Assembly (NCBI RefSeq): GCF_016863475.1
Contig: NZ_BOOY01000027.1
Span: 1 to 64,000 of the forward strand
Length of the DNA: 64,000 nucleotides
Origin: Spirilliplanes yamanashiensis
Lineage (GTDB): Bacteria; Actinomycetota; Actinomycetes; Mycobacteriales; Micromonosporaceae
Direction of reading: 5' to 3'
Part shown: piece by piece, positions 1 to 64,000 of the stretch
How the letters are laid out: the number at the start of each line of letters is the position of its first letter
Position numbering within the stretch: position 1 is the stretch's first letter
The notes under the pieces: model-generated
What the model was told of the DNA's origin: nothing
The model's database searches: none
What the model saw: only the letters and a program-made list of their open reading frames with translations
Translations under genes and position numbers: made by a program

Positions 1-1195
1 CCGCCGGGTTGTTCAGCTCGTTCGTCAGGAACTGGGTGATCGTCGCCAGGTCCGCCCCGGACGAGTCGCCGACCGCGGGCACCTCCGGCAGCACGCCGGT
101 GTAGCGCATGGTCGTGCGGAACTGCGTGCCGGTGAGAATCTTCATCCGGCCGCGCGGCGACACGTACGTCGGCGTCAGCGGGGAGCCGCCCGACAGGTTG
201 CGCCACTGGTGCGGGTACAGCGCCATGACCGTGCCGGTGCCGCCGCTCTCGCGGGCGGTCGTGGTGTACGCGTACGTGCTGTTGACGACGCCGCCCGCCT
301 GGTCGTAGGCGTACGACACCGTCGTGCCGGTCACGTGGTTGTGCGCCAGCGCGGCCCACGACTCGGCCAGCGCGGCCCGGTCGCCGGAGCCGTCGGTCGG
401 CAGCACCGCGACGGAGAAGTAGCCCTTGCCGGCCAGGCTGGAGCGCAGGTTGTTGCCCTCGAGCGTCCACGTCGAACCCGCCGGCCCGTACGCCACGTAG
501 TCGTGGCCGCCGATCGAGAAGCCGACCCGGCCGCCGGTGTTCGCCCAGACCTGCGGCGGGCCGACGATCGAGATGAGCGCGTCGCCGCCGGTCGCGGTGA
601 AGTACGCCATCGGCAGGCCGTGGCCGATGGTCGCGCGCAGGGTGCGGCTGCCGTCGCTCCACAGGGGGCTGACGGTCCAGTCCGACCAGCCGTCCACCAG
701 CGCCCGCGGGGCGTTCAGCCCGGCCACGCCGACCACCAGGTGCTGGGCGTACGGGTAGTGGTACTCGCCCAGGCCGGTCGCGCTGCCGCTGATCGCCGGG
801 GTCGTCTGGTACGACACGCCGAGACCGCCCGAGACGGGCCGGTAGGCGGCCGGGTGCGCGTAGAGCGGCTGCGAGAACGCGCAGTCGTCGCCCTTCTTGA
901 ACAGCAGCGACGACCACCAGTCGTTGGTGGGCAGGCCGCCCTTGGGGGCGTTCTCCGTGACGAACTGGCGCGGGTTGGTGGCCAGGTCGCCGCAGCCGGT
1001 CGGCAGCGCCGCGCCGGGCGGGAGGGTCTCGGTGTAGCTGCCGGCGCCCACGGTGGCGGCGTCGGCGGTGCCGGCGATGCCGACGGCGACGGCGCCCGAC
1101 GTCACCGCGATGAGCGCGGCGGCGGCGAAGCGGGGCAGGCGGGACCGGCGCGGCGGGCCGGTGTCCAGAGTGGCGGGGCGCAGCGGCAGGGACAT
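1..1195 (-). CDS. GH81 endo-1,3-beta-glucanase, N-terminal part (runs off window)
   Basis: 398 codons are visible and the 3' end lies outside the window. The ATG at 1195 starts a peptide with a basic N-terminus and a hydrophobic stretch, then an Ala-x-Ala-type signal cleavage region near residue 46, so the product is probably secreted. The mature part contains TNDWWSSLLF, PLYAHP, a region around GHGLPMAYF, and GKGYFSVAVLP, which are typical of the N-terminal beta-sandwich domain of glycoside hydrolase family 81 (laminarinase; fungal Eng1 and bacterial homologs). The catalytic (alpha/alpha)6 domain with the acid/base residues would lie beyond position 1. Family members cleave internal beta-1,3-glucosyl bonds of laminarin, callose or fungal walls. 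The gene has its own promoter and a palindromic operator upstream, so it is probably sugar-regulated. The family call rests on motif recognition over roughly half of the usual length. Confidence 0.8.
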   Translation of the reverse strand, partial: MSLPLRPATLDTGPPRRSRLPRFAAAALIAVTSGAVAVGIAGTADAATVGAGSYTETLPPGAALPTGCGDLATNPRQFVTENAPKGGLPTNDWWSSLLFKKGDDCAFSQPLYAHPAAYRPVSGGLGVSYQTTPAISGSATGLGEYHYPYAQHLVVGVAGLNAPRALVDGWSDWTVSPLWSDGSRTLRATIGHGLPMAYFTATGGDALISIVGPPQVWANTGGRVGFSIGGHDYVAYGPAGSTWTLEGNNLRSSLAGKGYFSVAVLPTDGSGDRAALAESWAALAHNHVTGTTVSYAYDQAGGVVNSTYAYTTTARESGGTGTVMALYPHQWRNLSGGSPLTPTYVSPRGRMKILTGTQFRTTMRYTGVLPEVPAVGDSSGADLATITQFLTNELNNPA

Positions 1196-1312
1196 GCGAA
1201 GCCTCCGGCAGGTAGGGGAGGACGACGGCCCGGCACTGGGCGCCGGGCCGTGAGGGGTGAGAGGGAGACGTTCCAGGGCAGGGCGGAACGGTGAGATCGA
1301 GAGAACAGAGAG

Positions 1313-1330
1313 TGAGAGAGCGCTCTCTCA
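1313..1330. promoter_or_regulatory. Perfect 18-bp LacI-type operator upstream of the GH81 gene
   Basis: TGAGAGAGCGCTCTCTCA is a perfect inverted repeat with a central CG. This is the hallmark of LacI/GalR-family operators, and the GAGCGCTC core matches those known for CebR-type cellulose and sugar regulators in actinomycetes. It starts 8 bp after the proposed -10 of the minus-strand promoter, so a bound repressor would cover the transcription start. No LacI-family gene is in the window, so the regulator must be encoded elsewhere. Confidence 0.75.
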
Positions 1331-1338
1331 GGGCGAGA

Positions 1339-1367
1339 CATTAACGGAGTCCGAAGTGTTACGTCAA
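1339..1367 (-). promoter_or_regulatory. Sigma70-type promoter of the GH81 gene
   Basis: Read on the minus strand, TTGACG (1367-1362) is followed by a 17-bp spacer and TTAATG (1344-1339). Transcription would start just inside the 1313-1330 palindrome and leave a leader of roughly 125 nt before the ATG at 1195. Confidence 0.6.
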
Positions 1368-1536
1368 TGTTTCTCGAGCCTGGTTCGTTGCGGGCGTCGA
1401 TTTGTGTCCGCCCCGTGACGCGTAACGGCTCCGCTGCTGCGCGCAGCGGTCCGCCGCCCAGCCGCCGCCCGCGGGCTCACCGGCCCGGCGTGCCCACGGA
1501 CCGGCGCTCCGCCGACTGCGCAGCGTGACAGCACGC

Positions 1537-1573
1537 GGTCCCGGCCCCCGCCGTGCGGGCGGGCGCCGGGACC
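1537..1573. terminator. Hairpin downstream of the minus-strand gene ending at 1587
   Basis: The arms GGTCCCGGC (1537-1545) and GCCGGGACC (1565-1573) are perfectly complementary, and the sequence between them can extend the stem. There is no T-run, as is usual for high-GC actinobacterial terminators. It separates the membrane-protein gene from the GH81 promoter region. The remaining intergenic sequence from 1368 to 1536 shows nothing else I recognise. Confidence 0.5.
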
Positions 1574-1586
1574 GGGTGGGTGGCCG

Positions 1587-2420
1587 TCAGGAAGCGGCCG
1601 GCGTCGGGGCCTGGCCGCCGCCGTCGGTGCCGTCCTCCGGGCCCGTGCCGCCGCCGTCGGCCGGGGTGCCCGGGCCGGACGTGGTGGCCGGGTCCTGCGG
1701 GACGGCCGGGGCGGTGCCGGTGGGGTCGGCGCCGGGCGCGGTGGTCGTCGGCGCGACCGACGGCTCCGGCTCGGCGGTGACGGCCGGCGTCACCGTGGCG
1801 CCGTCGGCCGGGGTGGGGCTGACCTCCGGCGCGGGCGCGCCGCCCGGGTCGCCGCCCACCACGCTGGTGATCGTCGTGGCCCCGGCGGTGTCGTCGCCGA
1901 ACACCGCCGCGAGCGACTGGCCGGCCATCAGCTCCACCAGCAGTATCGCGGCCATGGCCAGCACGAACACGACGCCCGACAGCAGCGCGATGCGCTTCCA
2001 CTTCGGCGTCGCCGGGGTGACCGGGCCGTACGCCCCGGCCGCGCCGGTCGCCGACGCCGACGTCACCGGGATGACCGTGGTGGCGTCGGGGCCGGCCGCC
2101 CCCGACGCCCCCGACGCGCCCGACGCGCCCGTCACGCTCGTCGCCGAGGCGGACACGGGGACGGCGTCGCCGGTGCGCGGCACGGTCACCAGGCCCGGCT
2201 TGGCCTTGCGCAGGCGGCCGTAGCCGCGGCGCAGCGAGTTGGTGTACAGCTCGGTGCCGACCGAGCCGACGATGCTGGCCACCGCCGCGCCGCCCAGGGT
2301 TCCGGCCACGCCGAGCGAGGACGCGGCCACCGCGGCGGACACGGCGGCCAGGCCGCCGGCGCAGATCTTCGCGATGTCGATGCCGGACCAGATCTTCGCG
2401 GGCGTTTCGGTAGTCGTCAT
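1587..2420 (-). CDS. Alanine/threonine/proline-rich single-pass membrane protein, function unknown
   Basis: 277 aa from the ATG at 2420, chosen because GAGGAG lies about 4 nt upstream; a longer in-frame extension to 2519 lacks a good ribosome site. Residues 1-60 include a mildly hydrophobic Ala/Gly/Val-rich segment. A low-complexity linker follows, rich in TGASGASGAS-type repeats. A clear transmembrane helix (about residues 140-160, ALLSGVVFVLAMAAILLVEL) precedes an extracellular tail of about 110 residues that is almost entirely Pro/Thr/Ala/Gly. This looks like a cell-envelope anchored or wall-spanning protein. I do not recognise a family. It is monocistronic, with a hairpin after the stop. 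Confidence 0.7.
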   Translation of the reverse strand: MTTTETPAKIWSGIDIAKICAGGLAAVSAAVAASSLGVAGTLGGAAVASIVGSVGTELYTNSLRRGYGRLRKAKPGLVTVPRTGDAVPVSASATSVTGASGASGASGAAGPDATTVIPVTSASATGAAGAYGPVTPATPKWKRIALLSGVVFVLAMAAILLVELMAGQSLAAVFGDDTAGATTITSVVGGDPGGAPAPEVSPTPADGATVTPAVTAEPEPSVAPTTTAPGADPTGTAPAVPQDPATTSGPGTPADGGGTGPEDGTDGGGQAPTPAAS

Positions 2421-2544
2421 ACTCCTCAGGGCTTCCAGCAGACTGCGGGTGTCGCCCTCCACTGTTACCCGCCGTGCTCGGCTGAACCATCCAGGTGCCG
2501 ATTCCGTGGCACAGCACACGGTGCGCCCGGCCGGCCCGGCCGGC

Positions 2545-2925
2545 TCAGCGGCGCTCCCGCCAGCCCGCCACCACGGCGTCGGCGTCGAGGTCGCGCAGCA
2601 GCACGGGCGGCCCGCCGAGGTGCCCGCGCCGGTTGCGCGCGATCCGCTCGTTCAGGGCGGCGACCGCGGCCCGCACCTGCGCCTCCGTGCGCAGCCGGTC
2701 GACGGTGGCGGGCAGGTCCTCCAGCTCGCGGCGCAGCGTCAGCGTGGCGGGCAGCACGCCGGTCACCTCTTCGCGGCGCACCCAGTCGCGCACCCACCAG
2801 TCCTCGTCGTACTCGCCGCCCGCCCCGGGCAGCGGCTTGCCGAGGCCGCTCAGGCCGTCCCACTCGCCGCGCTCCTGCGCCTCGCGGATCTGCCGGTCGA
2901 CGGCCGATTCCCACCGGTTCGTCAT
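2545..2925 (-). CDS. DUF1992 protein (DnaJ homolog subfamily C member 28-like)
   Basis: 126 aa. It begins MTNRWESAVDRQIREAQERG and continues WDGLSGLGKPLP, the signature of the DUF1992 family (DnaJ homologous subfamily C member 28 conserved domain). The region DEDWWVRDWVRREEV is also conserved. The protein is small, soluble and charged, and no biochemical function is established for bacterial members. It lies 20 bp downstream of the acyl-CoA dehydrogenase in the opposite reading sense of transcription order (this gene would be transcribed after it), so the two may share a transcript. Confidence 0.85.
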   Translation of the reverse strand: MTNRWESAVDRQIREAQERGEWDGLSGLGKPLPGAGGEYDEDWWVRDWVRREEVTGVLPATLTLRRELEDLPATVDRLRTEAQVRAAVAALNERIARNRRGHLGGPPVLLRDLDADAVVAGWRERR

Positions 2926-2945
2926 GCGTCCAGCGTAGGCACGGC

Positions 2946-4112
2946 TCAGACGAACGCGCTGTGCCCGGTGATCGCCCGCCCGACGACCAGGGTGTTGATC
3001 TCACGGGTGCCCTCGTACGAGTAGAGGGCCTCGGAGTCGGCGACGAACCGGCCGATGTCGTAGTCCAGCACGATGCCGTTGCCGGCCAGCAGCTCCCGGG
3101 CCCACCCGGCGACCTCGCGCATCCGGCTGGTGCACCACGCCTTGGCCAGCGCCGAGTGCTCGTCGCGGTAGGTTCCGTCGTCCTGCAGCTGGGCCAGCCG
3201 CACGCACATGCCCAGCGAGGCGGTGGCGTTGCCGAGCATCCGCACCAGCAGGTCCTGCACCAGCTGGAACCCGGCGATCGGCTTGCCGAACTGCTCGCGC
3301 TTGCGCGCGTAGTCGAGCGCGATGTCGTACGCGGCGAGCATCACGCCGACGGACTGCCAGGCGACGCCGCTGCGGGTGCGCCGCAGCACGACCGCGGTGT
3401 CCCGGAACGAGGTGGCGTTCTGCAGCCGGTCGGCCTCCGGCACCCGGCAGTCGGTGAGCCGGATGTCGGCGTTCTGGACCGTGCGCAGGGCGATCTTGTT
3501 CTCGATCTTCGTGGCGGCGTAGCCGGGGTTGTCGCCGCGCACGACGAAGCCCTTGACCTTGTTGTCGGCCTCGTCGCGGGCCCACACCACGATCAGGTCG
3601 GCGAACGTGCCGTTGCCGATCCACCGCTTCGCGCCGTTGAGGACCCAGGTGTCGCCGTCGCGCCGGGCGGTGGTGCGCATGCCCTGCGACACGTCCGAGC
3701 CGCCCTCGGGCTCGGTCAGCGCGAACGCCCCGATCTGCTCCATCTGCCCCATCGCCGGCAGCCAGCGCTCCTGCTGCTCCGGCGACCCGCACGCGGCGAT
3801 GCTGCCCATGGCGAGCCCGGCGTGCACGCCGAAGAACGTGGCCATGGACGGGTCGGCGTGCGCCATCTCCAGCGCCAGGAACCCGCTGAGCAGGCTGCTG
3901 GGCGCCGGGTCCCGGTACGGCAGCGCGGCCAGCCCCAGCTCGGCGAAGCCGCCGATGAGGTGGTGCGGGAACTCGGCCCGGTTCCAGTGGTGGTTCGCGA
4001 CGGGGGCGACCTCGGCGCGCAGGAACTCGCGGGTGCGGGCGAGGATCTCCCGCTCGTCGCCGGGCAGCAGGTCCTCGAAGCGGTAGAAGTCGCCGGTCAG
4101 CATGCCGTCCAT
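2946..4112 (-). CDS. Acyl-CoA dehydrogenase (glutaryl-CoA dehydrogenase-like)
   Basis: 388 aa, the usual length for the family. It has the N-terminal helical domain, a middle beta domain with GAFALTEPEGGSD and RWIGNGTFADLIVVWAR (FAD and substrate contacts), and the C-terminal helical domain with REQFGKPIAGFQLVQ. The catalytic base is expected at Glu367 in SYEGTREINTLVVGRAITG, a segment that resembles glutaryl-CoA dehydrogenases more than short-chain enzymes. The reaction would be FAD-dependent alpha,beta-dehydrogenation of an acyl-CoA, passing electrons to ETF. Two candidate starts exist, ATG 4112 and ATG 4103; neither has a strong ribosome site. The precise substrate cannot be read from sequence. 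Confidence 0.88.
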   Translation of the reverse strand: MDGMLTGDFYRFEDLLPGDEREILARTREFLRAEVAPVANHHWNRAEFPHHLIGGFAELGLAALPYRDPAPSSLLSGFLALEMAHADPSMATFFGVHAGLAMGSIAACGSPEQQERWLPAMGQMEQIGAFALTEPEGGSDVSQGMRTTARRDGDTWVLNGAKRWIGNGTFADLIVVWARDEADNKVKGFVVRGDNPGYAATKIENKIALRTVQNADIRLTDCRVPEADRLQNATSFRDTAVVLRRTRSGVAWQSVGVMLAAYDIALDYARKREQFGKPIAGFQLVQDLLVRMLGNATASLGMCVRLAQLQDDGTYRDEHSALAKAWCTSRMREVAGWARELLAGNGIVLDYDIGRFVADSEALYSYEGTREINTLVVGRAITGHSAFV

Positions 4113-4170
4113 GTTCCCGCGCCCGGCCCGGCCATGCGGCCGCTTCGCCGGTCAGGCCGCGTGGGCGGGC

Positions 4171-4737
4171 TCAGGCCGCGAGGGTCGGCAGGGCGTAGCG
4201 CAGGAACAGCACGTCGCCGGCCAGCCGCTGTTCGTCGAGCAGCTCCAGGCGGGAACGCACGCCGTCGGGGAAGAAGCGCAGGCCGCCGCCCACGACGGCG
4301 GGACCGACGTAGAGCTGCACCTCGTCGACGAGCCCGGCCCGCAGCGCGTGCGCCGCCAGGGTGGGCCCGTCGACGGTGAGGTCCCGCTCGGACCGCTCCT
4401 TGAGGGCGCGGACGGCGTCGGGGTCGAAGGTGCGCTCCAGGCGGGTGCGGGCGGTGCCGACGGTCTCCAGCGTCGTGGAGTACACGACCTTGTCGGCCGC
4501 CTGCCAGATGCGTGCGTACTCGAGGGCGACGTCGGGCTGGCCCGGCTCCAGGTGGGCGGTCTCCCAGTAGGACATCACCTCGTACATCCGGCGGCCGACC
4601 AGGTAGGTGCCGAAGGCGCGGGAGGCCTCGTTGACGAACCGGTGGACCTCCTCCCGGCCGGCCCACTCGAAGCCGCCGGCGGGGTCGCTGACGTAGCCGT
4701 CGACCGAGGTGATCATCGAGTACACGAGCTTGCCCAT
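4171..4737 (-). CDS. Dihydrofolate reductase family protein (RibD C-terminal-like)
   Basis: 188 aa from the ATG at 4737, preceded by GAGGAGG. It opens with KLVYSMITSVDGYVSDPAGG, contains GRRMYEVMSYWE and ends with VYVGPAVVGGG-like sequence (LYVGPAVVGGGLRFFPDG). These are the standard marks of the RibD_C/YyaP-type DHFR-fold reductases, which bind NADPH. Many members are uncharacterised and some reduce pyrimidine or folate-like substrates. It is separated from the acyl-CoA dehydrogenase by about 60 bp and could be the first gene of a 4737-to-2545 transcript. Confidence 0.85.
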   Translation of the reverse strand: MGKLVYSMITSVDGYVSDPAGGFEWAGREEVHRFVNEASRAFGTYLVGRRMYEVMSYWETAHLEPGQPDVALEYARIWQAADKVVYSTTLETVGTARTRLERTFDPDAVRALKERSERDLTVDGPTLAAHALRAGLVDEVQLYVGPAVVGGGLRFFPDGVRSRLELLDEQRLAGDVLFLRYALPTLAA

Positions 4738-4909
4738 GCCGAGCCTCCTCACAACCGATTGCTGTCTGCAACCGGTCCGCTCACCGTAGCGAGACCGCTT
4801 TCGGAATGCAACTGGTCGCCGCCTGTCCCGTTTGACCGGATAAAGCGTTTGCTGGCCGGTCGGCGGGGTAGCGCCCACTGACCGCATCCCGCGCCGACGG
4901 AGGAGACCC

Positions 4910-7171
4910 ATGGACAGCAGCAAGCCCGTCAAGGTCGTCAAGGACGTCGTGGGGGCCGCCGCCGCGAAGGTGGCCGACGCCCTGACCGACACCGTGCCGG
5001 GCGCCCCGGGCAGCGCACCCGCCCCGGTCGCCGAGCCCACCACGCCGGCGGGCCCGCTGCCGGCCAAGAGCGAGCAGGGCGCCCCCGACACCCGGACCCC
5101 CACCGGCGCCGAGACCGGCGTCCCGCCGACCGCGAAGGGGCAGCAGGGCGCCCACCTCACCACCGCCCAGGGGGCCCGGCTGCGGGACACCGACCACTCG
5201 CTGAAGGCCGGGCCGCGCGGGCCCGTCCTCCTGCAGGACCACCACCTCCGCGAGAAGATCACCCACTTCGACCACGAGCGCATCCCCGAGCGGGTCGTGC
5301 ACGCCCGCGGCGCCGGGGCGCACGGCGTGTTCACCGGCTACGGCACCGCCGACGACCTCACCCGGGCCGGGTTCCTGCGCAAGGGCAAGGAGACGGCGGT
5401 CTTCGTACGGTTCTCCACCGTGCTCGGGTCGCGCGGCTCGGCCGACACCGTGCGCGACACCCGCGGCTTCGCGACGAAGTTCTACACCGACGAGGGCACG
5501 TTCGACCTGGTCGCGAACAACATCCCGGTGTTCTTCATCCAGGACGCGATCAAGTTCCCGGACATCATCCACGCGGGCAAGCCGCACCCGGACCGGGAGA
5601 TCCCCCAGGCGCAGAGCGCGCACGACACGTTCTGGGACTTCGTCTCGCTGCACACCGAGGCGCAGCACCACACGATCTGGAACATGTCCGACCGGGGCAT
5701 CCCGCGCTCGTACCGGACGATGGAGGGCTTCGGCGTGCACACCTTCCGCCTCGTCAACGAGGCGGGGGAGACGGTGCTGGTCAAGTTCCACTGGAAGCCC
5801 AAGCTCGGCGTGCACTCCCTGACCTGGGAGGAGGCGCAGCTCGCCGCGGGCGTCGACCCCGACTTCCACCGCCGCGACCTGTACGACGCGATCGAGGCCG
5901 GCGCGTTCCCCGAGTGGGAGCTCGGCCTGCAGGTCTTCCCCGACACCCCGGAGGAGACGTTCGCCGGCATCGACCTGCTCGACCCCACCAAGATCGTGCC
6001 GGAGGAGCTGGCCCCGGTGCAGGCGGTCGGCCGGCTCGTGCTGAACCGCACCCCGCGCAACTTCTTCGCCGAGACCGAGCAGGTCGCGTTCCACCTCGGG
6101 CACCTGCCGCCCGGCATCGACGTCACCAACGACCCGCTGCTGCAGGGCCGGCTGTTCTCGTACGTGGACACCCAGCTCACCCGGCTCGGCGGGCCGAACT
6201 TCTCGCAGATCCCGATCAACCGGCCGCACGCCGACGTCAACGACATGCTGCGCGACGGCTTCCACCAGCACGCCGTGCACGCGGGCGTGGCGCCGTACCG
6301 GCCGAACTCGCTCGACGGCGGCAACCCGTTCCCGGCCGGCGACGCCGAGCGGGCGTTCCTCGACGTGCCCGTGACGGTGGCGCAGGCGCCGAAGGTGCGG
6401 GCCAACCCGGCGTCCTTCGACGACCACTACAGCCAGGTGCGGCTGTTCTGGCAGAGCATGACGCCGGTCGAGAAGGAGCACATCATCCACGCGTACACCT
6501 TCGAGCTGGGCAAGTGCTACGAGCAGGCGATCAAGGAGCGCCAGCTGCAGTGCCTGGCCAACGTGGACCCGGTGCTGTGCGCCCAGGTCGCCGCCGGGCT
6601 GGGCCTGCCCGCGCCGGAACCCACCGTGCCGCTCGCCGACGTCACGCCCAGCCCGGCGCTGTCGCAGGTCGGCGGCCGGTGGCCGGCCGACGGCCGGCTC
6701 GTCGGCATCGTCGTCGACCCGGACGGTGACCTGGACGGCGTCGACGAGGTGCGCCGGGCGGTGTTCTCCGCCGGCATGGTGCCGCTGCTGATCGCCCCGC
6801 ACGGCGGCACCGTGGACGGCACGCCGGTGCAGCGCACGTTCGCCACCGCCCGGTCCGTCGAGTTCGACGCGGTGCTGCTCGCCGGGTCGCCCGCCCCCGC
6901 CGCGGACGCCCTGCCCGGCCGCGACGCCAAGGCCGGCGCCAGCGCCACCGCCACGGTGGACCCGCGCGTGCTGCTGCTGGTGGACGAGTGCTGGCGGCAC
7001 GCCAAGGCGATCGGCGCGTGGGGCGCCGGCGCCGCCGTCCTGGAGCAGGCCGGCCTGGCCGGCACACCGGGCGTCGTCACCGCCGGCTCCGGCGCCGAGG
7101 CCCTCGCCGCGGTGCAGGACCTGATGGCCGCCCACCGGGTCTGGGAGCGGTTCCCCGCCACGGTCGCCTGA
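4910..7171 (+). CDS. katE: Large-subunit (clade 2, HPII-type) monofunctional catalase
   Basis: 753 aa, which matches the large-subunit catalases. The ATG at 4910 follows GGAGGAG. Residues 1-85 are a Pro/Ala/Thr-rich N-terminal extension. The catalase core follows, with catalytic His131 in RVVHARGAGAHGVF, the NADPH/haem region NNIPVFFIQDAIKFPD (Asn in the first positions), and the proximal haem Tyr418 in RLFSYVDTQLTRLGG. After about residue 590 comes the flavodoxin/DJ-1-like C-terminal domain (GRLVGIVVDPDGDLDGVDE onward) that only the large catalases carry. The enzyme converts hydrogen peroxide to water and oxygen with haem b or d. It is transcribed divergently from the minus-strand genes before it, from the roughly 170-bp gap 4738-4909. 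Confidence 0.97.
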   Translation: MDSSKPVKVVKDVVGAAAAKVADALTDTVPGAPGSAPAPVAEPTTPAGPLPAKSEQGAPDTRTPTGAETGVPPTAKGQQGAHLTTAQGARLRDTDHSLKAGPRGPVLLQDHHLREKITHFDHERIPERVVHARGAGAHGVFTGYGTADDLTRAGFLRKGKETAVFVRFSTVLGSRGSADTVRDTRGFATKFYTDEGTFDLVANNIPVFFIQDAIKFPDIIHAGKPHPDREIPQAQSAHDTFWDFVSLHTEAQHHTIWNMSDRGIPRSYRTMEGFGVHTFRLVNEAGETVLVKFHWKPKLGVHSLTWEEAQLAAGVDPDFHRRDLYDAIEAGAFPEWELGLQVFPDTPEETFAGIDLLDPTKIVPEELAPVQAVGRLVLNRTPRNFFAETEQVAFHLGHLPPGIDVTNDPLLQGRLFSYVDTQLTRLGGPNFSQIPINRPHADVNDMLRDGFHQHAVHAGVAPYRPNSLDGGNPFPAGDAERAFLDVPVTVAQAPKVRANPASFDDHYSQVRLFWQSMTPVEKEHIIHAYTFELGKCYEQAIKERQLQCLANVDPVLCAQVAAGLGLPAPEPTVPLADVTPSPALSQVGGRWPADGRLVGIVVDPDGDLDGVDEVRRAVFSAGMVPLLIAPHGGTVDGTPVQRTFATARSVEFDAVLLAGSPAPAADALPGRDAKAGASATATVDPRVLLLVDECWRHAKAIGAWGAGAAVLEQAGLAGTPGVVTAGSGAEALAAVQDLMAAHRVWERFPATVA

Positions 7172-7193
7172 CGCGGCCGCGAACGGCGGCGGG

Positions 7194-8369
7194 TCACGGT
7201 CGTCCGAGGCCCGCCGCCATCGCGGTCAGCAGCGCCGCGTCCGGGGAGTCGCCCGACAGCTCCCACGCGAACGCCCCGCCGAGGCCGCGCTCGCGCGCCC
7301 ACCGCGCCTTCGCCGTCACGGTCGCCGGGGTGTCGTAGCTCCACCACTGGCCGTTGCAGAACGCGTACGCCGTGCCGCCCGCCTCCCCCGTCGGCGGGCA
7401 GCGCCGCGCCAGCACCGCGTAGTCCTCCATGCCCGCCTCGAAGCGCCCCGGCGCCGGCCCGGCCGCGGCCGAGCCCGGGGCCGCGTCGCGCACCCCGACC
7501 CAGCCCCGGCCGTAGAAGCCGATGCCCAGCAGCAGCTTGCCCGCCGGGATGCCCAGCGCCGTCAGCCGCCCGATCGCCGCGTCGCCGACCGCGTCGGGCC
7601 GGGGCGCGCCCGGGTACGCGGTCAGCGCCGAGTGCGCCGCCGTCACGTCCCCGCCGCCGCCCGTGCCGGCGAAGTCGTACGTCATGGCGGCCACCCAGTC
7701 GAGGTGCCGGGCGGCGCCCGCGTAGTCGGCGGCGGCCAGCTTCCCGGCGTCCGCGGGGACGGCCGCCGTGACCAGCCGGTCCGGGCCGAGCGCGCCGCGC
7801 AGCGCCGCCACCACGGCGGCCAGCGCCCCGGGCCCGCTGGTGTCGCACTGCCGGCCGCAGGCGTTCGGGTACTCCCAGTCCACGTCGATGCCGTCGAAGA
7901 CGCCGGCCCAGCGCGGGTCGTCCAGCAGCCTGGCACAGGACGCGGCGAACCCGGCCGGGTCGCGGGCGGCGTCGGCGAAACCGGCCGAGCCGTTCCAGCC
8001 GCCGAACGACCACAGCACCTTCAGGTCCGGGTGCGCCGCCTTGAGCAGGCGCAGCTGGCCGATCGCGCCGCCGGTGGCCGGCCGGCCACCGACGCTCTCC
8101 GCGGCCGGGTACGGGCGGGCGGTGTCGGCCCACGGGTCCGCGGGGGCGCACCGGCCACCGTCGACGGACCCGAACGCGTACACCAGGTGGGTGAGCCGGC
8201 CCGCCGCGACGTCGGCGACCTGGAAGTCGCGGGCGTAGACGCCCCACCCGGCGAGGTACCCGACGACGCGCGGTTCCGCGGGCGCCGGCGGGGGCGGTTC
8301 GGCGGGTGCCGGGGCGGCGCACCCGGAGGCCAGCACGGCGGCGGCGAGCAGGGCACGGCGCAGTCTCAC
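7194..8369 (-). CDS. GH18 chitinase-like lipoprotein
   Basis: 391 aa. A short signal peptide ends in the lipobox LASGC, giving a lipid-anchored Cys at about residue 17, followed by an AP-rich linker. The glycoside hydrolase family 18 barrel starts at VVGYLAGWGVYARDF. It has the SxGG motif (LWSFGGWNGS) and the active-site DxxDxDxE motif FDGIDVDWEYP, with Glu166 as the catalytic acid. Strands MTYDFAG and GIGFYGRGW are also typical. GH18 enzymes hydrolyse chitin or chitodextrins by substrate-assisted catalysis. No carbohydrate-binding module is present, so this is a surface-tethered single-domain enzyme, possibly acting on short chito-oligomers. Confidence 0.93.
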   Translation of the reverse strand: MRLRRALLAAAVLASGCAAPAPAEPPPPAPAEPRVVGYLAGWGVYARDFQVADVAAGRLTHLVYAFGSVDGGRCAPADPWADTARPYPAAESVGGRPATGGAIGQLRLLKAAHPDLKVLWSFGGWNGSAGFADAARDPAGFAASCARLLDDPRWAGVFDGIDVDWEYPNACGRQCDTSGPGALAAVVAALRGALGPDRLVTAAVPADAGKLAAADYAGAARHLDWVAAMTYDFAGTGGGGDVTAAHSALTAYPGAPRPDAVGDAAIGRLTALGIPAGKLLLGIGFYGRGWVGVRDAAPGSAAAGPAPGRFEAGMEDYAVLARRCPPTGEAGGTAYAFCNGQWWSYDTPATVTAKARWARERGLGGAFAWELSGDSPDAALLTAMAAGLGRP

Positions 8370-8407
8370 CGCGCCATTGTGCCTGCGATGCCCGATTCGT
8401 CACCCGT

Positions 8408-11400
8408 TCAGGGGACGGGCACCCCCACCAGCTGCACCGGCGGCGCCGCCGGGTCGAGCACCTCCTGCTGGCTGACGCCCGCCGGGACGACCGTGTCCAT
8501 CACCTTCGGCGCGGCGGCCGGGTCGGTGCCGCACACCGGCGCGCTGTCGCCCGCCGCGCACAGCCCGAACTGGTACGGCTGCGGCGTCGCCGCGAACCCG
8601 CGCGCCTGGTCCGGGCTGTAGCCGTCCTGGCCGTGGAGCGCCACCGTGAACACCCAGCCGGGGCCGGGCGTCCCCAGCGCCGCCTTCGGCACGCCGACCA
8701 GGATGGACCGGGTGGCGGCGTTGGCCGTGACGGTGACCGTGCCCAGGGAGTCGCCGCCGGCGTCGGCGAACACCGGCCCGGCGAAGCCCTGCACCTCGAT
8801 CCGGCTCGACCAGGCCGAGCCGGGCGCGATCGTGTAGTTGCGCTGCGGGAACGGCGCGGCCGTCGAGAAGCTCCCGGCGGCCGGGTCGCGCACGAACACG
8901 TCGAGCAGCTGGGCGCCCAGCGCCGAGCCGAACGTGGGCGTCAGGTCGCGCAGCCGGGTCAGCAGGTAGACGGTGTCGCCCGCGTCGACGACCTGGAACC
9001 GCTCGATGTCGTACGCGCCGGGCCGGAAGTCGGCGGCCGTCGGGTACCGGTAGGTGCCCGGGCCGTTGTCGTCGCCCTGCGGGTCGTCCACGGTGAGCAG
9101 CGCCGGGCCGGGCAGCGCCTCGGACACCACCGTCACCCGCGCGTAGCCGGTCGCCCGGCCCCGCTCGGCGGCCACCGTCACCACGTTCGCCAGGAACCCG
9201 ACGGGCACGACGGCCCGGAACGCGCCCGCGGCGTCGGCGGTCACGGTGACCGTGCGGGTCGCCCCCGCCACGTCGGTCGGGGTGCCCGCCACGGTGACGC
9301 GGGCGCGCGGCGCCGTCACACCGGTGACCGTCGCCGTGCCGCCGGGCACCACGGCGCCCTCGGCCGGGGCGGTGATCGTCACCGGCAGGGTGCCGGGCGC
9401 GCCGCGGGTCACGTACCGGTCGCGCACGGCCGCCGGCTGCTCGATCACCCGGCCCTCGCCCAGCGAGCGGATCAGCCGCACCTGCTGCGACTGCGCCCAC
9501 GTCAGCGGCGACGCCGAACCGGCCGCGCCGCCCGGCACGAACCCGATCGACGCCTGCTCGGGCGGGGTGCCCCACGCCGACGGCGGCACCGCCGGGTTCT
9601 CCCACGTCTGCTCGGGGATCAGCCCGACGCCCGTGCCGGACGCGGTCATCGCGTCGAGCAGCCGGGCGGCGCCGGGGGAGTCGCCGCGCTCCAGGTGGTG
9701 CTGGGCGCGCTCGCCGCTGAGCACCGGCCACAGGTGCCCGGACCCCGCGTTGCCCGTCGGCCACGGCCGCCCGCTCGGGGCGCACGCGGTCGGGTCGGGC
9801 TCCCAGCAGTCGCCGTAGCCGTCCTCGGTGCCCGCGGTGGCGGTGCCGTAGCGGTAGAAGCCGTCGCCGATGCGCAGCACCCGGTCGACCACCGGCAGCG
9901 ACGCCAGCACGTCCGGGTCGTCCGGCGGCAGGACACCCAGCCGGGTCAGCTCCAGGAAGCCCGCGTCGACCACCGTGCGCTGGTCGGCGTCCGGGCCGCC
10001 GTTGCCCAGGTTGTAGGTGATCGCGGCGTCCGGGTCGCCCGTCTTGGCGAGCCGGATGAAGTACCGCGGCGCGTACGGGCCGCTCGTGGTGACCGTCCAG
10101 CCCTTCACCGAGCGCTGGAAGTGGTCGGCGGTGGCCCGGTAGACCCGCGCCGCGTCCCGGGCGCCCTGCCGGTCGGCGATCCGCGCCGCCGCGACCAGCC
10201 CGGCGATCTCCGCCGCGATCGTCGACGGCGAGTGCCCCGACTGCTCCTCCCACCGCTCGCTGCCGAACGACGGACCGTACGCCACCAGGAAGTCCGCCGC
10301 CCGGCGCACCCGCGGCCACAGGCCCCGGTCGCCCGCCAGCCCCGCCTGCCACGCCATCAGCACCGGGTACGCGGTCTCGTCGAGCTGGTCGCCGCCCGAG
10401 TCGGGCGCCACCTTGCCGTTCAGCAGCGAGTTGCGCGGGAACCGCCCGTCGGGCAGCTGCTGGCGCTCGAACAGCCAGCGCACGGTGTCGCGGGCGGTCG
10501 CCCGGTCGCCGGTCGCCAGCAGCCCCGTGAACGACTCGTACAGGTCCCGGGCGAAGATCTCGCGGTACGAGCCGAAGTACACCGGCCGCCCGCCCGGGGT
10601 GTCACCGGCGCTGACCGCCTGCCCCCACGGGCTGGCCAGCGACGCCACGATCGCCCCCGGGAACGTCTTGTCCTCGCTGGCCTTGAGCACGTTCGCCGAC
10701 AGGTAGTAGGCCCGCCGCCGGTCCCGCGGCGGCCGGGCCAGCGTGCGGTCGTACGCCGCCCAGCCCAGGTGGTAGCGCGCGGCGGTGGCGGCGAACGGGG
10801 TCCGCGCGGCGGCGCCGGCCACCTCGACGGCGGACCCGGCGTCGCGGCCGAACCCCAGCGCCAGCGTCACCGGCCCCCGCCCGGTGTCCAGCCGCGCCGT
10901 CTGCACCACGTTGCCGCCGAACGCGTCCGCGTACCGGGTGGTCAGCCGCCGCGACGCGTCCAGCTGCGCCAGCCCGTCCGACGCGGTGCCCGCGAACCCG
11001 CTGGTCGAGGCCAGGAACGGCCGGTCGGCGCGCACCGCCAGCGCGGTCGGCACCGCGTAGTCGCGGTTCAGCGCGCTGCTGGTCGTCTGCGGGTCGGCCG
11101 CCACCAGCGCGCCCGTCGCCGCGTCCACCTGCGCGTCGTCGGCGCCGCCGTTGGCCGCGCCGCCCCCGCCGTTGCCGTTGACGCTCGGGTCCACGTGCAC
11201 CCACAGCTGCAGCCCCGGCACCTCCGTCACCAGCCGCACCCGCGCCACCACGGCGTCGCGCCGCGGGTCCGTCAGGTACTCCGCCACGATCCGGTACTTC
11301 CCGCTGCGCGCCACGCTGGTGACCTCGCACGACATCCCCGACTCGTCCAGCGCCCGCACCGAGTACGTGGTGTCGCGGGTCTGGATGTCGGTGAACGTGA

Positions 11401-11668
11401 CCCCGTCGGTGACGACGAACTGCACCGACTCCAGGTTCGTGTTGTCGACGGTGGGGCTGTAGACATCGGACAGCACGCCGTTGGCGACCGTGTACCAGAC
11501 CTTCGAGCCCCGCCCGTACGCCGTGCCGACACAGTCCTTGCGCGCCAGCCCGAAGTGCGACACCGTCCCCGGCCCACCCGGCGCCGGGGGAGCGGCCGCC
11601 GCCCCCGCGGGCGACGCGACGGCGAACGGGGCGAGCAACAGCGACGCGGCGAGCAGCACGGGCCTCAT
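8408..11668 (-). CDS. Glucodextranase-like GH15 exo-glucosidase, secreted, four-domain
   Basis: 1086 aa from the ATG at 11668. The N-terminus has a signal peptide ending near SPAGAAAAPP. Domain order follows bacterial glucodextranase: an N-terminal beta-sandwich (residues about 30-290, with SHFGLARKDCVGTAYGRGSK); a GH15 (alpha/alpha)6 barrel (about 300-700) with ARDLYESFTGLLATG, RWEEQSGHSPSTIA and GHLWPVLSGERAQH, which hold the likely acid and base Glu residues; an Ig-like domain B (about 730-810, PVTITAPAEGAVVPGG); and a C-terminal DOMON-like domain (about 820-1060). The family releases beta-D-glucose from the non-reducing ends of dextran or related alpha-glucans. It sits tail-to-head with the chitinase, 38 bp apart, suggesting a shared polysaccharide-degradation role. 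The exact substrate is inference. Confidence 0.92.
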   Translation of the reverse strand: MRPVLLAASLLLAPFAVASPAGAAAAPPAPGGPGTVSHFGLARKDCVGTAYGRGSKVWYTVANGVLSDVYSPTVDNTNLESVQFVVTDGVTFTDIQTRDTTYSVRALDESGMSCEVTSVARSGKYRIVAEYLTDPRRDAVVARVRLVTEVPGLQLWVHVDPSVNGNGGGGAANGGADDAQVDAATGALVAADPQTTSSALNRDYAVPTALAVRADRPFLASTSGFAGTASDGLAQLDASRRLTTRYADAFGGNVVQTARLDTGRGPVTLALGFGRDAGSAVEVAGAAARTPFAATAARYHLGWAAYDRTLARPPRDRRRAYYLSANVLKASEDKTFPGAIVASLASPWGQAVSAGDTPGGRPVYFGSYREIFARDLYESFTGLLATGDRATARDTVRWLFERQQLPDGRFPRNSLLNGKVAPDSGGDQLDETAYPVLMAWQAGLAGDRGLWPRVRRAADFLVAYGPSFGSERWEEQSGHSPSTIAAEIAGLVAAARIADRQGARDAARVYRATADHFQRSVKGWTVTTSGPYAPRYFIRLAKTGDPDAAITYNLGNGGPDADQRTVVDAGFLELTRLGVLPPDDPDVLASLPVVDRVLRIGDGFYRYGTATAGTEDGYGDCWEPDPTACAPSGRPWPTGNAGSGHLWPVLSGERAQHHLERGDSPGAARLLDAMTASGTGVGLIPEQTWENPAVPPSAWGTPPEQASIGFVPGGAAGSASPLTWAQSQQVRLIRSLGEGRVIEQPAAVRDRYVTRGAPGTLPVTITAPAEGAVVPGGTATVTGVTAPRARVTVAGTPTDVAGATRTVTVTADAAGAFRAVVPVGFLANVVTVAAERGRATGYARVTVVSEALPGPALLTVDDPQGDDNGPGTYRYPTAADFRPGAYDIERFQVVDAGDTVYLLTRLRDLTPTFGSALGAQLLDVFVRDPAAGSFSTAAPFPQRNYTIAPGSAWSSRIEVQGFAGPVFADAGGDSLGTVTVTANAATRSILVGVPKAALGTPGPGWVFTVALHGQDGYSPDQARGFAATPQPYQFGLCAAGDSAPVCGTDPAAAPKVMDTVVPAGVSQQEVLDPAAPPVQLVGVPVP

Positions 11669-11745
11669 CCGCGCATCAGACCATTGATGCCCGTCGCCGA
11701 CAACACCTCCGTCGGCAATCGGCAGCGCGCGTGCCGCTCGCCGGG

Positions 11746-12420
11746 TCAGCCGCGCAGGGAGTAGTTCTGCGGCACTGGCAGCACGGCGAGGCAGACCACG
11801 TCGCCGCGGCCCGAGACGCGCGACAGCCACGTCGGCTCCAGGGGCACCGCGCGCGTGGAGCGGTCGGCGGCGGGAGCGTAGGCCGCGAGCCGGTCGGCGC
11901 AGGCGGCCGCGAGGAACTCGTCCTTGTCGTAGTCGTCGATGCGCGCCGGGTACGGGATGTCGCCGACGGAGACGACCTCCGCGGCGTGCGCCTCCCGGCA
12001 ACCGACCACGGGCAGCTCGGAGACCGTCGTCTCGGTGCCGAGCACCTCGACGCAGTCGCCCGGGCGCAGGTGGACGAGGCCCACCGGGCCGGCGGCGACC
12101 ACCCGGCCCGCCGCGTCGCGCGCGGGACCCCCGACCGGCCACAGGTTGAGGGCCAGCATGGCGGCGAGCGCCAGGGTGCCGGCGACCATCCCGGCCACGG
12201 CGATGCCGCGGCCCCGCTCCTGGCCGCGGCGGATCCGGGCAAGGGCGGCCAGGCCGAGGCCGATGCTCAGGGGCGCGCAGGCGGTGAGGGAGGTGGCCAG
12301 CGCGGCGACGGCGAGCCCGCTCAGCGGCGGCCGCGCCGCCGGTGAGGCGGCGGGCCGGCCGTCGGTCGCGTCGGCGGGCGGGGTGGTGGTCGGTTCGGCG
12401 TCGGGCACGACGCGGGACAC
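11746..12420 (-). CDS. DUF4190 / septum-formation-domain membrane protein
   Basis: 224 aa with a GTG start at 12420. A Pro/Ala-rich cytosolic N-terminus is followed by the DUF4190 helical pair (about residues 34-95: SGLAVAALATSLTACAPLS and GIAVAGMVAGTLALAAMLAL). The extracellular part begins LRPGDCVEVLG and contains VVGCREAHAAEVVSV, the Cys-bearing pattern of the septum-formation family (PF13845-like). The domain name comes from weak association data and no biochemical role is established. It is a paralog of the gene at 12467-13144, in the same orientation, 46 bp downstream of it. Confidence 0.8.
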   Translation of the reverse strand: MSRVVPDAEPTTTPPADATDGRPAASPAARPPLSGLAVAALATSLTACAPLSIGLGLAALARIRRGQERGRGIAVAGMVAGTLALAAMLALNLWPVGGPARDAAGRVVAAGPVGLVHLRPGDCVEVLGTETTVSELPVVGCREAHAAEVVSVGDIPYPARIDDYDKDEFLAAACADRLAAYAPAADRSTRAVPLEPTWLSRVSGRGDVVCLAVLPVPQNYSLRG

Positions 12421-12466
12421 TAGCGGCGGCGCGTCCCCCGTGCCGCCCCGTTTCCTGCGACCCCCG

Positions 12467-13144
12467 TCACTGCCGGATCGAGCCGGTGCCCTTCGCCGGC
12501 TGGGTGGCCAGGCAGGTGATGGTCTTGTCGCGGTCCCAGCTCTCCGCCACCGGCTGCAGGAACAGCAGGTCGACGGCGTCGGCCTTCTCCCCGGCGTAGT
12601 CGTCCAGCAGCCGGCCGCACTCCTCGGTGGCCGCCTGCTCGACGGCGGCCGCGCCCGGGAACGCCGCGCCGGTCATGGTGTGCACGCCGACGACCTCGGC
12701 GTCGTGCGGCTGGGCGCACGGCACGACGGACACGTCGGTGACCATGCCCTCGCGGGCGCCGTTGAGGCAGTCGCCGGCGCGCAGCTCGGTGACCGCCGCG
12801 GTGCCACCGGAGGTCAGCGCGCCGTCGGCGTCGCGGTCCGGGGACTGCGCGATCGCGATGGCGGCGCCGATGCCGATGAGCAGGGCCCACGCGCAGGAGA
12901 TGGCGATGGCGGCGATGGCCAGGCCGCGCTTCTGGTTGCGCTTGCGGGCCTGCACGAGCCCGGCGATGCCGAGGCCGAGGCCGAGCAGGACGCCGCCGAG
13001 CAGCGACAGCACGAAGGCGGCGATGGACAGCCCGTTGTTCCCGGCGCGCGGCGGGGCGGCCTGGGGGTACGGCGGCTGCGGGCCGGCGGGCTGCGGGTGG
13101 GCAGGCTGCGGGGCGGCGGGCGGCGGCGGCAGAGTCTCGGACAC
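12467..13144 (-). CDS. DUF4190 / septum-formation-domain membrane protein (paralog)
   Basis: 225 aa with a GTG start at 13144. A very Pro-rich N-terminal tail (PPPPAAPQPAHPQPAGPQPP) is followed by two transmembrane helices of the DUF4190 type (LSIAAFVLSLLGGVLLGLGL and AIAAIAISCAWALLIGIGAA). An extracellular domain follows with LRAGDCLNGA, VVPCAQPHDAEVVGVH and ITCLATQP, which carry the paired Cys residues of the septum-formation family. The same architecture recurs in the next gene downstream, so this is a tandem duplication followed by strong divergence. The two probably share a promoter near 13145-13200. Confidence 0.82.
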   Translation of the reverse strand: MSETLPPPPAAPQPAHPQPAGPQPPYPQAAPPRAGNNGLSIAAFVLSLLGGVLLGLGLGIAGLVQARKRNQKRGLAIAAIAISCAWALLIGIGAAIAIAQSPDRDADGALTSGGTAAVTELRAGDCLNGAREGMVTDVSVVPCAQPHDAEVVGVHTMTGAAFPGAAAVEQAATEECGRLLDDYAGEKADAVDLLFLQPVAESWDRDKTITCLATQPAKGTGSIRQ

Positions 13145-13203
13145 GAGGCGGCACGCTAGCAGCGACGGGGGCCCGCGCGCCGCCCCATGACGATCGTCGG
13201 CGT

Positions 13204-14607
13204 TCACCAGCCCGACGGCGGCGCCTCCACGTGGACGGCCTTGGTCACCGTCAGCTCGTCGAGCAGCTCCGGGCCGTACCCGAAGCCCTGGCCGCTGGCG
13301 CGGCGCGGGTGCGCGGCGCCGCCCGGGGCGCCGCCGAACACCGCGTTGATCTTGACCGTGCCGGCGGGCAGGTCGCGCCAGGCGCGCTGGGCGTTGCTCA
13401 TCGACGGCGTCAGCACGGTCGCGGCCAGCCCGTACGGGGAGTCGGCGGCCCGGGCCAGGGCCTCGTCGAAGCTGTCGACCACCACGACGGGCGCGACCGG
13501 GCCGAACGTCTCCTCGCGCAGCACCGCCATGTCGTCGGTGCAGCCGGCCAGGACGGTCGGCGGGTACCAGGCGCCGGGGCCGGGCGGCACCTCGCCGCCG
13601 CAGCGGGCCGTCGCGCCGGCCGCGACCGCCGCCGTCACCTGGGCGTGCACGGCGTCGCGGTGGCGGGTGTCGACGAGCGGGCCGAGCCGGTCGGCCCACG
13701 CGCCGGCCTCGGCGACCAGGGCGTCGAGGAACGCGTCGGCGACGGAGCGGTGCACGTAGACGCGCTCGACGGCGACGCAGATCTGGCCCGAGTTGGCGAA
13801 CGCGCCCAGCGCCGCCTGCCCGGCCGCCCACGCCGGGTCAACCCCGGCGTCGACGATCAGCGGGTCGCTGCCGCCGTTCTCCAGCAGCGCCTTGGCGCCG
13901 GTGCGGGCGCACACCGCGGCGATGGCCCGGCCGGTGGCCGTCGAGCCGACGTGCGCGACCACGTCGACGTCGGCGCCGGTGAGCGCCGCGCCGACGCTGC
14001 CCGGGCCGGTGAGCAGCGACAGCACGCCGTCGGGCAGGTGCGGGGCGAGCGCCCGGACGACGGCGTGGCCGACGGCGGGGGTGCGCTCGCTCGGCTTCGA
14101 CACGACGGTGTTGCCGGTGACCAGGGCGGCGCCGATGAGCCCGCAGGTCACGGCGACCGGGTCGTTCCACGGGGTGATGGCCGCGACCACGCCGCGCGGC
14201 TGGTACGCCATCAGGTCGATCGCCTCGTCGTTGCCGGCCAGCGCGCGCCCGCGGTGCACGGGGCCCAGCTCGGCGTACTGGCGCAGCGTGCCGATGCCGG
14301 CGTCGATGCTGCCGCGGGCGTCGGCGACCGGCTTGCCCATCTCGGCGCGCATCAGCTCCGCGATGTCGTCGGCGGCGGCCTCCAGCGCGTCCGCGGCGGC
14401 GTGCACGGCGGCGGCGCGCGCGGCCGGCGCGGTGCGGGCCCAGCCGGGCTGCGCGTCGCGGGCCGCCTTCACGGCGGCGGCCACGTCGGACTCCGTCGCC
14501 ACCGGCACCCGGCTCACCGCGGCGCCGTCGACGGGGCTGCGGACCTCGAACGTGTCGCCCGCGGCGGGCGTCCAGACGCCCCCGATCAGCTGTTCCACCT
14601 CATGCAT
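13204..14607 (-). CDS. NAD(P)-dependent aldehyde dehydrogenase
   Basis: 467 aa from the ATG at 14607; a TTG six codons upstream (14625) is also in frame but less likely. It is a full-length ALDH: N-terminal NAD-binding fold with AAITPWNDPVAVTCGLIGAA, the glycine-rich turn HVGSTATGRAIA, catalytic general base Glu in LLENGGSDPLIVD, and nucleophile Cys in SGQICVAVERVYVHR. It would oxidise an aldehyde to the acid. The substrate is not deducible, although the sequence resembles broad-range and semialdehyde-type members. It is divergent from the heptose operon, with only 73 bp between the two start codons, so the two may share regulatory DNA. Confidence 0.9.
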   Translation of the reverse strand: MHEVEQLIGGVWTPAAGDTFEVRSPVDGAAVSRVPVATESDVAAAVKAARDAQPGWARTAPAARAAAVHAAADALEAAADDIAELMRAEMGKPVADARGSIDAGIGTLRQYAELGPVHRGRALAGNDEAIDLMAYQPRGVVAAITPWNDPVAVTCGLIGAALVTGNTVVSKPSERTPAVGHAVVRALAPHLPDGVLSLLTGPGSVGAALTGADVDVVAHVGSTATGRAIAAVCARTGAKALLENGGSDPLIVDAGVDPAWAAGQAALGAFANSGQICVAVERVYVHRSVADAFLDALVAEAGAWADRLGPLVDTRHRDAVHAQVTAAVAAGATARCGGEVPPGPGAWYPPTVLAGCTDDMAVLREETFGPVAPVVVVDSFDEALARAADSPYGLAATVLTPSMSNAQRAWRDLPAGTVKINAVFGGAPGGAAHPRRASGQGFGYGPELLDELTVTKAVHVEAPPSGW

Positions 14608-14680
14608 GTGGCGCGAATGCCCCAAAGAACTGCCGCCAAACTATGGTTTAGAACCGCTTGCCGGCGGTACTCGCAGCGCC

Positions 14681-16306
14681 ATGAAGGTGCTCGGGATCAA
14701 CGCCGTGTTCCACGACCCGGCGGCGGCGCTCGTCGTCGACGGGCGCATCGTCGCCGCCGCGGAGGAGGAGCGGTTCAGCCGCCGCAAGCACGGCAAGCGG
14801 CCGGTGCCGTTCTCCGCCTGGGAGCTGCCCGAGCTGGCCGCCGCGTGGTGCCTGGCCGAGGCAGGGCTGACGCCGGGCGAGCTGGACGCCGTCGCGTACT
14901 CGTTCGACCCGGCCCTGGCCGGCGACGTGTCGGCCAGCGACCCGTGGGACCACCTGCGCGTCGACTACGCCCGGCGGGCCCCGCAGTTCCTGGCCACCGC
15001 GCTGCCCGGGCTCGACCCGGAGCAGGTGCGGTTCGTGCCGCACCACGTCGCGCACGCCGCCTCGTCCGGCCTGGCGAACCCGCACGGCGACGGCGCCGTG
15101 CTGGTGCTCGACGGCCGCGGCGAGCGGGCCAGCCACCTCGGCGGGGTGTACCGGGACGGGCAGCTGGAGGTGCTGGCCGCGCAGGACCTGCCGCACTCGC
15201 TCGGCCTGCTCTACGAGGACCTGACCCGGCACCTGGGCTTCCTGCACTCCAGCGACGAGTACAAGGTGATGGCGCTGGCGTCGTTCGGCGAGCCGCGGTT
15301 CCTGCCGCTGCTGCGCGAGCTGATCCACGCCACCGACGACGGCGGCTTCCGGGTGGAGCGCATCGACTGGTCGGCGATGGCCAAGCCGGTCACCGACGGC
15401 ACGCTGACGGACGCGCACGCCGACCTGGCCTCCAGCATCCAGACCCGGCTGGAGGAGGTCATGCTCGACCTCGCCCGGTGGACCCACGACGCCGCCGGCG
15501 GCCCCGAGACGCTGACGATGGCCGGCGGCACCGCGCTGAACTGCGTGGCGAACGCGCGGATCGCCGCCGAGGGCCCGTACCGGCAGGTGTGGGTGCAGCC
15601 CGCGGCCGGCGACGCGGGCACCGCGCTCGGCGCCGCCCTGCACGTGGCCCGCGAGGCCGGCCCGGTCGAGCCGATGGCGGGCGCCGCCCTCGGGCGCGGC
15701 TGGTCCGACGAGGAGCTGGAGGCGGAGCTGCGGCGCGCCGCGCTGCCGTACACCCGGCCGGAGTCCATCGCCGCCGAGGCCGCCCGGGTGCTCGCCGACA
15801 ACGGCATCGTCGCCTGGTACCAGGGCCGCAGCGAGTACGGCCCGCGCGCGCTGGGCCACCGGTCGCTGCTGGCCCACCCCGGCGACCCCGACACCCAGAC
15901 CCGGATGAACGACGTCAAGGGCCGCGAGCAGTTCCGGCCGATCGCGCCGATGGTGCGCGCCGAGCGGTTCGCCGACATCTTCGACGGCGTCTACCCCAGC
16001 CCGTACATGCTGTTCGTGCACACCGTGAAGCCGGAGTGGAAGGACCGCATCCCGGCCGTCGTGCACGTCGACGGCACCGCCCGCGTGCAGACCGTCCACC
16101 CGGAGACCGAGCCGGTGGTGGCGGAGATGCTGGCCGAGTTCGAGCGGCTCACCGGGCTGCCGGTGGTGGTCAACACGTCGCTGAACACGGCCGGGCGGCC
16201 CATGGTGGACACCCCGCGCGAGGCGATGGAGCTGTTCGGATCGGCGCCCGTCGACCTGCTCGCGCTCGGGCCGTTCGCCGTGCACCGGGCCAAGGCGTTC
16301 GGATGA
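14681..16306 (+). CDS. Carbamoyltransferase, NodU/CmcH family
   Basis: 541 aa, first gene of the heptose operon. It opens KVLGINAVFHDPAAALVVDG with EEERFSRRKHGKRP close behind, the N-terminal ASKHA-fold domain of NodU/CmcH/TobZ enzymes. The metal-binding and transfer signature PHHVAHAASSG is also present. The C-terminal YrdC-like domain has SEYGPRALGHRSLLAHP, the region around REQFRPIAPMV, and VVNTSLNTAGRPMV. These enzymes use carbamoyl phosphate and ATP to put a carbamoyl group on a sugar or alcohol hydroxyl (Nod factors, cephamycin, tobramycin). Ribosome-site complementarity before the ATG is weak. Its stop overlaps the next start (ATGA at 16303). By context it most likely decorates the heptose product. 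Confidence 0.93.
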   Translation: MKVLGINAVFHDPAAALVVDGRIVAAAEEERFSRRKHGKRPVPFSAWELPELAAAWCLAEAGLTPGELDAVAYSFDPALAGDVSASDPWDHLRVDYARRAPQFLATALPGLDPEQVRFVPHHVAHAASSGLANPHGDGAVLVLDGRGERASHLGGVYRDGQLEVLAAQDLPHSLGLLYEDLTRHLGFLHSSDEYKVMALASFGEPRFLPLLRELIHATDDGGFRVERIDWSAMAKPVTDGTLTDAHADLASSIQTRLEEVMLDLARWTHDAAGGPETLTMAGGTALNCVANARIAAEGPYRQVWVQPAAGDAGTALGAALHVAREAGPVEPMAGAALGRGWSDEELEAELRRAALPYTRPESIAAEAARVLADNGIVAWYQGRSEYGPRALGHRSLLAHPGDPDTQTRMNDVKGREQFRPIAPMVRAERFADIFDGVYPSPYMLFVHTVKPEWKDRIPAVVHVDGTARVQTVHPETEPVVAEMLAEFERLTGLPVVVNTSLNTAGRPMVDTPREAMELFGSAPVDLLALGPFAVHRAKAFG

Positions 16307-17274
16307 TCAGCGTCGTCGTGCCCACGCTCGGGCGGCCGAGCCTGGCCGCCGTGCTGACGGCCCTGGCCACCGGCGAACGCCCCGCCGTGCCGGTCGAGGT
16401 GCTGGTGGTCGACGACCGGGCCGACCCGGTGGGGGAGCTGCCCGTGCCGGCGTCGCTGGCCGGGCTGGTCAAGGTGCTGCCCGGCCGCGCCGCCGGGCCC
16501 GCCGCCGCCCGCAACACCGGCTGGCGCGCCGCCGGGCACCCGTGGGTGGCGTTCCTCGACGACGACGTGGTGCCCGACGCCGACTGGCTGGTGCGGCTGC
16601 ACGCCGACCTGGCCGGCGTGCCGGCACGGGTGGGCGGCGTGCAGGGCCGCGTGGTCGTGCCGCTGCCGGCCGACCGGCGCCCCACCGACTGGGAACGGGT
16701 CACCGCGGCGCTCGCCGACGGCGACTGGATCACCGCCGACATGGCGTACCGGCGCGCGGCCCTCGCCGCGGTCGACGGCTTCGACGAGCGGTTCCCGCGC
16801 GCGTTCCGGGAGGACGCCGAGCTGGCCCACCGGGTCCGCAGCGCGGGCTGGGAGCTGGTGCGCGGCGAGCGCCGGGTGACCCACCCGGTGCGCCCGGAGA
16901 GCCGCTGGGTCAGCGTGCGCACCCAGCGCGGCAACGCCGACGACGCGCTGCTGCGCCGCCTGTACGGGCCGTCCTGGCGGGCCGTCCTCGACGTGCCCCC
17001 GGGCCGCCGGCGCCGCCACCTCGCCGTGACGGCCGCGGGCGCCGCGGCGCTGGCCTGCGCGGCGGCCGCCGCCGTGACCCGCCGCCGCGCCCCGGCGTAC
17101 GCCGCCGCGGCGGCCGGCGCGGCCTGGCTGACCGGCACGGCCGAGTTCGCCTGGGCCCGCATCGCCCCCGGTCCCCGCGACGCCCGGGAGGTGACCACCA
17201 TGCTCCTGAGCAGCGCAATCATCCCTGTCGCAGCGGTCGCGCACTGGACGCGGGGCTGGTGGACAAGTCGTTGA
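16303..17274 (+). CDS. Family 2 glycosyltransferase with C-terminal membrane helices
   Basis: 323 aa. A GT-A fold begins ISVVVPTLGRPSLAAVLTAL. It has the nucleotide-binding Asp-Asp of LVVDDRAD, the DXD metal motif in AFLDDDVVPDADWL, and the acceptor-side REDAELAHRVRSAGWEL, all standard for GT2. After about residue 230 two or three hydrophobic segments (VTAAGAAALACAAAAAV, YAAAAAGAAWLTG and MLLSSAIIPVAAVAHW) suggest anchoring to the membrane. It overlaps the carbamoyltransferase stop by 4 nt and the next gene by 1 nt, so all are translationally coupled. The donor and acceptor sugars are unknown. Confidence 0.9.
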   Translation: MISVVVPTLGRPSLAAVLTALATGERPAVPVEVLVVDDRADPVGELPVPASLAGLVKVLPGRAAGPAAARNTGWRAAGHPWVAFLDDDVVPDADWLVRLHADLAGVPARVGGVQGRVVVPLPADRRPTDWERVTAALADGDWITADMAYRRAALAAVDGFDERFPRAFREDAELAHRVRSAGWELVRGERRVTHPVRPESRWVSVRTQRGNADDALLRRLYGPSWRAVLDVPPGRRRRHLAVTAAGAAALACAAAAAVTRRRAPAYAAAAAGAAWLTGTAEFAWARIAPGPRDAREVTTMLLSSAIIPVAAVAHWTRGWWTSR

Positions 17275-18893
17275 TGTTTATCAGTGCTGGCCACGGGCAG
17301 GTACCCGGGGTGACGACACCCCCCGGGCTGTTCGACGCCGTCCTGTTCGACCGCGACGGCACCCTCGTGCACGACGTGCCGTACAACGGTGACCCGGCCC
17401 TGGTGGAGCCCGTCGCGGGCGCCCGCGCGGCGCTCGACCGGCTGCGCGCCGCGGGCCTGCGCCTCGGCGTCGTCACCAACCAGTCCGGCATCGCCCGCGG
17501 CCTGCTCACCCGTGCGCAGGCCGACGCCGTGAACGCCCGCGTCGAGGAGCTGCTCGGCCCGTTCGGCACCTGGCAGGTGTGCCCGCACGACGACGCCGCC
17601 GGCTGCGCGTGCCGCAAGCCCGCGCCCGGCCTCGTGCACGCCGCCGCCCGGGCGCTGGGCACCACCGCGGCGCGCTGCGTCGTCGTCGGCGACATCGGCC
17701 GCGACATGGGCGCCGCCCTGGCCGCGGGCGCCACCGGCATCCTCGTGCCGACACCCGTCACGCTGGCCGGCGAGGTCGCCGCCGCCCCGGCCGTGGCCGC
17801 CGACCTGCCCGCCGCCGTGGACGAGATCCTGCGCCGGCAGGCGTCCGTCGCCGCCGCCGGGCAACCGCGCCGCCGCCGCCACGTGCTCGTCGCCCGCCCC
17901 GACTCGGCGGGCGACGTCCTGCTGATGGGCCCCGCCTTCCGCGCCGTCGCCGCGCACGCCGACCGGGTCACGCTGCTGTGCGGGCCGCGCGGGCGCGCCG
18001 CCGCCGAGCTGCTGCCCGGCGTCGACGAGCTGATCGAGCACCGGCTGCCGTGGATCGACCCGCAGCCGCAACCGGTCGACCCGGCCGCGATGGCCGCGCT
18101 CACCGACCGCCTCGCCGGCTTCGACGAGGCGGTCGTGTTCACCTCGTTCCACCAGTCGGCGCTGCCACTGGCCCTGCTGCTGCGGATGGCCGGCGTGCCC
18201 CGCGTCTCCGCGATCAGCGACGACTACCCCGGCTCGCTGCTCGACGTGCGGCACCGGGTGCCGCCCGGCGTGCCCGAGCCGGAGCGGGCCCTGTCGCTCG
18301 CCGCGGCCGCCGGCTTCCCGCCGCCGCCCGGCGACGACCTCGCCCTGCGGCTGCGCGCCGACCGGGTCGTGCCGGGCGACCTGCCGCCCGGCTACGTCGT
18401 GGTGCACCCCGGCGCGTCCGTGCCCGCCCGCGCCGCGCCCGCCGGGCCGCTGCGCGCCGCCGTCGCGGCGCTGGCCGCGGCCGGGCACCGGGTCGTCGTC
18501 ACCGGCGGGCCCGCCGAGACGGCGCTGACCGCCGAGGTCGCCGGCGACGCCGGCACCGACCTGGGCGGCCGGCTGTCGCTGGGCGAGCTGGCGGGCGTGC
18601 TGGCCGCCGCGAGCTGCGTCGTCGTCGGCAACACCGGGCCCGCGCACGTCGCCGCCGCCGTGGGCACGCCCGTGGTCAGCCTGTACGCCCCGACCGTCCC
18701 GTACGGCCAGTGGGGCCCCTACCGCGTCCCGGCGGTGCGCCTGGGGGACGCGGCCGCGCCGTGCCGGGACACCCGGGCGAGCGTCTGCCCCGTCCCCGCT
18801 CATCCCTGTCTGTCCACTCTGGAGATTTCGGCCGTGGTCGCCGCGGTCGGGCTCCTGAGCGCGTCATCGAAGCCCGTGGAGGTCGCGGCGTGA
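17274..18893 (+). CDS. Fusion of GmhB-type heptose bisphosphate phosphatase and GT9 heptosyltransferase
   Basis: 539 aa from the ATG at 17274, which overlaps the preceding stop as TGATG; a GTG at 17310 after GGGCAGG is an equally reasonable start. Residues about 18-195 are a HAD phosphatase: LFDRDGTLVHDVPYNGDP (catalytic Asp pair), VTNQSGIARG, the zinc-binding CPHDDAAGCACRKPAPG and GDIGRDMGAAL. This is the full signature of D,D-heptose 1,7-bisphosphate 7-phosphatase. After an Arg-rich linker, residues about 205-525 are a GT-B family 9 transferase: VARPDSAGDVLLMGPAF, VVVHPGASVPAR, VVVTGGPAE and VVVGNTGPAHVAAAVGTPVV, as in ADP-heptose:LPS heptosyltransferases. Fusing the phosphatase to a transferase that would use the pathway's end product is unusual and supports the pathway assignment. 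Confidence 0.9.
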   Translation: MFISAGHGQVPGVTTPPGLFDAVLFDRDGTLVHDVPYNGDPALVEPVAGARAALDRLRAAGLRLGVVTNQSGIARGLLTRAQADAVNARVEELLGPFGTWQVCPHDDAAGCACRKPAPGLVHAAARALGTTAARCVVVGDIGRDMGAALAAGATGILVPTPVTLAGEVAAAPAVAADLPAAVDEILRRQASVAAAGQPRRRRHVLVARPDSAGDVLLMGPAFRAVAAHADRVTLLCGPRGRAAAELLPGVDELIEHRLPWIDPQPQPVDPAAMAALTDRLAGFDEAVVFTSFHQSALPLALLLRMAGVPRVSAISDDYPGSLLDVRHRVPPGVPEPERALSLAAAAGFPPPPGDDLALRLRADRVVPGDLPPGYVVVHPGASVPARAAPAGPLRAAVAALAAAGHRVVVTGGPAETALTAEVAGDAGTDLGGRLSLGELAGVLAAASCVVVGNTGPAHVAAAVGTPVVSLYAPTVPYGQWGPYRVPAVRLGDAAAPCRDTRASVCPVPAHPCLSTLEISAVVAAVGLLSASSKPVEVAA

Positions 18894-19837
18894 ACATCCT
18901 GCACTGGCACGTGCACGGCTCCTGGACGACGTCGTTCGTCCAGGGCAAGCACCGCTACCTGATCCCGGTCGACGACGAGCGCGGCCCGTACGGCCGCGGC
19001 CGCGCCCGCACCTGGGACTGGCCCGCCACGGCCGTCGAGGTGACCGCGGACCGGCTCGCCGCCGAGGACGTCGACGTCGTCGTCGCCCAGCGCCCCGAGG
19101 AGCTGGAGCTGGCCGAGCGCTGGCTCGGCCGCCGGGTGCCCGTCGTCTACGTCGAGCACAACACCCCCAAGGGCGACGTGCCGGCGAGCCGGCACCCGAT
19201 GGCGGACCGCGACGACCTGCTGCTCGTCCACGTCACCCACTTCAACGACCTGTTCTGGGACGCGGGCGGCACCCGCACCGCCGTCGTGGAGCACGGCGTC
19301 GTCGAGCCCGCCGCCCGCTGGACCGGCGAGCTCGACCGCCTCGCCGTCGTCACCAACGAGCCGGTGCGCCGCGGCCGGGTCACCGGCACCGACCTGTTCG
19401 GCCGGTTCGCCGCGGTCGCCCCGCTCGACGTGTTCGGCATGGGCGTCGCCGGACTGGCCGGCGAACCCGGCATCACCCCGCACGACGACCCGCCCCAGCA
19501 CGCCATGCACGCCCTGGTGGCGCAGCGGCGCGTCTACCTGCACCTGTGCCGGTGGACGTCGCTGGGGCTCAGCCTCATCGAGGCCATGCAGATGGGCATG
19601 CCCGTGGTGGCCCTGGCCACCACCGAGGCACACGAGGCCGTCCCGCCGGACGCGGGCGTGCTGAGCACCGACGCCGCGGCGCTCGTCGAGGCCACCCGGT
19701 GGCTGCTCGACGAGCCGGACGAGGCGGCCCGCCTCGGCGCCCGCGCGCGCCAGGTCGCCCTCGCCCGCTACGGCCTCGACCGGTTCCTCGCGGACTGGGA
19801 CCGCATCCTGGAGGACGAAGTATGCGCATCGCGCTGA
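18890..19837 (+). CDS. Glycosyltransferase, GT-B fold (GT4-like)
   Basis: 315 aa, GTG start in a GTGA overlap with the previous stop. The N-terminal half, NILHWHVHGSWTTSFVQGKH, is an atypical Rossmann domain. RVPVVYVEHNTPKGDVP and HVTHFNDLFWDAGGTRTAVVEHGV lie between. The C-terminal half has YLHLCRWTSLGLSLIEAMQM followed by GMPVVALATTEA, which is the donor-phosphate-binding E-x7-E-like region of GT4 enzymes. The donor is unknown. It lies between the GmhB-GT9 fusion and another GT4, overlapping the latter by 16 bp, so it belongs to the same operon and presumably to the same glycan. Confidence 0.85.
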   Translation: MNILHWHVHGSWTTSFVQGKHRYLIPVDDERGPYGRGRARTWDWPATAVEVTADRLAAEDVDVVVAQRPEELELAERWLGRRVPVVYVEHNTPKGDVPASRHPMADRDDLLLVHVTHFNDLFWDAGGTRTAVVEHGVVEPAARWTGELDRLAVVTNEPVRRGRVTGTDLFGRFAAVAPLDVFGMGVAGLAGEPGITPHDDPPQHAMHALVAQRRVYLHLCRWTSLGLSLIEAMQMGMPVVALATTEAHEAVPPDAGVLSTDAAALVEATRWLLDEPDEAARLGARARQVALARYGLDRFLADWDRILEDEVCASR

Positions 19838-21027
19838 TCTCCGAGCACGCCAGCCCGCTCGCCGCGCTCGGCGGCGAGGACGCGGGCGGGCAGAACACCC
19901 ACGTGGCCGAGCTGGCCGCCGCGCTGGCCGACGCCGGCAACGACGTGCGCGTCTACACCCGCCGCGACGACCCCGCGCTGCCCGAATGCGTCGCGGTGCG
20001 CCCCGGCGTCACGGTCGTGCACGTGCCCGCCGGGCCCGCCGAGCAGGTGCCGAAGGACGACCTGCTGCCGTACATGGGCGCCTTCGGCGACTGGCTCGCC
20101 GCCGCCTGGGGCGGCGACTGGCGCCCCGACGTCGCGCACGCGCACTTCTGGATGAGCGGGCTCGCCACCGTGAGCGCCGCCCAGCAGACCGGCGTGCCGG
20201 TGGTGCAGACGTACCACGCGCTGGGCGTCGTCAAGCGCCGCCACCAGGGCGACAAGGACACCAGCCCGGCGCAGCGCATTGGCTACGAGCGGGCCGTGGG
20301 GCGCGCCGTCGACGCGGTCGTGTCGCAGTGCCGCGACGAGACCGCGGAGCTGCTGCGGATGGGCGTGCCGGCGAACCGGATCGCGCTCATCCCGTCCGGC
20401 GTGGACCACGAGCGGTTCACCCCGGACGGTCCGGCCGAGCCGCGCGAGCCGGGCCGGCCGCGGATCCTGAGCGTCGGCCGGTTCGTGGAGCGCAAGGGCT
20501 TCCTCGATCTGGTCCGCGCCCTGCCGGCGGTGCCCGGCGCCGAGTGCGTCATCGTCGGCGGCGTGCCGGGCGACCCGCTGGCCGGGCGGCTGCGCGAGCT
20601 GGCCGCCGAGCTGGGCGTGGCGGACCGGCTGCGCCTGGTCGGCGCGGTGAAGCCCGGCGACATGGCCCGGTGGTACCGCTCCGCCGACGTGCTCGCCGCC
20701 ACCCCCTGGTACGAGCCGTTCGGGCTGACCCCGCTCGAGGCGATGGCGTGCGGCGTGCCGGTCGTCGGCACCGCCGTGGGCGGCCTGCGCGACACCGTCG
20801 TCGACGGCCTCACCGGCGACCTGGTGCCGCCGCGCGACCCGCGCGCGCTCGGCCTGGCGCTGCGCCGGCTGCTGCGCGACCCGGTGCGCCGGCTCGCCTA
20901 CGGCTCCGCGGCCCTCGACCGCGCCCGCAACTGTTACCCCTGGTCGCGCGCCGCGGACCAGCTGTCCACCCTGTACGCCCGCGTCAGCGGCGTGCGGGAC
21001 CGCGAGACGACGGGAGCCGTCGCGTGA
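19822..21027 (+). CDS. Family 4 glycosyltransferase
   Basis: 401 aa. The ATG at 19822 follows GGAGGACGAAG, which lies inside the end of the preceding gene. It is a full GT4: the N-terminal acceptor loop LGGEDAGGQNTHVAELAAAL (glycine-rich, as in sucrose-phosphate synthase and MshA-type enzymes), VAHAHFWMSG, QTYHALGVVKRRHQGDKD and IPSGVDHERF. The C-terminal donor domain has LSVGRFVERKGFLDLVRAL and the EX7E-like TPWYEPFGLTPLEAMACG. It probably uses a nucleotide-sugar to extend the cytoplasmic glycan with retention of configuration. The stop overlaps the gmhA start. The donor cannot be assigned; GDP-mannose and ADP-heptose are both possible. Confidence 0.92.
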   Translation: MRIALISEHASPLAALGGEDAGGQNTHVAELAAALADAGNDVRVYTRRDDPALPECVAVRPGVTVVHVPAGPAEQVPKDDLLPYMGAFGDWLAAAWGGDWRPDVAHAHFWMSGLATVSAAQQTGVPVVQTYHALGVVKRRHQGDKDTSPAQRIGYERAVGRAVDAVVSQCRDETAELLRMGVPANRIALIPSGVDHERFTPDGPAEPREPGRPRILSVGRFVERKGFLDLVRALPAVPGAECVIVGGVPGDPLAGRLRELAAELGVADRLRLVGAVKPGDMARWYRSADVLAATPWYEPFGLTPLEAMACGVPVVGTAVGGLRDTVVDGLTGDLVPPRDPRALGLALRRLLRDPVRRLAYGSAALDRARNCYPWSRAADQLSTLYARVSGVRDRETTGAVA

Positions 21028-21641
21028 TGAACCCCCTGGATGTGCACCTCGGGAACCTGTCGGCCGCGCTCGGCCCGTACCGCCAGGCGGCGGGCGTGCT
21101 GGCCGGCTGGGGCGAGCGGCTGGCCTGGACGCTGGGCCGGGGCGGCCGGCTGCTGACCGCGGGCAACGGCGGCAGCGCGGCCGAGGCGCAGCACCTGGCC
21201 GCCGAGCTGGTGGGCAAGCTGCGCGACGACCGCACCCCGCTGTCGGCCGTCGCCCTGTGCGCCGACTCGTCGGCGGTCACGGCCATCAGCAACGACTACG
21301 GCTTCGACGAGATGTTCGCCCGGCAGGTGCGCGGCCACGGCCGCCCCGGCGACGTGCTGCTGCTGATGAGCACCAGCGGCCGCAGCCCGAACCTGCTCGC
21401 CGCCGCCCGCGCCGCCCGCGAGTCCGGGCTGCACACGTGGGCGCTGACCGGGCCGGCCCCGAACCCGCTGGCCGAGCTGTGCGACGAGGTGCTCGCGTGC
21501 CCGTCGCCGGACTCGCAGGTGGTGCAGGAGCTGCACCTGGTCTCGGTGCACGTGCTGTGCGAGCACGTCGACCGCTGCCTGCCCACGGTGCTGGCGTGCG
21601 AGGAGGCGGAGCTGCTGGTCGGCGACGGGGTGGCCTCGTGA
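21027..21641 (+). CDS. gmhA: Sedoheptulose 7-phosphate isomerase (phosphoheptose isomerase)
   Basis: 204 aa, the family's normal size. It is a SIS-domain protein with RLLTAGNGGSAAEAQHLAAE (the substrate phosphate-binding loop and zinc-site residues of GmhA), ALCADSSAVTAISNDYGFDE, DVLLLMSTSGRSPN and the C-terminal QVVQELHLVSVHVLCEHVD with its metal-binding His. The enzyme converts sedoheptulose 7-phosphate to D-glycero-D-manno-heptose 7-phosphate, the first committed step to ADP-heptose. The ATG at 21027 shares its A with the preceding TGA. It is followed by hldE with a GTGA overlap. Confidence 0.95.
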   Translation: MNPLDVHLGNLSAALGPYRQAAGVLAGWGERLAWTLGRGGRLLTAGNGGSAAEAQHLAAELVGKLRDDRTPLSAVALCADSSAVTAISNDYGFDEMFARQVRGHGRPGDVLLLMSTSGRSPNLLAAARAARESGLHTWALTGPAPNPLAELCDEVLACPSPDSQVVQELHLVSVHVLCEHVDRCLPTVLACEEAELLVGDGVAS

Positions 21642-23014
21642 CCCGCCTGGTGATCGTGGGGGACACGCTGCTCGACGCGGACGTCGACGGCGCGGTGCGC
21701 CGCGTCGCCCCGGACGCGCCGGCGCCCGTGCTCGACCAGGAGCACGTCGCCGAGCGCCCCGGCGGCGCCGGCCTGGCCGCGCTGCTGGCCGCCGCGGACG
21801 GCCACGACGTCACGCTCGTCACGGCGCTGGCCGCCGACGCGCCCGCCGCCCGGATCACCGCCCGGCTGGCGGCCGCGGGGGTGCGGCTGTGCGCCCTGCC
21901 GGTGACCGGCACGACCCCGGAGAAGATCCGGCTGCGCGCCGACGGCCGGGTGCTGCTGCGCCTCGACCGCGGCGAGGGCGGCGACATCGGCCCCGCGCCC
22001 GACCTGGACTGCCTGCACACCGCGGACGCGATCCTGGTCAGCGACTACGGCCGCGGCGTGGCGGCGCACCCGGAGGTGCGGGCCGCGCTGACCGCCGCGA
22101 AGGCCCCGATCGTCTGGGACCCGCACCCGCGCGGGCCCGCCCCGGTGCCGGGCGTCCGGCTCGCCACCCCGAACGCGGCGGAGGTCCGGACGGCCACCGG
22201 CGCGGGCGGCACCGCCCTGGCCGCCGCCAGCCACGGCGGGCACGAGCTGCGCCGCCGCTGGCGGGCCGCGGCCGTCGCCGTCACCACCGGCGCGGCGGGG
22301 GCGGTGCTGTGCCACAGCGGCCCGACGCCGCTGGTGGTGCCCGCCCCGGCCGCCGCCGACGGCGACACCTGCGGCGCCGGCGACCGGTTCGCGGCCGCGG
22401 CCGCCGCCGCGCTGGCGTCGGGCGCCCTGGTCACCGAGGCCGTCCAGGCCGCGGTGGCCGCCGCCACCGCCTACGTCGCCGCCGGGGGAGTGGCCGCCGC
22501 GCTGGCGCCGCCGCCCGCGCCCGCCGAACCGGCCCGGCACGGCCACGACGACGCGGGCCGGCTCGCCGCCGAGGTCCGCGCCCGCGGCGGCACCGTCGTC
22601 GCCACCGGCGGCTGCTTCGACCTGCTGCACGCCGGGCACGTCGCCACCCTGGAGGCGGCCCGCTCGCTCGGCGACTGCCTGGTGGTGCTGCTGAACTCCG
22701 ACGCCAGCGTGCGCGGCCTCAAGGGCCCCGACCGTCCGCTCAACGACCAGCATGACCGGGCCCGGCTGCTCGCCGCGCTCGGCTGCGTCGACGCCGTCGT
22801 CGTGTTCGACGAGGCCACGCCCGAGGCGGCCCTGACCTGGCTGCGGCCGGACGTCTGGGTCAAGGGCGGCGACTACGACACCGTGCCCGAGTCGGCGCTC
22901 GTCGCCGGCTGGGGCGGCCAGACCGTGATCGTCCCCTACCTGGACGGCCACTCCACCACCACCATGATCGCCGCTGCCCGGGGCTCCCGGCAGCCGGAAG
23001 GAGCCACCCGATGA
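21638..23014 (+). CDS. hldE: Bifunctional heptose 7-phosphate kinase / heptose 1-phosphate adenylyltransferase
   Basis: 458 aa. Residues 1-295 are a PfkB/ribokinase-type kinase: LVIVGDTLLDADVDG, ERPGGAGLAALLAAADG, ILVSDYGRGV, and the catalytic loop DGDTCGAGDRFAAA with the GAGD anion hole. Residues about 325-458 are a cytidylyltransferase-fold domain with GGCFDLLHAGHVATLEAARS (HxGH motif), LNSDASVRGLKGPDRPLN and the PDVWVKGGDY end motif. This is the HldE/RfaE arrangement: it phosphorylates heptose 7-phosphate at O1 and, after GmhB removes the 7-phosphate, adenylylates the 1-phosphate to give ADP-D-glycero-beta-D-manno-heptose. The GTG start is coupled to gmhA. Confidence 0.95.
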   Translation: MTRLVIVGDTLLDADVDGAVRRVAPDAPAPVLDQEHVAERPGGAGLAALLAAADGHDVTLVTALAADAPAARITARLAAAGVRLCALPVTGTTPEKIRLRADGRVLLRLDRGEGGDIGPAPDLDCLHTADAILVSDYGRGVAAHPEVRAALTAAKAPIVWDPHPRGPAPVPGVRLATPNAAEVRTATGAGGTALAAASHGGHELRRRWRAAAVAVTTGAAGAVLCHSGPTPLVVPAPAAADGDTCGAGDRFAAAAAAALASGALVTEAVQAAVAAATAYVAAGGVAAALAPPPAPAEPARHGHDDAGRLAAEVRARGGTVVATGGCFDLLHAGHVATLEAARSLGDCLVVLLNSDASVRGLKGPDRPLNDQHDRARLLAALGCVDAVVVFDEATPEAALTWLRPDVWVKGGDYDTVPESALVAGWGGQTVIVPYLDGHSTTTMIAAARGSRQPEGATR

Positions 23015-23691
23015 CGTACCCCGTGCTGGTCACCGGCGGATCGAGCGGCCTCGGCGCCGCCGTCGTCACCGCCGTGCAGAAGGCGGGCGGCACCGCGGTC
23101 GTGATCGACCGGCAGCCGCCGGCCGACGGCGTCGAGTGGGTCGAGTGCGACCTCGCCGACACCCGCGCCGCCGAGGCCGCCACCCGCCGCGTGATCGAGT
23201 CCGCCGGCGGCCTGTCCGGCGTCGTCACCGCCGCCGGCATGGACGTGCCCGGCCGGCTCGAGGACGTGCCCGGCGACGTGTGGGACCGCATCGTCGCGAT
23301 CGACCTGCTGGCCACCGCCGCCGTGGTGCGCGCGGCGATCCCGGCGCTGCGCGAGTCGCACGGCACCGTGGTCACCGTGTCGTCGACGCTCGGCGTCAAG
23401 GCGGTCAGCGACGCCACCGCGTACTGCGCCGCGAAGTTCGGCGTCGTCGGCTTCACCCGCTCGCTGGCCGCCGAGCTGGCCGGGGCGGTCGGCGTCACCC
23501 TGGTCATCCCGGGCGGCATGCGCACGAAGTTCTTCGACGAGCGCGACGAGCAGTACAAGCCCGGCCCGGACGCGATCCTCAACGACCCCGCCAACGTGGC
23601 CGCCGCCATCCTGTTCGCGCTCAACCAGCCGCCCGGCTGCGCCGTCCGCGAGCTGGTCGTGGCCGCCGAGACGGAGACCTCGTACCCGTGA
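23011..23691 (+). CDS. Short-chain dehydrogenase/reductase
   Basis: 226 aa; the ATG at 23011 follows GGAAGGAG and overlaps the hldE stop. It is a classical SDR: nucleotide-binding VLVTGGSSGLGAAVVTA, Asp-based cofactor loop VEWVECDLADT, the catalytic Ser in VTVSSTLGVKAVSD and YxxxK in TAYCAAKFGVVGFTRSLAAE. It is not the extended-type SDR HldD (about 310 aa) that epimerises ADP-heptose at C6, so the L,D-heptose may not be made. By position it probably oxidises or reduces a position on the heptose or on another sugar of the product, which is inference. Confidence 0.9.
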   Translation: MTYPVLVTGGSSGLGAAVVTAVQKAGGTAVVIDRQPPADGVEWVECDLADTRAAEAATRRVIESAGGLSGVVTAAGMDVPGRLEDVPGDVWDRIVAIDLLATAAVVRAAIPALRESHGTVVTVSSTLGVKAVSDATAYCAAKFGVVGFTRSLAAELAGAVGVTLVIPGGMRTKFFDERDEQYKPGPDAILNDPANVAAAILFALNQPPGCAVRELVVAAETETSYP

Positions 23692-24617
23692 TCCTCGCCC
23701 TGCGGGCGCTGGGTCTCGGCGACCTGCTCACCGCGGTCCCGGCGCTGCGCGGCCTGCGCGCCGCGCTGCCGGGGCCGCTCGTGCTGGCCACCCCCGCGTG
23801 GCTGGCGCCGCTGGCCGCGCCGCTCGCCGACCGCCTGCTGCCCACCGCCGGCCTCGACGCCCCGCTGGACACCGACCGGCCGGAGGTCGCCGTCAACCTG
23901 CACGGCAGCGGCCCGGAGTCGCACCGCCTGCTGGCCGCCACCCGGCCGGGCGCGCTGTGGGCGTTCGGCAACGACCGCGCCGGGCACGCCGGCCCGGCCT
24001 GGCCCGCCGGCGACCACGAGGTCCGCCGCTGGTGCCGACTGCTGTCCTGGTACGGGGTCTCCGCCGACCCCGCCGACCTGCGCCTGCCGCCGCCCGAGGC
24101 GCACCCCGCCGTCGCCGGCGCCACGATCGTGCACCCGGGCGCGAAGTCCCCGGCGCGCCGCTGGCCGCCGCGCCGCTTCGCCGCCGTGGCCCGCCGGCTG
24201 GCTGCCGACGGCCACCACGTGGTGGTCACCGGCTCCGCCGCCGAGCGCGACCTGGCCCGCGCGGTGGCCGAGGCGGCCGGCCTGCCCGCCGACCGGGTGC
24301 TCGCGGGCGGCACCGGCATCGGCGAGCTGGCCGCGCTGGTGGCCGCCGCCCGCCTCGTGGTCAGCGGCGACACCGGCATCGCCCACCTGGCCACCGCGTA
24401 CGGCACGCCGTCGGTGGTGCTGTTCGGGCCGGTGCCGCCCCGGCTGTGGGGGCCGCCGCCGTCGCCGGTGCACCACGCCATCTGGCACGGCACCCGCGTC
24501 GACCGCGGCGACACCACCGCGCCCGGCGTCCACCCGGCCCTGCTGCGGGTCACCGTGCCGGAGGTCCTCGCCGCCGCGGAACGTGTTCAGCAAGCACTCA
24601 GCTCGCCGACAGGCTGA
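23688..24617 (+). CDS. Family 9 glycosyltransferase (heptosyltransferase-like)
   Basis: 309 aa with a GTG start in a GTGA overlap. It begins ILALRALGLGDLLTAVPALR, the N-terminal motif of WaaC/WaaF-like enzymes. It then has TIVHPGAKSPARRWPPRRFA (the donor-phosphate region HPGA-x-W-P), VVVTGSAAERDLARAVAEAA and LVVSGDTGIAHLATAYGTPS (D-T-G-x-A-H), all diagnostic of GT9. It is the second GT9 module in the operon, the first being fused to GmhB. The two could add successive heptoses. It is the last gene of the translationally coupled run; 29 bp later comes an unrelated start. Confidence 0.92.
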   Translation: MILALRALGLGDLLTAVPALRGLRAALPGPLVLATPAWLAPLAAPLADRLLPTAGLDAPLDTDRPEVAVNLHGSGPESHRLLAATRPGALWAFGNDRAGHAGPAWPAGDHEVRRWCRLLSWYGVSADPADLRLPPPEAHPAVAGATIVHPGAKSPARRWPPRRFAAVARRLAADGHHVVVTGSAAERDLARAVAEAAGLPADRVLAGGTGIGELAALVAAARLVVSGDTGIAHLATAYGTPSVVLFGPVPPRLWGPPPSPVHHAIWHGTRVDRGDTTAPGVHPALLRVTVPEVLAAAERVQQALSSPTG

Positions 24618-24646
24618 GGCCAGCTCCGCTCACTACGGTCGATCCC

Positions 24647-25060
24647 ATGGACGAGGGACGAGCGGGCCGGGTGGTCCAGGCGCTGCGGGCACGGCAGGTG
24701 TTCGCGCACGTCAAACTGCCGCAGGCGGGCCTGACGACCGCCGGCGTGCGGGTGGTGCTGGGCGACGGCCGCGAGGCGGTGTGGGACACCGACGGCACCG
24801 CCGGCCTGGAGGCCCAGGTCATGCGCGACGGCATGCTGGTCGGGTTCGTGCCGTCCATTCCCGGCTCGGAGAACTTCACCGAGCCGCAGATCGTCGACGC
24901 GATCGCCCGCACCGACTACGACGCCCCGGCCGGCCGCGTCCCGCGCCGCCCCGCGCCGGAGCCCGGCCGCGACCGCGACCGCGCGCCGTCGTACCCGGCG
25001 GGCTACCGGTCGCGCACCGCGCCCGTCCTGCGCCGGCTGCGCGACGGCTTCCGGACCTGA
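24647..25060 (+). CDS. Hypothetical protein, 137 aa
   Basis: 137 aa from the ATG at 24647. The first 90 residues look like a compact alpha/beta domain (RVVQALRARQVFAHVKLPQA, VRVVLGDGREAVWDTDG, AQVMRDGMLVGFVPSIPGSE). The last 45 are a basic Pro/Arg-rich tail, as in disordered nucleic-acid- or membrane-associated tails. I do not recognise a family. It lies 29 bp after the heptose operon and is followed by a strong hairpin, so it could be that operon's last gene, but its content gives no link to sugar metabolism. Confidence 0.65.
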   Translation: MDEGRAGRVVQALRARQVFAHVKLPQAGLTTAGVRVVLGDGREAVWDTDGTAGLEAQVMRDGMLVGFVPSIPGSENFTEPQIVDAIARTDYDAPAGRVPRRPAPEPGRDRDRAPSYPAGYRSRTAPVLRRLRDGFRT

Positions 25061-25108
25061 CCCGTCACCCGCCTGCCCTCCCCGACAGACCCGCCCGCCA
25101 GCGGGGGA

Positions 25109-25145
25109 CGAAGCGCCGCCCGGCCCCGCGCCGGGCGGCGCTTCG
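25109..25145. terminator. Strong hairpin terminator after the heptose operon region
   Basis: The arms CGAAGCGCCGCCCGG (25109-25123) and CCGGGCGGCGCTTCG (25131-25145) form a perfect 15-bp stem with a 7-nt loop. There is no T-tract, which is common in actinobacteria. It lies between the hypothetical gene and the methyltransferase and ends 19 nt before the latter's GTG. Confidence 0.75.
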
Positions 25146-25164
25146 CCGTCGCTACAGTCGCGCG

Positions 25165-25770
25165 GTGACCGTCGACCCCGTCCGGCAGGCGTACGCCGCC
25201 GTCGCCGAGCTGTACATCGGACTGTTCGGCGCGGCCGACCGCGTGCACCCCGACGACCTGGCGTTCATCGGCCGGCACCTGGCCGGCCGGGCGGGCCCGG
25301 TGCTCGACGCCGGCTGCGGCCCCGGCCACCTCACCGGCCACCTGCGCTCCCTCGGCGCCGACGCGTCCGGCCTCGACCTGGTGCCGGAGTTCCTCGCCCA
25401 CGCCCGGGCGCGGCACCCCGGCGTGCCGTTCCGGCAGGGGTCGCTGACCGGCCTGGACGTCCCCGACGGCTCCCTGGCGGGCATCCTGGCCTGGTACTCG
25501 CTGATCCACCTGCCGCCGGACGACCTCGACGGCGTCCTCGCCGGGTTCCGGCGGGCGCTGGCCGGCGGCGGCGCGCTGGTAATCGGCTTCTTCGACGGCG
25601 ACGAGGTGGCCGCGTTCGACCACAAGGTCGTCACCGCTTACCGCCACCCGGCGGACGAGCTGGCCGGGCGGCTGCGCCGGGCGGGCTTCACGGAGGTGGA
25701 GCGGCTGCGCCGCCAGGCCGACGGCACCCACCGGCCGCTCGCCGCGATCGCCGCCACAGCTTCTTCCTAG
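25165..25770 (+). CDS. Class I SAM-dependent methyltransferase
   Basis: 201 aa with a GTG start at 25165. SAM-binding motif I is VLDAGCGPGHLTGHL, motif II is ASGLDLVPEFLAHARARHP, and the post-motif region ILAWYSLIHLPPDDLDGVLAG is typical of Methyltransf_11/25 enzymes. The substrate is unknown. The start lies just past a strong terminator and no separate promoter is obvious, so expression may depend on read-through or on a promoter within the hairpin region. Confidence 0.88.
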   Translation: MTVDPVRQAYAAVAELYIGLFGAADRVHPDDLAFIGRHLAGRAGPVLDAGCGPGHLTGHLRSLGADASGLDLVPEFLAHARARHPGVPFRQGSLTGLDVPDGSLAGILAWYSLIHLPPDDLDGVLAGFRRALAGGGALVIGFFDGDEVAAFDHKVVTAYRHPADELAGRLRRAGFTEVERLRRQADGTHRPLAAIAATASS

Positions 25771-25834
25771 GACGCTCTAGCGGGTGTGGCCGGGACCGCC
25801 CGTACTACGCTCGGCGGCGTCGGGGGAGGGGATC

Positions 25835-27043
25835 ATGTCGGTCACGGAGCTGCTGCTGAGGGTCCTCGCGGGCCTGCGCGGCACCGTCGCCGGCGCCGAC
25901 CCGCCGCCCGCCTCGCGCGGCCGGCTGGCGCGCAGCACACTGACCGCCGGCGCCTGCGTCGTCCTCGGCGTCGGCATGGCCATGGTCGCGTACAACGACC
26001 TCGCGGACGCGAACCTGATCGGCTGGCTGCGGCTGCTGCTGGCCGCCGGCATCGGCGCGCCGATCACCCTGCTGCCGCGCCTGCCGCTGGTGGCGTGGCG
26101 GATCGCCCTGCCGGTGGCCCTGGCCAGCGTGTTGATCGGCGTCGCGCCCGCCGGGGCGCCGCTGCCCTGGCACGCCGCGCAGCTGGTGTTCTTCCCGGTG
26201 GTGCTGTTCCTCGTGGCGCTGCGCCACCCCGGCCCGGTGGTGTTCTGGGTGTGGGCGGCCACCACCACGCTCGGCGTGCTCTGGACGGAGCCGGAGAACG
26301 TCGCCGGGCTGGTCATCGTGCTGACCCTGATCGCCGTGGTCGGCGACCAGGCCCGCCGCCGCGGCGAGGCGCAGCGCCGGCTGGTCGCCGAGCGCGAGGT
26401 CAGCGAGCTGGAACAGGCCCGCCGGGCGGTGCTGGAGGAACGCGCCCGCATCGCCCGCGAGCTGCACGACGTCGTGGCCCACCACATGTCGCTGATCGCC
26501 GTGCGGGCCGAGACGGCGCCGTTCCGGGTCACGGGCGGGCCGGAGGCGCAGGCGGCGGAGTTCGCGTCCATCGCGGGCGCGGCCCGGGAGGCGCTGGGGG
26601 AGATGCGCCGGCTGCTCGGGGTGCTGCGCAGCGAGTCCGGCGGGCCGGACCTGGCGCCGCAGCCGGGACTGGCGGACCTGCCCGCGATGGTGGCGGCCGC
26701 GCGCCGGGCGGGCCTCACGGTGGAGCTGGTGTGCCCGGCGACGGAGGTGCCGGAGGCGGTCGGGCTGTCCGCGTACCGGATCGTGCAGGAAGGCCTGTCG
26801 AACGCGACCCGGCACGCCGCGGGCGCGGCCGTGCGCATCGATGTGGTCGCGGACGACGCGGCGCTGGCCGTGACCATCCGCAACGACCGCCCGGACCGGC
26901 CGGCGGCGCCCGGCGCCGACGGCGCCGGCCTCGCCGGGATGCGCGAACGCGCGGCCGTGCACGGCGGCGAGGTGACCGCGGGCCCCACGCCCGACGGCGG
27001 GTACGAGGTGCGGGCCCGCCTGCCGCTGGGGGTGCCGGCGTGA
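25835..27043 (+). CDS. Sensor histidine kinase, NarL-type partner (HisKA_3)
   Basis: 402 aa from the ATG at 25835, preceded by GGGGGAGGGG. About five transmembrane helices fill residues 30-170 (including ACVVLGVGMAMVAYNDLA, LLLAAGIGAPITLLPRLPL, LVFFPVVLFLVAL and LVIVLTLIAVVG). A short coiled linker leads to the dimerisation/phosphoacceptor motif ARIARELHDVVAHHMSLIAV with His211. The ATPase part has GLSAYRIVQEGLSNATRHA (N box) and GAGLAGMRERAAVHGG (G box). There is no extracellular sensor domain, so it belongs to the intramembrane-sensing, cell-envelope type group. It overlaps the response regulator by 4 nt. Confidence 0.95.
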   Translation: MSVTELLLRVLAGLRGTVAGADPPPASRGRLARSTLTAGACVVLGVGMAMVAYNDLADANLIGWLRLLLAAGIGAPITLLPRLPLVAWRIALPVALASVLIGVAPAGAPLPWHAAQLVFFPVVLFLVALRHPGPVVFWVWAATTTLGVLWTEPENVAGLVIVLTLIAVVGDQARRRGEAQRRLVAEREVSELEQARRAVLEERARIARELHDVVAHHMSLIAVRAETAPFRVTGGPEAQAAEFASIAGAAREALGEMRRLLGVLRSESGGPDLAPQPGLADLPAMVAAARRAGLTVELVCPATEVPEAVGLSAYRIVQEGLSNATRHAAGAAVRIDVVADDAALAVTIRNDRPDRPAAPGADGAGLAGMRERAAVHGGEVTAGPTPDGGYEVRARLPLGVPA

Positions 27044-27708
27044 CGACGCGGGTCCTGATCGTCGACGACCAGGCGATGGTGCGCGAGGGTTTCGGCGCGC
27101 TGCTCGGCGCCCAGCCCGACCTGCTGGTGGTCGGCGACGCCGCCGACGGCGCCCAGGGCGTCGCCGCGGCCCGGGAGCACCGCCCGGACGTGGTGCTGAT
27201 GGACATCCGGATGCCCGTCCTCGACGGGCTGGCCGCCACCCGGCAGCTGCTGGACGTGGCCCCCGGCCTGCACCGGCCGCGCGTCATCATGCTGACCACG
27301 TTCGACGTGGACGAGTACATCTTCGAGGCGCTGCGCGCCGGCGCCAGCGGCTTCCTGCTCAAGGACGCCACGGGCGCCGAACTGGTGCACGCCGTCCGGG
27401 TGGTGGCGGCCGGCGACAGCCTGCTCGCCCCGTCGGTGACCCGCCGGCTCATCGCCGACTACGCCGCCCGCCCGGCCACCCCGCGCCGGGTGTCGCTGTC
27501 GCTGTCCGCCCTGACGGCCCGCGAGACCGAGGTGCTGGAACTGATCGCCCGCGGCCGCTCGAACACCGAGATCGCCGCCGACCTGATGGTCGCCGAGCAG
27601 ACCGTGAAGACCCACGTGGGCCGCATCTTCACCAAACTGGACCTGCGCGACCGCGCCCAGGCCGTCATCCTGGCGTACGAGTCGGGCCTGGTCGCGCCGG
27701 GCGCGTAG
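27040..27708 (+). CDS. LuxR/NarL-family response regulator
   Basis: 222 aa, GTG start coupled to the kinase (GTGA). The receiver domain has VLIVDDQAMVREGF, phosphoacceptor Asp55 in VVLMDIRMPVLDG, the switch Thr in IMLTTFDVDEYIFEAL and Lys in GFLLKDA. The C-terminal LuxR-type helix-turn-helix is LTARETEVLELIARGRSNTE followed by TVKTHVGRIFTKLDLRDRAQ. Its targets are unknown; neighbours give no obvious regulon. Confidence 0.96.
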   Translation: MTTRVLIVDDQAMVREGFGALLGAQPDLLVVGDAADGAQGVAAAREHRPDVVLMDIRMPVLDGLAATRQLLDVAPGLHRPRVIMLTTFDVDEYIFEALRAGASGFLLKDATGAELVHAVRVVAAGDSLLAPSVTRRLIADYAARPATPRRVSLSLSALTARETEVLELIARGRSNTEIAADLMVAEQTVKTHVGRIFTKLDLRDRAQAVILAYESGLVAPGA

Positions 27709-27782
27709 CCCCCCGGTAGCCCCCCGGATCTCCCCCCGCGGGGTCACGACCCGGCCCCCACCTCGTTCCTACCTTTCCGCGC

Positions 27783-28535
27783 ATGATGCGCAAGATCGTG
27801 TACGTCCTGGCGGGCGCCCTGTGCGTGTTCCTGGTCGACCCGGCCCCGCCGCAGCCCGACGGCAGAACGATCCACGTGGTCGGCGACCTGACCACCGCCG
27901 ACCGGGTGGTGATCCTGGTGCCCGGCGTCGACACCACCCCGGCGAACTTCCACACCGGCCTCGGCGGCATGATCGAACGCGCCCCGGCCTGGCAGGCGGC
28001 CCGCCTGGCCGAGACGATGACCACCCTGGACCCGCACCGCCGCGTCGCGGTCATCGCCTGGCTCGGCTACGACCCCCCGGAAGGCATCGGCTGGTCGGCG
28101 GCCCGCGGCGCCCGCGCCCGCACCGGCGCCGACGCCCTGCTCGGCTTCGTCGACGGCCTCACCGCGGGCCACCCGACCCGCACCATCGCGATCGTCGGCC
28201 ACAGCTACGGCTCGACGGTGGCCGGCCTGGCGGCACCACGCCTGCCCGCCGCGGTCACGGACCTGGTGGCGATCGGCAGCCCGGGGCTGGGCGGGGCGTC
28301 GTCGGTGGCGGAGCTGCGCACGACGGCGCGGGTGTGGGCGGGGGCGTCACCGGGGGACTGGACGCGGCGGATCCCGGGGATGCGCGTACTGGGCTTCGGG
28401 CACGGGGCCAAGCCGACGGACCCGGGGTTCGGGGCGCTGCCGCTGCCGGCGGGGGACGTGGCGGGGCACGACGGGTACTTCCGGGCGGGGACGTCGTCGC
28501 TGCGGGCGCTGGCGCGGATCGGGGTGACCCGCTGA
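27783..28535 (+). CDS. Alpha/beta hydrolase (DUF1023-like), secreted or membrane-anchored
   Basis: 250 aa. The N-terminus has a short hydrophobic stretch (IVYVLAGALCVFLVDPAPP) that could be a signal or anchor. The alpha/beta-hydrolase core has RVVILVPGVDTTPANFHTG, VIAWLGYDPPEG, and the nucleophile elbow IVGHSYGSTVAGLAA (G-x-S-x-G), with a late His in VAGHDGYF. These are features of the DUF1023 group common in actinobacteria, often with unknown substrate. The start could be ATG 27783 or the adjacent ATG 27786. The gene is convergent with the XRE remnant at 28539, leaving only 3 bp between stops. Confidence 0.85.
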   Translation: MMRKIVYVLAGALCVFLVDPAPPQPDGRTIHVVGDLTTADRVVILVPGVDTTPANFHTGLGGMIERAPAWQAARLAETMTTLDPHRRVAVIAWLGYDPPEGIGWSAARGARARTGADALLGFVDGLTAGHPTRTIAIVGHSYGSTVAGLAAPRLPAAVTDLVAIGSPGLGGASSVAELRTTARVWAGASPGDWTRRIPGMRVLGFGHGAKPTDPGFGALPLPAGDVAGHDGYFRAGTSSLRALARIGVTR

Positions 28536-28538
28536 CCG

Positions 28539-29226
28539 TCACCCCTGAGCTGCCGCCAGGGCGAGGTAGTGGCGCCGGTACCGGTCGAGCAGCGGCTCGA
28601 TGTCACAGGTGGCCTCCCGCTCGACGTTGTCCGGCCGGGCAACCTCCCGGAGCCGGTTCAGCTGGGCCGGCATCACGTCCGCGCGCCCGAGCTGAAAGCG
28701 CAGCAGCGTCTCCGGCATCACGAATCGGAATTCCTTGTTCCGGTCCGTCAGGACCTCCTGGCGCCGCATCCGTCCCGAGACGGCCTCGGCCACGGCGCGA
28801 TCCGGTTCCACGGGCGGGTCCATGACGGTGCTCTGCACCCTGGCAAGGACGGTGCGCGCGTATTCGCTGGCCTGCAGAAGTCCGCTGACGACCGCCGGCT
28901 GAAAGACGCGAAAGGTGGATGCGGCCGCTTCCAGCTGCGCTATTTCAACCTGCCAGATGGCCGCGTCGGTCCGGCCGGGCGGCAACTCCTGCACGCGATT
29001 TCTGCGCGATTCCGCGAGCATCACGAGCCGGAACACCTCGGCGTCGTCGGCGTGCAGCGCGCGTGCAAGAACGTCGACGTCGGCCGGGGCCGGGATGACC
29101 GAGCCGGTTTCGATCTTCGAGATCTTCGCCTGGCTCATGTTGACGCGCCGGCCGAGCGCCTGCCCGGTCAGGCCGGCCTGGCAGGCGCAGCCGCTTCAGC
29201 GAGATGCCGATCGGCGGTTCGGGCGC
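28539..29226 (-). pseudogene. XRE-family regulator with DUF5753 domain, apparently frameshifted in the HTH
   Basis: From the ATG at 29138 an open frame of 199 aa runs MSQAKISKIETGSVIPAPAD and then a complete DUF5753 domain (VFQPAVVSGLLQASEYAR and onward). The first half of the helix-turn-helix is missing from this product. Upstream in the same frame the sequence still reads AGLTGQALGRRVN, the expected second helix, before meeting a stop. The preceding EPPIGISLKRLR, the expected helix 1, sits in another frame, with the break at about 29181-29188. A 1-nt gain or 2-nt loss would explain it. Either the gene is a recent pseudogene or the assembly has an indel; a short functional protein from ATG 29138 is less likely. 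Intact relatives usually sit next to a small partner gene in actinomycetes. Confidence 0.6.
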
Positions 29227-29262
29227 GGGTCTGCCGGCTGCGTGCGGGCCGCTGACGCCGGC

Positions 29263-29529
29263 TCACTCCGCGGGCAGCGCGACCTCCAGCGCCACCGTCC
29301 CCCGCAGGTCGAGCCACGCCCGGTCGGGCCCCCGCACCACCCGCAGCACCACGTCGGAGCACCCCGGGCACCGCGCCACGAGCCCCGGCGCATGCGCCCA
29401 CACCGTCAGCTGCGCCACCGCCCCGGCCTGCCCGCAGCCGCAGCACCGGACGACGGCCGCGGTGACGTCCACGGCGAAGATCTCGCGCAGCGCCCCGGCG
29501 AGGGCGTTGCCGTCCACGGATGCGGTCAT
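29263..29529 (-). CDS. DUF6510-type small zinc-ribbon protein
   Basis: 88 aa from the ATG at 29529. Two CxxC pairs, VRCCGCGQAG and ARCPGCSDVV, about 30 residues apart, would form a zinc ribbon within a small beta domain ending LDLRGTVALEVALP. Proteins of this type are annotated DUF6510 and sit beside Moco oxidoreductase/flavin reductase pairs in actinomycetes, as here. The ATG overlaps the stop of the flavin reductase gene (ATGA), so it is translated as the third member of that operon. Its role is unknown; assembly or electron-transfer help is a guess. Confidence 0.75.
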   Translation of the reverse strand: MTASVDGNALAGALREIFAVDVTAAVVRCCGCGQAGAVAQLTVWAHAPGLVARCPGCSDVVLRVVRGPDRAWLDLRGTVALEVALPAE

Positions 29530-30245
29530 GGGGTGCCTCCGAAGCGTTCCGTCTTGACGAGGCGGGGGGAGTGGCCGAGGGCGACCAGCATGTCGGCGGC
29601 GGCCTCGACGAAGCCGGTGGGGCCGCAGACGTAGCAGGCGGGGGCGAAGTCCGGCGGCCAGCCGTGGGTGTTGAGGGTGGCCACGGTGAGGCGCCCGGCG
29701 GTGCGGCTCCACACGTGGTGGACGTCGAGGCCGGCGTCGTCGCGGGTGCGGCGGGCCAGTTCGGTCGCGTACAGGGCGTCGGCGGGGGTGCGGGCGGAGT
29801 GGACGAGGCGAAACGGGGTGCGGGAGCCGGCGGCCGCGCGGGTGCGGATCATCGCCATCAGCGGGACGATGCCGGAGCCGCCCGCGACCAGCAGGACGGG
29901 GGCGGGGTCGGTGGGGCGCCAGACGAACCAGCCGCCGACGGGGCCGCGCAGTTCGAGCTGGTCTCCGGGTTTGACGGCGGTGCCCAGGTACGGCGACACC
30001 TCGCCGTCGGCGAGCACCTGCACGGTCAGTTCGACGGTGGGCGAGGCGGACGCCAGCGAGTAGCTGCGCTGGGCGGAGTAGCCGTCGGGGGCGGTGAGGC
30101 GCACGTCGACGTGCTGGCCGGCGAGGTGGCCGGGCCAGCCGGGGACGTCCAGGGTGAGGGTGCGGGCCGTGGGGGTCTCGTCGCGGACGGCGGTGACGGT
30201 GGCGGCCCGCCAGGTCAGTCGCCCTGGTATCGCTGTTCGCGCCAC
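29526..30245 (-). CDS. FAD/NAD(P)-binding ferredoxin-reductase-type oxidoreductase
   Basis: 239 aa, with a GTG start at 30245 after GGAG and overlapping the end of the upstream gene. It has the FNR fold: FAD-binding GQHVDVRLTAPDGYSAQRSY followed by SLAS (R-x-Y-S), GPVGGWFVWRPTD, the NAD(P)-binding VLLVAGGSGIVPLMAMIRTR and the closing CGPTGFVEAAADML. No 2Fe-2S domain is attached. It most likely carries electrons to or from the Moco protein encoded just upstream (30215-30811), with which it is translationally coupled. Confidence 0.88.
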   Translation of the reverse strand: MARTAIPGRLTWRAATVTAVRDETPTARTLTLDVPGWPGHLAGQHVDVRLTAPDGYSAQRSYSLASASPTVELTVQVLADGEVSPYLGTAVKPGDQLELRGPVGGWFVWRPTDPAPVLLVAGGSGIVPLMAMIRTRAAAGSRTPFRLVHSARTPADALYATELARRTRDDAGLDVHHVWSRTAGRLTVATLNTHGWPPDFAPACYVCGPTGFVEAAADMLVALGHSPRLVKTERFGGTP

Positions 30246-30811
30246 GGGTCTCCGTAGTCGTGGTAGCCGGCGGTCTCCCAGAAGCCCGGCGAGTCTTCCA
30301 GCATGAGGGTGAGCCCCCGCAGCCACTTGGCGGACTTCCAGAAGTACAGGTGCGGCACGAGCAGCCGGACGGGCCCGCCGTGCTCGGGGGTGATGTCGTC
30401 GCCGTCGTAGCGGTACGCCACCCAGGCCTGGTCGTCGAGCAGGTCGTCGAGGGGCAGGTTGGTGGTGTAGCCGCCGTAGGAGTGCGCCATGGCGTAGTCG
30501 GCGGCGGTGTCGACGTCCTCCAGGAACGCCGACACGGGAACGCCGCGCCACGTGGTGCCCAGCTTCGACCACTTGGTGACGCAGTGGATGTCGACGGTGA
30601 CGTCGCGGGCGGGCATGGCCGTCAGGTCGGCCCACGTCCAGGTGGTGGCCGCGCCGGTCTCGGTGGTGACCGTGAACTGCCAGCGGTCGGCCGGGACGCG
30701 CGGGGTGGGCCCGGCGGACAGCACCGGGAAGTCGGTCGTCAGGTACTGGCCGGGCGGGAGGTCCGGGTCCGCGCGGCGCCGGCCGTGGAAGCCGGGGGAC
30801 ACGATCGCCAT
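30215..30811 (-). CDS. Sulfite-oxidase-like molybdopterin-dependent oxidoreductase
   Basis: 198 aa from the ATG at 30811 (GGGGGG just upstream; ATG 30820 is an alternative). It is the short, single-domain sulfite oxidase fold. The Cys in VTVDIHCVTKWSKLGTTWRG is the expected molybdenum ligand. SYGGYTTNLPLDDLLDDQAW and EHGGPVRLLVPHLYFWKSAK line the cofactor pocket. No dimerisation domain, haem domain or Tat signal is seen, so it is a cytoplasmic enzyme, probably of the YedY/MsrP-related group, acting with the flavin reductase downstream. The substrate is unknown. Confidence 0.88.
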   Translation of the reverse strand: MAIVSPGFHGRRRADPDLPPGQYLTTDFPVLSAGPTPRVPADRWQFTVTTETGAATTWTWADLTAMPARDVTVDIHCVTKWSKLGTTWRGVPVSAFLEDVDTAADYAMAHSYGGYTTNLPLDDLLDDQAWVAYRYDGDDITPEHGGPVRLLVPHLYFWKSAKWLRGLTLMLEDSPGFWETAGYHDYGDPWREQRYQGD

Positions 30812-30905
30812 GCCCCCCATCCTGACGTGTCCGGCGTCATGGCGGAATAGTTGCGTAGTCAAATACCGTTGTGCGCGGCAGGACGATCGAAGGAGCGCGG
30901 TAGCG

Positions 30906-31982
30906 ATGCAGTTCGGAATCTTCACCGTCGGCGACGTCACGCCGGACCCGACGACCGGGCGCGAGCCGACGGACGCCGAGCGGGTCAAGGCGATCACGGC
31001 CATCGCGCTGAAGGCCGAGGAGGTCGGGCTCGACGTCTTCGCCCTGGGCGAGCACCACAACCCGCCGTTCGTGCCGTCGTCGCCCACCACCCTGCTGGGC
31101 TGGATCGCCGCCCGCACCGAGCGGCTGCTGCTCAGCACCTCCACGACGCTGATCACCACGAACGACCCGGTCAAGATCGCCGAGGACTACGCGATGCTGC
31201 AGGTCCTCGCCGACGGCCGCGTCGACCTCATGATGGGCCGCGGCAACACCGGGCCGGTCTACCCGTGGTTCGGCCAGGACATCCGCAACGGCATCCCGCT
31301 CGCGGTCGAGAACTACGCGCTGCTGCACCGGCTGTGGCGCGAGGAGGTCGTCGACTGGCAGGGCAAGTTCCGCACGCCGCTGCAGTCGTTCACCTCGACC
31401 CCGCGCCCGCTCGACGGCGTCCCGCCGTTCGTGTGGCACGGCTCGATCCGCAGCCCGGAGATCGCCGAGCAGGCCGCGTACTACGGCGACGGGTTCTTCG
31501 CCAACCACATCTTCTGGCCCAAGGAGCACACCCAGCGCATGGTGGGCCTGTACCGGCAGCGCTTCGCCCACTACGGCCACGGCGACCCCGACCAGGCCAT
31601 CGTCGGCCTCGGCGGCCAGGTGTTCATGCGGAAGAACTCCCAGGACGCGGTCCGCGAGTTCCGGCCGTACTTCGACAACGCCCCCGTCTACGGCCACGGC
31701 CCCAGCCTGGAGGACTTCAGCCGGGAGACGCCGCTGACCGTCGGCAGCCCGCAGCAGGTCATCGACCGCACGCTGGGCTTCCGCGACTACGTGGGCGACT
31801 ACCAGCGGCAGCTGTTCCTGCTCGACCACGCGGGCCTGCCGCTCAAGACCGTCCTCGAGCAGCTCGACCTGCTGGGCGAGGAAGTCGTTCCGGTGCTGCG
31901 CAAGGAGTTCGCGGCGCTCAAGCCGGCGCACGTGCCCGACGCCCCCACCCACCAGAGCCTGAAGGCGAGGGTCGCCGCATGA
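30906..31982 (+). CDS. LLM-class flavin-dependent monooxygenase
   Basis: 358 aa, TIM-barrel luciferase-like protein. Markers include QFGIFTVGDVTPDPTTGREP at the start, FALGEHHNPPFVPSSP, AEDYAMLQVLADGRVDLMMG followed by RGNTGPVYPWFG, and VWHGSIRSPEIAEQAAYYGD. This subgroup (CE1758-type) typically uses FMNH2 or F420H2. Here the coupled downstream gene is an NADPH-dependent FMN reductase, which argues for FMN and a two-component monooxygenase. The start follows a near-consensus site about 8 nt upstream (AGGAGCG). Confidence 0.92.
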   Translation: MQFGIFTVGDVTPDPTTGREPTDAERVKAITAIALKAEEVGLDVFALGEHHNPPFVPSSPTTLLGWIAARTERLLLSTSTTLITTNDPVKIAEDYAMLQVLADGRVDLMMGRGNTGPVYPWFGQDIRNGIPLAVENYALLHRLWREEVVDWQGKFRTPLQSFTSTPRPLDGVPPFVWHGSIRSPEIAEQAAYYGDGFFANHIFWPKEHTQRMVGLYRQRFAHYGHGDPDQAIVGLGGQVFMRKNSQDAVREFRPYFDNAPVYGHGPSLEDFSRETPLTVGSPQQVIDRTLGFRDYVGDYQRQLFLLDHAGLPLKTVLEQLDLLGEEVVPVLRKEFAALKPAHVPDAPTHQSLKARVAA

Positions 31983-32590
31983 CCACCCGGACGCTCGTCG
32001 TCGTCTCCGCCGGCCTGAGCGTGCCGTCGTCGACCCGCCTGCTCGCCGACCGGCTCGCCGCCGCCACCGTCGCGGCGGCCGGCCGGGCGGCGGGCGACGC
32101 CATGCCGGTCGAGGTGACCCACGTCGAGTTGCGCGAGCTGGCCCACGACATCACCGACCACCTGCTCACCGGGTTCGCCCCGGCGGCGCTCCGGCGGGCG
32201 CTCGACGCCGTCGCCGCCGCGGACGGGCTGATCGCCGTCACGCCGATCTTCAACGCCTCGTACAGCGGGCTGTTCAAGTCGTTCACCGACGTGCTCGACC
32301 GGACCGCCCTCGACGGCACGCCCGTGCTGCTCGCCGCCACCGGCGGCACCGCGCGGCACTCGCTCGCCCTCGACCACGCGCTGCGGCCCCTGTTCGCGTA
32401 CCTGCGGGCCGCGGTCGTCCCCACCGGGGTCTTCGCCGCCACCGAGGACTTCGCCGGCGGCGCGCTGCGGGCCCGGATCGACCGGGCCGCGGCCGAGCTG
32501 GCGGACGCCATGGCGCGCCGCGAGCCCGCCGCGCCCGCCGACCCGTTCGCGCTGACCACCGACTTCGCGGCCCTGCTCGCCGGCGACTGA
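31979..32590 (+). CDS. NAD(P)H-dependent FMN reductase (CE1759-type)
   Basis: 203 aa. It has a flavodoxin-like fold: TLVVVSAGLSVPSSTRLLAD (phosphate loop), GLIAVTPIFNASYSGLFKSF (the T-P-x-F-N-x-S-Y-S-G-x-x-K flavin-binding motif) and PVLLAATGGTARHSLALDHA. It overlaps the monooxygenase stop by 4 nt. The likely job is to make FMNH2 for the preceding LLM enzyme. A clear terminator follows, so the two genes form a unit. Confidence 0.92.
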   Translation: MTTRTLVVVSAGLSVPSSTRLLADRLAAATVAAAGRAAGDAMPVEVTHVELRELAHDITDHLLTGFAPAALRRALDAVAAADGLIAVTPIFNASYSGLFKSFTDVLDRTALDGTPVLLAATGGTARHSLALDHALRPLFAYLRAAVVPTGVFAATEDFAGGALRARIDRAAAELADAMARREPAAPADPFALTTDFAALLAGD

Positions 32591-32606
32591 ACCCAGTCGC
32601 AACCGA

Positions 32607-32640
32607 ACCGCCCCCGGCCTGCCATCACGCCGGGGGCGGT
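32607..32640. terminator. Hairpin terminator after the monooxygenase/FMN reductase pair
   Basis: The arms ACCGCCCCCGGC (32607-32618) and GCCGGGGGCGGT (32629-32640) are perfectly complementary around a 10-nt loop, 17 nt after the FMN reductase stop. Confidence 0.8.
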
Positions 32641-32659
32641 CGCGTACGACGAGTAGGAC

Positions 32660-33559
32660 GTGAACAGGACCGTCGGGCTGCTCGTCCTCGCCGCGGGTGT
32701 CGCCGCCAGCGTCGGCACCTACTTCGTCGTCACCATGCCCACGGGCGCGGCGACGACCCCGGCCGCCGCGGTCGCCCCCGCGCCCGCCCCGTCGTCGTGG
32801 GTCAGCGTGCAGACCGGCGACGGCCCGTCCGCGGCCCCGCCGGCCGGCCCCACGGCCACCGGCCTGCCCACGGCCGGCCCGATCGCCGCCACCCCCGTGC
32901 GCACCTCCACGGCCCGCCCCGCCGGCACCGCCACCGCCGTCCCCACCGCGAGCGCCGCCGCCCCGGTGAAGATCATGGCGCTCGGCGACTCCATCACCTA
33001 CGGCGTCGGCTCGCAGTCCTCCGGCTCCTACCGCACCGGCCTGCGCCGCAAGCTGGTCAACGCCGGCCTCGCCGTCGACTTCGTCGGCTCGGTGAAGTCC
33101 GGCAGCGGCCCCGACACCGAGAACGAGGGCCACAACGGCTGGACCATCGCCCAGGTCACCGCCAAGGTCGACGGCTGGCTCGCCGCCCAGCAGCCCGACG
33201 TCGTGCTGCTGCACATCGGCACCAACGACATGAACAAGAACCTGTCCGTCGCCGGCGCCCCCGACCGCCTGGAGGCGCTCGTCGACGCCATCCACGCGGC
33301 CCGGCCGACCGCGCAGGTCTACCTGCAGCAGATCGTCGGCTCCTCCGACGCCGTGGTGAACAACCGGATCACGGCCTACAACGCCGCCATGCCCGCCGTC
33401 ATCTCCGGCAAGGGGTCCTGGCTGCACCTCGTCGACCAGTCCGAGGTCAGCGGCACCATGCTCAAGGACGCTCTGCACCCCAACGACGCGGGCTACGCCC
33501 AGATGGCCGACAACCTGTACGCGGCGCTCGCCGCCACGTACGAGCTGTCCGGCGCCTGA
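32660..33559 (+). CDS. SGNH/GDSL-type esterase, exported
   Basis: 299 aa with a GTG start at 32660. A transmembrane/signal segment (VGLLVLAAGVAASVGTYFVV) is followed by about 80 residues of Ala/Pro/Thr linker, then an SGNH hydrolase: block I IMALGDSITYGVGSQSSGSY with the nucleophile Ser, block II Gly in DFVGSVKSGSG, block III LLHIGTNDMNKN (GxND), block V DALHPNDAGYAQMADNLYAA (D-x-x-H). It is likely a carbohydrate esterase or lipase outside the membrane. It is the upstream member of a tandem pair with the gene at 33561. Confidence 0.92.
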   Translation: MNRTVGLLVLAAGVAASVGTYFVVTMPTGAATTPAAAVAPAPAPSSWVSVQTGDGPSAAPPAGPTATGLPTAGPIAATPVRTSTARPAGTATAVPTASAAAPVKIMALGDSITYGVGSQSSGSYRTGLRRKLVNAGLAVDFVGSVKSGSGPDTENEGHNGWTIAQVTAKVDGWLAAQQPDVVLLHIGTNDMNKNLSVAGAPDRLEALVDAIHAARPTAQVYLQQIVGSSDAVVNNRITAYNAAMPAVISGKGSWLHLVDQSEVSGTMLKDALHPNDAGYAQMADNLYAALAATYELSGA

Positions 33560-33560
33560 C

Positions 33561-34673
33561 GTGCGCGCCCGCCTGCTGACCGCGGCGGCGCTGGCCTGCG
33601 CGCTGCTCGCCACCGCCCCCGGCACGGCCACCGCCGACGACCACCCGGCCGACCCGCCGGCCCCCACGGAGACCCCGGCCGAAACGCCGCCGCCGGTTGA
33701 GATCCCGACCGAGATCCCGACCGAGATCCCGACCGAGATCCCGACCGAGATCCCGACCGAGACCCCGGCCGAGACGCAGCCGCCGGCGGAAACGGAGCCG
33801 CCCGTCGAGACGCCGGCCCCCACGCCCGCGCCGGGCCCGCTGCGGATCATGCCGCTCGGCGACTCCATCACCTACGGCTACACCTCGTCGACCACCGACG
33901 GCTTCCGCGCCGACCTGTACCAGCGCCTCACCGGCGCCGGGCTCGCCGTCGACCTGGTCGGCTCCGCCCGCCACGGGACCGGCCCCGACCCCGACCACGA
34001 GGGCCACCCGGGCTGGACCGTCGCGCAGGTCGCCGCCCGCGCCGACGGGTGGCTGGCCGCCGCCGAGCCCGACGTGGTGCTGCTCCAGATCGGCACGAAC
34101 GACCTGCGCACCGCCGCGGGCGCCGTCGGCGCCCCGGCCCGGCTCGCCGCTCTCGTCGACCGGATCCTCGCCGCCCGCCCCGCCGCCCGGGTGTTCCTGT
34201 CCCGGCTGCCCGGCGCGAAGAACGCCGCCGAGCAGCGCCGCATCGACGCCTACAACGCGGCCGTCCCGGCGATCGCCGCGGCCGCGGGCGACCGCGTCCA
34301 CCTGGTCGACCAGCGCAGCGTCGACGGCCTCGCCCTCACCGACAACCTGCACCCCAACGACGCCGGGTACGCCAAGATGGCGTGGAACCTGTACCGGGCG
34401 CTGGAGCCGGTGCTGAACACCACGGACACCCCCTGGCCCGCCGGGGTCAACCCGTACCAGGCGAAGCAGGCGTGGCTGTGCCACGCCACCACCGCCGGCC
34501 CCGACTGCCGGTGGTGGCACCTGCGCCCGGTGAAGACGCCCGGCCGGGTGGGGATCACCGCCGTCACCTACGAGTGGCAGACGCTGCGGCCGGTGCGCCA
34601 GGCGTACACCGTCAAGGTGAAGAAGCGGAAGGTCACCCGGTACCGCTGGGTGACCGCCTGGGTCAGCCGCTGA
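33561..34673 (+). CDS. SGNH/GDSL-type esterase with EIPT-repeat stalk and C-terminal extension, secreted
   Basis: 370 aa with a GTG start 1 nt after the previous stop. The signal peptide RLLTAAALACALLATAPGTA is followed by a Pro/Thr/Glu stalk with five exact EIPT repeats (about residues 46-67). The SGNH domain has PLGDSITYGYTSSTTDGFR, LLQIGTNDLRTAAG and DNLHPNDAGYAKMAWNLYRA. After about residue 285 there is an extra module ending in a strongly basic tail (YTVKVKKRKVTRYRWVTAWV), which may bind wall polymers or carbohydrate. It is paralogous to the preceding gene and overlaps the convergent UPF0225 gene by 11 bp at the stops. Confidence 0.92.
   Translation: MRARLLTAAALACALLATAPGTATADDHPADPPAPTETPAETPPPVEIPTEIPTEIPTEIPTEIPTETPAETQPPAETEPPVETPAPTPAPGPLRIMPLGDSITYGYTSSTTDGFRADLYQRLTGAGLAVDLVGSARHGTGPDPDHEGHPGWTVAQVAARADGWLAAAEPDVVLLQIGTNDLRTAAGAVGAPARLAALVDRILAARPAARVFLSRLPGAKNAAEQRRIDAYNAAVPAIAAAAGDRVHLVDQRSVDGLALTDNLHPNDAGYAKMAWNLYRALEPVLNTTDTPWPAGVNPYQAKQAWLCHATTAGPDCRWWHLRPVKTPGRVGITAVTYEWQTLRPVRQAYTVKVKKRKVTRYRWVTAWVSR
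33699..33770 (+). repeat. 12-bp tandem repeat, five exact copies plus one degenerate
   Basis: GAGATCCCGACC is repeated five times without change (33699-33758), then a sixth copy reads GAGACCCCGGCC. It encodes (EIPT)5-ETPA in the stalk of the second SGNH esterase. Identical codons in every copy mean recent slippage, and copy number may vary between strains. Confidence 0.95.
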
Positions 34674-35052
34674 CCTCGCCGTCGACGTACACCCACGCCC
34701 CGCCCACCCGGGCGAACCGGCTCAGCTCGCGCTGGGTGCCGCGCCGGCCGGCGCGGCGGTAGTGGGCGGCGAACTCCACCGTGCCCGCGTCGTCGAACGG
34801 CCCGCCCGCGCCGGTGGCCAGCACGTCGAGGCGCAGCCAGCGCTGGTCCGGGTCCAGGCCGAGGTCCGCCGGCCGGGTCCGCGGGTGCCAGGTGGCCAGC
34901 AGGTACGCGGTCTCGCCGGCCGCGAACGCCGAGAACCGGGAGCGCATCAGCGCCTCCGCGGTGGGCGCCCGGGCCGCGCCCCGGTGCAGGGGGCCGCAGC
35001 AGTCGCCGTAGGTGTGTCCGGTGCCGCAGGGGCACCGCGCGCCGTCGTCCAT
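34663..35052 (-). CDS. UPF0225 (YchJ-like) SEC-C motif protein
   Basis: 129 aa from the ATG at 35052; an ATG three codons upstream (35061) is also possible. The N-terminus holds the SEC-C zinc motif CPCGTGHTYGDCCGPLHRG. The rest is an NTF2-like domain with ALMRSRFSAFAAGETAYLLA followed by TWHPRTRP, and VEFAAHYR, as in YchJ/UPF0225. The function of the family is not settled. Its stop overlaps the end of the convergent esterase gene. Confidence 0.9.
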   Translation of the reverse strand: MDDGARCPCGTGHTYGDCCGPLHRGAARAPTAEALMRSRFSAFAAGETAYLLATWHPRTRPADLGLDPDQRWLRLDVLATGAGGPFDDAGTVEFAAHYRRAGRRGTQRELSRFARVGGAWVYVDGEVSG

Positions 35053-35124
35053 CGCCGCCATTGTCCACGGCCCGCCCGGCGGGCCGGACCGGGCCGCGGC
35101 GCGCCGACCCGGCAGGATGGCCCG

Positions 35125-35817
35125 ATGGCGCGCTTCGAGGAACTGGACTGGGTCGAGACACCGATCGGGGCGATCAGCCTGCGGCGGCGCCGCGACCCCG
35201 GCCTCGGCGTCGACGTGTACGAGGTGAAGCTGGACGACGAGTACCTGATGTCGAGCCTGTTCACCGTCGCCGAGGAGGCCCTCGCCACCCTCGGCCTGGC
35301 CGCCACGCCCGGCGACGCCCTCGACGTGGTCGTCGGCGGCCTCGGCCTCGGCTACACCGCCCGGGCGGCGCTCGCCGACCCGCGGGTGGCCCGGCTGACC
35401 GTGGTGGAGGCCCTCGCGCCGGTCATCGACTGGCACCGGCGCGGGCTGCTGCCGCACGCCGCCGAGCTCACCGGCGACCCGCGCGCCGAGCTGCGCCACG
35501 ACGACTTCTTCGCGCTGGTGGAGCGCGGCGGCACCGGCCCGCACGACGCGATCCTCGTCGACATCGACCACTCGCCGCGGCAGGTGCTGCACGCGCCCAA
35601 CGCCGCCTTCTACACCGTGGCCGGGCTCAGCCGGGTGGCGGCGCTGCTGCGTCCCGGCGGGGTGTTCGCGCTGTGGTCCGACGAGGCCCCCGACGCCGCG
35701 TTCGAGCAGGTCCTGGCCGAGGTGTTCGACGGGGTGCGGGCCCACGTGGTGGCGTTCCGCAGCCCGCTGCACGACGGCCCGGCGAGCAACACCGTCTACG
35801 TGGCGAACCGGCGCTGA
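35125..35817 (+). CDS. Spermidine synthase-like / polyamine aminopropyltransferase-fold protein
   Basis: 230 aa. Features are an N-terminal beta domain (FEELDWVETPIGAISLRRRR, YEVKLDDEYLMSS) and a Rossmann methyltransferase-like core: DVVVGGLGLGYTARAALADP, TVVEALAPVIDWHRRGLLP, DAILVDIDHSPRQVLHAPNA and ALLRPGGVFALWSDEAPD. This matches spermidine synthase-like proteins, but the usual GGGDGG loop is replaced by GGLGLGY, so aminopropyl transfer is doubtful and another SAM-dependent function is possible. It is divergent from the UPF0225 gene. Confidence 0.8.
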   Translation: MARFEELDWVETPIGAISLRRRRDPGLGVDVYEVKLDDEYLMSSLFTVAEEALATLGLAATPGDALDVVVGGLGLGYTARAALADPRVARLTVVEALAPVIDWHRRGLLPHAAELTGDPRAELRHDDFFALVERGGTGPHDAILVDIDHSPRQVLHAPNAAFYTVAGLSRVAALLRPGGVFALWSDEAPDAAFEQVLAEVFDGVRAHVVAFRSPLHDGPASNTVYVANRR

Positions 35818-35886
35818 CTTCACGGCGCGGCGGGGGCATCCGTGCCAGGATGGTCAGCGTCCGGTGACGACGACGGGAGCACGGTG

Positions 35887-37521
<1,635 letters not shown>

Positions 37522-38607
37522 ATGGCCGATCTGACGGCGGCCGGCGCGCTGCGCCTGCGACTGGGCAGCCTGCTGCTCGCCGGCCCGCCCCGGCACACCA
37601 CCGTCGCCGGGGTCGTCGAATGGTTCGGCGCCATGCAGGGCCAGGACCTGGCCAGCGTCATGTGGTCGCTCGGCCTGCGCCTGCCCGGCACGACGGCCGC
37701 GGGCGTCCACGAGGCGCTGGAACGCCGCGAGGCCCTGCGCACCTGGCCGATGCGCGGCACCGTCCACCTCGTCCCGTGCCGCGACGCCCGCTGGCTGCTC
37801 GCCCTCACCGGCGAGCGTGCCCTGGCGGGCGTCGCGTCCCGCCGCGCCACCCTCGGCCTGACCGAGGCGATGGCCGACCGCGGCGTCGAGGTGCTCGCCG
37901 CGGCCCTGGCGGGCCGCCGGCTCACCCGGGCCGAGTGCGTGCAGGTCCTCGCCGACGCCGGCATCACCGCGAGCGGCCAGATCGGCTACCACATGCTCTG
38001 GTACGCCAGCCAGCGCGGCGTCGCCTGCATCGCCCCGAACGCGGGCAAGGAGCAGACGTTCGCGCTGCTGTCCGACTGGGCCCCCGACCAGGCCACCCCG
38101 ACCCCGGACGAGGCCCTGGCGACGCTGACGCTGCGCTACTACCGCAGCCACGGCCCCGCCACCCGCGCCGACCTGGGCCGCTGGGCCGGCCTGAAGATCG
38201 CCGAGGTGCGCCGGGGCGTGGCCGCCGCCGGCGACGCGCTCACCACGGTCACCGTCGACGGCACCGAGATGATCGTGGCGTCCGACGCCCTCGACGCGGA
38301 CGTCCCGCCGGTGCTGGTGCTGCCCGGCTTCGACGAGTACCTGCTGGGCTACAAGGACCGCTCGCTGATGCTCGACGACGCGCACAAGCAGGCCATCGTC
38401 CCCGGCAACAACGGCGTCTTCCAGCCCACCGTCGTGCTCGCCGGCCGGGTCGCCGCCACCTGGAGACGCACCGTCACCGCGAAGGCCGTCACCGTCGACG
38501 TGCGCCCGCTGACCCCGCTCGACGGCGCCGGCCGCGCCCGGGTCGAGGCGGCGTTCGAGCCGTACGCGGCGTACCTGGGCCTGCCGGGCCGCGTCCGCTG
38601 GCCCTGA
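37522..38607 (+). CDS. Winged-helix DNA-binding / AlkZ-YcaQ-like DNA glycosylase family protein
   Basis: 361 aa, starting at the nucleotide after the pgi stop. It belongs to the HTH_42 family (tandem winged helices). VEWFGAMQGQDLASVMWSLG holds the Q-x-Q type motif that in AlkZ/YcaQ glycosylases is catalytic. Also seen are LRTWPMRGTVHLVP, LRYYRSHGPATRADLGRWAG and LPGFDEYLLGYKDRSLMLDD, all conserved in the family. Characterised members excise bulky alkylated bases or unhook DNA interstrand crosslinks, some as self-resistance to antibiotics such as azinomycin. Many family members remain untested, so the activity here is inference. Confidence 0.88.
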   Translation: MADLTAAGALRLRLGSLLLAGPPRHTTVAGVVEWFGAMQGQDLASVMWSLGLRLPGTTAAGVHEALERREALRTWPMRGTVHLVPCRDARWLLALTGERALAGVASRRATLGLTEAMADRGVEVLAAALAGRRLTRAECVQVLADAGITASGQIGYHMLWYASQRGVACIAPNAGKEQTFALLSDWAPDQATPTPDEALATLTLRYYRSHGPATRADLGRWAGLKIAEVRRGVAAAGDALTTVTVDGTEMIVASDALDADVPPVLVLPGFDEYLLGYKDRSLMLDDAHKQAIVPGNNGVFQPTVVLAGRVAATWRRTVTAKAVTVDVRPLTPLDGAGRARVEAAFEPYAAYLGLPGRVRWP

Positions 38608-38647
38608 CCGCCCGTCACGATCGGCCGCGCCGCCTCGTCCACCGGGC

Positions 38648-39016
38648 ATGAACACCCTGTTGTGGGTCCTGCAGGCCCTGCTCGCCGCCGTCTTCCTCGG
38701 CTCCGGCACCACCAAGATCAGCTGGAGCCGGCAGCGGCTCATCGCCTCCGGCCAGACCGGCATCGCCGTGTACCCGATGCCGGTCGTCCGCCTCACCGCG
38801 GCCTGCGAACTGCTCGCCGCCGCCGGCCTGCTGCTGCCCTGGGCCACCGGCGTCGCCCCGGCCCTCACCCCGCTGGCCGCCGCCGGGCTGTGCGTGGTGA
38901 TGCTGGGCGCCGCGTACGCCCACACCCGCCTGCGCGAACCCCGCGCTGTCGCGGTGAACGCGGTGCTGTTCGCGCTGGCGCTGACCGTCGCGGTGGGCCG
39001 CACGGGGCAGCTGTGA
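38648..39016 (+). CDS. DoxX-like membrane protein
   Basis: 122 aa with four predicted helices: NTLLWVLQALLAAVFLGSGT, VRLTAACELLAAAGLLLPWA, LTPLAAAGLCVVMLGAAYAH and VNAVLFALALTVAVG. The first helix ends with the SGTTKISW and the second begins after MPVVRLTAACE, a pattern found in DoxX-like family proteins. Function is not established for this subgroup. It lies 40 bp after the AlkZ-like gene. Confidence 0.82.
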   Translation: MNTLLWVLQALLAAVFLGSGTTKISWSRQRLIASGQTGIAVYPMPVVRLTAACELLAAAGLLLPWATGVAPALTPLAAAGLCVVMLGAAYAHTRLREPRAVAVNAVLFALALTVAVGRTGQL

Positions 39017-39044
39017 GCGGGCGCCCTTCCGTAGGCTGTCGGCC

Positions 39045-39557
39045 GTGCTCTGGCCTTTCGACGACGACGCCTGGGACTACGATCCCGACGCCGTCCTCGA
39101 CGACTCGGGCGAGGAGGGCCTGCTCCAGACGAGCGAGGGCCTGCCGCTGCTCGTCGCGGCCGCGGGGCGGCCCGGCTACCCGAAGCGCGACCACCTTCCT
39201 GAGAGCTACACCCGACACGTCGTCGGCCACGACCGGGCGGACACCTACCCGGCCCTGCGGGCGGCCGCCGGCATCGCCGCCGCGTCCCCCGACGAGCGCA
39301 CCCGCGGCTACGCCGCCTGGGTGGACCGCCTGCTCGGCTACCGCGCCCGCCCGGCCCGGGTGCCCCGGGCCCGCGCCGAGCAGATGGCGGCCGATCTGCT
39401 GCGCGGACCGCTCCTCGACGCCCGGCTCCCACGCCTCGAGGTCCGGATCACCCCGGACGGCCGGCAGTGGCTGAGCTGCGACCACTCCTGGGCCCGCGAC
39501 GAGCTCCGCATCGACCGCCGCACCGGCGTCTTCACGATCACCACCCGCCCGCGGTGA
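39045..39557 (+). CDS. Hypothetical protein, 170 aa
   Basis: GTG start at 39045; 170 aa. The N-terminus is very acidic (LWPFDDDAWDYDPDAVLDDS). The middle has a helical stretch (YPALRAAAGIAAASPDERTR). The C-terminus has strands LPRLEVRITPDGRQWLSCDH and DRRTGVFTITTRP. I do not recognise a family. The coding signal (GC third positions) is good. It is followed by a 33-bp tandem repeat. Confidence 0.65.
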   Translation: MLWPFDDDAWDYDPDAVLDDSGEEGLLQTSEGLPLLVAAAGRPGYPKRDHLPESYTRHVVGHDRADTYPALRAAAGIAAASPDERTRGYAAWVDRLLGYRARPARVPRARAEQMAADLLRGPLLDARLPRLEVRITPDGRQWLSCDHSWARDELRIDRRTGVFTITTRPR

Positions 39558-39574
39558 CCGCCGCCGTCGCGCCG

Positions 39575-39673
39575 GTCTCGCCGGTCGGGCCTGTTGCGGT
39601 CGCGCCGGTCGCGCCGGTCGGGCCTGTTGCGTTTGCGTCGGTCGCGCCGGTCGGGCCTGTTGCGTTTGCGTCG
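39575..39673. repeat. 33-bp tandem minisatellite, three copies
   Basis: Two identical 33-bp units (39608-39640 and 39641-39673) follow one diverged unit (39575-39607). The sequence lies between the stop of the 170-aa gene and the start of the P-loop kinase. It stays open in one plus frame (Ala/Pro/Val/Gly peptide) and one minus frame (a Gly-x-Thr-type, collagen-like peptide), but neither has a start or context that supports translation. Confidence 0.85.
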
Positions 39674-39714
39674 GTTGCGTCCGGCGCGGGAGGCGCGGAC
39701 GGCGCCGGGTCGCG

Positions 39715-40329
39715 ATGATCGTCGTCGTCACCGGGCCGAGCGCCGCCGGCAAGACCACCTGGTGCCGCCGGCACCACCCCGCCCAGACCGTGCCCGAGCA
39801 CGCGCCGGCCGGCGCCGAGCCGGCGGACCCGGCCGCGCAGGCCGTGTACTGGTGCGCCGCCGGCTGCGACCGGTGGGCGGCGGCCCGCGACCTGGAGCGG
39901 CGCGGCGGCCTCGCCGTCTGCGACGACGACCCGCTCAAGCTGCACTACACGTGGTCGATGCTGCGCGCCGGCCTCGGCGACCGCCGCCTGTGGGACCGGG
40001 AGGTGGCCGCGCACCGGTCCGCCGTCGCCGCCGGCCGGCTCGGCTTCGCCGACCTGTACCTGGTGTCGGTGCCGCCGGAGCCGGAGCTGCGCCGCCGCCG
40101 GGAAGCCGACCGCACCCGCACCCGGCGGAACTTCGAGCGGCACGTGCGGCTGGCCGCGGGCCTGCGCGAGTGGTACGCGACCCTGGACCGCCTGTCGCCC
40201 GGCCGTACCCGGTGGCACCTGCCGCCGGACGGCGCCCCGGCGACGGACCCGCGCGCCCGCCGCGAGGACCCGGCGCTGCTCGACGCGCTCCTCGACGCCC
40301 TGCCGCCCGCGGACACATCGGACAACTGA
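39715..40329 (+). CDS. P-loop NTPase / kinase-like protein
   Basis: 204 aa. Walker A is at the very start, MIVVVTGPSAAGKTTWCRRH. The following region has AVCDDDPLKLHYTWSM, a possible Walker B/substrate region, and the basic lid RRRREADRTRTRRNFERHVR. The shape is that of small AAA_18/zeta-toxin-like or nucleoside/aminoglycoside kinase-type proteins, with the phosphoryl acceptor unknown. A long Cys/Trp-containing insert lies near residues 40-60 (YWCAAGCDRWAAA). No partner antitoxin is beside it. Confidence 0.75.
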   Translation: MIVVVTGPSAAGKTTWCRRHHPAQTVPEHAPAGAEPADPAAQAVYWCAAGCDRWAAARDLERRGGLAVCDDDPLKLHYTWSMLRAGLGDRRLWDREVAAHRSAVAAGRLGFADLYLVSVPPEPELRRRREADRTRTRRNFERHVRLAAGLREWYATLDRLSPGRTRWHLPPDGAPATDPRARREDPALLDALLDALPPADTSDN

Positions 40330-40403
40330 CGCTTACCTCCGGTAGGTAACGGATCACACACCGGGTCGGCCGCGTGGATGATGCGCGTGGGACTCGCGGC
40401 CCA

Positions 40404-40432
40404 TTGATGGCTGTTCCAGCTATCCCTAGGCT
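40404..40432 (+). promoter_or_regulatory. Promoter of the M4 metalloprotease gene, in a 355-bp gap
   Basis: TTGATG (40404-40409), a 17-bp spacer and TAGGCT (40427-40432) form a good housekeeping-type promoter. The gap runs from 40330 to 40684 and leaves a long leader of about 245 nt. Within that leader a perfect inverted repeat CCGGTGA-CCG-TCACCGG lies at 40578-40594 and GC-rich pairing is abundant. I do not recognise a known riboswitch there. The gene's ribosome site GGAAGGAG lies at the end of the gap. Confidence 0.5.
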
Positions 40433-40684
40433 GGCCCGGGACCGCCAGCCGAGCAGGGGAGATGGCGCTGCAGCCGCCGATGAGCTTCACGACGCCACCG
40501 GGTACGCCCGGCCGCGCACCCCACCCTGCCCGCCCGCCGGCCCGCACGGCGGGAGGTGACCGCGCCGCCGACCACCCCCGGTGACCGTCACCGGCGGCCC
40601 ACCGGCGCCCGTCCCGGCGCCGGCCCTACTCCGCGACCCCCACTGACCTCGCTCCCCACCCCGGGCGAGGGAAGGAGACCGAGA

Positions 40685-42955
40685 GTGCAACGAACCATCC
40701 TGACCCGCGCAGCGGTCGCGGTAGCGGCAACCGGCGCCCTGGCGGCGGCGGCCGCCGCCGCCCTGCCGGCCAGCGCCGAGCAGCAGGCCCCCTCCACGCC
40801 TGCCGCCGCGCCGTCCGCTCCGGCGACCCCGGCCGAGACGGCGGCCGCGAACGCGGACGCGGCCGTCGCCGCCCCGGCGTCGAGCGAGGCACTGCGCCGC
40901 GCCGCCGGCGACAGCCTGACCCGTACGGGCATCACGGAGGGACCGCGTGGCACGCATTACGTGCGGTACGCCCGGACCCATGAGGGGCTGCCGGTCATCG
41001 GCGGTGACGTGGTGGTCGTGACCGATGCCGACGGCGCGGTGACGCGCCTGTCGGTGGTCCAGCCGACCCCGGTGACCGTGGACACGAAGCCGCGGGTCTC
41101 CCGCGAGGATGCCCTGGCCACGGCACGCAAGCAGCTGGCGACCGTGACGGAGGCCTCCGAGCCGGAGCTGGTGGTGCACGCCCAGGGCGACACCCCCAGG
41201 CTCGCCTGGGAAGCGGTCGTCGACGGCGCCGGCAAGGCCGGCGACACGAGCAGGCTGCACGTGTGGGTGGACGCGGAGTCCGGCGCGGTGATCGGGTCCT
41301 TCGACGAGATCATGCATGCCACGGCCACCGGTTCGCGGTACGGAGCGGTGCAGATCAACACGACGAAGTCCGGTTCCCGGTACGTGATGGCCGACCCGGC
41401 GCGCCCCGGCCTGCGGTGCGGCAAGTGGGTGGACAAGACTGCAGCGGAGCTCATCCCCAGCCTCACCAGCAGTGACGACGTCTGGGGAGGCGCGGGCAGC
41501 GAGGTCCACGAGAGGGCGTGCGTCGACGCGCTGTACGGAGCGCAGACCTTCGTGGACATGTTGAAGACCGAGGCGTTCGGCAAGCGGCAAGGCGTGCTGG
41601 GCAACGGGACGACGCCACCGATCTTCGTGGCCCTCAACGACGTGAACGCCTACTGGGACGGCTCGTCCGTGACGCTCGGCCACACCGACAAGGGCGAGCA
41701 GGTGACGTCCATCGACATCGTGGCACACGAGCTCGCCCACGCCATTTACTCGGTTCACGGCGGACTGAGCTACACCAACGAGGACAAGGCCATCAACGAG
41801 GCCAGCAGTGACATCTTCGGCGCCCTGGCCGAGAAGGCCGCCGACCACCCGGATGACGACCCGGACTACCAGGTCGGCGAGGAGGTGGACCTCAAGGGCG
41901 ATGGCCCGATCCGCTACATGAACGAGCCCAAGAAGCTCCCGGGCCACGTTCAATGCTGGAACGAGCGCGGGACGTTCGCCAAGCCCCATTTAGGAGCCGG
42001 TCTGCTGAACCACTGGTTCGTGCTGGCCGCCGAGGGTTCCAGCGGTGCCGCGGACTCCTTCAGCCCGACCTGTGACGGCTCCCGGGTCTCCGGCATCGGC
42101 ATCGAAAAGGCGGGCGAGATCTTCTACAACGCCCTGCTGTCCAGGTCCGGATCCTGGACGCACGTGGACGTGCGGGAAGGGACGCTGCACGCGGCCGTGG
42201 ACGCCAACTGCGCCGCGTACGCGACCATCAAGGCCGCGTGGGACGCCGTACAGGTTCCGGCAGGCCCGGAGGAGCCGGGTTGCGTCTCCGACACAGCCGC
42301 CAGGTTTGCGGTGACCGTGTCGCCGGACCGGGCCACGGTCGGCGCCGGCGGCGCCGTCACGGCTGCCGTGAGGACGACGACGACAGCAGGCAAGGTGCAG
42401 TCCGTCCGGCTCAAGGCGGAGGGTCTGCCCGCCGGTGCGACGGCGGCGTTCAGCCCGCCGTGGGTGAAGTCGGGTCAACCGGCGACCATGACGGTCACCA
42501 CGGCACCCGACACCCCGCTCGGCACCTACCCGGTGACGGTCGTCGGCAGTGGCGTGCGAGATGTCTCGGTGACGTTCAACCTCGTCGTCGCCAAGGCCAC
42601 CGGCTGTTCCGCCACGAACGATCAGGACCTCGAGATCCCGGATGCGGACGCGATGCAGGCGGTGGAAAGCGCGATCACCCTGATCGGCTGTGAGCGCGCC
42701 CCGTCCAAGGAATCGGTCGTCAAGGTGTCGGTGGTGCACCCGTACCGCGGTGACGTGGTCATCGAGTTGATCGCGCCCGACGCCGTCAAGTACAGGCTCA
42801 AGCGAAACGGTCCCGAGGACAGCGACGCGAATGTCAACGCGACCTACACCGTCGATCTGAAGAAGCACAAGGCGGACGGCACCTGGCGGCTGTCGGTGCG
42901 CGACGTATACAGCGGCGACACCGGTTACATCGACAGCTGGTCGCTGACGCTCTGA
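40685..42955 (+). CDS. Secreted thermolysin-type (M4) metalloprotease with C-terminal P domain
   Basis: 756 aa, GTG start at 40685 after GGAAGGAG. A signal peptide (residues 1-32, ending LPASAEQ) is followed by a Pro/Ala linker, an FTP/PepSY-type propeptide (about 65-215, with GLPVIGGDVVVVTDADG and PRLAWEAVVDGAG), and the peptidase. The zinc site is His348-Glu349-x-x-His352 in VAHELAHAIYS, with Glu372 in NEASSDIFGA, exactly the HExxH-19-E spacing of M4. A His in LLNHWFVLAAEG fits the stabilising catalytic residue. After it come an Ig-like domain (about 540-640) and a proprotein convertase P domain (VSVVHPYRGDVVIELIAPD, DTGYIDSWSLTL). Codon use is less GC-biased than in neighbours, hinting at a different history. 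Confidence 0.95.
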   Translation: MQRTILTRAAVAVAATGALAAAAAAALPASAEQQAPSTPAAAPSAPATPAETAAANADAAVAAPASSEALRRAAGDSLTRTGITEGPRGTHYVRYARTHEGLPVIGGDVVVVTDADGAVTRLSVVQPTPVTVDTKPRVSREDALATARKQLATVTEASEPELVVHAQGDTPRLAWEAVVDGAGKAGDTSRLHVWVDAESGAVIGSFDEIMHATATGSRYGAVQINTTKSGSRYVMADPARPGLRCGKWVDKTAAELIPSLTSSDDVWGGAGSEVHERACVDALYGAQTFVDMLKTEAFGKRQGVLGNGTTPPIFVALNDVNAYWDGSSVTLGHTDKGEQVTSIDIVAHELAHAIYSVHGGLSYTNEDKAINEASSDIFGALAEKAADHPDDDPDYQVGEEVDLKGDGPIRYMNEPKKLPGHVQCWNERGTFAKPHLGAGLLNHWFVLAAEGSSGAADSFSPTCDGSRVSGIGIEKAGEIFYNALLSRSGSWTHVDVREGTLHAAVDANCAAYATIKAAWDAVQVPAGPEEPGCVSDTAARFAVTVSPDRATVGAGGAVTAAVRTTTTAGKVQSVRLKAEGLPAGATAAFSPPWVKSGQPATMTVTTAPDTPLGTYPVTVVGSGVRDVSVTFNLVVAKATGCSATNDQDLEIPDADAMQAVESAITLIGCERAPSKESVVKVSVVHPYRGDVVIELIAPDAVKYRLKRNGPEDSDANVNATYTVDLKKHKADGTWRLSVRDVYSGDTGYIDSWSLTL

Positions 42956-42970
42956 CCGGACGGCACCCGA

Positions 42971-43006
42971 CGAGGGGCCCGCGGCGTACCTGCCGCGGGC
43001 CCCTCG
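42971..43006. terminator. Hairpin terminator after the metalloprotease
   Basis: CGAGGGGCCCGCGGC (42971-42985) pairs perfectly with GCCGCGGGCCCCTCG (42992-43006) around a 6-nt loop, 15 nt past the stop. An AT-rich stretch follows at about 43072-43095, unusual for this region. It may also terminate the convergent TerC transcript. Confidence 0.85.
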
Positions 43007-43121
43007 CGGCGTCGTGTGGCCCGTCGCCGAGGAAGGCGGCGAGCCACGAGCGGGGGGCGGGTCGACGTGGACCAATTATTAAGACTGTTAACTGATCCTG
43101 TCCAGTCCCACGTCGGATCCG

Positions 43122-44141
43122 TCAGCGGTCGCCCGCCGGCCGCTCCTCCCGCGGCCGCCGCGCCCGCACGTTCCCCGCGTGCGCCGTAGCCGTCGGGTCC
43201 CGCCGCACCTTGATCAGGCTGGCGACCGTCGTGACCACCAGGACCACCAGGATGAAGCCTAGCGAGAACGGCGTCTCGATCTCCGGCACCGCCGGCCAGA
43301 TGCCGTGCGCCCAGTGCAGCACCAGCTTCACGCCGATGAAGGCCAGGATCAGCGCCAGCCCCGCCGACAGGTACACGAGCCGGTCGAGCAGGCCCTTCAC
43401 GAGGAAGAACAGGGCCCGCAACCCCAGCAGCGCGAACGCGTTCGCCGCGAAGACGATGAACGCCTCCTCCGTCACGCCGAACACCGCCGGGATGGAGTCG
43501 AGCGCGAACAGCAGGTCGGTGCTGCCGATGGCGATGAGCACGATGAACAGCGGGGTGACCACGCGCCGGCCGTCGGCGTGGGTGAGGAGTTTGCCGCCCA
43601 CGTAGTCGTCGGTCACCGGCAGCACCCGGCGGGTGGCCTTGACGAGGGCGTTGTCCTCGACGTCGGGGTCCTCGTCGCGGTGCCGGAACAGCTGGACCGC
43701 CGTCCAGATCAGCAGGAGGCCGAACAGCAGGAACATGAACGAGAACAGGCTCAGCAGTGTCGCGCCGAGCGCGATGAAGATGGCGCGCAGCACCAGCGCG
43801 ATGAGGATGCCGAACGTCAGCACCTTCTGCTGGTGCTCGTCGGGCACCGCGAACGTCGCCATGATGATGACGAAGACGAACAGGTTGTCGACCGACAGGC
43901 TCTTCTCGACGATGTAGCCGGCGAAGTACTCGGTGCCCCAGGTCCAGCCGTACACGGAGCCGAAGACCACGCCGAACGCCAGCGCCACCGCGATGTAGAA
44001 CACCGACCAGGCGGTGGCCTCGCGGAACCCGACGTGGTGCGGGCGGACGGTGCCGACGACGAGGTCGAGTGCGAACAGCGCCAGCACCACGCCGATCGTG
44101 AGCGCCCAGCCGAGTCCGGTGACCTGAAGCTCGTCCGGCAT
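43122..44141 (-). CDS. TerC-family integral membrane protein
   Basis: 339 aa from the ATG at 44141, with GAGGAGC upstream. About nine transmembrane helices are visible. The family signature is clear: IVEKSLSVDNLFVFVIIMAT (acidic and Asp-Asn residues within a helix), FALDSIPAVFGVTEEAFIVF and FAANAFALLGLRALFFLVKG. TerC/Alx proteins are metal-related transporters, with Mn2+ export or metallation of exported proteins shown for some members; the name comes from tellurite resistance operons. No other ter genes are present, so a tellurite role should not be assumed. It is monocistronic and divergent from the permease operon. Confidence 0.94.
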   Translation of the reverse strand: MPDELQVTGLGWALTIGVVLALFALDLVVGTVRPHHVGFREATAWSVFYIAVALAFGVVFGSVYGWTWGTEYFAGYIVEKSLSVDNLFVFVIIMATFAVPDEHQQKVLTFGILIALVLRAIFIALGATLLSLFSFMFLLFGLLLIWTAVQLFRHRDEDPDVEDNALVKATRRVLPVTDDYVGGKLLTHADGRRVVTPLFIVLIAIGSTDLLFALDSIPAVFGVTEEAFIVFAANAFALLGLRALFFLVKGLLDRLVYLSAGLALILAFIGVKLVLHWAHGIWPAVPEIETPFSLGFILVVLVVTTVASLIKVRRDPTATAHAGNVRARRPREERPAGDR

Positions 44142-44718
44142 GGGCCTGCTCCTCGCTGGTGAGGCGGTGCCGGCGGGAAGGTGCCGGATCCCGGCCAGCG
44201 TAATCGGCGACGGGGCGCCGATCGGCCGTTCGGAGGAGCCGCGGTGGGCGGAACGACGCAGGCCGGCCCTGGTGGCGGGGGCGGGGCGGTAAGGACCGCA
44301 GGGCAGGGTGGGCCGTCCCGGAGGGCAGGCGTGACGGAAATTCCGGGAAACACGCCTCGTGCTCGCCCCGGCGGCCGGCCGTCACGGTGCGACACCGGTT
44401 CCGGGGGTTCGACGGATGTCATGGCAGGCCGTCGGGCCTGATCACCGCGGGCGGCAGGACCATCGACGGGTGACACTGCCGGACACCCAGCGTGATCTTG
44501 TCCCGAGGGCGTTCCCGGCCGCTCATCACCCATCGTGACCAGGGGCGGAATGATGCTGAGGACCGCTCACCATCCGGGCTTTCGTCCAAACAGGATGTCT
44601 GTATGGTAGTCGGCGTGTCGCCGGCCGTGACCTTGAGCTGCGGCACGCACCCGGACGGCGTGGTCCTCAACGGAGTGTCGGTAACCGCCCGTGCGGCGGT
44701 GCGTGTGGAAGTGTGGAG
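44142..44718. other. 577-bp intergenic region between divergent TerC and permease genes
   Basis: This gap should hold both promoters. On the plus strand TATGGT at 44602-44607 could be a -10 element, but its -35 (CTTTCG) is weak, so I do not call it as a promoter. I looked for the yybP-ykoY manganese element upstream of TerC and did not see its conserved segments. A short open frame at 44492-44722 overlaps the permease ATG but shows no recognisable protein. The rest shows no repeats or hairpins of note. Confidence 0.4.
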
Positions 44719-46170
44719 ATGACACAGATCAGCCTCGCCCGCAAGTCGGTGGGCGGCATCTCGCTCTGGCTGTTCCAGGTCGGAGCGTCGGCCCCCCTGA
44801 CGGTGCTGGCGGGTTCCGTGGTGGCGACGTACGCCGCCACCGGCGTCGTCGGTGTGCCGCTGAGCTTCCTCGTGCTGGCGGTGGCGCTGCTGCCGCTGAC
44901 CCTCAGCTACGTGGCGATGAGCCGGTACGTCCCGCACCCCGCGATCTTCTACGGGCTCAGCGCCCGCGGCCTGGGCGGCGCCGCCGGCGTCGCGTCCGGC
45001 GCGGTCGCGCTGCTGTCCTACAACGCCATCCAGTGGTCGCTGTACGGCCTGTTCGGCTACACCGTCGCCGGCCTCACCGGCCTGCCCTGGTGGGTGTGCG
45101 CCGCCCTGGCCTGGGTCACCGTCGGCGTCCTCGGCGTGCTGCGCGTCGACATCAACGCCACGTTCTTCGCCTGGGCGCTGCTCGCCGAGATCGCCGTCGT
45201 CGTCCTGCTCGACCTGGCCGCGTTCGGCAACCCCGCCGGGGGCAGCATCAGCGCCGCGCCGCTCGCCTTCGACAACCTCGTCGTGGACGGCCTGGGCGGC
45301 GTGCTCGCCCTCGGCATCGCCGCGTTCGTGGGGTACGAGTCCGGCCCCGCGTACGCCGAGGAGGCCCGCAGCAGCCGCTCGGTGACCGCCGCGACGTTCG
45401 GTGCGCTCGCCTTCGTCGGCGTGTTCTACGCCCTCAGCTCGTGGGCGCTCGCCGTGGCCGTCGGCCCCGCGAATGTCTCCGCCGCCGCCAACGCCGACCC
45501 GGACCTGCCGATGACGGTGCTCAAGGAGCACTACGGCAACCCGATGGTCTGGATCGCCACCCTGCTGCTGATCAGCAGCATCCTCGCGGCGATGCTCAGC
45601 TTCCACAACGGCGTCGCCCGCTACGTCTTCGGCATGGCCCGCGAGCAGGTGCTGCCCGTCAGCCTCGCCCGCATCGGCAGCGGCGTGCACGGCGGCGCCC
45701 CGACGGCCGGCTCGCTGCTGCAGTCCGCGGCCGCGATCGTCGTCGTGCTGCTCACCGTCGTCCTGGGCGTCGACCCGATGGCCATGTTCACCTGGCTCGC
45801 CACCGGCGCCGCCATCGGCGTGCTGGTCCTGCTCATCACCACGGCCGTCGCGTCGTTCGTCTTCTTCGCCCGTGGCGGCGGCGCCGGCGAGAGCGTCCTC
45901 ACCCGGCGCATCGCCCCGATCGTCGGCGGCCTGCTCGGCCTCGCGGTCCTCGGCGTGACCGTTTTCAACCTCGACTCGCTGCTCGGGGTCGACCCCGGCT
46001 CGGCGCTGCCGTGGATCCTGCCGGTGATCATCGCGCTCGCCGCCGTCGCCGGCCTCGTCGGCGGCCTGGTGCTGCGCAGCCGCAACCGCGAGGTCTACGA
46101 CGGCATCGGTCACGGCCAGCCCAACCCGCTCGCCACCCCGGAACAGCGCCTCGCAGAGTTGGAGATCTGA
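44719..46170 (+). CDS. APC-family amino acid permease
   Basis: 483 aa from the ATG at 44719 (GGAAG about 8 nt upstream; GTG 44713 also in frame). About twelve to thirteen transmembrane helices are visible. The substrate-site loop of the first helix is ISLWLFQVGASAPLTVLAGS, and the diagnostic sixth-helix region is IAAFVGYESGPAYAEEARSS, typical of APC transporters (F-x-G-x-E). FHNGVARYVFGMAREQVLP is also conserved. The gene begins a three-gene run: 4 bp to the next start and then a coupled PLP decarboxylase. A permease beside a decarboxylase usually means uptake of an amino acid or its exchange for the amine product. The substrate is not readable. Confidence 0.92.
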   Translation: MTQISLARKSVGGISLWLFQVGASAPLTVLAGSVVATYAATGVVGVPLSFLVLAVALLPLTLSYVAMSRYVPHPAIFYGLSARGLGGAAGVASGAVALLSYNAIQWSLYGLFGYTVAGLTGLPWWVCAALAWVTVGVLGVLRVDINATFFAWALLAEIAVVVLLDLAAFGNPAGGSISAAPLAFDNLVVDGLGGVLALGIAAFVGYESGPAYAEEARSSRSVTAATFGALAFVGVFYALSSWALAVAVGPANVSAAANADPDLPMTVLKEHYGNPMVWIATLLLISSILAAMLSFHNGVARYVFGMAREQVLPVSLARIGSGVHGGAPTAGSLLQSAAAIVVVLLTVVLGVDPMAMFTWLATGAAIGVLVLLITTAVASFVFFARGGGAGESVLTRRIAPIVGGLLGLAVLGVTVFNLDSLLGVDPGSALPWILPVIIALAAVAGLVGGLVLRSRNREVYDGIGHGQPNPLATPEQRLAELEI

Positions 46171-46174
46171 GCAG

Positions 46175-47641
46175 ATGTCGTACGACGTCTCCGAACAGGC
46201 CGCCGACGACACCTCCGGCTGGTCCGCGCCCACCGGGCCCCGCCACCGCTACGACCCGGCCCGCCCGGTCGGCGGCACCGGCGGCTACCCCGTGCCGCCG
46301 CCGAGCATCGCCGCGCAGCTGCGCCCGTCACCGGGCTGGAGCGGCGCCACCGGCCAGACCCCGGCCGCCGCCGCGACGCCGTCGTGGACGTCGCCCGGCG
46401 CCGCCACCAGCGAGTGGCTGTCCCCGACCCGCACCCCGGCCCCGGCCCCGGCCGCGCCCGTCCCCGCCGCGACCCCGGCCGCCGCCGTGCCCGCCGGCCG
46501 GCCCGCGGGCAGCGGCACCCCCGAGTGGGTGCAGACGCCCAGCGGCGAGTGGGTCCGCGCGAAGGCCGCCGGCGACTGGGCCGCCACCGCCTCCGGCGAG
46601 TGGCAGCCGGTCACCCGCCGCCTGCCGTCCACCCCGCCGCCGGCGCCCGCGCCGCAGGGCACGTCCTTCGGCGCCACCCCGCCCGGGTACGAGCAGGCCG
46701 GCTACGACCGGCCCGGCTACGGCGCCGGCCCCGACCAGCCCGCCCGCGACCGGTCCGGCTACGAGCCGTCCGCGCGCGAGCAGTCCGGCTACGAGCAGCC
46801 CGGGTACGAGCAGTCCGGCTACGACCAGCCCGGGTACCAGCAGCCCGGCTACCGGCCGCCGCTGCCGCGCCAGGAGCAGTCCGGGTTCTGGGGCGCCGCC
46901 CCCGAACCGGCCGCGCCGCCCGCCCCGCCCGCCGACCCCGCGCCGGCGCCGTCGCCGTACGCCGACCCGGTCTACCGCACCCACGACCCGGCGGCCGCCG
47001 ACCTGCGCAGCCAGGTCGTGCGCCGGATCCGGTTCATGAACTTCCGGCACGCCGAGCACGCCTGGGAGCGCCGCTACCGCGACCCGATCGGCCCGCACGC
47101 CCTCGCGTTCCTGTACGCGGAGCCGGCCCGCGGCAAGCCCCCGCGCAACGCCCTGAAGACCGCCACCCGGCTGTTCCTCGCCGGCCCCGAGGTCGACGAC
47201 CTGCCGCAGCTGCTCGCCGACCTCACCCAGGTCGTCACCGCCGCGCCGCACGGCCGCCTCGACTGCCGCACCCTCACCGACCGCGCGGAGGACATGACGC
47301 CCGGCGCCACCTACATGGGCGTCGCCGTGTCCAGCCTCGACACCCCGGCCGGCCGCTGGGCCGACGTCCGCCAGCAGGTCGCGGGCTCCATCGACGTCCC
47401 GGGCCGCTGCTACGCCCTGCTCGCCGACGGCACGATGATCCTCATGGACCGCGGCGGGCAGTCCCGCTTCGGCCACTTCGAGGTCCGCTCCACCGACAGC
47501 CTCGACGAGATCCCGGGCGACTCCATGCAACGCTGGACCTACGACCGCTCCCTCGCCGACCTGGCCGACCCGGCCACGTACGACATCTGGGTGCGCCTGC
47601 GCGGCCTGCACGACGCCGTCGTCGCCGGCGGCCACCGGTGA
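46175..47641 (+). CDS. Protein of unknown function with repetitive disordered N-terminus
   Basis: 488 aa from the ATG at 46175. Residues 1-265 are low complexity: Pro/Ala/Thr-rich, then a run of G-Y-[ED]-[QRP]-x repeats (residues about 170-228, e.g. GYEQPGYEQSGYDQPGYQQ), then Pro/Ala. Residues about 275-488 form a globular domain starting LRSQVVRRIRFMNFRHAEHA and including GPHALAFLYAEPARGKPPRN, DDLPQLLADLTQVVTAAPHG, YALLADGTMILMDRGGQS and a C-terminal YDIWVRLRGLHDAV. I do not recognise this domain. It sits between the permease and the decarboxylase, and its stop overlaps the decarboxylase start, so it likely works with them. Tyr-rich repeats of this kind can drive self-association, which is speculation here. 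Confidence 0.8.
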   Translation: MSYDVSEQAADDTSGWSAPTGPRHRYDPARPVGGTGGYPVPPPSIAAQLRPSPGWSGATGQTPAAAATPSWTSPGAATSEWLSPTRTPAPAPAAPVPAATPAAAVPAGRPAGSGTPEWVQTPSGEWVRAKAAGDWAATASGEWQPVTRRLPSTPPPAPAPQGTSFGATPPGYEQAGYDRPGYGAGPDQPARDRSGYEPSAREQSGYEQPGYEQSGYDQPGYQQPGYRPPLPRQEQSGFWGAAPEPAAPPAPPADPAPAPSPYADPVYRTHDPAAADLRSQVVRRIRFMNFRHAEHAWERRYRDPIGPHALAFLYAEPARGKPPRNALKTATRLFLAGPEVDDLPQLLADLTQVVTAAPHGRLDCRTLTDRAEDMTPGATYMGVAVSSLDTPAGRWADVRQQVAGSIDVPGRCYALLADGTMILMDRGGQSRFGHFEVRSTDSLDEIPGDSMQRWTYDRSLADLADPATYDIWVRLRGLHDAVVAGGHR

Positions 47642-49698
47642 GCCTGCGCCGCCTGCCCCGCCCCGGCCGCCCCCGGGGCGAGGGCGACAAGACCCCGCCC
47701 GAGCCGGCCCCGCCGAACGCCCCCACCTTCGGCAGCCCGCCCGGCGCCACCCCGGTGCCCATCAACGGCGCCGTCCCGGCCCGCGCGAACGCCCCGGTCA
47801 ACGGCACCCGCCCCGGCTTCGCCGCGTCCCCGGTCCCGGTCGCCGCGGCCCCGGCGGCCCCGGCGGCCGTGGGCGCGGCCCCGACGGCGACGCCCCTGAA
47901 CGCCGCCCCGACCGCACCCGCCCCGGTACCCCGGCAGGCAGCGGCCCAAGCCGCCGCCCTCGTGGCCGATAACCCGGCGGCCGGCGGCGCGGCGCCGGGC
48001 GGCCCCGCTGCCGTGAGCGGTGCTGCCCACGGTGGCTCGGCGCCGGCCAACGGCTCGGCCTCTGAGGGGCCCGCGGCCGTGGGCGGTGCCGCCCAGGGCG
48101 GCTCCACCGACGGCGCGCATAGCCCCGCGGCCGCGAACGGCGGCGCCCCGGCGGCCGCCTCTGGCGGCCTGGCCGCGAATGGCTCCGCATCCGGCGGCTC
48201 GGCCGCGAACGGCGCTACCGCCGGTGGCCCGGCCGCGAACGGCGCTGCCTCCGGCGGCTCGGCCGCGAACGGCGCTGCCTCTGGCGGCACGGCCGCCAAC
48301 GGCTCCGCCCAGAGCGGCCCGGCCGCGAACGGCTCCGGCGTCAGCGACCTCCCCAGCGACCCCCGCGGCGCCTCCGCAGCCGAAGCCGGCGTGCCCGGTG
48401 TGCTGCGACCGTCCGACGCCGTCCCGGCCGTCGCCGGCCTCGACGACGGCGACGCGTTCGTCACGCCCGGCGCCGGCACCGGCCCGGCCGCCGTCACGGG
48501 GCTCGGCGCCGACACCGCCGCCGAGCTCGACGCCCTGCGCCGCCGCCTCGACGGCGCCGCCGCCACGAACATCGGCTTCCCGGCGACGACCGGCTTCGAC
48601 TACAGCGCGCTCGCCCCGTTCTTCGCCCGCTACATGCTGAACAACCTGGGCGACCCGTACACCGACGGCGCGTACCCCATCCACACCAAGCCGATGGAGC
48701 GCGAGGTCGTCGACACGGTCGCCGACCTGTTCGGCGCGCCTGCCGACGACCGCTGGGGGTACGTGACCAGCGGCGCCACCGAGGGCACCGAGTACGCGCT
48801 GCACCTGGCCCGCACGCTGCACCCGGACGCCGTCGTCTACCACTCGGCGGCCGCACACCACAGCGTCACCAACGCGATCGGCCGGCTCGGCATGATGTCC
48901 GTGGCGATCCGCGCGGACGCGCTCGGCGAGATCGACTACGACGACCTCGCCGACCAGGTGGACCGGCACCGCATCCGCCCGGCGATCGTCATCGCGAACA
49001 TCGGCACCGCCGTGACGGAGGCCGTCGACGACGTCGCCATGATCACCCAGGTGCTGGACAGCCGCGCGGTGCACCGCCGGTGGATCCACGGCGACGCCGC
49101 CCTGGCGGGGCTGCCGCTGGCGCTGCTCGACCCGGACGACCGGCCGGCCATCGACTTCGCGGCCGGCCTGGACAGCGTCGTGACGTCGGGTCACAAGTTC
49201 CTCGGCGCCCCGGTGCCGTGCGCGGTGGTGGTGGTGCGCAACAGCCACCGGCAGGCGCACGCCCGCTTCGTGACGTACACCGGCAGCCCCGACACGACCG
49301 TCGCCAACTCGCGCAGCGGCCTGGCGGCGCTGGTGCTCTGGTACGCGCTGCGCACCCACGGCCTCGAGGGCCTGCGCCAGCGCGCCGACCAGGCCCGCCA
49401 GCTCGCGGCGGCGGCCCACGAGGCGCTGCGCGAGATCGGCTGGCCGGCGCACCGGCACCGGCACGCGCTGACGGTGAGCTTCCCGACGCCGCCGGCGGCG
49501 GTCACGGCGAAGTGGGTGCTGGCCACCCACGGCGCCAACAGCCTCATCGTCTGCATGCCGGGCGTGACGGCGGCCCAGATCGACGCGTTCGTGGCCGACC
49601 TGCGCGCCGCGATCACCCCGGCGGGCGCGGTGGCGCCGCCCCCACCGGGCATCGAGAAGCGCCGCGGCCTGCGCCGCCACATGACGTCCCGCTTCTGA
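47638..49698 (+). CDS. PLP-dependent group II amino-acid decarboxylase with long disordered N-terminal extension
   Basis: 686 aa, GTG start in a GTGA overlap. Residues 1-275 are low complexity (Ala/Gly/Pro/Asn/Ser), including a ten-residue repeat. Residues about 285-670 form a fold-type I PLP enzyme: IGFPATTGFDYSALAPFFAR and GYVTSGATEGTEYALHLART (cofactor phosphate region), VYHSAAAHHSVTNAIGRLGM (His that stacks on PLP), WIHGDAALAGLPLALLDPDD (Asp) and the Schiff-base Lys520 in TSGHKFLGAPVPCAVVVVR. The sequence is of the histidine/serine decarboxylase group (bacterial HDC-like), so histamine or ethanolamine would be possible products; the substrate is inference. The extension nearly doubles the normal length of about 380-400 aa. 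Confidence 0.9.
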   Translation: MSLRRLPRPGRPRGEGDKTPPEPAPPNAPTFGSPPGATPVPINGAVPARANAPVNGTRPGFAASPVPVAAAPAAPAAVGAAPTATPLNAAPTAPAPVPRQAAAQAAALVADNPAAGGAAPGGPAAVSGAAHGGSAPANGSASEGPAAVGGAAQGGSTDGAHSPAAANGGAPAAASGGLAANGSASGGSAANGATAGGPAANGAASGGSAANGAASGGTAANGSAQSGPAANGSGVSDLPSDPRGASAAEAGVPGVLRPSDAVPAVAGLDDGDAFVTPGAGTGPAAVTGLGADTAAELDALRRRLDGAAATNIGFPATTGFDYSALAPFFARYMLNNLGDPYTDGAYPIHTKPMEREVVDTVADLFGAPADDRWGYVTSGATEGTEYALHLARTLHPDAVVYHSAAAHHSVTNAIGRLGMMSVAIRADALGEIDYDDLADQVDRHRIRPAIVIANIGTAVTEAVDDVAMITQVLDSRAVHRRWIHGDAALAGLPLALLDPDDRPAIDFAAGLDSVVTSGHKFLGAPVPCAVVVVRNSHRQAHARFVTYTGSPDTTVANSRSGLAALVLWYALRTHGLEGLRQRADQARQLAAAAHEALREIGWPAHRHRHALTVSFPTPPAAVTAKWVLATHGANSLIVCMPGVTAAQIDAFVADLRAAITPAGAVAPPPPGIEKRRGLRRHMTSRF
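48172..48339 (+). repeat. 30-bp coding repeat (Ala-Ala-Asn-Gly-rich) in the decarboxylase gene
   Basis: Five 30-bp units (48172-48321) and a partial sixth encode the ten-residue motif A-A-N-G-x-x-x-G-G-[SPT], starting at residue 179 of the decarboxylase. Units 3 and 4 differ by only a few bases. Looser copies extend 5' to about 48000. The repeat expands in frame and lies outside the catalytic domain. Confidence 0.9.
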
Positions 49699-49764
49699 CC
49701 GGAGCCGCCGGCCGGGCTCGGCCGAGCCGACCCGGACCACGCGGACGACCACGGCCCGGCCCGC

Positions 49765-49784
49765 ACGGAAGCGGTGGCTTCCGT
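49765..49784. terminator. Small hairpin downstream of the decarboxylase operon
   Basis: ACGGAAGC (49765-49772) and GCTTCCGT (49777-49784) pair around a GGTG loop, 67 nt after the stop. The same purine-rich/pyrimidine-rich motif recurs degenerately about 85 bp further on (GGAGGCGGTGGCTTCCG near 49850), so it may be part of the local repeats as well as a terminator. Confidence 0.5.
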
Positions 49785-49982
49785 CTGGCCCGGGCCGGGC
49801 TCGGCCGGCCTATCCGGACCACGCGGCTTCCGCGGCTCGGGCGGGCCGGAGGCGGTGGCTTCCGCCCGGCCGAATGCGATCGGTTCCGAGGCGGGCCGGG
49901 CACAGATCGGTCCAGGGCGCCTGGCACGTTGGTCCGGCGGGGCTGGAGTCGGTGGGCTCGGCGGGGCCGGGGGAGCGCGGCA

Positions 49983-50034
49983 GGTCCGGCGGGCGCCGGG
50001 GGAGCGGTAGGTCCGGCGGGCGCCGGGGGAGCGG
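49983..50034. repeat. Two exact copies of a 25-bp G-rich unit
   Basis: Positions 49983-50007 and 50010-50034 are identical and separated by TA. The unit begins GGTCCGGCGGGCGCC and ends GGGGGAGCGG. A partial third copy (GGGGGAGCG) lies just upstream at about 49970-49978. Confidence 0.9.
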
Positions 50035-50484
50035 TGCGACCGATACGGGCGGGGAGTGAAGGCCCGAGGTCGGTCGCAGCGACCATGACCGCGCAGGCCG
50101 GAGGCGGTGAGCGACGCGCGCGGGCTGGCGTTGGTCACGCCCGTGAACCGGAAGGCGGTGGGGGCGCGCGGCCCCGACTGCGGCGGGTGCAGCGGCGCGA
50201 ATACGGCGGGCGGCCGGCGGCCCGGAGGCGGTGGGGTGGCTCGCAGCCCGGAGGCGGTGGGTGGCGCGGAGCCCGGAGGCGACGGATGGCGTGCGTGCCC
50301 GAGGCAGGGGTCAGGCGGGCGGGCAGAAGGCGGCGCGCCGTCCGCGCGGAGCGGTTGGGGCGCCGGCGAAGCGCGCGGGCCCACACCCGCCCAGGTTTCG
50401 TGCCCAGCAAGGAGGGCGATTCGACGCAGCGGCGCCACAGCGACACGCCCGCGTCGTTTCGCGGTAGCACAGCCGGGTAACGGC

Positions 50485-50982
50485 ATGACCGTGGTGAGCA
50501 ATGTTGCGCAGCGTCCGCGTACCCCCGTCGCCCGGTTCTCCGGGCTGGCCGGTTTCGGGGCGGCGTCGGCCGCCGCGGCTCTCATCGGCGGGCTCGGCGT
50601 CGCCGGCACCCGCGCCGAGTACGCCTCTCTCGCCCAGCCGTCGTGGGCGCCCCCGGGCTGGCTGTTCGGCCCGGTGTGGACGGTGCTCTACGTTCTCATC
50701 GCGGTCAGTGGGTGGCTGGCGTGGCGGCGGGCGGGGTGGACGGGTGCGCTGACCGTGTTCGCGGTGCAGCTGGTGTTGAACGCCGTCTGGACGCCCATTT
50801 TCTTCGGCGCCGGACAGTACGGCTGGGCGCTGGTCGACATCACGGTGCTGTGGGTGCTGATCGCCCTGACGATCGGGTTGTTCTGGCGGATCAGCCGGGT
50901 CGCCTCCGCGTTGCTGGTGCCGTATCTGCTGTGGGTGAGTTACGCGACGGCGCTGAACGCGGCGATCGTCGCGATGAACTAG
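50485..50982 (+). CDS. TspO/MBR family membrane protein
   Basis: 165 aa from the ATG at 50485. It has five helices with the family's conserved aromatic pattern: QPSWAPPGWLFGPVWTVLYV in loop/helix 2, the Trp-Arg after it (LAWRRAGW), LVLNAVWTPIFFGAGQY in helix 3, and LLVPYLLWVSYATALNAAIV in helix 5. TspO proteins bind porphyrins and steroids and affect tetrapyrrole metabolism and stress responses in bacteria. It is convergent with the GntR regulator; the two stop codons share the palindrome CTAG at 50979-50982. Confidence 0.95.
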   Translation: MTVVSNVAQRPRTPVARFSGLAGFGAASAAAALIGGLGVAGTRAEYASLAQPSWAPPGWLFGPVWTVLYVLIAVSGWLAWRRAGWTGALTVFAVQLVLNAVWTPIFFGAGQYGWALVDITVLWVLIALTIGLFWRISRVASALLVPYLLWVSYATALNAAIVAMN

Positions 50983-51740
50983 CCCGCCGACAGGTTGAGC
51001 TCGAAGGAGTAGCGGCTGGCCCGGTACAGGTGGGAGCCGTACTCCAGGGCCTTGCCGGTGGCGTCCCACGCGGTGCGGGTCATGGTGAGCAGGGACGCGC
51101 CGCGTTTCTCGTTGAGCACCCGCGCTTCGGCGGCGGTGGCGGCGCGGGCGCCGATGGTCTGGGTGGCGACCTGGGGGACGATGCCGGCGCGGCGCAGCAG
51201 TTCGTACAGGCCGTGCTTGGCGAGTTCGGTGCGGTCGAGGGTGAGCAGGCCGGTCGGGATGGCGTTGTGCATGAGCGCCAGCGGCTCGTCGTTGGCGTAG
51301 CGCAGACGTTCGAACCAGGTGACCGGGGTGCCGGGGGCGACCTGCAGGGCCTCGGCGACCTCGGCGGGGGCGGGCACGACGCGCAGGTCGAGGACTTCGG
51401 TGCGGGGGTAGCGGGCGGCGGCGCTGAGGTCGTCGTACAGCGAGGTCAGCTGGACCGGGCGGCGGACCTTGGGGTGGACGACCTGGGTGCCGACGCCGCG
51501 TTTGCGCACCAGCATGCCGCGTTCCACCAGGTACTGGATGGCGCGGCGGGTGGTGGGCCGGGAGACGCCGAGGCGTTCGGCGAGGTCGACCTCGTTCTCG
51601 ATGCGGCTGCCGACGCCGATCTCACCCTGTTCGATGAGTTCCTGGAGCCGGCTGGCGACCTGGAAGTACAGGGGGATGGGGCTGGTGCGGTCGACCTCGA
51701 CGGCGCGCGCGGGGCTGGGTGGGGAAAGGTCTGACGTCAC
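50979..51740 (-). CDS. GntR-family (HutC subfamily) regulator of the inositol operon
   Basis: 253 aa from a GTG at 51740; an in-frame ATG at 51761 lies inside the palindromic operator and has no ribosome site, so it seems less likely. The N-terminal winged helix reads PLYFQVASRLQELIEQGEIG, then ENEVDLAERLGVSRPTTRRA followed by IQYLVERGMLVRKRGVGTQV. The C-terminal UTRA ligand-binding domain has APGTPVTWFERLRYANDEPL and ARAATAAEARVLNEKRGASL. It is transcribed away from iolC. A repressor that responds to an inositol-derived metabolite is the natural reading, as in other actinobacterial iol loci. Confidence 0.92.
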   Translation of the reverse strand: MTSDLSPPSPARAVEVDRTSPIPLYFQVASRLQELIEQGEIGVGSRIENEVDLAERLGVSRPTTRRAIQYLVERGMLVRKRGVGTQVVHPKVRRPVQLTSLYDDLSAAARYPRTEVLDLRVVPAPAEVAEALQVAPGTPVTWFERLRYANDEPLALMHNAIPTGLLTLDRTELAKHGLYELLRRAGIVPQVATQTIGARAATAAEARVLNEKRGASLLTMTRTAWDATGKALEYGSHLYRASRYSFELNLSAG

Positions 51741-51753
51741 GAGGCACCCCGGG

Positions 51754-51767
51754 TTTGTCATGACAAA
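51754..51767. promoter_or_regulatory. Perfect 14-bp palindromic operator for the GntR regulator
   Basis: TTTGTCATGACAAA is a perfect inverted repeat in the 174-bp gap between the divergent regulator and iolC translation starts. It ends 3 bp before the -35 element of the iol promoter and lies 14 bp upstream of the regulator's GTG. The position suits control of both directions. The sequence resembles the GTCATGAC-like cores seen for GntR/HutC proteins. Confidence 0.75.
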
Positions 51768-51770
51768 GTA

Positions 51771-51799
51771 TTGACGTAAGAGCCCTCACGTTATTACAT
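51771..51799 (+). promoter_or_regulatory. Promoter of the iol operon
   Basis: TTGACG (51771-51776), a 17-bp spacer and TTACAT (51794-51799). Transcription would begin near 51806 and give a leader of about 130 nt before iolC. It lies directly beside the 51754-51767 palindrome. Confidence 0.65.
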
Positions 51800-51934
51800 C
51801 GAGGACAGCCGACCTAGCGTGCCTCCCCCGTAGCGCTGGGTGATCGAGTTTCTGACACCGCGCCGTATCAGCACGGCATCCGGTGCGCGCCGACGCGCCC
51901 GAAATGCGTTGTTCATGCCCACGGAAGGGCCGCC

Positions 51935-52879
51935 ATGCTCGAAGTGCTGACCATGGGCCGCGTCGGCGTCGACCTCTACCCGTTGCAGAGCGGGGTCTCG
52001 CTGCGCGAGGTGACCACCTTCGGCAAGTTCCTCGGCGGCAGCCCGACCAACGTGGCCGTTGCCGCCGCCCGCTACGGGCGGCGGTCCGCCGTCATCACCC
52101 GCACCGGCGCCGACCCGTTCGGCGCGTACGTGCACGACGCGCTGCGCGGCTTCGGCGTCGACGACAGCCACGTCACCGAGGTGGCCGGGCTGCCGACGCC
52201 GGTGACGTTCTGCGAGATCTTCCCGCCGGACGACTTCCCGCTCTACTTCTACCGCCTGCCCACCGCCCCCGACCTGCAGATCCGGGCGTCCGAGCTGGAC
52301 TACGACGCGATCCGGTCGGCCGGGGTGTTCTGGGTGACCGTCACCGGGCTGAGCGAGCAGCCCAGCCGCGACGCCACCCTGGCGGCGCTGGAGGCGCGCG
52401 GCCGGGCCGGCATCACCGTGCTCGACCTGGACTACCGGCCGATGTTCTGGCCGTCGCGCGCCGAGGCCCGGCGGCAGGTGCGCGCGGCGCTGCCGCACGT
52501 CACGGTCGCCGTCGGCAACCTCGACGAGTGCGAGACCGCCGTCGGCGAGCGCGACCCCGGGCGGGCGGCCGACGCCCTGCACGCGGCGGGCGTCGAGCTG
52601 GCCGTCGTCAAGCAGGGCCCGAAGGGCGTGCTCGCCGCGACCCGCGACGAGCGGACCGAGCAGCCGCCGGTGCCCGTCGAGGTCGTCAACGGCCTCGGCG
52701 CGGGCGACGCGTTCGGCGGGGCGCTGTGCCACGGCCTGCTGGCCGGCTGGGACCTCGCCCGCGTCATGCGCTTCGGCAACGCCGCCGGCGCGCTCGTCGC
52801 GTCGCGGCTGGCCTGCGCCGACGCGATGCCCACCGCCGCCGAGGTCGAGGGCCTGATCCGGGAGGCCAGCCATGCCTGA
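51935..52879 (+). CDS. iolC: 5-dehydro-2-deoxygluconokinase
   Basis: 314 aa from the ATG at 51935 (GGAAGGGC upstream). It is a PfkB-family kinase: VLTMGRVGVDLYPLQSGVSL, FGKFLGGSPTNVAVAAARYG, DLDYRPMFWPSRAEAR, and the catalytic GAGD loop VVNGLGAGDAFGGALCHGLL. The N-terminal pattern (GRVGVDLYP followed by F-x-K-x-x-G-G-S-P-T-N-V-A) is that of IolC. It phosphorylates 2-deoxy-5-keto-D-gluconate at O6. It is the first gene of the operon and overlaps the aldolase by 8 bp. Confidence 0.95.
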   Translation: MLEVLTMGRVGVDLYPLQSGVSLREVTTFGKFLGGSPTNVAVAAARYGRRSAVITRTGADPFGAYVHDALRGFGVDDSHVTEVAGLPTPVTFCEIFPPDDFPLYFYRLPTAPDLQIRASELDYDAIRSAGVFWVTVTGLSEQPSRDATLAALEARGRAGITVLDLDYRPMFWPSRAEARRQVRAALPHVTVAVGNLDECETAVGERDPGRAADALHAAGVELAVVKQGPKGVLAATRDERTEQPPVPVEVVNGLGAGDAFGGALCHGLLAGWDLARVMRFGNAAGALVASRLACADAMPTAAEVEGLIREASHA

Positions 52880-53723
52880 CATCGCCGAGCTCGTCGCCAC
52901 CCGCGTGCGGCACCCCGGGCGGATCGCCGAGGCGGCCCGCGCGCGCCGCCGGCCCGCCCGGCTGACCGGGGAGCACGGCCGGCTCATGATGATCGCCGCC
53001 GACCACCCGGCCCGGGGCGCCCTGCGGGCCGGCGCCGACCCGCTCGCCATGGGCGACCGGGCCGACCTGCTGCGGCGGCTGTGCACCGCGCTGGAACGGC
53101 CCGGCGTCAACGGCGTGCTCGGCACCCCCGACGTGCTGGAGGACCTGCTGCTGCTGGGCGCGCTCGACGACAAGGTGGTCATCGGGTCGATGAACCGCGG
53201 CGGGCTCGCCGGCACCACGTTCGAGATCGACGACCGGTTCACCGCGTACGACGCCCAGGGGCTGGAGCACTGCGAGGGGGGCAAGATGCTGCTGCGCATC
53301 GACCCCGCCGACGACCGCACCGCCCCCACGCTCGCCTCCTGCGCGGCGGCGGTCAGCGCACTCGCCCGGCGCGGCATGATGGCGATGGTCGAGCCGTTCA
53401 TCAGCCACCGCACCGACGGCCGGGTCCGCAACGAGCTGACGCCCGAGGCGATGATCCGCGCGATGACCGTCGCCGCCGGGCTCGGCGCCACCAGCGCGTA
53501 CACGTGGCTGAAGGTGCCGATCGTCGCCGACATGGAACGGGTCATGGCGGCCACGACGCTGCCGGCGGTGATCCTCGGCGGCGAGGGCGAGGCGGCGTAC
53601 GACAGCTGGTCCAAGGCGCTCGCCCTGCCCACCGTGCAGGGGCTGGTCATCGGGCGCAGCCTGCTCTACCCGCCGGGCGGCGACGTCGCGGCCGCCGTCG
53701 ACCGGGCGGTGAGCCTGCTGTGA
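52872..53723 (+). CDS. IolJ-type class I aldolase (Cgl0159 family) for 2-deoxy-5-ketogluconate 6-phosphate
   Basis: 283 aa (beta/alpha)8 protein of the Cgl0159/DeoC-LacD group that in actinobacterial iol loci replaces IolJ. LMMIAADHPARGALRAGADP is the N-terminal signature. DVLEDLLLLGALDDKVVIGS and GGKMLLRIDPADDRTAPTLA follow. A Lys in SAYTWLKVPIVADMERV is the candidate Schiff-base residue, and ILGGEGEAAYDSWSKAL is near the end. The expected reaction is cleavage to DHAP and malonate semialdehyde. The ribosome site lies inside iolC, and the stop overlaps the iolB start. Confidence 0.88.
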   Translation: MPDIAELVATRVRHPGRIAEAARARRRPARLTGEHGRLMMIAADHPARGALRAGADPLAMGDRADLLRRLCTALERPGVNGVLGTPDVLEDLLLLGALDDKVVIGSMNRGGLAGTTFEIDDRFTAYDAQGLEHCEGGKMLLRIDPADDRTAPTLASCAAAVSALARRGMMAMVEPFISHRTDGRVRNELTPEAMIRAMTVAAGLGATSAYTWLKVPIVADMERVMAATTLPAVILGGEGEAAYDSWSKALALPTVQGLVIGRSLLYPPGGDVAAAVDRAVSLL

Positions 53724-54532
53724 GGCTGCACGTGACCCCGCAGAGCGCGGGCTGGGGCTACAGCGGCCTGCGGGTCGTCGACCTGCGTGCCGGTCAGCAG
53801 CTGCGGCTCGACACCGGCGACGCGGAGATGCTGGTGCTGCCGCTGGCGGGCGGCGGCTGCGACGTCGAGTGCGACGACGAGCGGATCACCCTCACCGGCC
53901 GCCGCGACGTGTTCGCCCGGGTCACCGACTTCGCGTACGTGCCGCGCGACGCCCGGCTCAGCGTCGTCAGCGCCACCGGCGGCCGGTTCGCGCTGCCGTC
54001 CGCGCGGGCCGACCGGCGGCTGGAGTTCCGCTACGGCCCCGCCGAGGGCGTGCCCGTGGAGCTGCGCGGCGCCGGGCAGGCCAGCCGCCAGGTGAACAAC
54101 TTCTGCGCGCCGGAGGCGTTCGAGGCCGACCGGCTGATCGCCGTCGAGGTGCTGACGCCGGGCGGCAACTGGTCGAGCTGGCCGCCGCACAAGCACGACT
54201 CCAAGCGCGACGGCGAGAGCGAGCTGGAGGAGATCTACTACTTCGAGGTCGCCCGCGGCGGGCCCGCCTACCAGCGGGTGTACGGCTCCACCGACGTGTG
54301 CGCCGAGGTGCGCACCGGCGACGTGGTGCTGGTGCCGTCCGGCTGGCACGGGCCGTCGATGGCCGCGCCGGGCTACGACCTCTACTACCTGAACGTCATG
54401 GCGGGACCGGGGGAGCGGCGCTGGCTGTTCTCCGACGACCCCGCGCACGCCTGGATCCGCGACAGCTGGGCCGGCCAGGACGTCGACGCGCGGCTGCCGA
54501 TGACGAGCACCGTCGAGAGGAGACAGCGGTGA
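53720..54532 (+). CDS. iolB: 5-deoxy-glucuronate isomerase
   Basis: 270 aa, GTG start in a GTGA overlap. The double cupin of IolB is evident: GWGYSGLRVVDLRAGQQLRL in the first half and PGGNWSSWPPHKHDSKRDGE followed by LEEIYYFEVARG in the second, with the metal-binding His residues (HKH) and Glu residues of the catalytic cupin. VYGSTDVCAEVRTGDVVLVP and SGWHGPSMAAPGYDLYYLNV continue the fold. It isomerises 5-deoxy-D-glucuronate to 2-deoxy-5-keto-D-gluconate. It lies between the aldolase and iolD, coupled at both ends. Confidence 0.97.
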   Translation: MRLHVTPQSAGWGYSGLRVVDLRAGQQLRLDTGDAEMLVLPLAGGGCDVECDDERITLTGRRDVFARVTDFAYVPRDARLSVVSATGGRFALPSARADRRLEFRYGPAEGVPVELRGAGQASRQVNNFCAPEAFEADRLIAVEVLTPGGNWSSWPPHKHDSKRDGESELEEIYYFEVARGGPAYQRVYGSTDVCAEVRTGDVVLVPSGWHGPSMAAPGYDLYYLNVMAGPGERRWLFSDDPAHAWIRDSWAGQDVDARLPMTSTVERRQR

Positions 54533-56408
54533 GGCTCACCGTCGCCCAGGCCGTCGTGCGGTTCCTGGCCAGCCAGTGGACCGAGCGCGACGGCGCCGAG
54601 CAGCGCACCATCCCCGCCTGCTTCGGCATCTTCGGCCACGGCAACGTCGCGGGCGTCGGCCAGGCGCTGCTGGAGGCGCACCGCACCGGCGACGCCGACC
54701 TGCCGTACTACCTGGCCCGCAACGAGCAGGCCATGGTGCACGCGGCGGCCGGCTTCGCCCGGATGCGCAACCGGCTCGCCACGCTCGCCTGCACGGCGTC
54801 GATCGGCCCGGGCTCGACGAACATGCTGACCGGCGCGGCCCTGGCCACGGTCAACCGGCTGCCGGTGCTGCTGCTGCCCAGCGACGTGTTCGCCACCCGG
54901 GCGGCGAGCCCGGTGCTGCAGGAGCTGGAGGACCCGCGCGGCTACGACGTCAGCGTCAACGACGCGTTCCGCCCGCTGTCGCGCTTCTTCGACCGGGTGT
55001 GGCGGCCCGAGCAGCTGCCGTCGGCGCTGCTCGGCGCGATGCGGGTGCTCACCGACCCGGCCGAGACCGGCGCGGTCACGATCTGCCTGCCGCAGGACGT
55101 GCAGGCCGAGGCGTACGACTGGCCGGAGGAGCTGTTCGCGCGGCGGGTGTGGCACGTCGGCCGCCCGCTGCCGGAGGCCGGGGCGCTGACCCGGGCCGCT
55201 GAAACGATCAAAGGCGCGCGCCGCCCACTGATCGTCGCCGGCGGCGGGGTGATCTACGCCGAGGCGGCGGCCCAGCTCGACCGGTTCGCCCGGGCCACGG
55301 GCATCCCCGTCGCCGACACCCAGGCCGGCAAGGGCGCGGTGCCCTGGGACCACCCGAACGCGGTGGGTGGCGTCGGCTCCACCGGCACCCCGGTCGCCAA
55401 CGCGATCGCCCGCGACGCCGACGTGGTCATCGGCATCGGCACCCGGTACAGCGACTTCACCACCGCGTCGCGCACCGCGTTCCGGCACCCCGGGGTGCGC
55501 TTCGTCAACCTCAACATCGCCGGCTTCGACGCCGCCAAGCACGCCGGGGTGTCGCTCGTCGGCGACGCCCGGGCCGGGCTGGAGGCGCTGTCGGCGGCCC
55601 TGCACGGCCACCGCGTCGACGAGGCGTACCGGGCCGGCAACCGCGAGAGCGCGGCCGCCTGGCAGCGGACGGTGGACGAGGCGTACCACCGCGGCCACCA
55701 GCCGCTGCCCGCGCAGACCGAGGTGATCGGCGCCGTCAACGAGGCGTGCGGCGAGCGCGACGTCGTCGTGCAGGCCGCCGGCAGCATGCCCGGCGACCTG
55801 CAGCTGCTGTGGCGGGCCCGCGACCCGAAGCAGTACCACGTCGAGTACGGCTACTCCTGCATGGGCTTCGAGATCGCCGGCGCGCTCGGCATCAAGCTGG
55901 CCGACCCGTCCCGCGAGGTGTTCGCGCTGGTCGGCGACGGGTCGTACCTGATGATGGCGCAGGAGATCGTCACCGCCGTCGCGGAGGGCGTGAAGCTCGT
56001 CGTGGTGGTCGTGCAGAACCACGGCTTCGCCAGCATCGGCGCGCTCAGCGAGGCGCTCGGCTCGCAGCGCTTCGGCACCAGCTACCGCTACCGCGACCCG
56101 GAGACCGGCGACCTGACCGGCGGCACGCTGCCGGTCGACCTGGCCGCGAACGCCGAGAGCCTCGGCGCCACCGTCATCCGCTGCCGCGGCATCGGCGACC
56201 TGCCGGACGCGCTCAAGGAGGCCCGGGCCAACGTCCGGCTCACCGTCGTGCACATCGAGACCGACCCGCTCGCCCCCGTGCCGTCGTCGGAGTCCTGGTG
56301 GGACGTGCCGGTCGCCGCGGTGTCGCACCTGGACAGCACCCGGCAGGCCCGCGCCGGCTACGAGGCCGCGAAGACCGCCCAGCGCCCGTACCTCGGAGGA
56401 GACACGCC

Positions 56409-56412
<4 letters not shown>
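54529..56412 (+). CDS. iolD: 3D-(3,5/4)-trihydroxycyclohexane-1,2-dione hydrolase
   Basis: 627 aa, GTG start with GAGAGGAG upstream. It is a thiamine-diphosphate enzyme of the acetolactate-synthase fold. The Glu/Pyr domain has RNEQAMVHAAAGFARMRNRL (catalytic Glu) and SIGPGSTNMLTGAALATVNR. The central domain has APRPLIVAGGG-type sequence (RRPLIVAGGGVIYAEAAAQL), and the PP domain has the GDG-x(n)-N cofactor motif in FALVGDGSYLMMAQEIVTAV followed by VVVVQNHGFASIGALSEALG. IolD opens the trihydroxycyclohexanedione ring to 5-deoxy-glucuronate. The length is normal for IolD (about 635 aa). Confidence 0.97.
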
Positions 56413-57911
<1,499 letters not shown>

Positions 57912-57925
57912 ACGGAGTCCCCCCC

Positions 57926-58923
57926 ATGTCCAGACGAGTTCGACGCTCACTGGCCCTCGTCACCGCCGCGTGCCTCGCGTTCGCCGGCGCCGCCTGCAGC
58001 AGCCAGGGCGGCGCCCAGGAGGAGGCCGACACCAACTCCGGTGGCGGCACGAACTCCGGCGCCGGCCCGCAGCTCAAGATGGCGATGGTCACCCACGCCC
58101 CGGCGGGCGACACGTTCTTCGACATCATCCGCAAGGGCGCGGACGCGGCCGCCGCGGCCAACAACGTCGAGTACACCTACTCCAACGACGGCGACCCGAC
58201 CCGGCAGGCCGTGCTCATCGAGAACGCGGTCAACGCCAAGCCCGACGCCCTGCTGGTGTCGGTGCCGGCGCCCGAGGCGGTCAAGGGCGCGGTGCAGAAG
58301 GCGGTGGCGGCGGGCATCCCGGTCGTCGGCTTCAACGCCGGGCGCGAGACCTTCAAGGACTGGGGCGCCATGATGTACTTCGGCCAGGACGAGACCATCG
58401 CCGGGCGGGCGGCCGGCGAGCGGCTCAAGGGCGAGGGCGCCGGCAAGGTCCTGTGCGTCATCCAGGCCCAGGGGCAGTCGCAGCTCGAGGCGCGCTGCAA
58501 CGGTGTGCGCGAGGGCTTCGGCGGCCAGGTCGAGAACATCAACGTCACGGGCACCGACCTGACGTCGGTGCGCTCGACGCTGGAGTCGAAGCTGCGCCAG
58601 GACCCGGCCATCACCCACGTGATGACGCTGGGCGCCCCGTTCGCGCTGACCGCGGCGCAGGCCAAGCAGACGGCCGGCAGCAAGGCCACGATCGTCACGT
58701 TCGACACCAACGCCGAGCTGGTCGGCAAGATCGAGTCCGGCGAGATCGCCTGGGCGGTCGACCAGCAGCCGTACCTGCAGGGCTACATGTCGGTCACCGC
58801 CGCCGCGTTCTACCTGCGCAACGGCAACACGCTCGGCGGCGGGCAGGAGGTCCTGACCGGCCCGTCGTTCATCGACAAGAGCAACATCGCGAACGTCAGC
58901 AAGTACGCCAAGGCCGGCACCCG

Positions 58924-58927
<4 letters not shown>
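57926..58927 (+). CDS. Sugar-binding lipoprotein of an inositol ABC importer
   Basis: 333 aa from the ATG at 57926. The lipobox FAGAACSS puts the lipid-modified Cys at about residue 24, followed by a Gly/Asn/Ser linker. The Peripla_BP_4 fold has [20 protein letters not shown] followed by [60 protein letters not shown] and [20 protein letters not shown]. This is the type that binds pentoses, hexoses and inositol. It presumably captures myo-inositol or an isomer for the permease and ATPase that follow. It starts 14 bp after iolA. Confidence 0.93.
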
Positions 58928-60805
<1,878 letters not shown>

Positions 60806-60809
<4 letters not shown>

Positions 60810-61705
60810 CCCGGCTGCGCCTGGGCAGCTGCCCCGACTCCTGGGGCGTCTGGTTCGCGGACGACCCGCGCCAGACGCCCTGGGAACGGTTCCTCGACGA
60901 GCTGGCGGGCGTCGGCTACGAGTGGCTGGAGCTGGGCCCGTACGGCTACCTGCCCACCGACCCCGCCCGGCTCGCCGACGAGCTGGCCCGCCGCGGGCTG
61001 CGGGTCGCCGGCGGCACCATGCACGGCTGGAGCGGCCTGCACCGGCCGGGCGAGTTCGCCGAGATCCTCGCCCGGACCCGGCTGGTCGCCGCACTCACCG
61101 CCGCCGTCGGCGCGCGCGACCTGGTGTTCGTGCCGGTGCCGGGCTACCGCGACGACGTCACCGGCGCCTACCTCGAGCCGGGCGCGCTCGACGACGACGG
61201 CTGGCGGACCCTGCTGCGCAGCACCAACGACCTCGGCCGCGCGCTGGCCGAGGAGTACGGGGTGCGGCTGCAGTTCCACCACCACGCCGACTCCTACGTG
61301 GAGACCCGGCCGCAGATCGACCGGCTGCTCGACGGCACCGACCCGGCGTTCGTGTCGCTGTGCCTGGACACCGGGCACCTCGCGTACGGCGGCGGCGACG
61401 CGGCCACCCTCATCGCCGACCGCCCCGACCGGGTCGGCTACGTGCACATCAAGCAGATGGACCCGGCGGTCGTCGCCCGGGCCCGCGCCGACGACCTCGC
61501 GTTCGGCCAGGCCGTCGCCCTGGGCGCCAGCTGCGAGCCGCCCGCGGGCGAACCGGACCTGCCCACGGTGGTCAAGGCGCTGCGCGACCGGGGCGCCGAC
61601 ACGTTCGTCATCGTCGAGCAGGACATGTACCCGGTGGACTTCGACAAGCCCGCCCCCATCGCCGCCCGGACCCGGGCCTACCTGACGAAGGAGGGGATCG
61701 CATGA
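60806..61705 (+). CDS. Inosose dehydratase-like TIM-barrel protein (IolE-like)
   Basis: 299 aa, GTG start in overlap with the ATPase stop. AP_endonuc_2-type barrel. [20 protein letters not shown] at the start strongly resembles IolE, and [60 protein letters not shown] and [20 protein letters not shown] supply the His/Asp/Glu metal ligands of the fold. The expected role is dehydration of scyllo-inosose to 3D-trihydroxycyclohexane-1,2-dione, the step before IolD. It could also be an inosose isomerase (IolI type); the operon's completeness argues for the dehydratase. Confidence 0.85.
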
Positions 61706-62721
61706 CGGTCCGCGTGGGCGTCATCGGCGCCGGGATGATCGGCACCGAGCACATCCGGCGGCTGACGCACGTCCTCAACGGGGCGGCCGTCGTCGCGGTG
61801 ACCGACGTCGACCCGGCGCGGGCCGCCGAGGTCGCGGCCGGGGTGCCCGGCGCCCGGGTGCTCGCCACCGGCAAGGACGTCATCGCCGACGACGCCGTCG
61901 ACGCCGTCGTGGTCACCTCCTGGGGCCCCACCCACGAGGAGTACGTGCTGGCGTCCGTCGCCGCCGGCAAGCCGGTGTTCTGCGAGAAGCCGCTGGCCAC
62001 CACCCGGGAGGCGTGCCGGCGCATCCTCGACGCGGAGGAGGCCGCCGGCCGCCGGTTCGTCATGGTGGGCTTCATGCGCCGCTACGACGCCTCGTACCGG
62101 GCGCTGAAGGCGGCGCTGGCCGAGGGCGGGCTGGGCGCGCCGCTGATGGTGCACTGCGCGCACCGCAACGCCACCGTGCCGTCGCTGTACACCAGCGACA
62201 TGGCCATCAACGACACGTCGGTGCACGAGATCGACATCGTCCGGTGGCTGCTCGACGAGGAGATCGTCGCCGCCCGGGTGCTGCGGCCCCGGCGCAACAG
62301 CCGGGCCGCCCCGCACCTCGTCGACCCGCTCGTCGTGATGCTGGAGATGGCCGGCGGCGCGCTCGTCGACGTGGAGGTCAGCGTCAACATCGGCTACGGC
62401 TACGACATCCGCTGCGAGGTCGTCGCCGAGGGCGGCACCGCCGCGCTGGCCGAGGCCGGCGGCGTCGTGGTGCGCAGCGGCGGCCGGTGGGGCGGCGCCG
62501 TCCCGGCCGACTGGCGCGAACGCTTCCTGCGCGCCTACGACGTCGAGCTGCAGGACTGGGTCGACGCCGTGGCCGGCGGCACCACCACCGGGCCGACCGC
62601 CTGGGACGGCTACGCCGCCACCGTCGTCGCCGACGCCTGCCTGGAGGCGCTGCGCACCGGCGAGCGGGTCGGCGTGTCGCTCGGCGAGCGCCCCGCCCTG
62701 TACGGGCTGGTGGCGTCGTGA
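61702..62721 (+). CDS. iolG: Inositol 2-dehydrogenase (Gfo/Idh/MocA family)
   Basis: 339 aa from the ATG at 61702, with GAAGGAGGGG upstream. It has the N-terminal Rossmann motif VGVIGAGMIGTEHIRRLTHV, the E-K-P motif GKPVFCEKPLATTREACRRI, and the C-terminal catalytic region INDTSVHEIDIVRWLLDEE with the conserved Asp and His. ALVDVEVSVNIGYGYDIRCE is also typical of inositol dehydrogenases. It oxidises myo-inositol to scyllo-inosose with NAD+. It is the entry step of the pathway even though it lies late in the operon. Confidence 0.93.
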   Translation: MTVRVGVIGAGMIGTEHIRRLTHVLNGAAVVAVTDVDPARAAEVAAGVPGARVLATGKDVIADDAVDAVVVTSWGPTHEEYVLASVAAGKPVFCEKPLATTREACRRILDAEEAAGRRFVMVGFMRRYDASYRALKAALAEGGLGAPLMVHCAHRNATVPSLYTSDMAINDTSVHEIDIVRWLLDEEIVAARVLRPRRNSRAAPHLVDPLVVMLEMAGGALVDVEVSVNIGYGYDIRCEVVAEGGTAALAEAGGVVVRSGGRWGGAVPADWRERFLRAYDVELQDWVDAVAGGTTTGPTAWDGYAATVVADACLEALRTGERVGVSLGERPALYGLVAS

Positions 62722-63590
62722 GGATCGCCCTCGACCCGCACATGCTGCGCCACACGCCCCTGCGCGAGCTGCCCGACCTGGTGGCCCGCCTGGGCTACCA
62801 GCACATCGAGCTGTCCCCGCGCACCGACTTCCTGCCGTTCTTCCTGCACCCGCGCGCCGACACGGCCGGCGTCGCCGCGTTCCGCACGGCGCTGTCCGCC
62901 GCCGGCGTCTCCGTCGCGTCCGTCCTGCCGCTGTACCGGTGGTCCGGACCCGGCGAAGACGAGCGGCAGGCCGCCGTCCGCTACTGGAAGCGCGCTGTCC
63001 GGATCACCGCCGAACTCGGCTGCGACGTCATGAACTCCGAGTTCAACGGCCGGCCGGAGGCGCCGGAGGCCAGCGAGGCCCAGTTCTGGCGCAGCATGGA
63101 GGAGCTGCTGCCCGTGTTCGAGCGCGAGGGCGTGCGGCTCGTCCTCGAACCGCACCCCGACGACTTCTGCGAGGACGGCGTCGCCGCGGTCGACCTGATC
63201 CGGGCGATCGAGTCGCCGCTGGTCACCTTCCTGTACTGCGCCCCGCACACCTTCCACCAGGGCGGCGACGTCGCCGCGATCCTGCGCCACGCCGGCCCGC
63301 TGGTCACCCAGCTGCACCTGGCCGACACCTTCGACCACCGCGCCTCGTCGGGCCTGCGCTACATCGTCAACCCGCCCGGCTCCACCGCCCGCGTGCACCA
63401 GCACCTCGACGTCGGCCAGGGCGAGGTCGACTTCGACACCATGTTCGCCACCCTCGCCGAGATCGGCTTCGACGGCATCGCCACCGTCTGCGTCTTCGCC
63501 TGGGAGGAACGCGCCGAGGACTCCGCCCGGGTCAACCTGGCCCGGGTCCGCGAGCTGGCCACGAAGCACGGCCTTACCCTGGACCCGTGA
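62718..63590 (+). CDS. Sugar phosphate isomerase/epimerase-fold protein (IolH/IolI-like)
   Basis: 290 aa, GTG start coupled to iolG. A TIM barrel of the AP_endonuc_2 group: RIALDPHMLRHTPLRELPDL, YQHIELSPRTDFLPFF, VRLVLEPHPDDFCEDG, APHTFHQGGDVAAILRH, VTQLHLADTFDH and a closing DFDTMFATLAEIGFDGIATV. Metal-binding His, Glu and Asp residues are all in place. In iol operons a second protein of this fold is usually called IolH or IolI (2-keto-myo-inositol isomerase). The specific role is not readable from sequence. Confidence 0.82.
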   Translation: MRIALDPHMLRHTPLRELPDLVARLGYQHIELSPRTDFLPFFLHPRADTAGVAAFRTALSAAGVSVASVLPLYRWSGPGEDERQAAVRYWKRAVRITAELGCDVMNSEFNGRPEAPEASEAQFWRSMEELLPVFEREGVRLVLEPHPDDFCEDGVAAVDLIRAIESPLVTFLYCAPHTFHQGGDVAAILRHAGPLVTQLHLADTFDHRASSGLRYIVNPPGSTARVHQHLDVGQGEVDFDTMFATLAEIGFDGIATVCVFAWEERAEDSARVNLARVRELATKHGLTLDP

Positions 63591-64000
63591 CGTGGGACCC
63601 GGACGGCGCCGGCGTGCTGCGCCTGCCGTCCGGCATCCTGGTCCGCGGCCGCGCCCTGCGCCGCCCCCTGCCGCCCGGCCCGCCCCCCGAGTTCGGCCTG
63701 TACCTGCTCGGCGCACCCCCGGCACCCGTGCCGTGGCCGTCGGCGTGGCTGCGCTGGCCCGACTTCCGCCTGCCCGCCGACCGCCCGGCCGCCGTCACCG
63801 CCCTGCGCGACCTGCTGCACCGCGCCGCCACCGCACGCACCGAGATCGCCTGCGGCGGCGGCCGCGGCCGCACCGGCACGGCCCTGGCCTGCCTGGCCGT
63901 CCTCGACGGGGTGCCGCCCGGCGAGGCGGTGGCGTGGGTCCGGGCCCGCTACGACCGGCGCGCGGTGGAGACACCGTGGCAGCGGCGCTGGGTCGAGCGC
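63587..64000 (+). CDS. Protein-tyrosine-phosphatase-like protein, 5' part (runs off window)
   Basis: 138 codons are visible from the GTG at 63587, which overlaps the preceding stop. The P loop ACGGGRGRTGTALACLAVLD contains Cys89-x5-Arg95-Thr, the catalytic signature of Cys-based phosphatases, here without the usual preceding His. The downstream AVAWVRARYDRRAVETPWQR is also conserved in a family of small actinobacterial protein-phosphatase-like proteins. The N-terminal 75 residues are Pro-rich. Translational coupling to the iol operon suggests co-expression, but no link to inositol is known to me; an inositol-phosphate substrate is a speculation worth testing. Confidence 0.8.
   Translation, partial: MTWDPDGAGVLRLPSGILVRGRALRRPLPPGPPPEFGLYLLGAPPAPVPWPSAWLRWPDFRLPADRPAAVTALRDLLHRAATARTEIACGGGRGRTGTALACLAVLDGVPPGEAVAWVRARYDRRAVETPWQRRWVER

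Follow-up and report, generated by a model that had tools for sequence, protein, structure and literature searches.

Nine closely spaced genes at positions 14681-24617 of the window (the whole 64,000-nucleotide stretch of the Spirilliplanes yamanashiensis genome that was analyzed) represent, judged by sequence comparison, a Micromonosporaceae relative of the core of the cwg operon of Streptomyces coelicolor. The gene set very probably builds a heptose-containing sugar chain. Its best explanation, to which we assign a probability of about 0.7, is a cwg-type operon whose product is an envelope glycan or glycolipid that contains heptose, is carbamoylated, and is induced by stress. This operon type is widespread and little studied; new are the SigB/SigF-type general-stress promoter-like sites at its 5' end and the sigma genes nearby.

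Domain scans and reading frames recovered the predicted nine-gene set, with all elements where the original prediction had placed them and all genes on the plus strand. The best Pfam family of each gene had an E-value between 6e-10 and 6e-65. A NodU/CmcH-type O-carbamoyltransferase resembling cwgB (14681..16306; PF16861, 5.8e-65; PF02543, 1.1e-47) is followed by a cwgC-like GT2 glycosyltransferase with a C-terminal hydrophobic segment (16303..17274; PF00535, 4.5e-11, on a longer enclosing frame). The third gene (17310..18893; PF01075, 8.7e-21, and HAD families) encodes a fusion of a GmhB-type heptose bisphosphate phosphatase with a GT9 heptosyltransferase, similar to cwgD plus cwgE. Thus, the original gene list was right, but GmhB has no separate gene and shares one open frame with the first GT9. 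Downstream lie a short cwgF-like GT4 glycosyltransferase, used as the operon marker (18890..19837; PF00534, 6.1e-10), an MshA-related, cwgG-like GT4 (19822..21027; PF00534, 9.3e-34), and a cwgH-like GmhA sedoheptulose-7-phosphate isomerase with an SIS domain (21027..21641, with GTG 21024 as an alternative start; PF13580, 4.3e-21). The cwgI-like HldE (21638..23014; PF00294, 7.3e-25; PF01467, 1.4e-15) combines a heptose-7-phosphate kinase and a heptose-1-phosphate nucleotidyltransferase. The last genes encode a classical SDR oxidoreductase, which is not HldD (23011..23691; PF00106, 3.2e-34), and a second, cwgJ-like GT9 heptosyltransferase (23688..24617; PF01075, 5.8e-27). The fused and the second GT9 are the only GT9 matches in the 6.5-Mb genome. 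Neighboring genes overlap by 1-16 bases, the sole possible exception being a 35-base gap after GT2, which is present if the fusion starts at 17310, the preferred start, and absent with the alternative ATG at 17274.

According to passages of PMC6767563 and PMC5839063, the cwg operon was described in S. coelicolor in 2002. It comprises SCO6179-SCO6190 (cwgA-L), is linked to a cell wall glycan, and in published descriptions includes a putative heptosyl transferase (cwgE, SCO6183), a putative phosphoheptose isomerase (cwgH, SCO6186), and a putative bifunctional synthase/transferase (cwgI, SCO6187). We made the comparison on two Streptomyces copies, L124 and G391, and not on the SCO proteins themselves; the 12-gene order of both copies fits cwg. 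Nine collinear protein stretches of the window are 55-71% identical to G391 and 50-69% identical to L124, in the same order and orientation. Through these copies, the order carbamoyltransferase, GT2, GmhB, GT9, GT4, GT4, GmhA, HldE, GT9 is shared with cwg, which is likewise read as encoding a putative stress-responsive envelope glycan. Furthermore, in G391 we found the cwg sigma-E promoter, as given in a passage of PMC6767563, with 2 mismatches in 29, and a divergent PF01522 polysaccharide deacetylase gene matching the description of SCO6178. G391 shares its genus label (g63) with G303, and the S. griseoviridis locus L117 matches the contig of G303. Judged by gene order and the promoter match in the Streptomyces copy, kinship with cwg is well supported.

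The window operon differs from cwg in lacking the epimerase gene cwgA and the two terminal GT2 genes (cwgK and cwgL), and in having the extra SDR and the GmhB-GT9 fusion. Since the epimerase and the tail GT2s are absent from it, we claim a shared core and not identity with cwg. An epimerase match (59% identity, one stop inside the matched stretch) is located elsewhere in the genome, outside the operon. The promoter-like sites differ as well: the window has a SigB/F-type site, and a simple pattern scan of 14301-14700 for a sigma-E-type promoter yielded a single loose match at 14546, which falls within the aldehyde dehydrogenase gene.

The catalytic motifs of the proteins are conserved. Both the Carbam_trans_N and the Carbam_trans_C domain are found in the carbamoyltransferase, along with the HHxAHA motif, which 65 of the 68 matching loci share; the enzyme has 7xb6, TobZ, and GdmN as PDB relatives and is 71% identical to the G391 copy and 48% identical to a Paraburkholderia copy. 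The hydropathy of GT2 peaks at 2.05 at residue 240, and the enzyme is probably membrane associated. Relatives of the fusion protein in the PDB are 3l8h, 4pnh, 2gmw, and 3tov; its GmhB half carries the DxDGT and CxH..CxCRKP motifs, the latter kept in 116/119 GmhB matches. When frames were read stop to stop, the GmhB-GT9 fusion was detected in 70 of the 119 loci having both. GmhA matched PDB entry 1tk9 (5.4e-42), and its GNGGSA motif is found in 119/120 loci. HldE is related to PDB entries 5x9q and 4e84, and its homologues retain GAGD (114/117), HxGH (96/117), and STT (98/117). The tail of the window HldE reads GHSTT, with no arginine before STT; 79 of the 117 homologues have GRSTT, the form linked to wider NTP use. 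The Y...K motif of the SDR was kept in all 105 loci with a match. No SDR match was present in the Streptomyces copies checked (L105, L119, L124, and G391); the gene is common in the operon relatives overall.

Several NCBIfam equivalog cut-offs were missed: NodU by the carbamoyltransferase (204.6 versus 1000 bits), PRK08942 by GmhB (107.5 versus 178 bits), TIGR00441 by GmhA (158.7 versus 209.45 bits), PRK11316 by HldE (260.6 versus 521 bits), and those of both GT9s. The nucleotidyltransferase domain of HldE scored just below TIGR02199 (175.8 versus 181.5 bits), its kinase domain far below TIGR02198 (126.5 versus 345 bits). For the MshA-related GT4, TIGR03449 (MshA) is the best NCBIfam match, below its cut-off (245.4 versus 462.5 bits). 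Because GmhA, GmhB, HldE, and both GT9s fall short, their names rest on homology and conserved motifs, and their substrates could differ. A domain of the HldE nucleotidyltransferase type is annotated as rfaE2 in four Streptomyces plasmids, and the one that was read carries a cwg-type operon.

With homologues of GmhA, the kinase, GmhB, and the nucleotidyltransferase all bearing catalytic motifs, the NDP-heptose route of the original prediction is supported. We infer the catalytic steps, the sugars, the acceptor, and the site of carbamoylation as follows. GmhA would convert sedoheptulose 7-phosphate to D,D-heptose 7-phosphate, which the HldE kinase domain would phosphorylate to the 1,7-bisphosphate. 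The fusion protein, through its GmhB half, would remove the 7-phosphate, and the HldE nucleotidyltransferase domain would then form NDP-D-glycero-D-manno-heptose, most likely ADP-heptose. Since no HldD scored over the cut-off in the genome (best, 117.5 versus 274.6 bits), the donor is probably D,D-heptose, used directly without epimerization. That the ADP-D,D-heptose route is complete, as first proposed, is therefore plausible but unproven. The two GT9s would attach heptose, and the two GT4s and the probably membrane-associated GT2 would attach other sugars, so that a short chain grows on an acceptor that is either in the membrane or a small molecule; one sugar hydroxyl would be capped by the carbamoyltransferase. 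Transcription would start from a SigB/SigF-type general-stress promoter immediately ahead of the first start codon. Osmotic or envelope stress would therefore trigger synthesis of the glycan, which agrees with the control of S. coelicolor cwg by sigma-E and by salt.

This promoter-like site, GTTT-N15-CGGTAC (GTTTAG...CGGTAC; 14646..14670, plus strand), agrees at 9/10 positions with the SigB/SigF consensus of the GTTT-N12-15-GGGnAn type given in a passage of PMC8346170, a match at the sequence level only. It ends 10 bases upstream of the carbamoyltransferase ATG. When the 80 upstream bases were subjected to dinucleotide shuffling, 0.5% of the shuffles equalled its score; the whole window holds 8 sites scoring at least 9 on both strands. 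A second, weaker site, GTTTAT-N13-GGGCAG (17276..17300, plus strand; 8/10 positions), lies ahead of gmhB, where Micromonospora loci have their invariant site. The strict motif was present in all 32 named Micromonosporaceae loci tested that lack the carbamoyltransferase gene, and 34 of its 35 matches in 1.15 Mb of named loci fall directly before gmhB. At the carbamoyltransferase start, sites scoring at least 8 were found at 30/67 loci and at least 9 at 10/67 (29/65 and 10/65 without two doubles). The same-lineage background is not low, at 31/224 and 12/224, respectively, for genes outside the operon in L023-L042 and in the window, and 17/143 and 5/143 for other operon genes. In the remaining 37/67 loci, including G391, no site scoring at least 8 lies within 80 bases of this start.

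SigB/F-type sigma genes were detected near 6/20 diverse copies and in 0/40 control stretches; with controls paired to equal length the association is weaker (P = 0.010), and a single genus accounts for two of the six cases. Nine close SigB/F-type sigma genes are encoded in the S. yamanashiensis genome. Queries for CsbD, STAS, PP2C, BON, and hemerythrin had no matches in the 20 diverse neighborhoods. In passages of PMC6767563, cwg of S. coelicolor is described as vancomycin induced and partly sigma-E dependent; published accounts also list cwgA and SCO6178 as increased on salt, and likewise a Frankia heptosyltransferase, which may or may not belong to a cwg-type operon. Taken with the sites described above, these points lead us to propose that the operon is stress inducible in S. 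yamanashiensis.

The original prediction treated the operon as a striking isolated case. This was not borne out: its core is that of cwg, the short GT4 marker (alignment A1, 18 copies) occurs in 39/396 sampled genomes across the phylum, and a homologous set exists in Burkholderiaceae. The gene-order search across actinobacteria proposed earlier did find relatives, with a six-gene core of GmhB, GT9, GT4, GT4, GmhA, and HldE in 19 of the 20 fetched loci. The exception, L039, shows an HldE relative in another gene setting within the same family. Among 126 stretches, most of them picked via the marker GT4 or HldE, matches numbered 117 for HldE, 120 for GmhA, 119 for GmhB, and 123 and 117 for the GT9s. 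The carbamoyltransferase is present in 8 of the 20 relative stretches, and the SDR or the second GT9 is missing from some. In all nine tested genomes with an operon lacking the carbamoyltransferase gene, no close relative of it was found (best identity, 43%), so the core function does not require carbamoylation.

The homologous Burkholderiaceae set is located on plasmids, one from Burkholderia multivorans and one from Paraburkholderia sp. FT54. It forms the cluster GmhB-GT9-carbamoyltransferase-GT2-GT9-GT4, accompanied by a gene of the UDP-glucuronate decarboxylase family, and seven homologous genes (35-48% identity) were counted in the two loci examined. The epimerase from Paraburkholderia shares 49-51% identity with two genes of the cwgA type. 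This cluster differs in its Gram-negative host and in its neighbors (hemerythrin, Mn catalase, BON, and CsbD). No GmhA or HldE match was detected within the 25-kb stretches, and the host LPS pathway presumably supplies the ADP-heptose. The LPS core pathway of Gram-negative bacteria (GmhA, HldE, GmhB, HldD, and WaaC/WaaF) has GmhA, HldE, GmhB, and GT9 homologues in the window, but there the enzymes score below equivalog cut-offs and HldD is missing at its cut-off; from its kinship, S. yamanashiensis should lack LPS. In the Pseudomonas LPS core, WapO forms 7-O-carbamoyl heptose, which likewise links a carbamoyltransferase to heptosyltransferases, but in an outer membrane. We tentatively consider that Actinomycetota and Burkholderiaceae might share a single ancestral set of general-stress genes (GmhB, two GT9s, GT2, two GT4s, carbamoyltransferase, and a UDP-xylose-type epimerase). 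Its product would be a short oligosaccharide or a glycolipid with carbamoylated D,D-heptose, distinct from both LPS and teichoic acid; SigB/SigF- or sigma-E-type factors would switch it on, and it would protect cells from osmotic and envelope stress.

Instead of a wall glycan, the product could be a soluble compound that protects against stress, either an oligosaccharide or a glycosylated small molecule, similar to a compatible solute or redox cofactor. We regard this as rather unlikely, as we do its specific form, in which the MshA-like GT4 starts on a small acceptor, e.g., inositol phosphate, and the other glycosyltransferases extend it. The best NCBIfam match of this GT4, though under the cut-off, is indeed a small-molecule glycosyltransferase. 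By eye, no flippase, polymerase, or exporter was recognized among families occurring in at least 3/20 diverse loci, the sole transport-type exception being an ABC ATPase (3/20 versus 5/40 controls). A role in osmoprotection would agree with the SigB/F-type sites and with the salt induction, and the gene set is carried by Gram-positive as well as Gram-negative hosts. However, the hydrophobic C-terminal segment of GT2, the control of cwg by sigma-E, an envelope-stress factor of S. coelicolor, and the presence of two heptosyltransferases plus three other glycosyltransferases, suggesting a chain of several sugars, argue for the envelope glycan or glycolipid.

It is improbable that GmhA, HldE, and GmhB act on another sugar phosphate, yielding a non-heptose NDP-sugar for the GT9s. 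The scores below all equivalog cut-offs, above all that of the kinase domain, would permit it; yet these three enzymes and the pair of GT9s are found together across the 126 stretches, the catalytic motifs are kept, the nucleotidyltransferase domain is just short of a heptose-specific cut-off, and the matching plasmid domains bear the rfaE2 annotation. Actinomycetes also use NDP-heptose for antibiotics such as hygromycin B and septacidin, and NDP-heptose and carbamoyltransferase genes occur in antibiotic clusters too. A cluster of this sort would suit the host, the gene content, and the different setting of the L039 HldE relative, but this reading is disfavored and very improbable. In agreement with the original prediction, no antibiotic core gene was recognized when 41 ORFs in the first 57 kb of the window, with some shorter ones left aside, were scanned with Pfam. 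The spread of the marker across the phylum, the Burkholderiaceae set, and the match to cwg also speak against it. The prediction of a heptose-containing, probably carbamoylated glycan or glycolipid is supported over an antibiotic.

The predicted heptose pathway and the likely SigB/F-type promoter, together with the spread of the marker across the phylum and the Burkholderiaceae set, indicate what to seek, namely, NDP-heptose and a carbamoylated heptose chain, and when to seek it, under salt or wall stress; they also point to tractable strains. That NDP-heptoses are widely made beyond Gram-negative bacteria and are immune agonists is already in print, in a commentary (PMC11461863) on the work of Tang et al. 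2024. If they accumulate, many soil actinomycetes would contain ALPK1 agonists. S. yamanashiensis is itself a soil bacterium.

At the downstream edge, methyltransferase and two-component genes (25165-27708) were examined in loci L023-L127. The methyltransferase had no match there, kinase and regulator matches (40-51%) occurred near two Microbispora copies only (L109 and L121), and one regulator match (36%) was near L106; given this scarcity near relatives, these genes are probably not part of the operon. Upstream, membership of the divergent aldehyde dehydrogenase gene (13204..14625, minus strand; PF00171, 3.2e-120) is doubtful. A gene of this type is found in 6/20 relative loci, and in 4/20 diverse loci versus 1/40 controls (P = 0.04; P = 0.17 with controls paired to equal length). 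It shares a 55-base upstream region with the operon.

The operon at 14681-24617 (+ strand) consists of nine genes that overlap or almost abut, in the order carbamoyltransferase, GT2, GmhB-GT9 fusion, GT4, GT4, GmhA, HldE, SDR, and second GT9. This confirmed the gene list of the original prediction, which had only overlooked that the GmhB phosphatase and the first GT9 form one open frame, as they do at 70 of the 119 loci holding both. The 6.5-Mb own genome contained two GT9 matches, both in this operon. Generic sigma-70 promoters and terminators were looked for, and none was found. A 94-base tRNA-Asp called by ARAGORN at 14702-14795, inside the carbamoyltransferase gene, was taken as a probable false positive. 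The methyltransferase and two-component genes at 25165-27708 were disfavored as a continuation of the operon; response regulators of this family showed no clear excess, being located near 7 of 20 diverse operon copies compared with 6 of 40 control stretches. These controls had half the length of the 20 neighborhoods and came from 10 of those 20 genomes.

The Pfam domains of the operon genes were clear. The solved relatives of GmhA were phosphoheptose isomerases (PDB 1tk9, 5.4e-42), those of HldE were the kinase 4e84 and the nucleotidyltransferase 5x9q, and those of the first gene product were the carbamoyltransferases 7xb6, TobZ, and GdmN. Heptose phosphatases (4pnh and 2gmw) were among the solved relatives of the HAD half of the fusion, the best PDB match of which, 3l8h, is named merely a putative HAD hydrolase. 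NCBIfam equivalog cutoffs were not reached by GmhA, GmhB, HldE, or the GT9s; the HldE nucleotidyltransferase domain came nearest (175.8 versus 181.5 bits), and the HldE kinase domain was far below (126.5 versus 345 bits). The motifs that we take to be the important ones were present as follows: GAGD, KGGDY, HxGH, and STT in 114, 111, 96, and 98 of 117 HldE homologues, respectively, GNGGSA of GmhA at 119 of 120 loci, CxH..CxCRKP of the phosphatase at 116 of 119, and HHxAHA of the carbamoyltransferase at 65 of 68. No HldD over the cutoff was found in the own genome (best, 117.5 versus 274.6 bits), and therefore an L,D-heptose is unlikely. According to a passage in a commentary (PMC11461863), the motif (F/L)XXGXSTT with arginine at the fifth position also allows CDP- and UDP-heptose. 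Arginine precedes STT in 79 of the 117 HldE copies, and histidine does so in the window copy.

Hong et al. 2002 is reportedly the original paper on the "cell wall glycan" (cwg) operon of Streptomyces coelicolor, as gathered from papers citing it. The genes SCO6179-SCO6190 are named cwg (cwgA-L), with cwgH as a putative phosphoheptose isomerase and cwgI as a putative bifunctional synthase/transferase (PMC5839063), and cwgE is a putative heptosyl transferase (PMC5882110). This 12-gene operon is a sigma-E target and is induced by vancomycin in a partly sigE-dependent manner; its promoter is given (PMC6767563). On the Streptomyces plasmid locus L124, we found twelve consecutive genes: epimerase, carbamoyltransferase, GT2, HAD, GT9, GT4, GT4, GmhA, HldE, GT9, and two further glycosyltransferases. 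The Streptomyces genome G391 holds the same twelve, with GT2s as the final two. Among 10 Streptomyces-type stretches scanned, G391 carries the published cwg promoter with 2 mismatches over 29 positions; the sole other match with at most seven mismatches had exactly 7 (in G426). Furthermore, G391 has a divergent polysaccharide deacetylase, in agreement with the description of SCO6178, and the window proteins matched G391 in nine collinear stretches of 55-71% identity. From the gene order, the promoter, the deacetylase, and the collinear matches, we conclude that the window operon and the cwg operon have a common core, as judged on L124 and G391. The window operon differs in missing counterparts of cwgA, cwgK, and cwgL and in containing the SDR, which is absent from L105, L119, L124, and G391. 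No treatment of cwg as a heptose pathway turned up in our searches of the open-licence literature. We regard the window operon as a variant of an operon type that is known but unsolved; the analysis adds a new clue to its regulation and a relative in another phylum.

Within the family and order, 30 of 61 genomes, counting the own genome, contain HldE relatives. They do not always mark a cwg-type operon, since the six-gene core (GmhB, GT9, GT4, GT4, GmhA, HldE) was found in 19 of 20 fetched loci, the exception being L039. There (genome G021, about 9164-10507), the HldE relative (52%) lies in another setting with distant carbamoyltransferase and GT2 matches, and it perhaps belongs to a different heptose pathway. 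With the short, cwgF-like GT4 (18890-19837) as a marker, a sample of 396 genomes across the phylum gave matches at 1e-30 in 39; in seven of these 39, the scores were much lower. In a scan of named genomes, the best 80 of 576 confirmed matches included Actinoplanes, Micromonospora, Dactylosporangium, Salinispora, Streptomyces, Microbispora, Planobispora, Nocardiopsis, Pseudonocardia, Motilibacter, and an Acidimicrobiales bin; among these 80, the Actinoplanes, Phytohabitans, and Micromonospora copies were closest to that of the window, from which we judge the host to belong to Micromonosporaceae.

The marker also occurred in 14 plasmid-collection records, ten of which were from Burkholderia, Paraburkholderia, Caballeronia, or Cupriavidus. 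The two of these ten that were examined hold GmhB, two GT9s, carbamoyltransferase, GT2, the short GT4, and a second GT4, with 35-48% identity to the window, and no match to GmhA or HldE within the two stretches. One of the two loci has an epimerase annotated as a member of the UDP-glucuronic acid decarboxylase family; it shares 49-51% identity with two cwgA-type genes of actinobacteria. The mobilizable plasmid pCCa of Clavibacter californiensis (L123, 12001-14000) carries a short GT4 copy and a 31% GT9-like match, with no matches to the remaining operon genes in its 19-kb stretch, possibly a remnant or partial transfer of the operon. On a 1-Mb plasmid of Arthrobacter sp. StoSoilB13 (L125, 7200-17000), the heptose operon core was found with a second, partial HldE match and without a carbamoyltransferase match; the heptose cluster can be plasmid-borne.

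The carbamoyltransferase and GT2 are a removable module, because genomes with carbamoyltransferase-less ("carb-less") operons have no close relative of the enzyme elsewhere (9 of 9 Micromonosporaceae tested; five had a 39-43% relative and four had none at 1e-40) and because a single contig of Micromonospora mirobrigensis bears one heptose operon that includes the module and another that lacks it (L077 and L099). An extra GT2 was found near 10 of the 20 diverse copies versus 0 of the 40 controls, and a cwgA-type epimerase near 7 versus 0 (P = 0.004 with length-matched paired controls). Outside the operon, the own genome has a 59% epimerase match with one stop within the matched stretch.

The sequence GTTTAG...CGGTAC directly upstream of the window's first ATG agrees with the SigB/F-type consensus, taken with its Streptomyces examples from PMC8346170, at 9 of 10 positions. 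The terms "cwg" and "SCO6179" are both absent from PMC8346170. The motif was noticed by eye in upstream sequences and scored afterwards. At carbamoyltransferase starts (n = 67, including the window), 30 scored at least 8 and 10 at least 9, versus shuffle expectations of 5.4 and 0.5; without two doubles, the counts were 29/65 and 10/65. The corresponding counts were 50/708 and 4/708 for genes of the 40 control stretches, 17/143 and 5/143 for other operon genes, and 31/224 and 12/224 for non-operon genes from the operon's own neighborhoods. The excess is clear, but it is smaller against this last, closest background. G391 has no site scoring at least 8 within 80 bases of the carbamoyltransferase.

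The case is stronger in carb-less Micromonosporaceae loci. A search of 1.15 Mb of named loci on both strands for the strict motif GTTTA[C/G]-N11-15-GGGAAC gave 35 occurrences, 34 of them directly upstream of gmhB: in 32 of 32 carb-less loci of at least 15 kb among L043-L104 versus 2 of 24 carb-bearing loci, counts that are not independent, since the carb-less loci are mostly of a single genus. Still, the elements of the motif were constant and the spacer between them variable. In a looser scan, a score of at least 9 within 220 bases was found in 28 of 28 hand-picked carb-less loci versus 11 of 691 control genes. At 17276-17300, the window has a weaker site in the same place. Ahead of the carbamoyltransferase in many Actinoplanes- and Micromonospora-type loci (L043-L061), a further conserved block, GAGAAGTCGATGATC, perhaps an operator, precedes the stress-type -10 element. 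In Micromonosporaceae, the first base of the -10 element is mostly 15-17 bases ahead of the carbamoyltransferase start, which suggests leaderless transcripts; in Microbispora and Planobispora, the distance is 34-38 bases.

SigB/F-type sigma genes were found near 6 of the 20 diverse copies (two of the six from one genus) versus 0 of 40 controls (P = 0.010 with equal-length paired controls, 0 of 20), and DUF892 near 3 versus 0; both queries were added after unbiased clustering had revealed these families. Two of the six sigma genes were checked, and both were over the NCBIfam SigBFG cutoff. The SigB/F type is represented by nine close sigma genes in the own genome. A general stress island, an idea prompted by the neighbors of L124, L126, and L127, was not borne out when those neighbors served as queries in the 20 diverse loci: ANTAR, catalase, DUF2795, and CBS were each found once (CBS also in 1 control), Zn alcohol dehydrogenase in 4 loci versus 2 of 40 controls, and CsbD, STAS, PP2C, BON, hemerythrin, and phasin in none. 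On salt, cwgA and SCO6178 of S. coelicolor are upregulated and sigE is not (PMC13011467); a Frankia heptosyltransferase, not necessarily of a cwg-type operon, is also upregulated (PMC5563000). As a speculation, a SigB-type promoter could explain the sigma-E-independent salt induction of cwg.

From homology and established pathway knowledge, we infer that GmhA would convert sedoheptulose 7-phosphate to D,D-heptose 7-phosphate, the HldE kinase would form the 1,7-bisphosphate, the GmhB half of the fusion the 1-phosphate, and the HldE transferase half NDP-heptose. The two GT9s would then transfer heptose, the GT2 and the two GT4s would add other sugars, and the carbamoyltransferase would provide a carbamoyl cap; the MshA-like GT4 could initiate the chain by glycosylating a small polar acceptor. 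The original prediction, a surface glycan or glycolipid or else a small metabolite, was supported in part. We prefer an envelope glycan or glycolipid as the probable product, because cwg is under sigma-E control; a hydrophobic segment of the GT2 points to a membrane location. The main rival is a soluble protectant. Among the families present in three or more of the 20 diverse loci, no exporter was recognized, an ABC ATPase aside, which was equally frequent in controls (3/20 versus 5/40). An antibiotic cluster was disfavored, as core genes of such a cluster were not recognized in Pfam scans covering 41 ORFs of the window.

Upstream of the operon, the window contains a long KatE-type catalase gene (4910-7171, about 7.5 kb away), related to catalases in L032, L034, and L038; of the 20 diverse neighborhoods, however, just one has a catalase. 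It also contains a GH18 gene (7194-8369, - strand) and a glucodextranase/GH15-type glucosidase gene (8408-12142, - strand) with a Pfam SLH-like C-terminal module.
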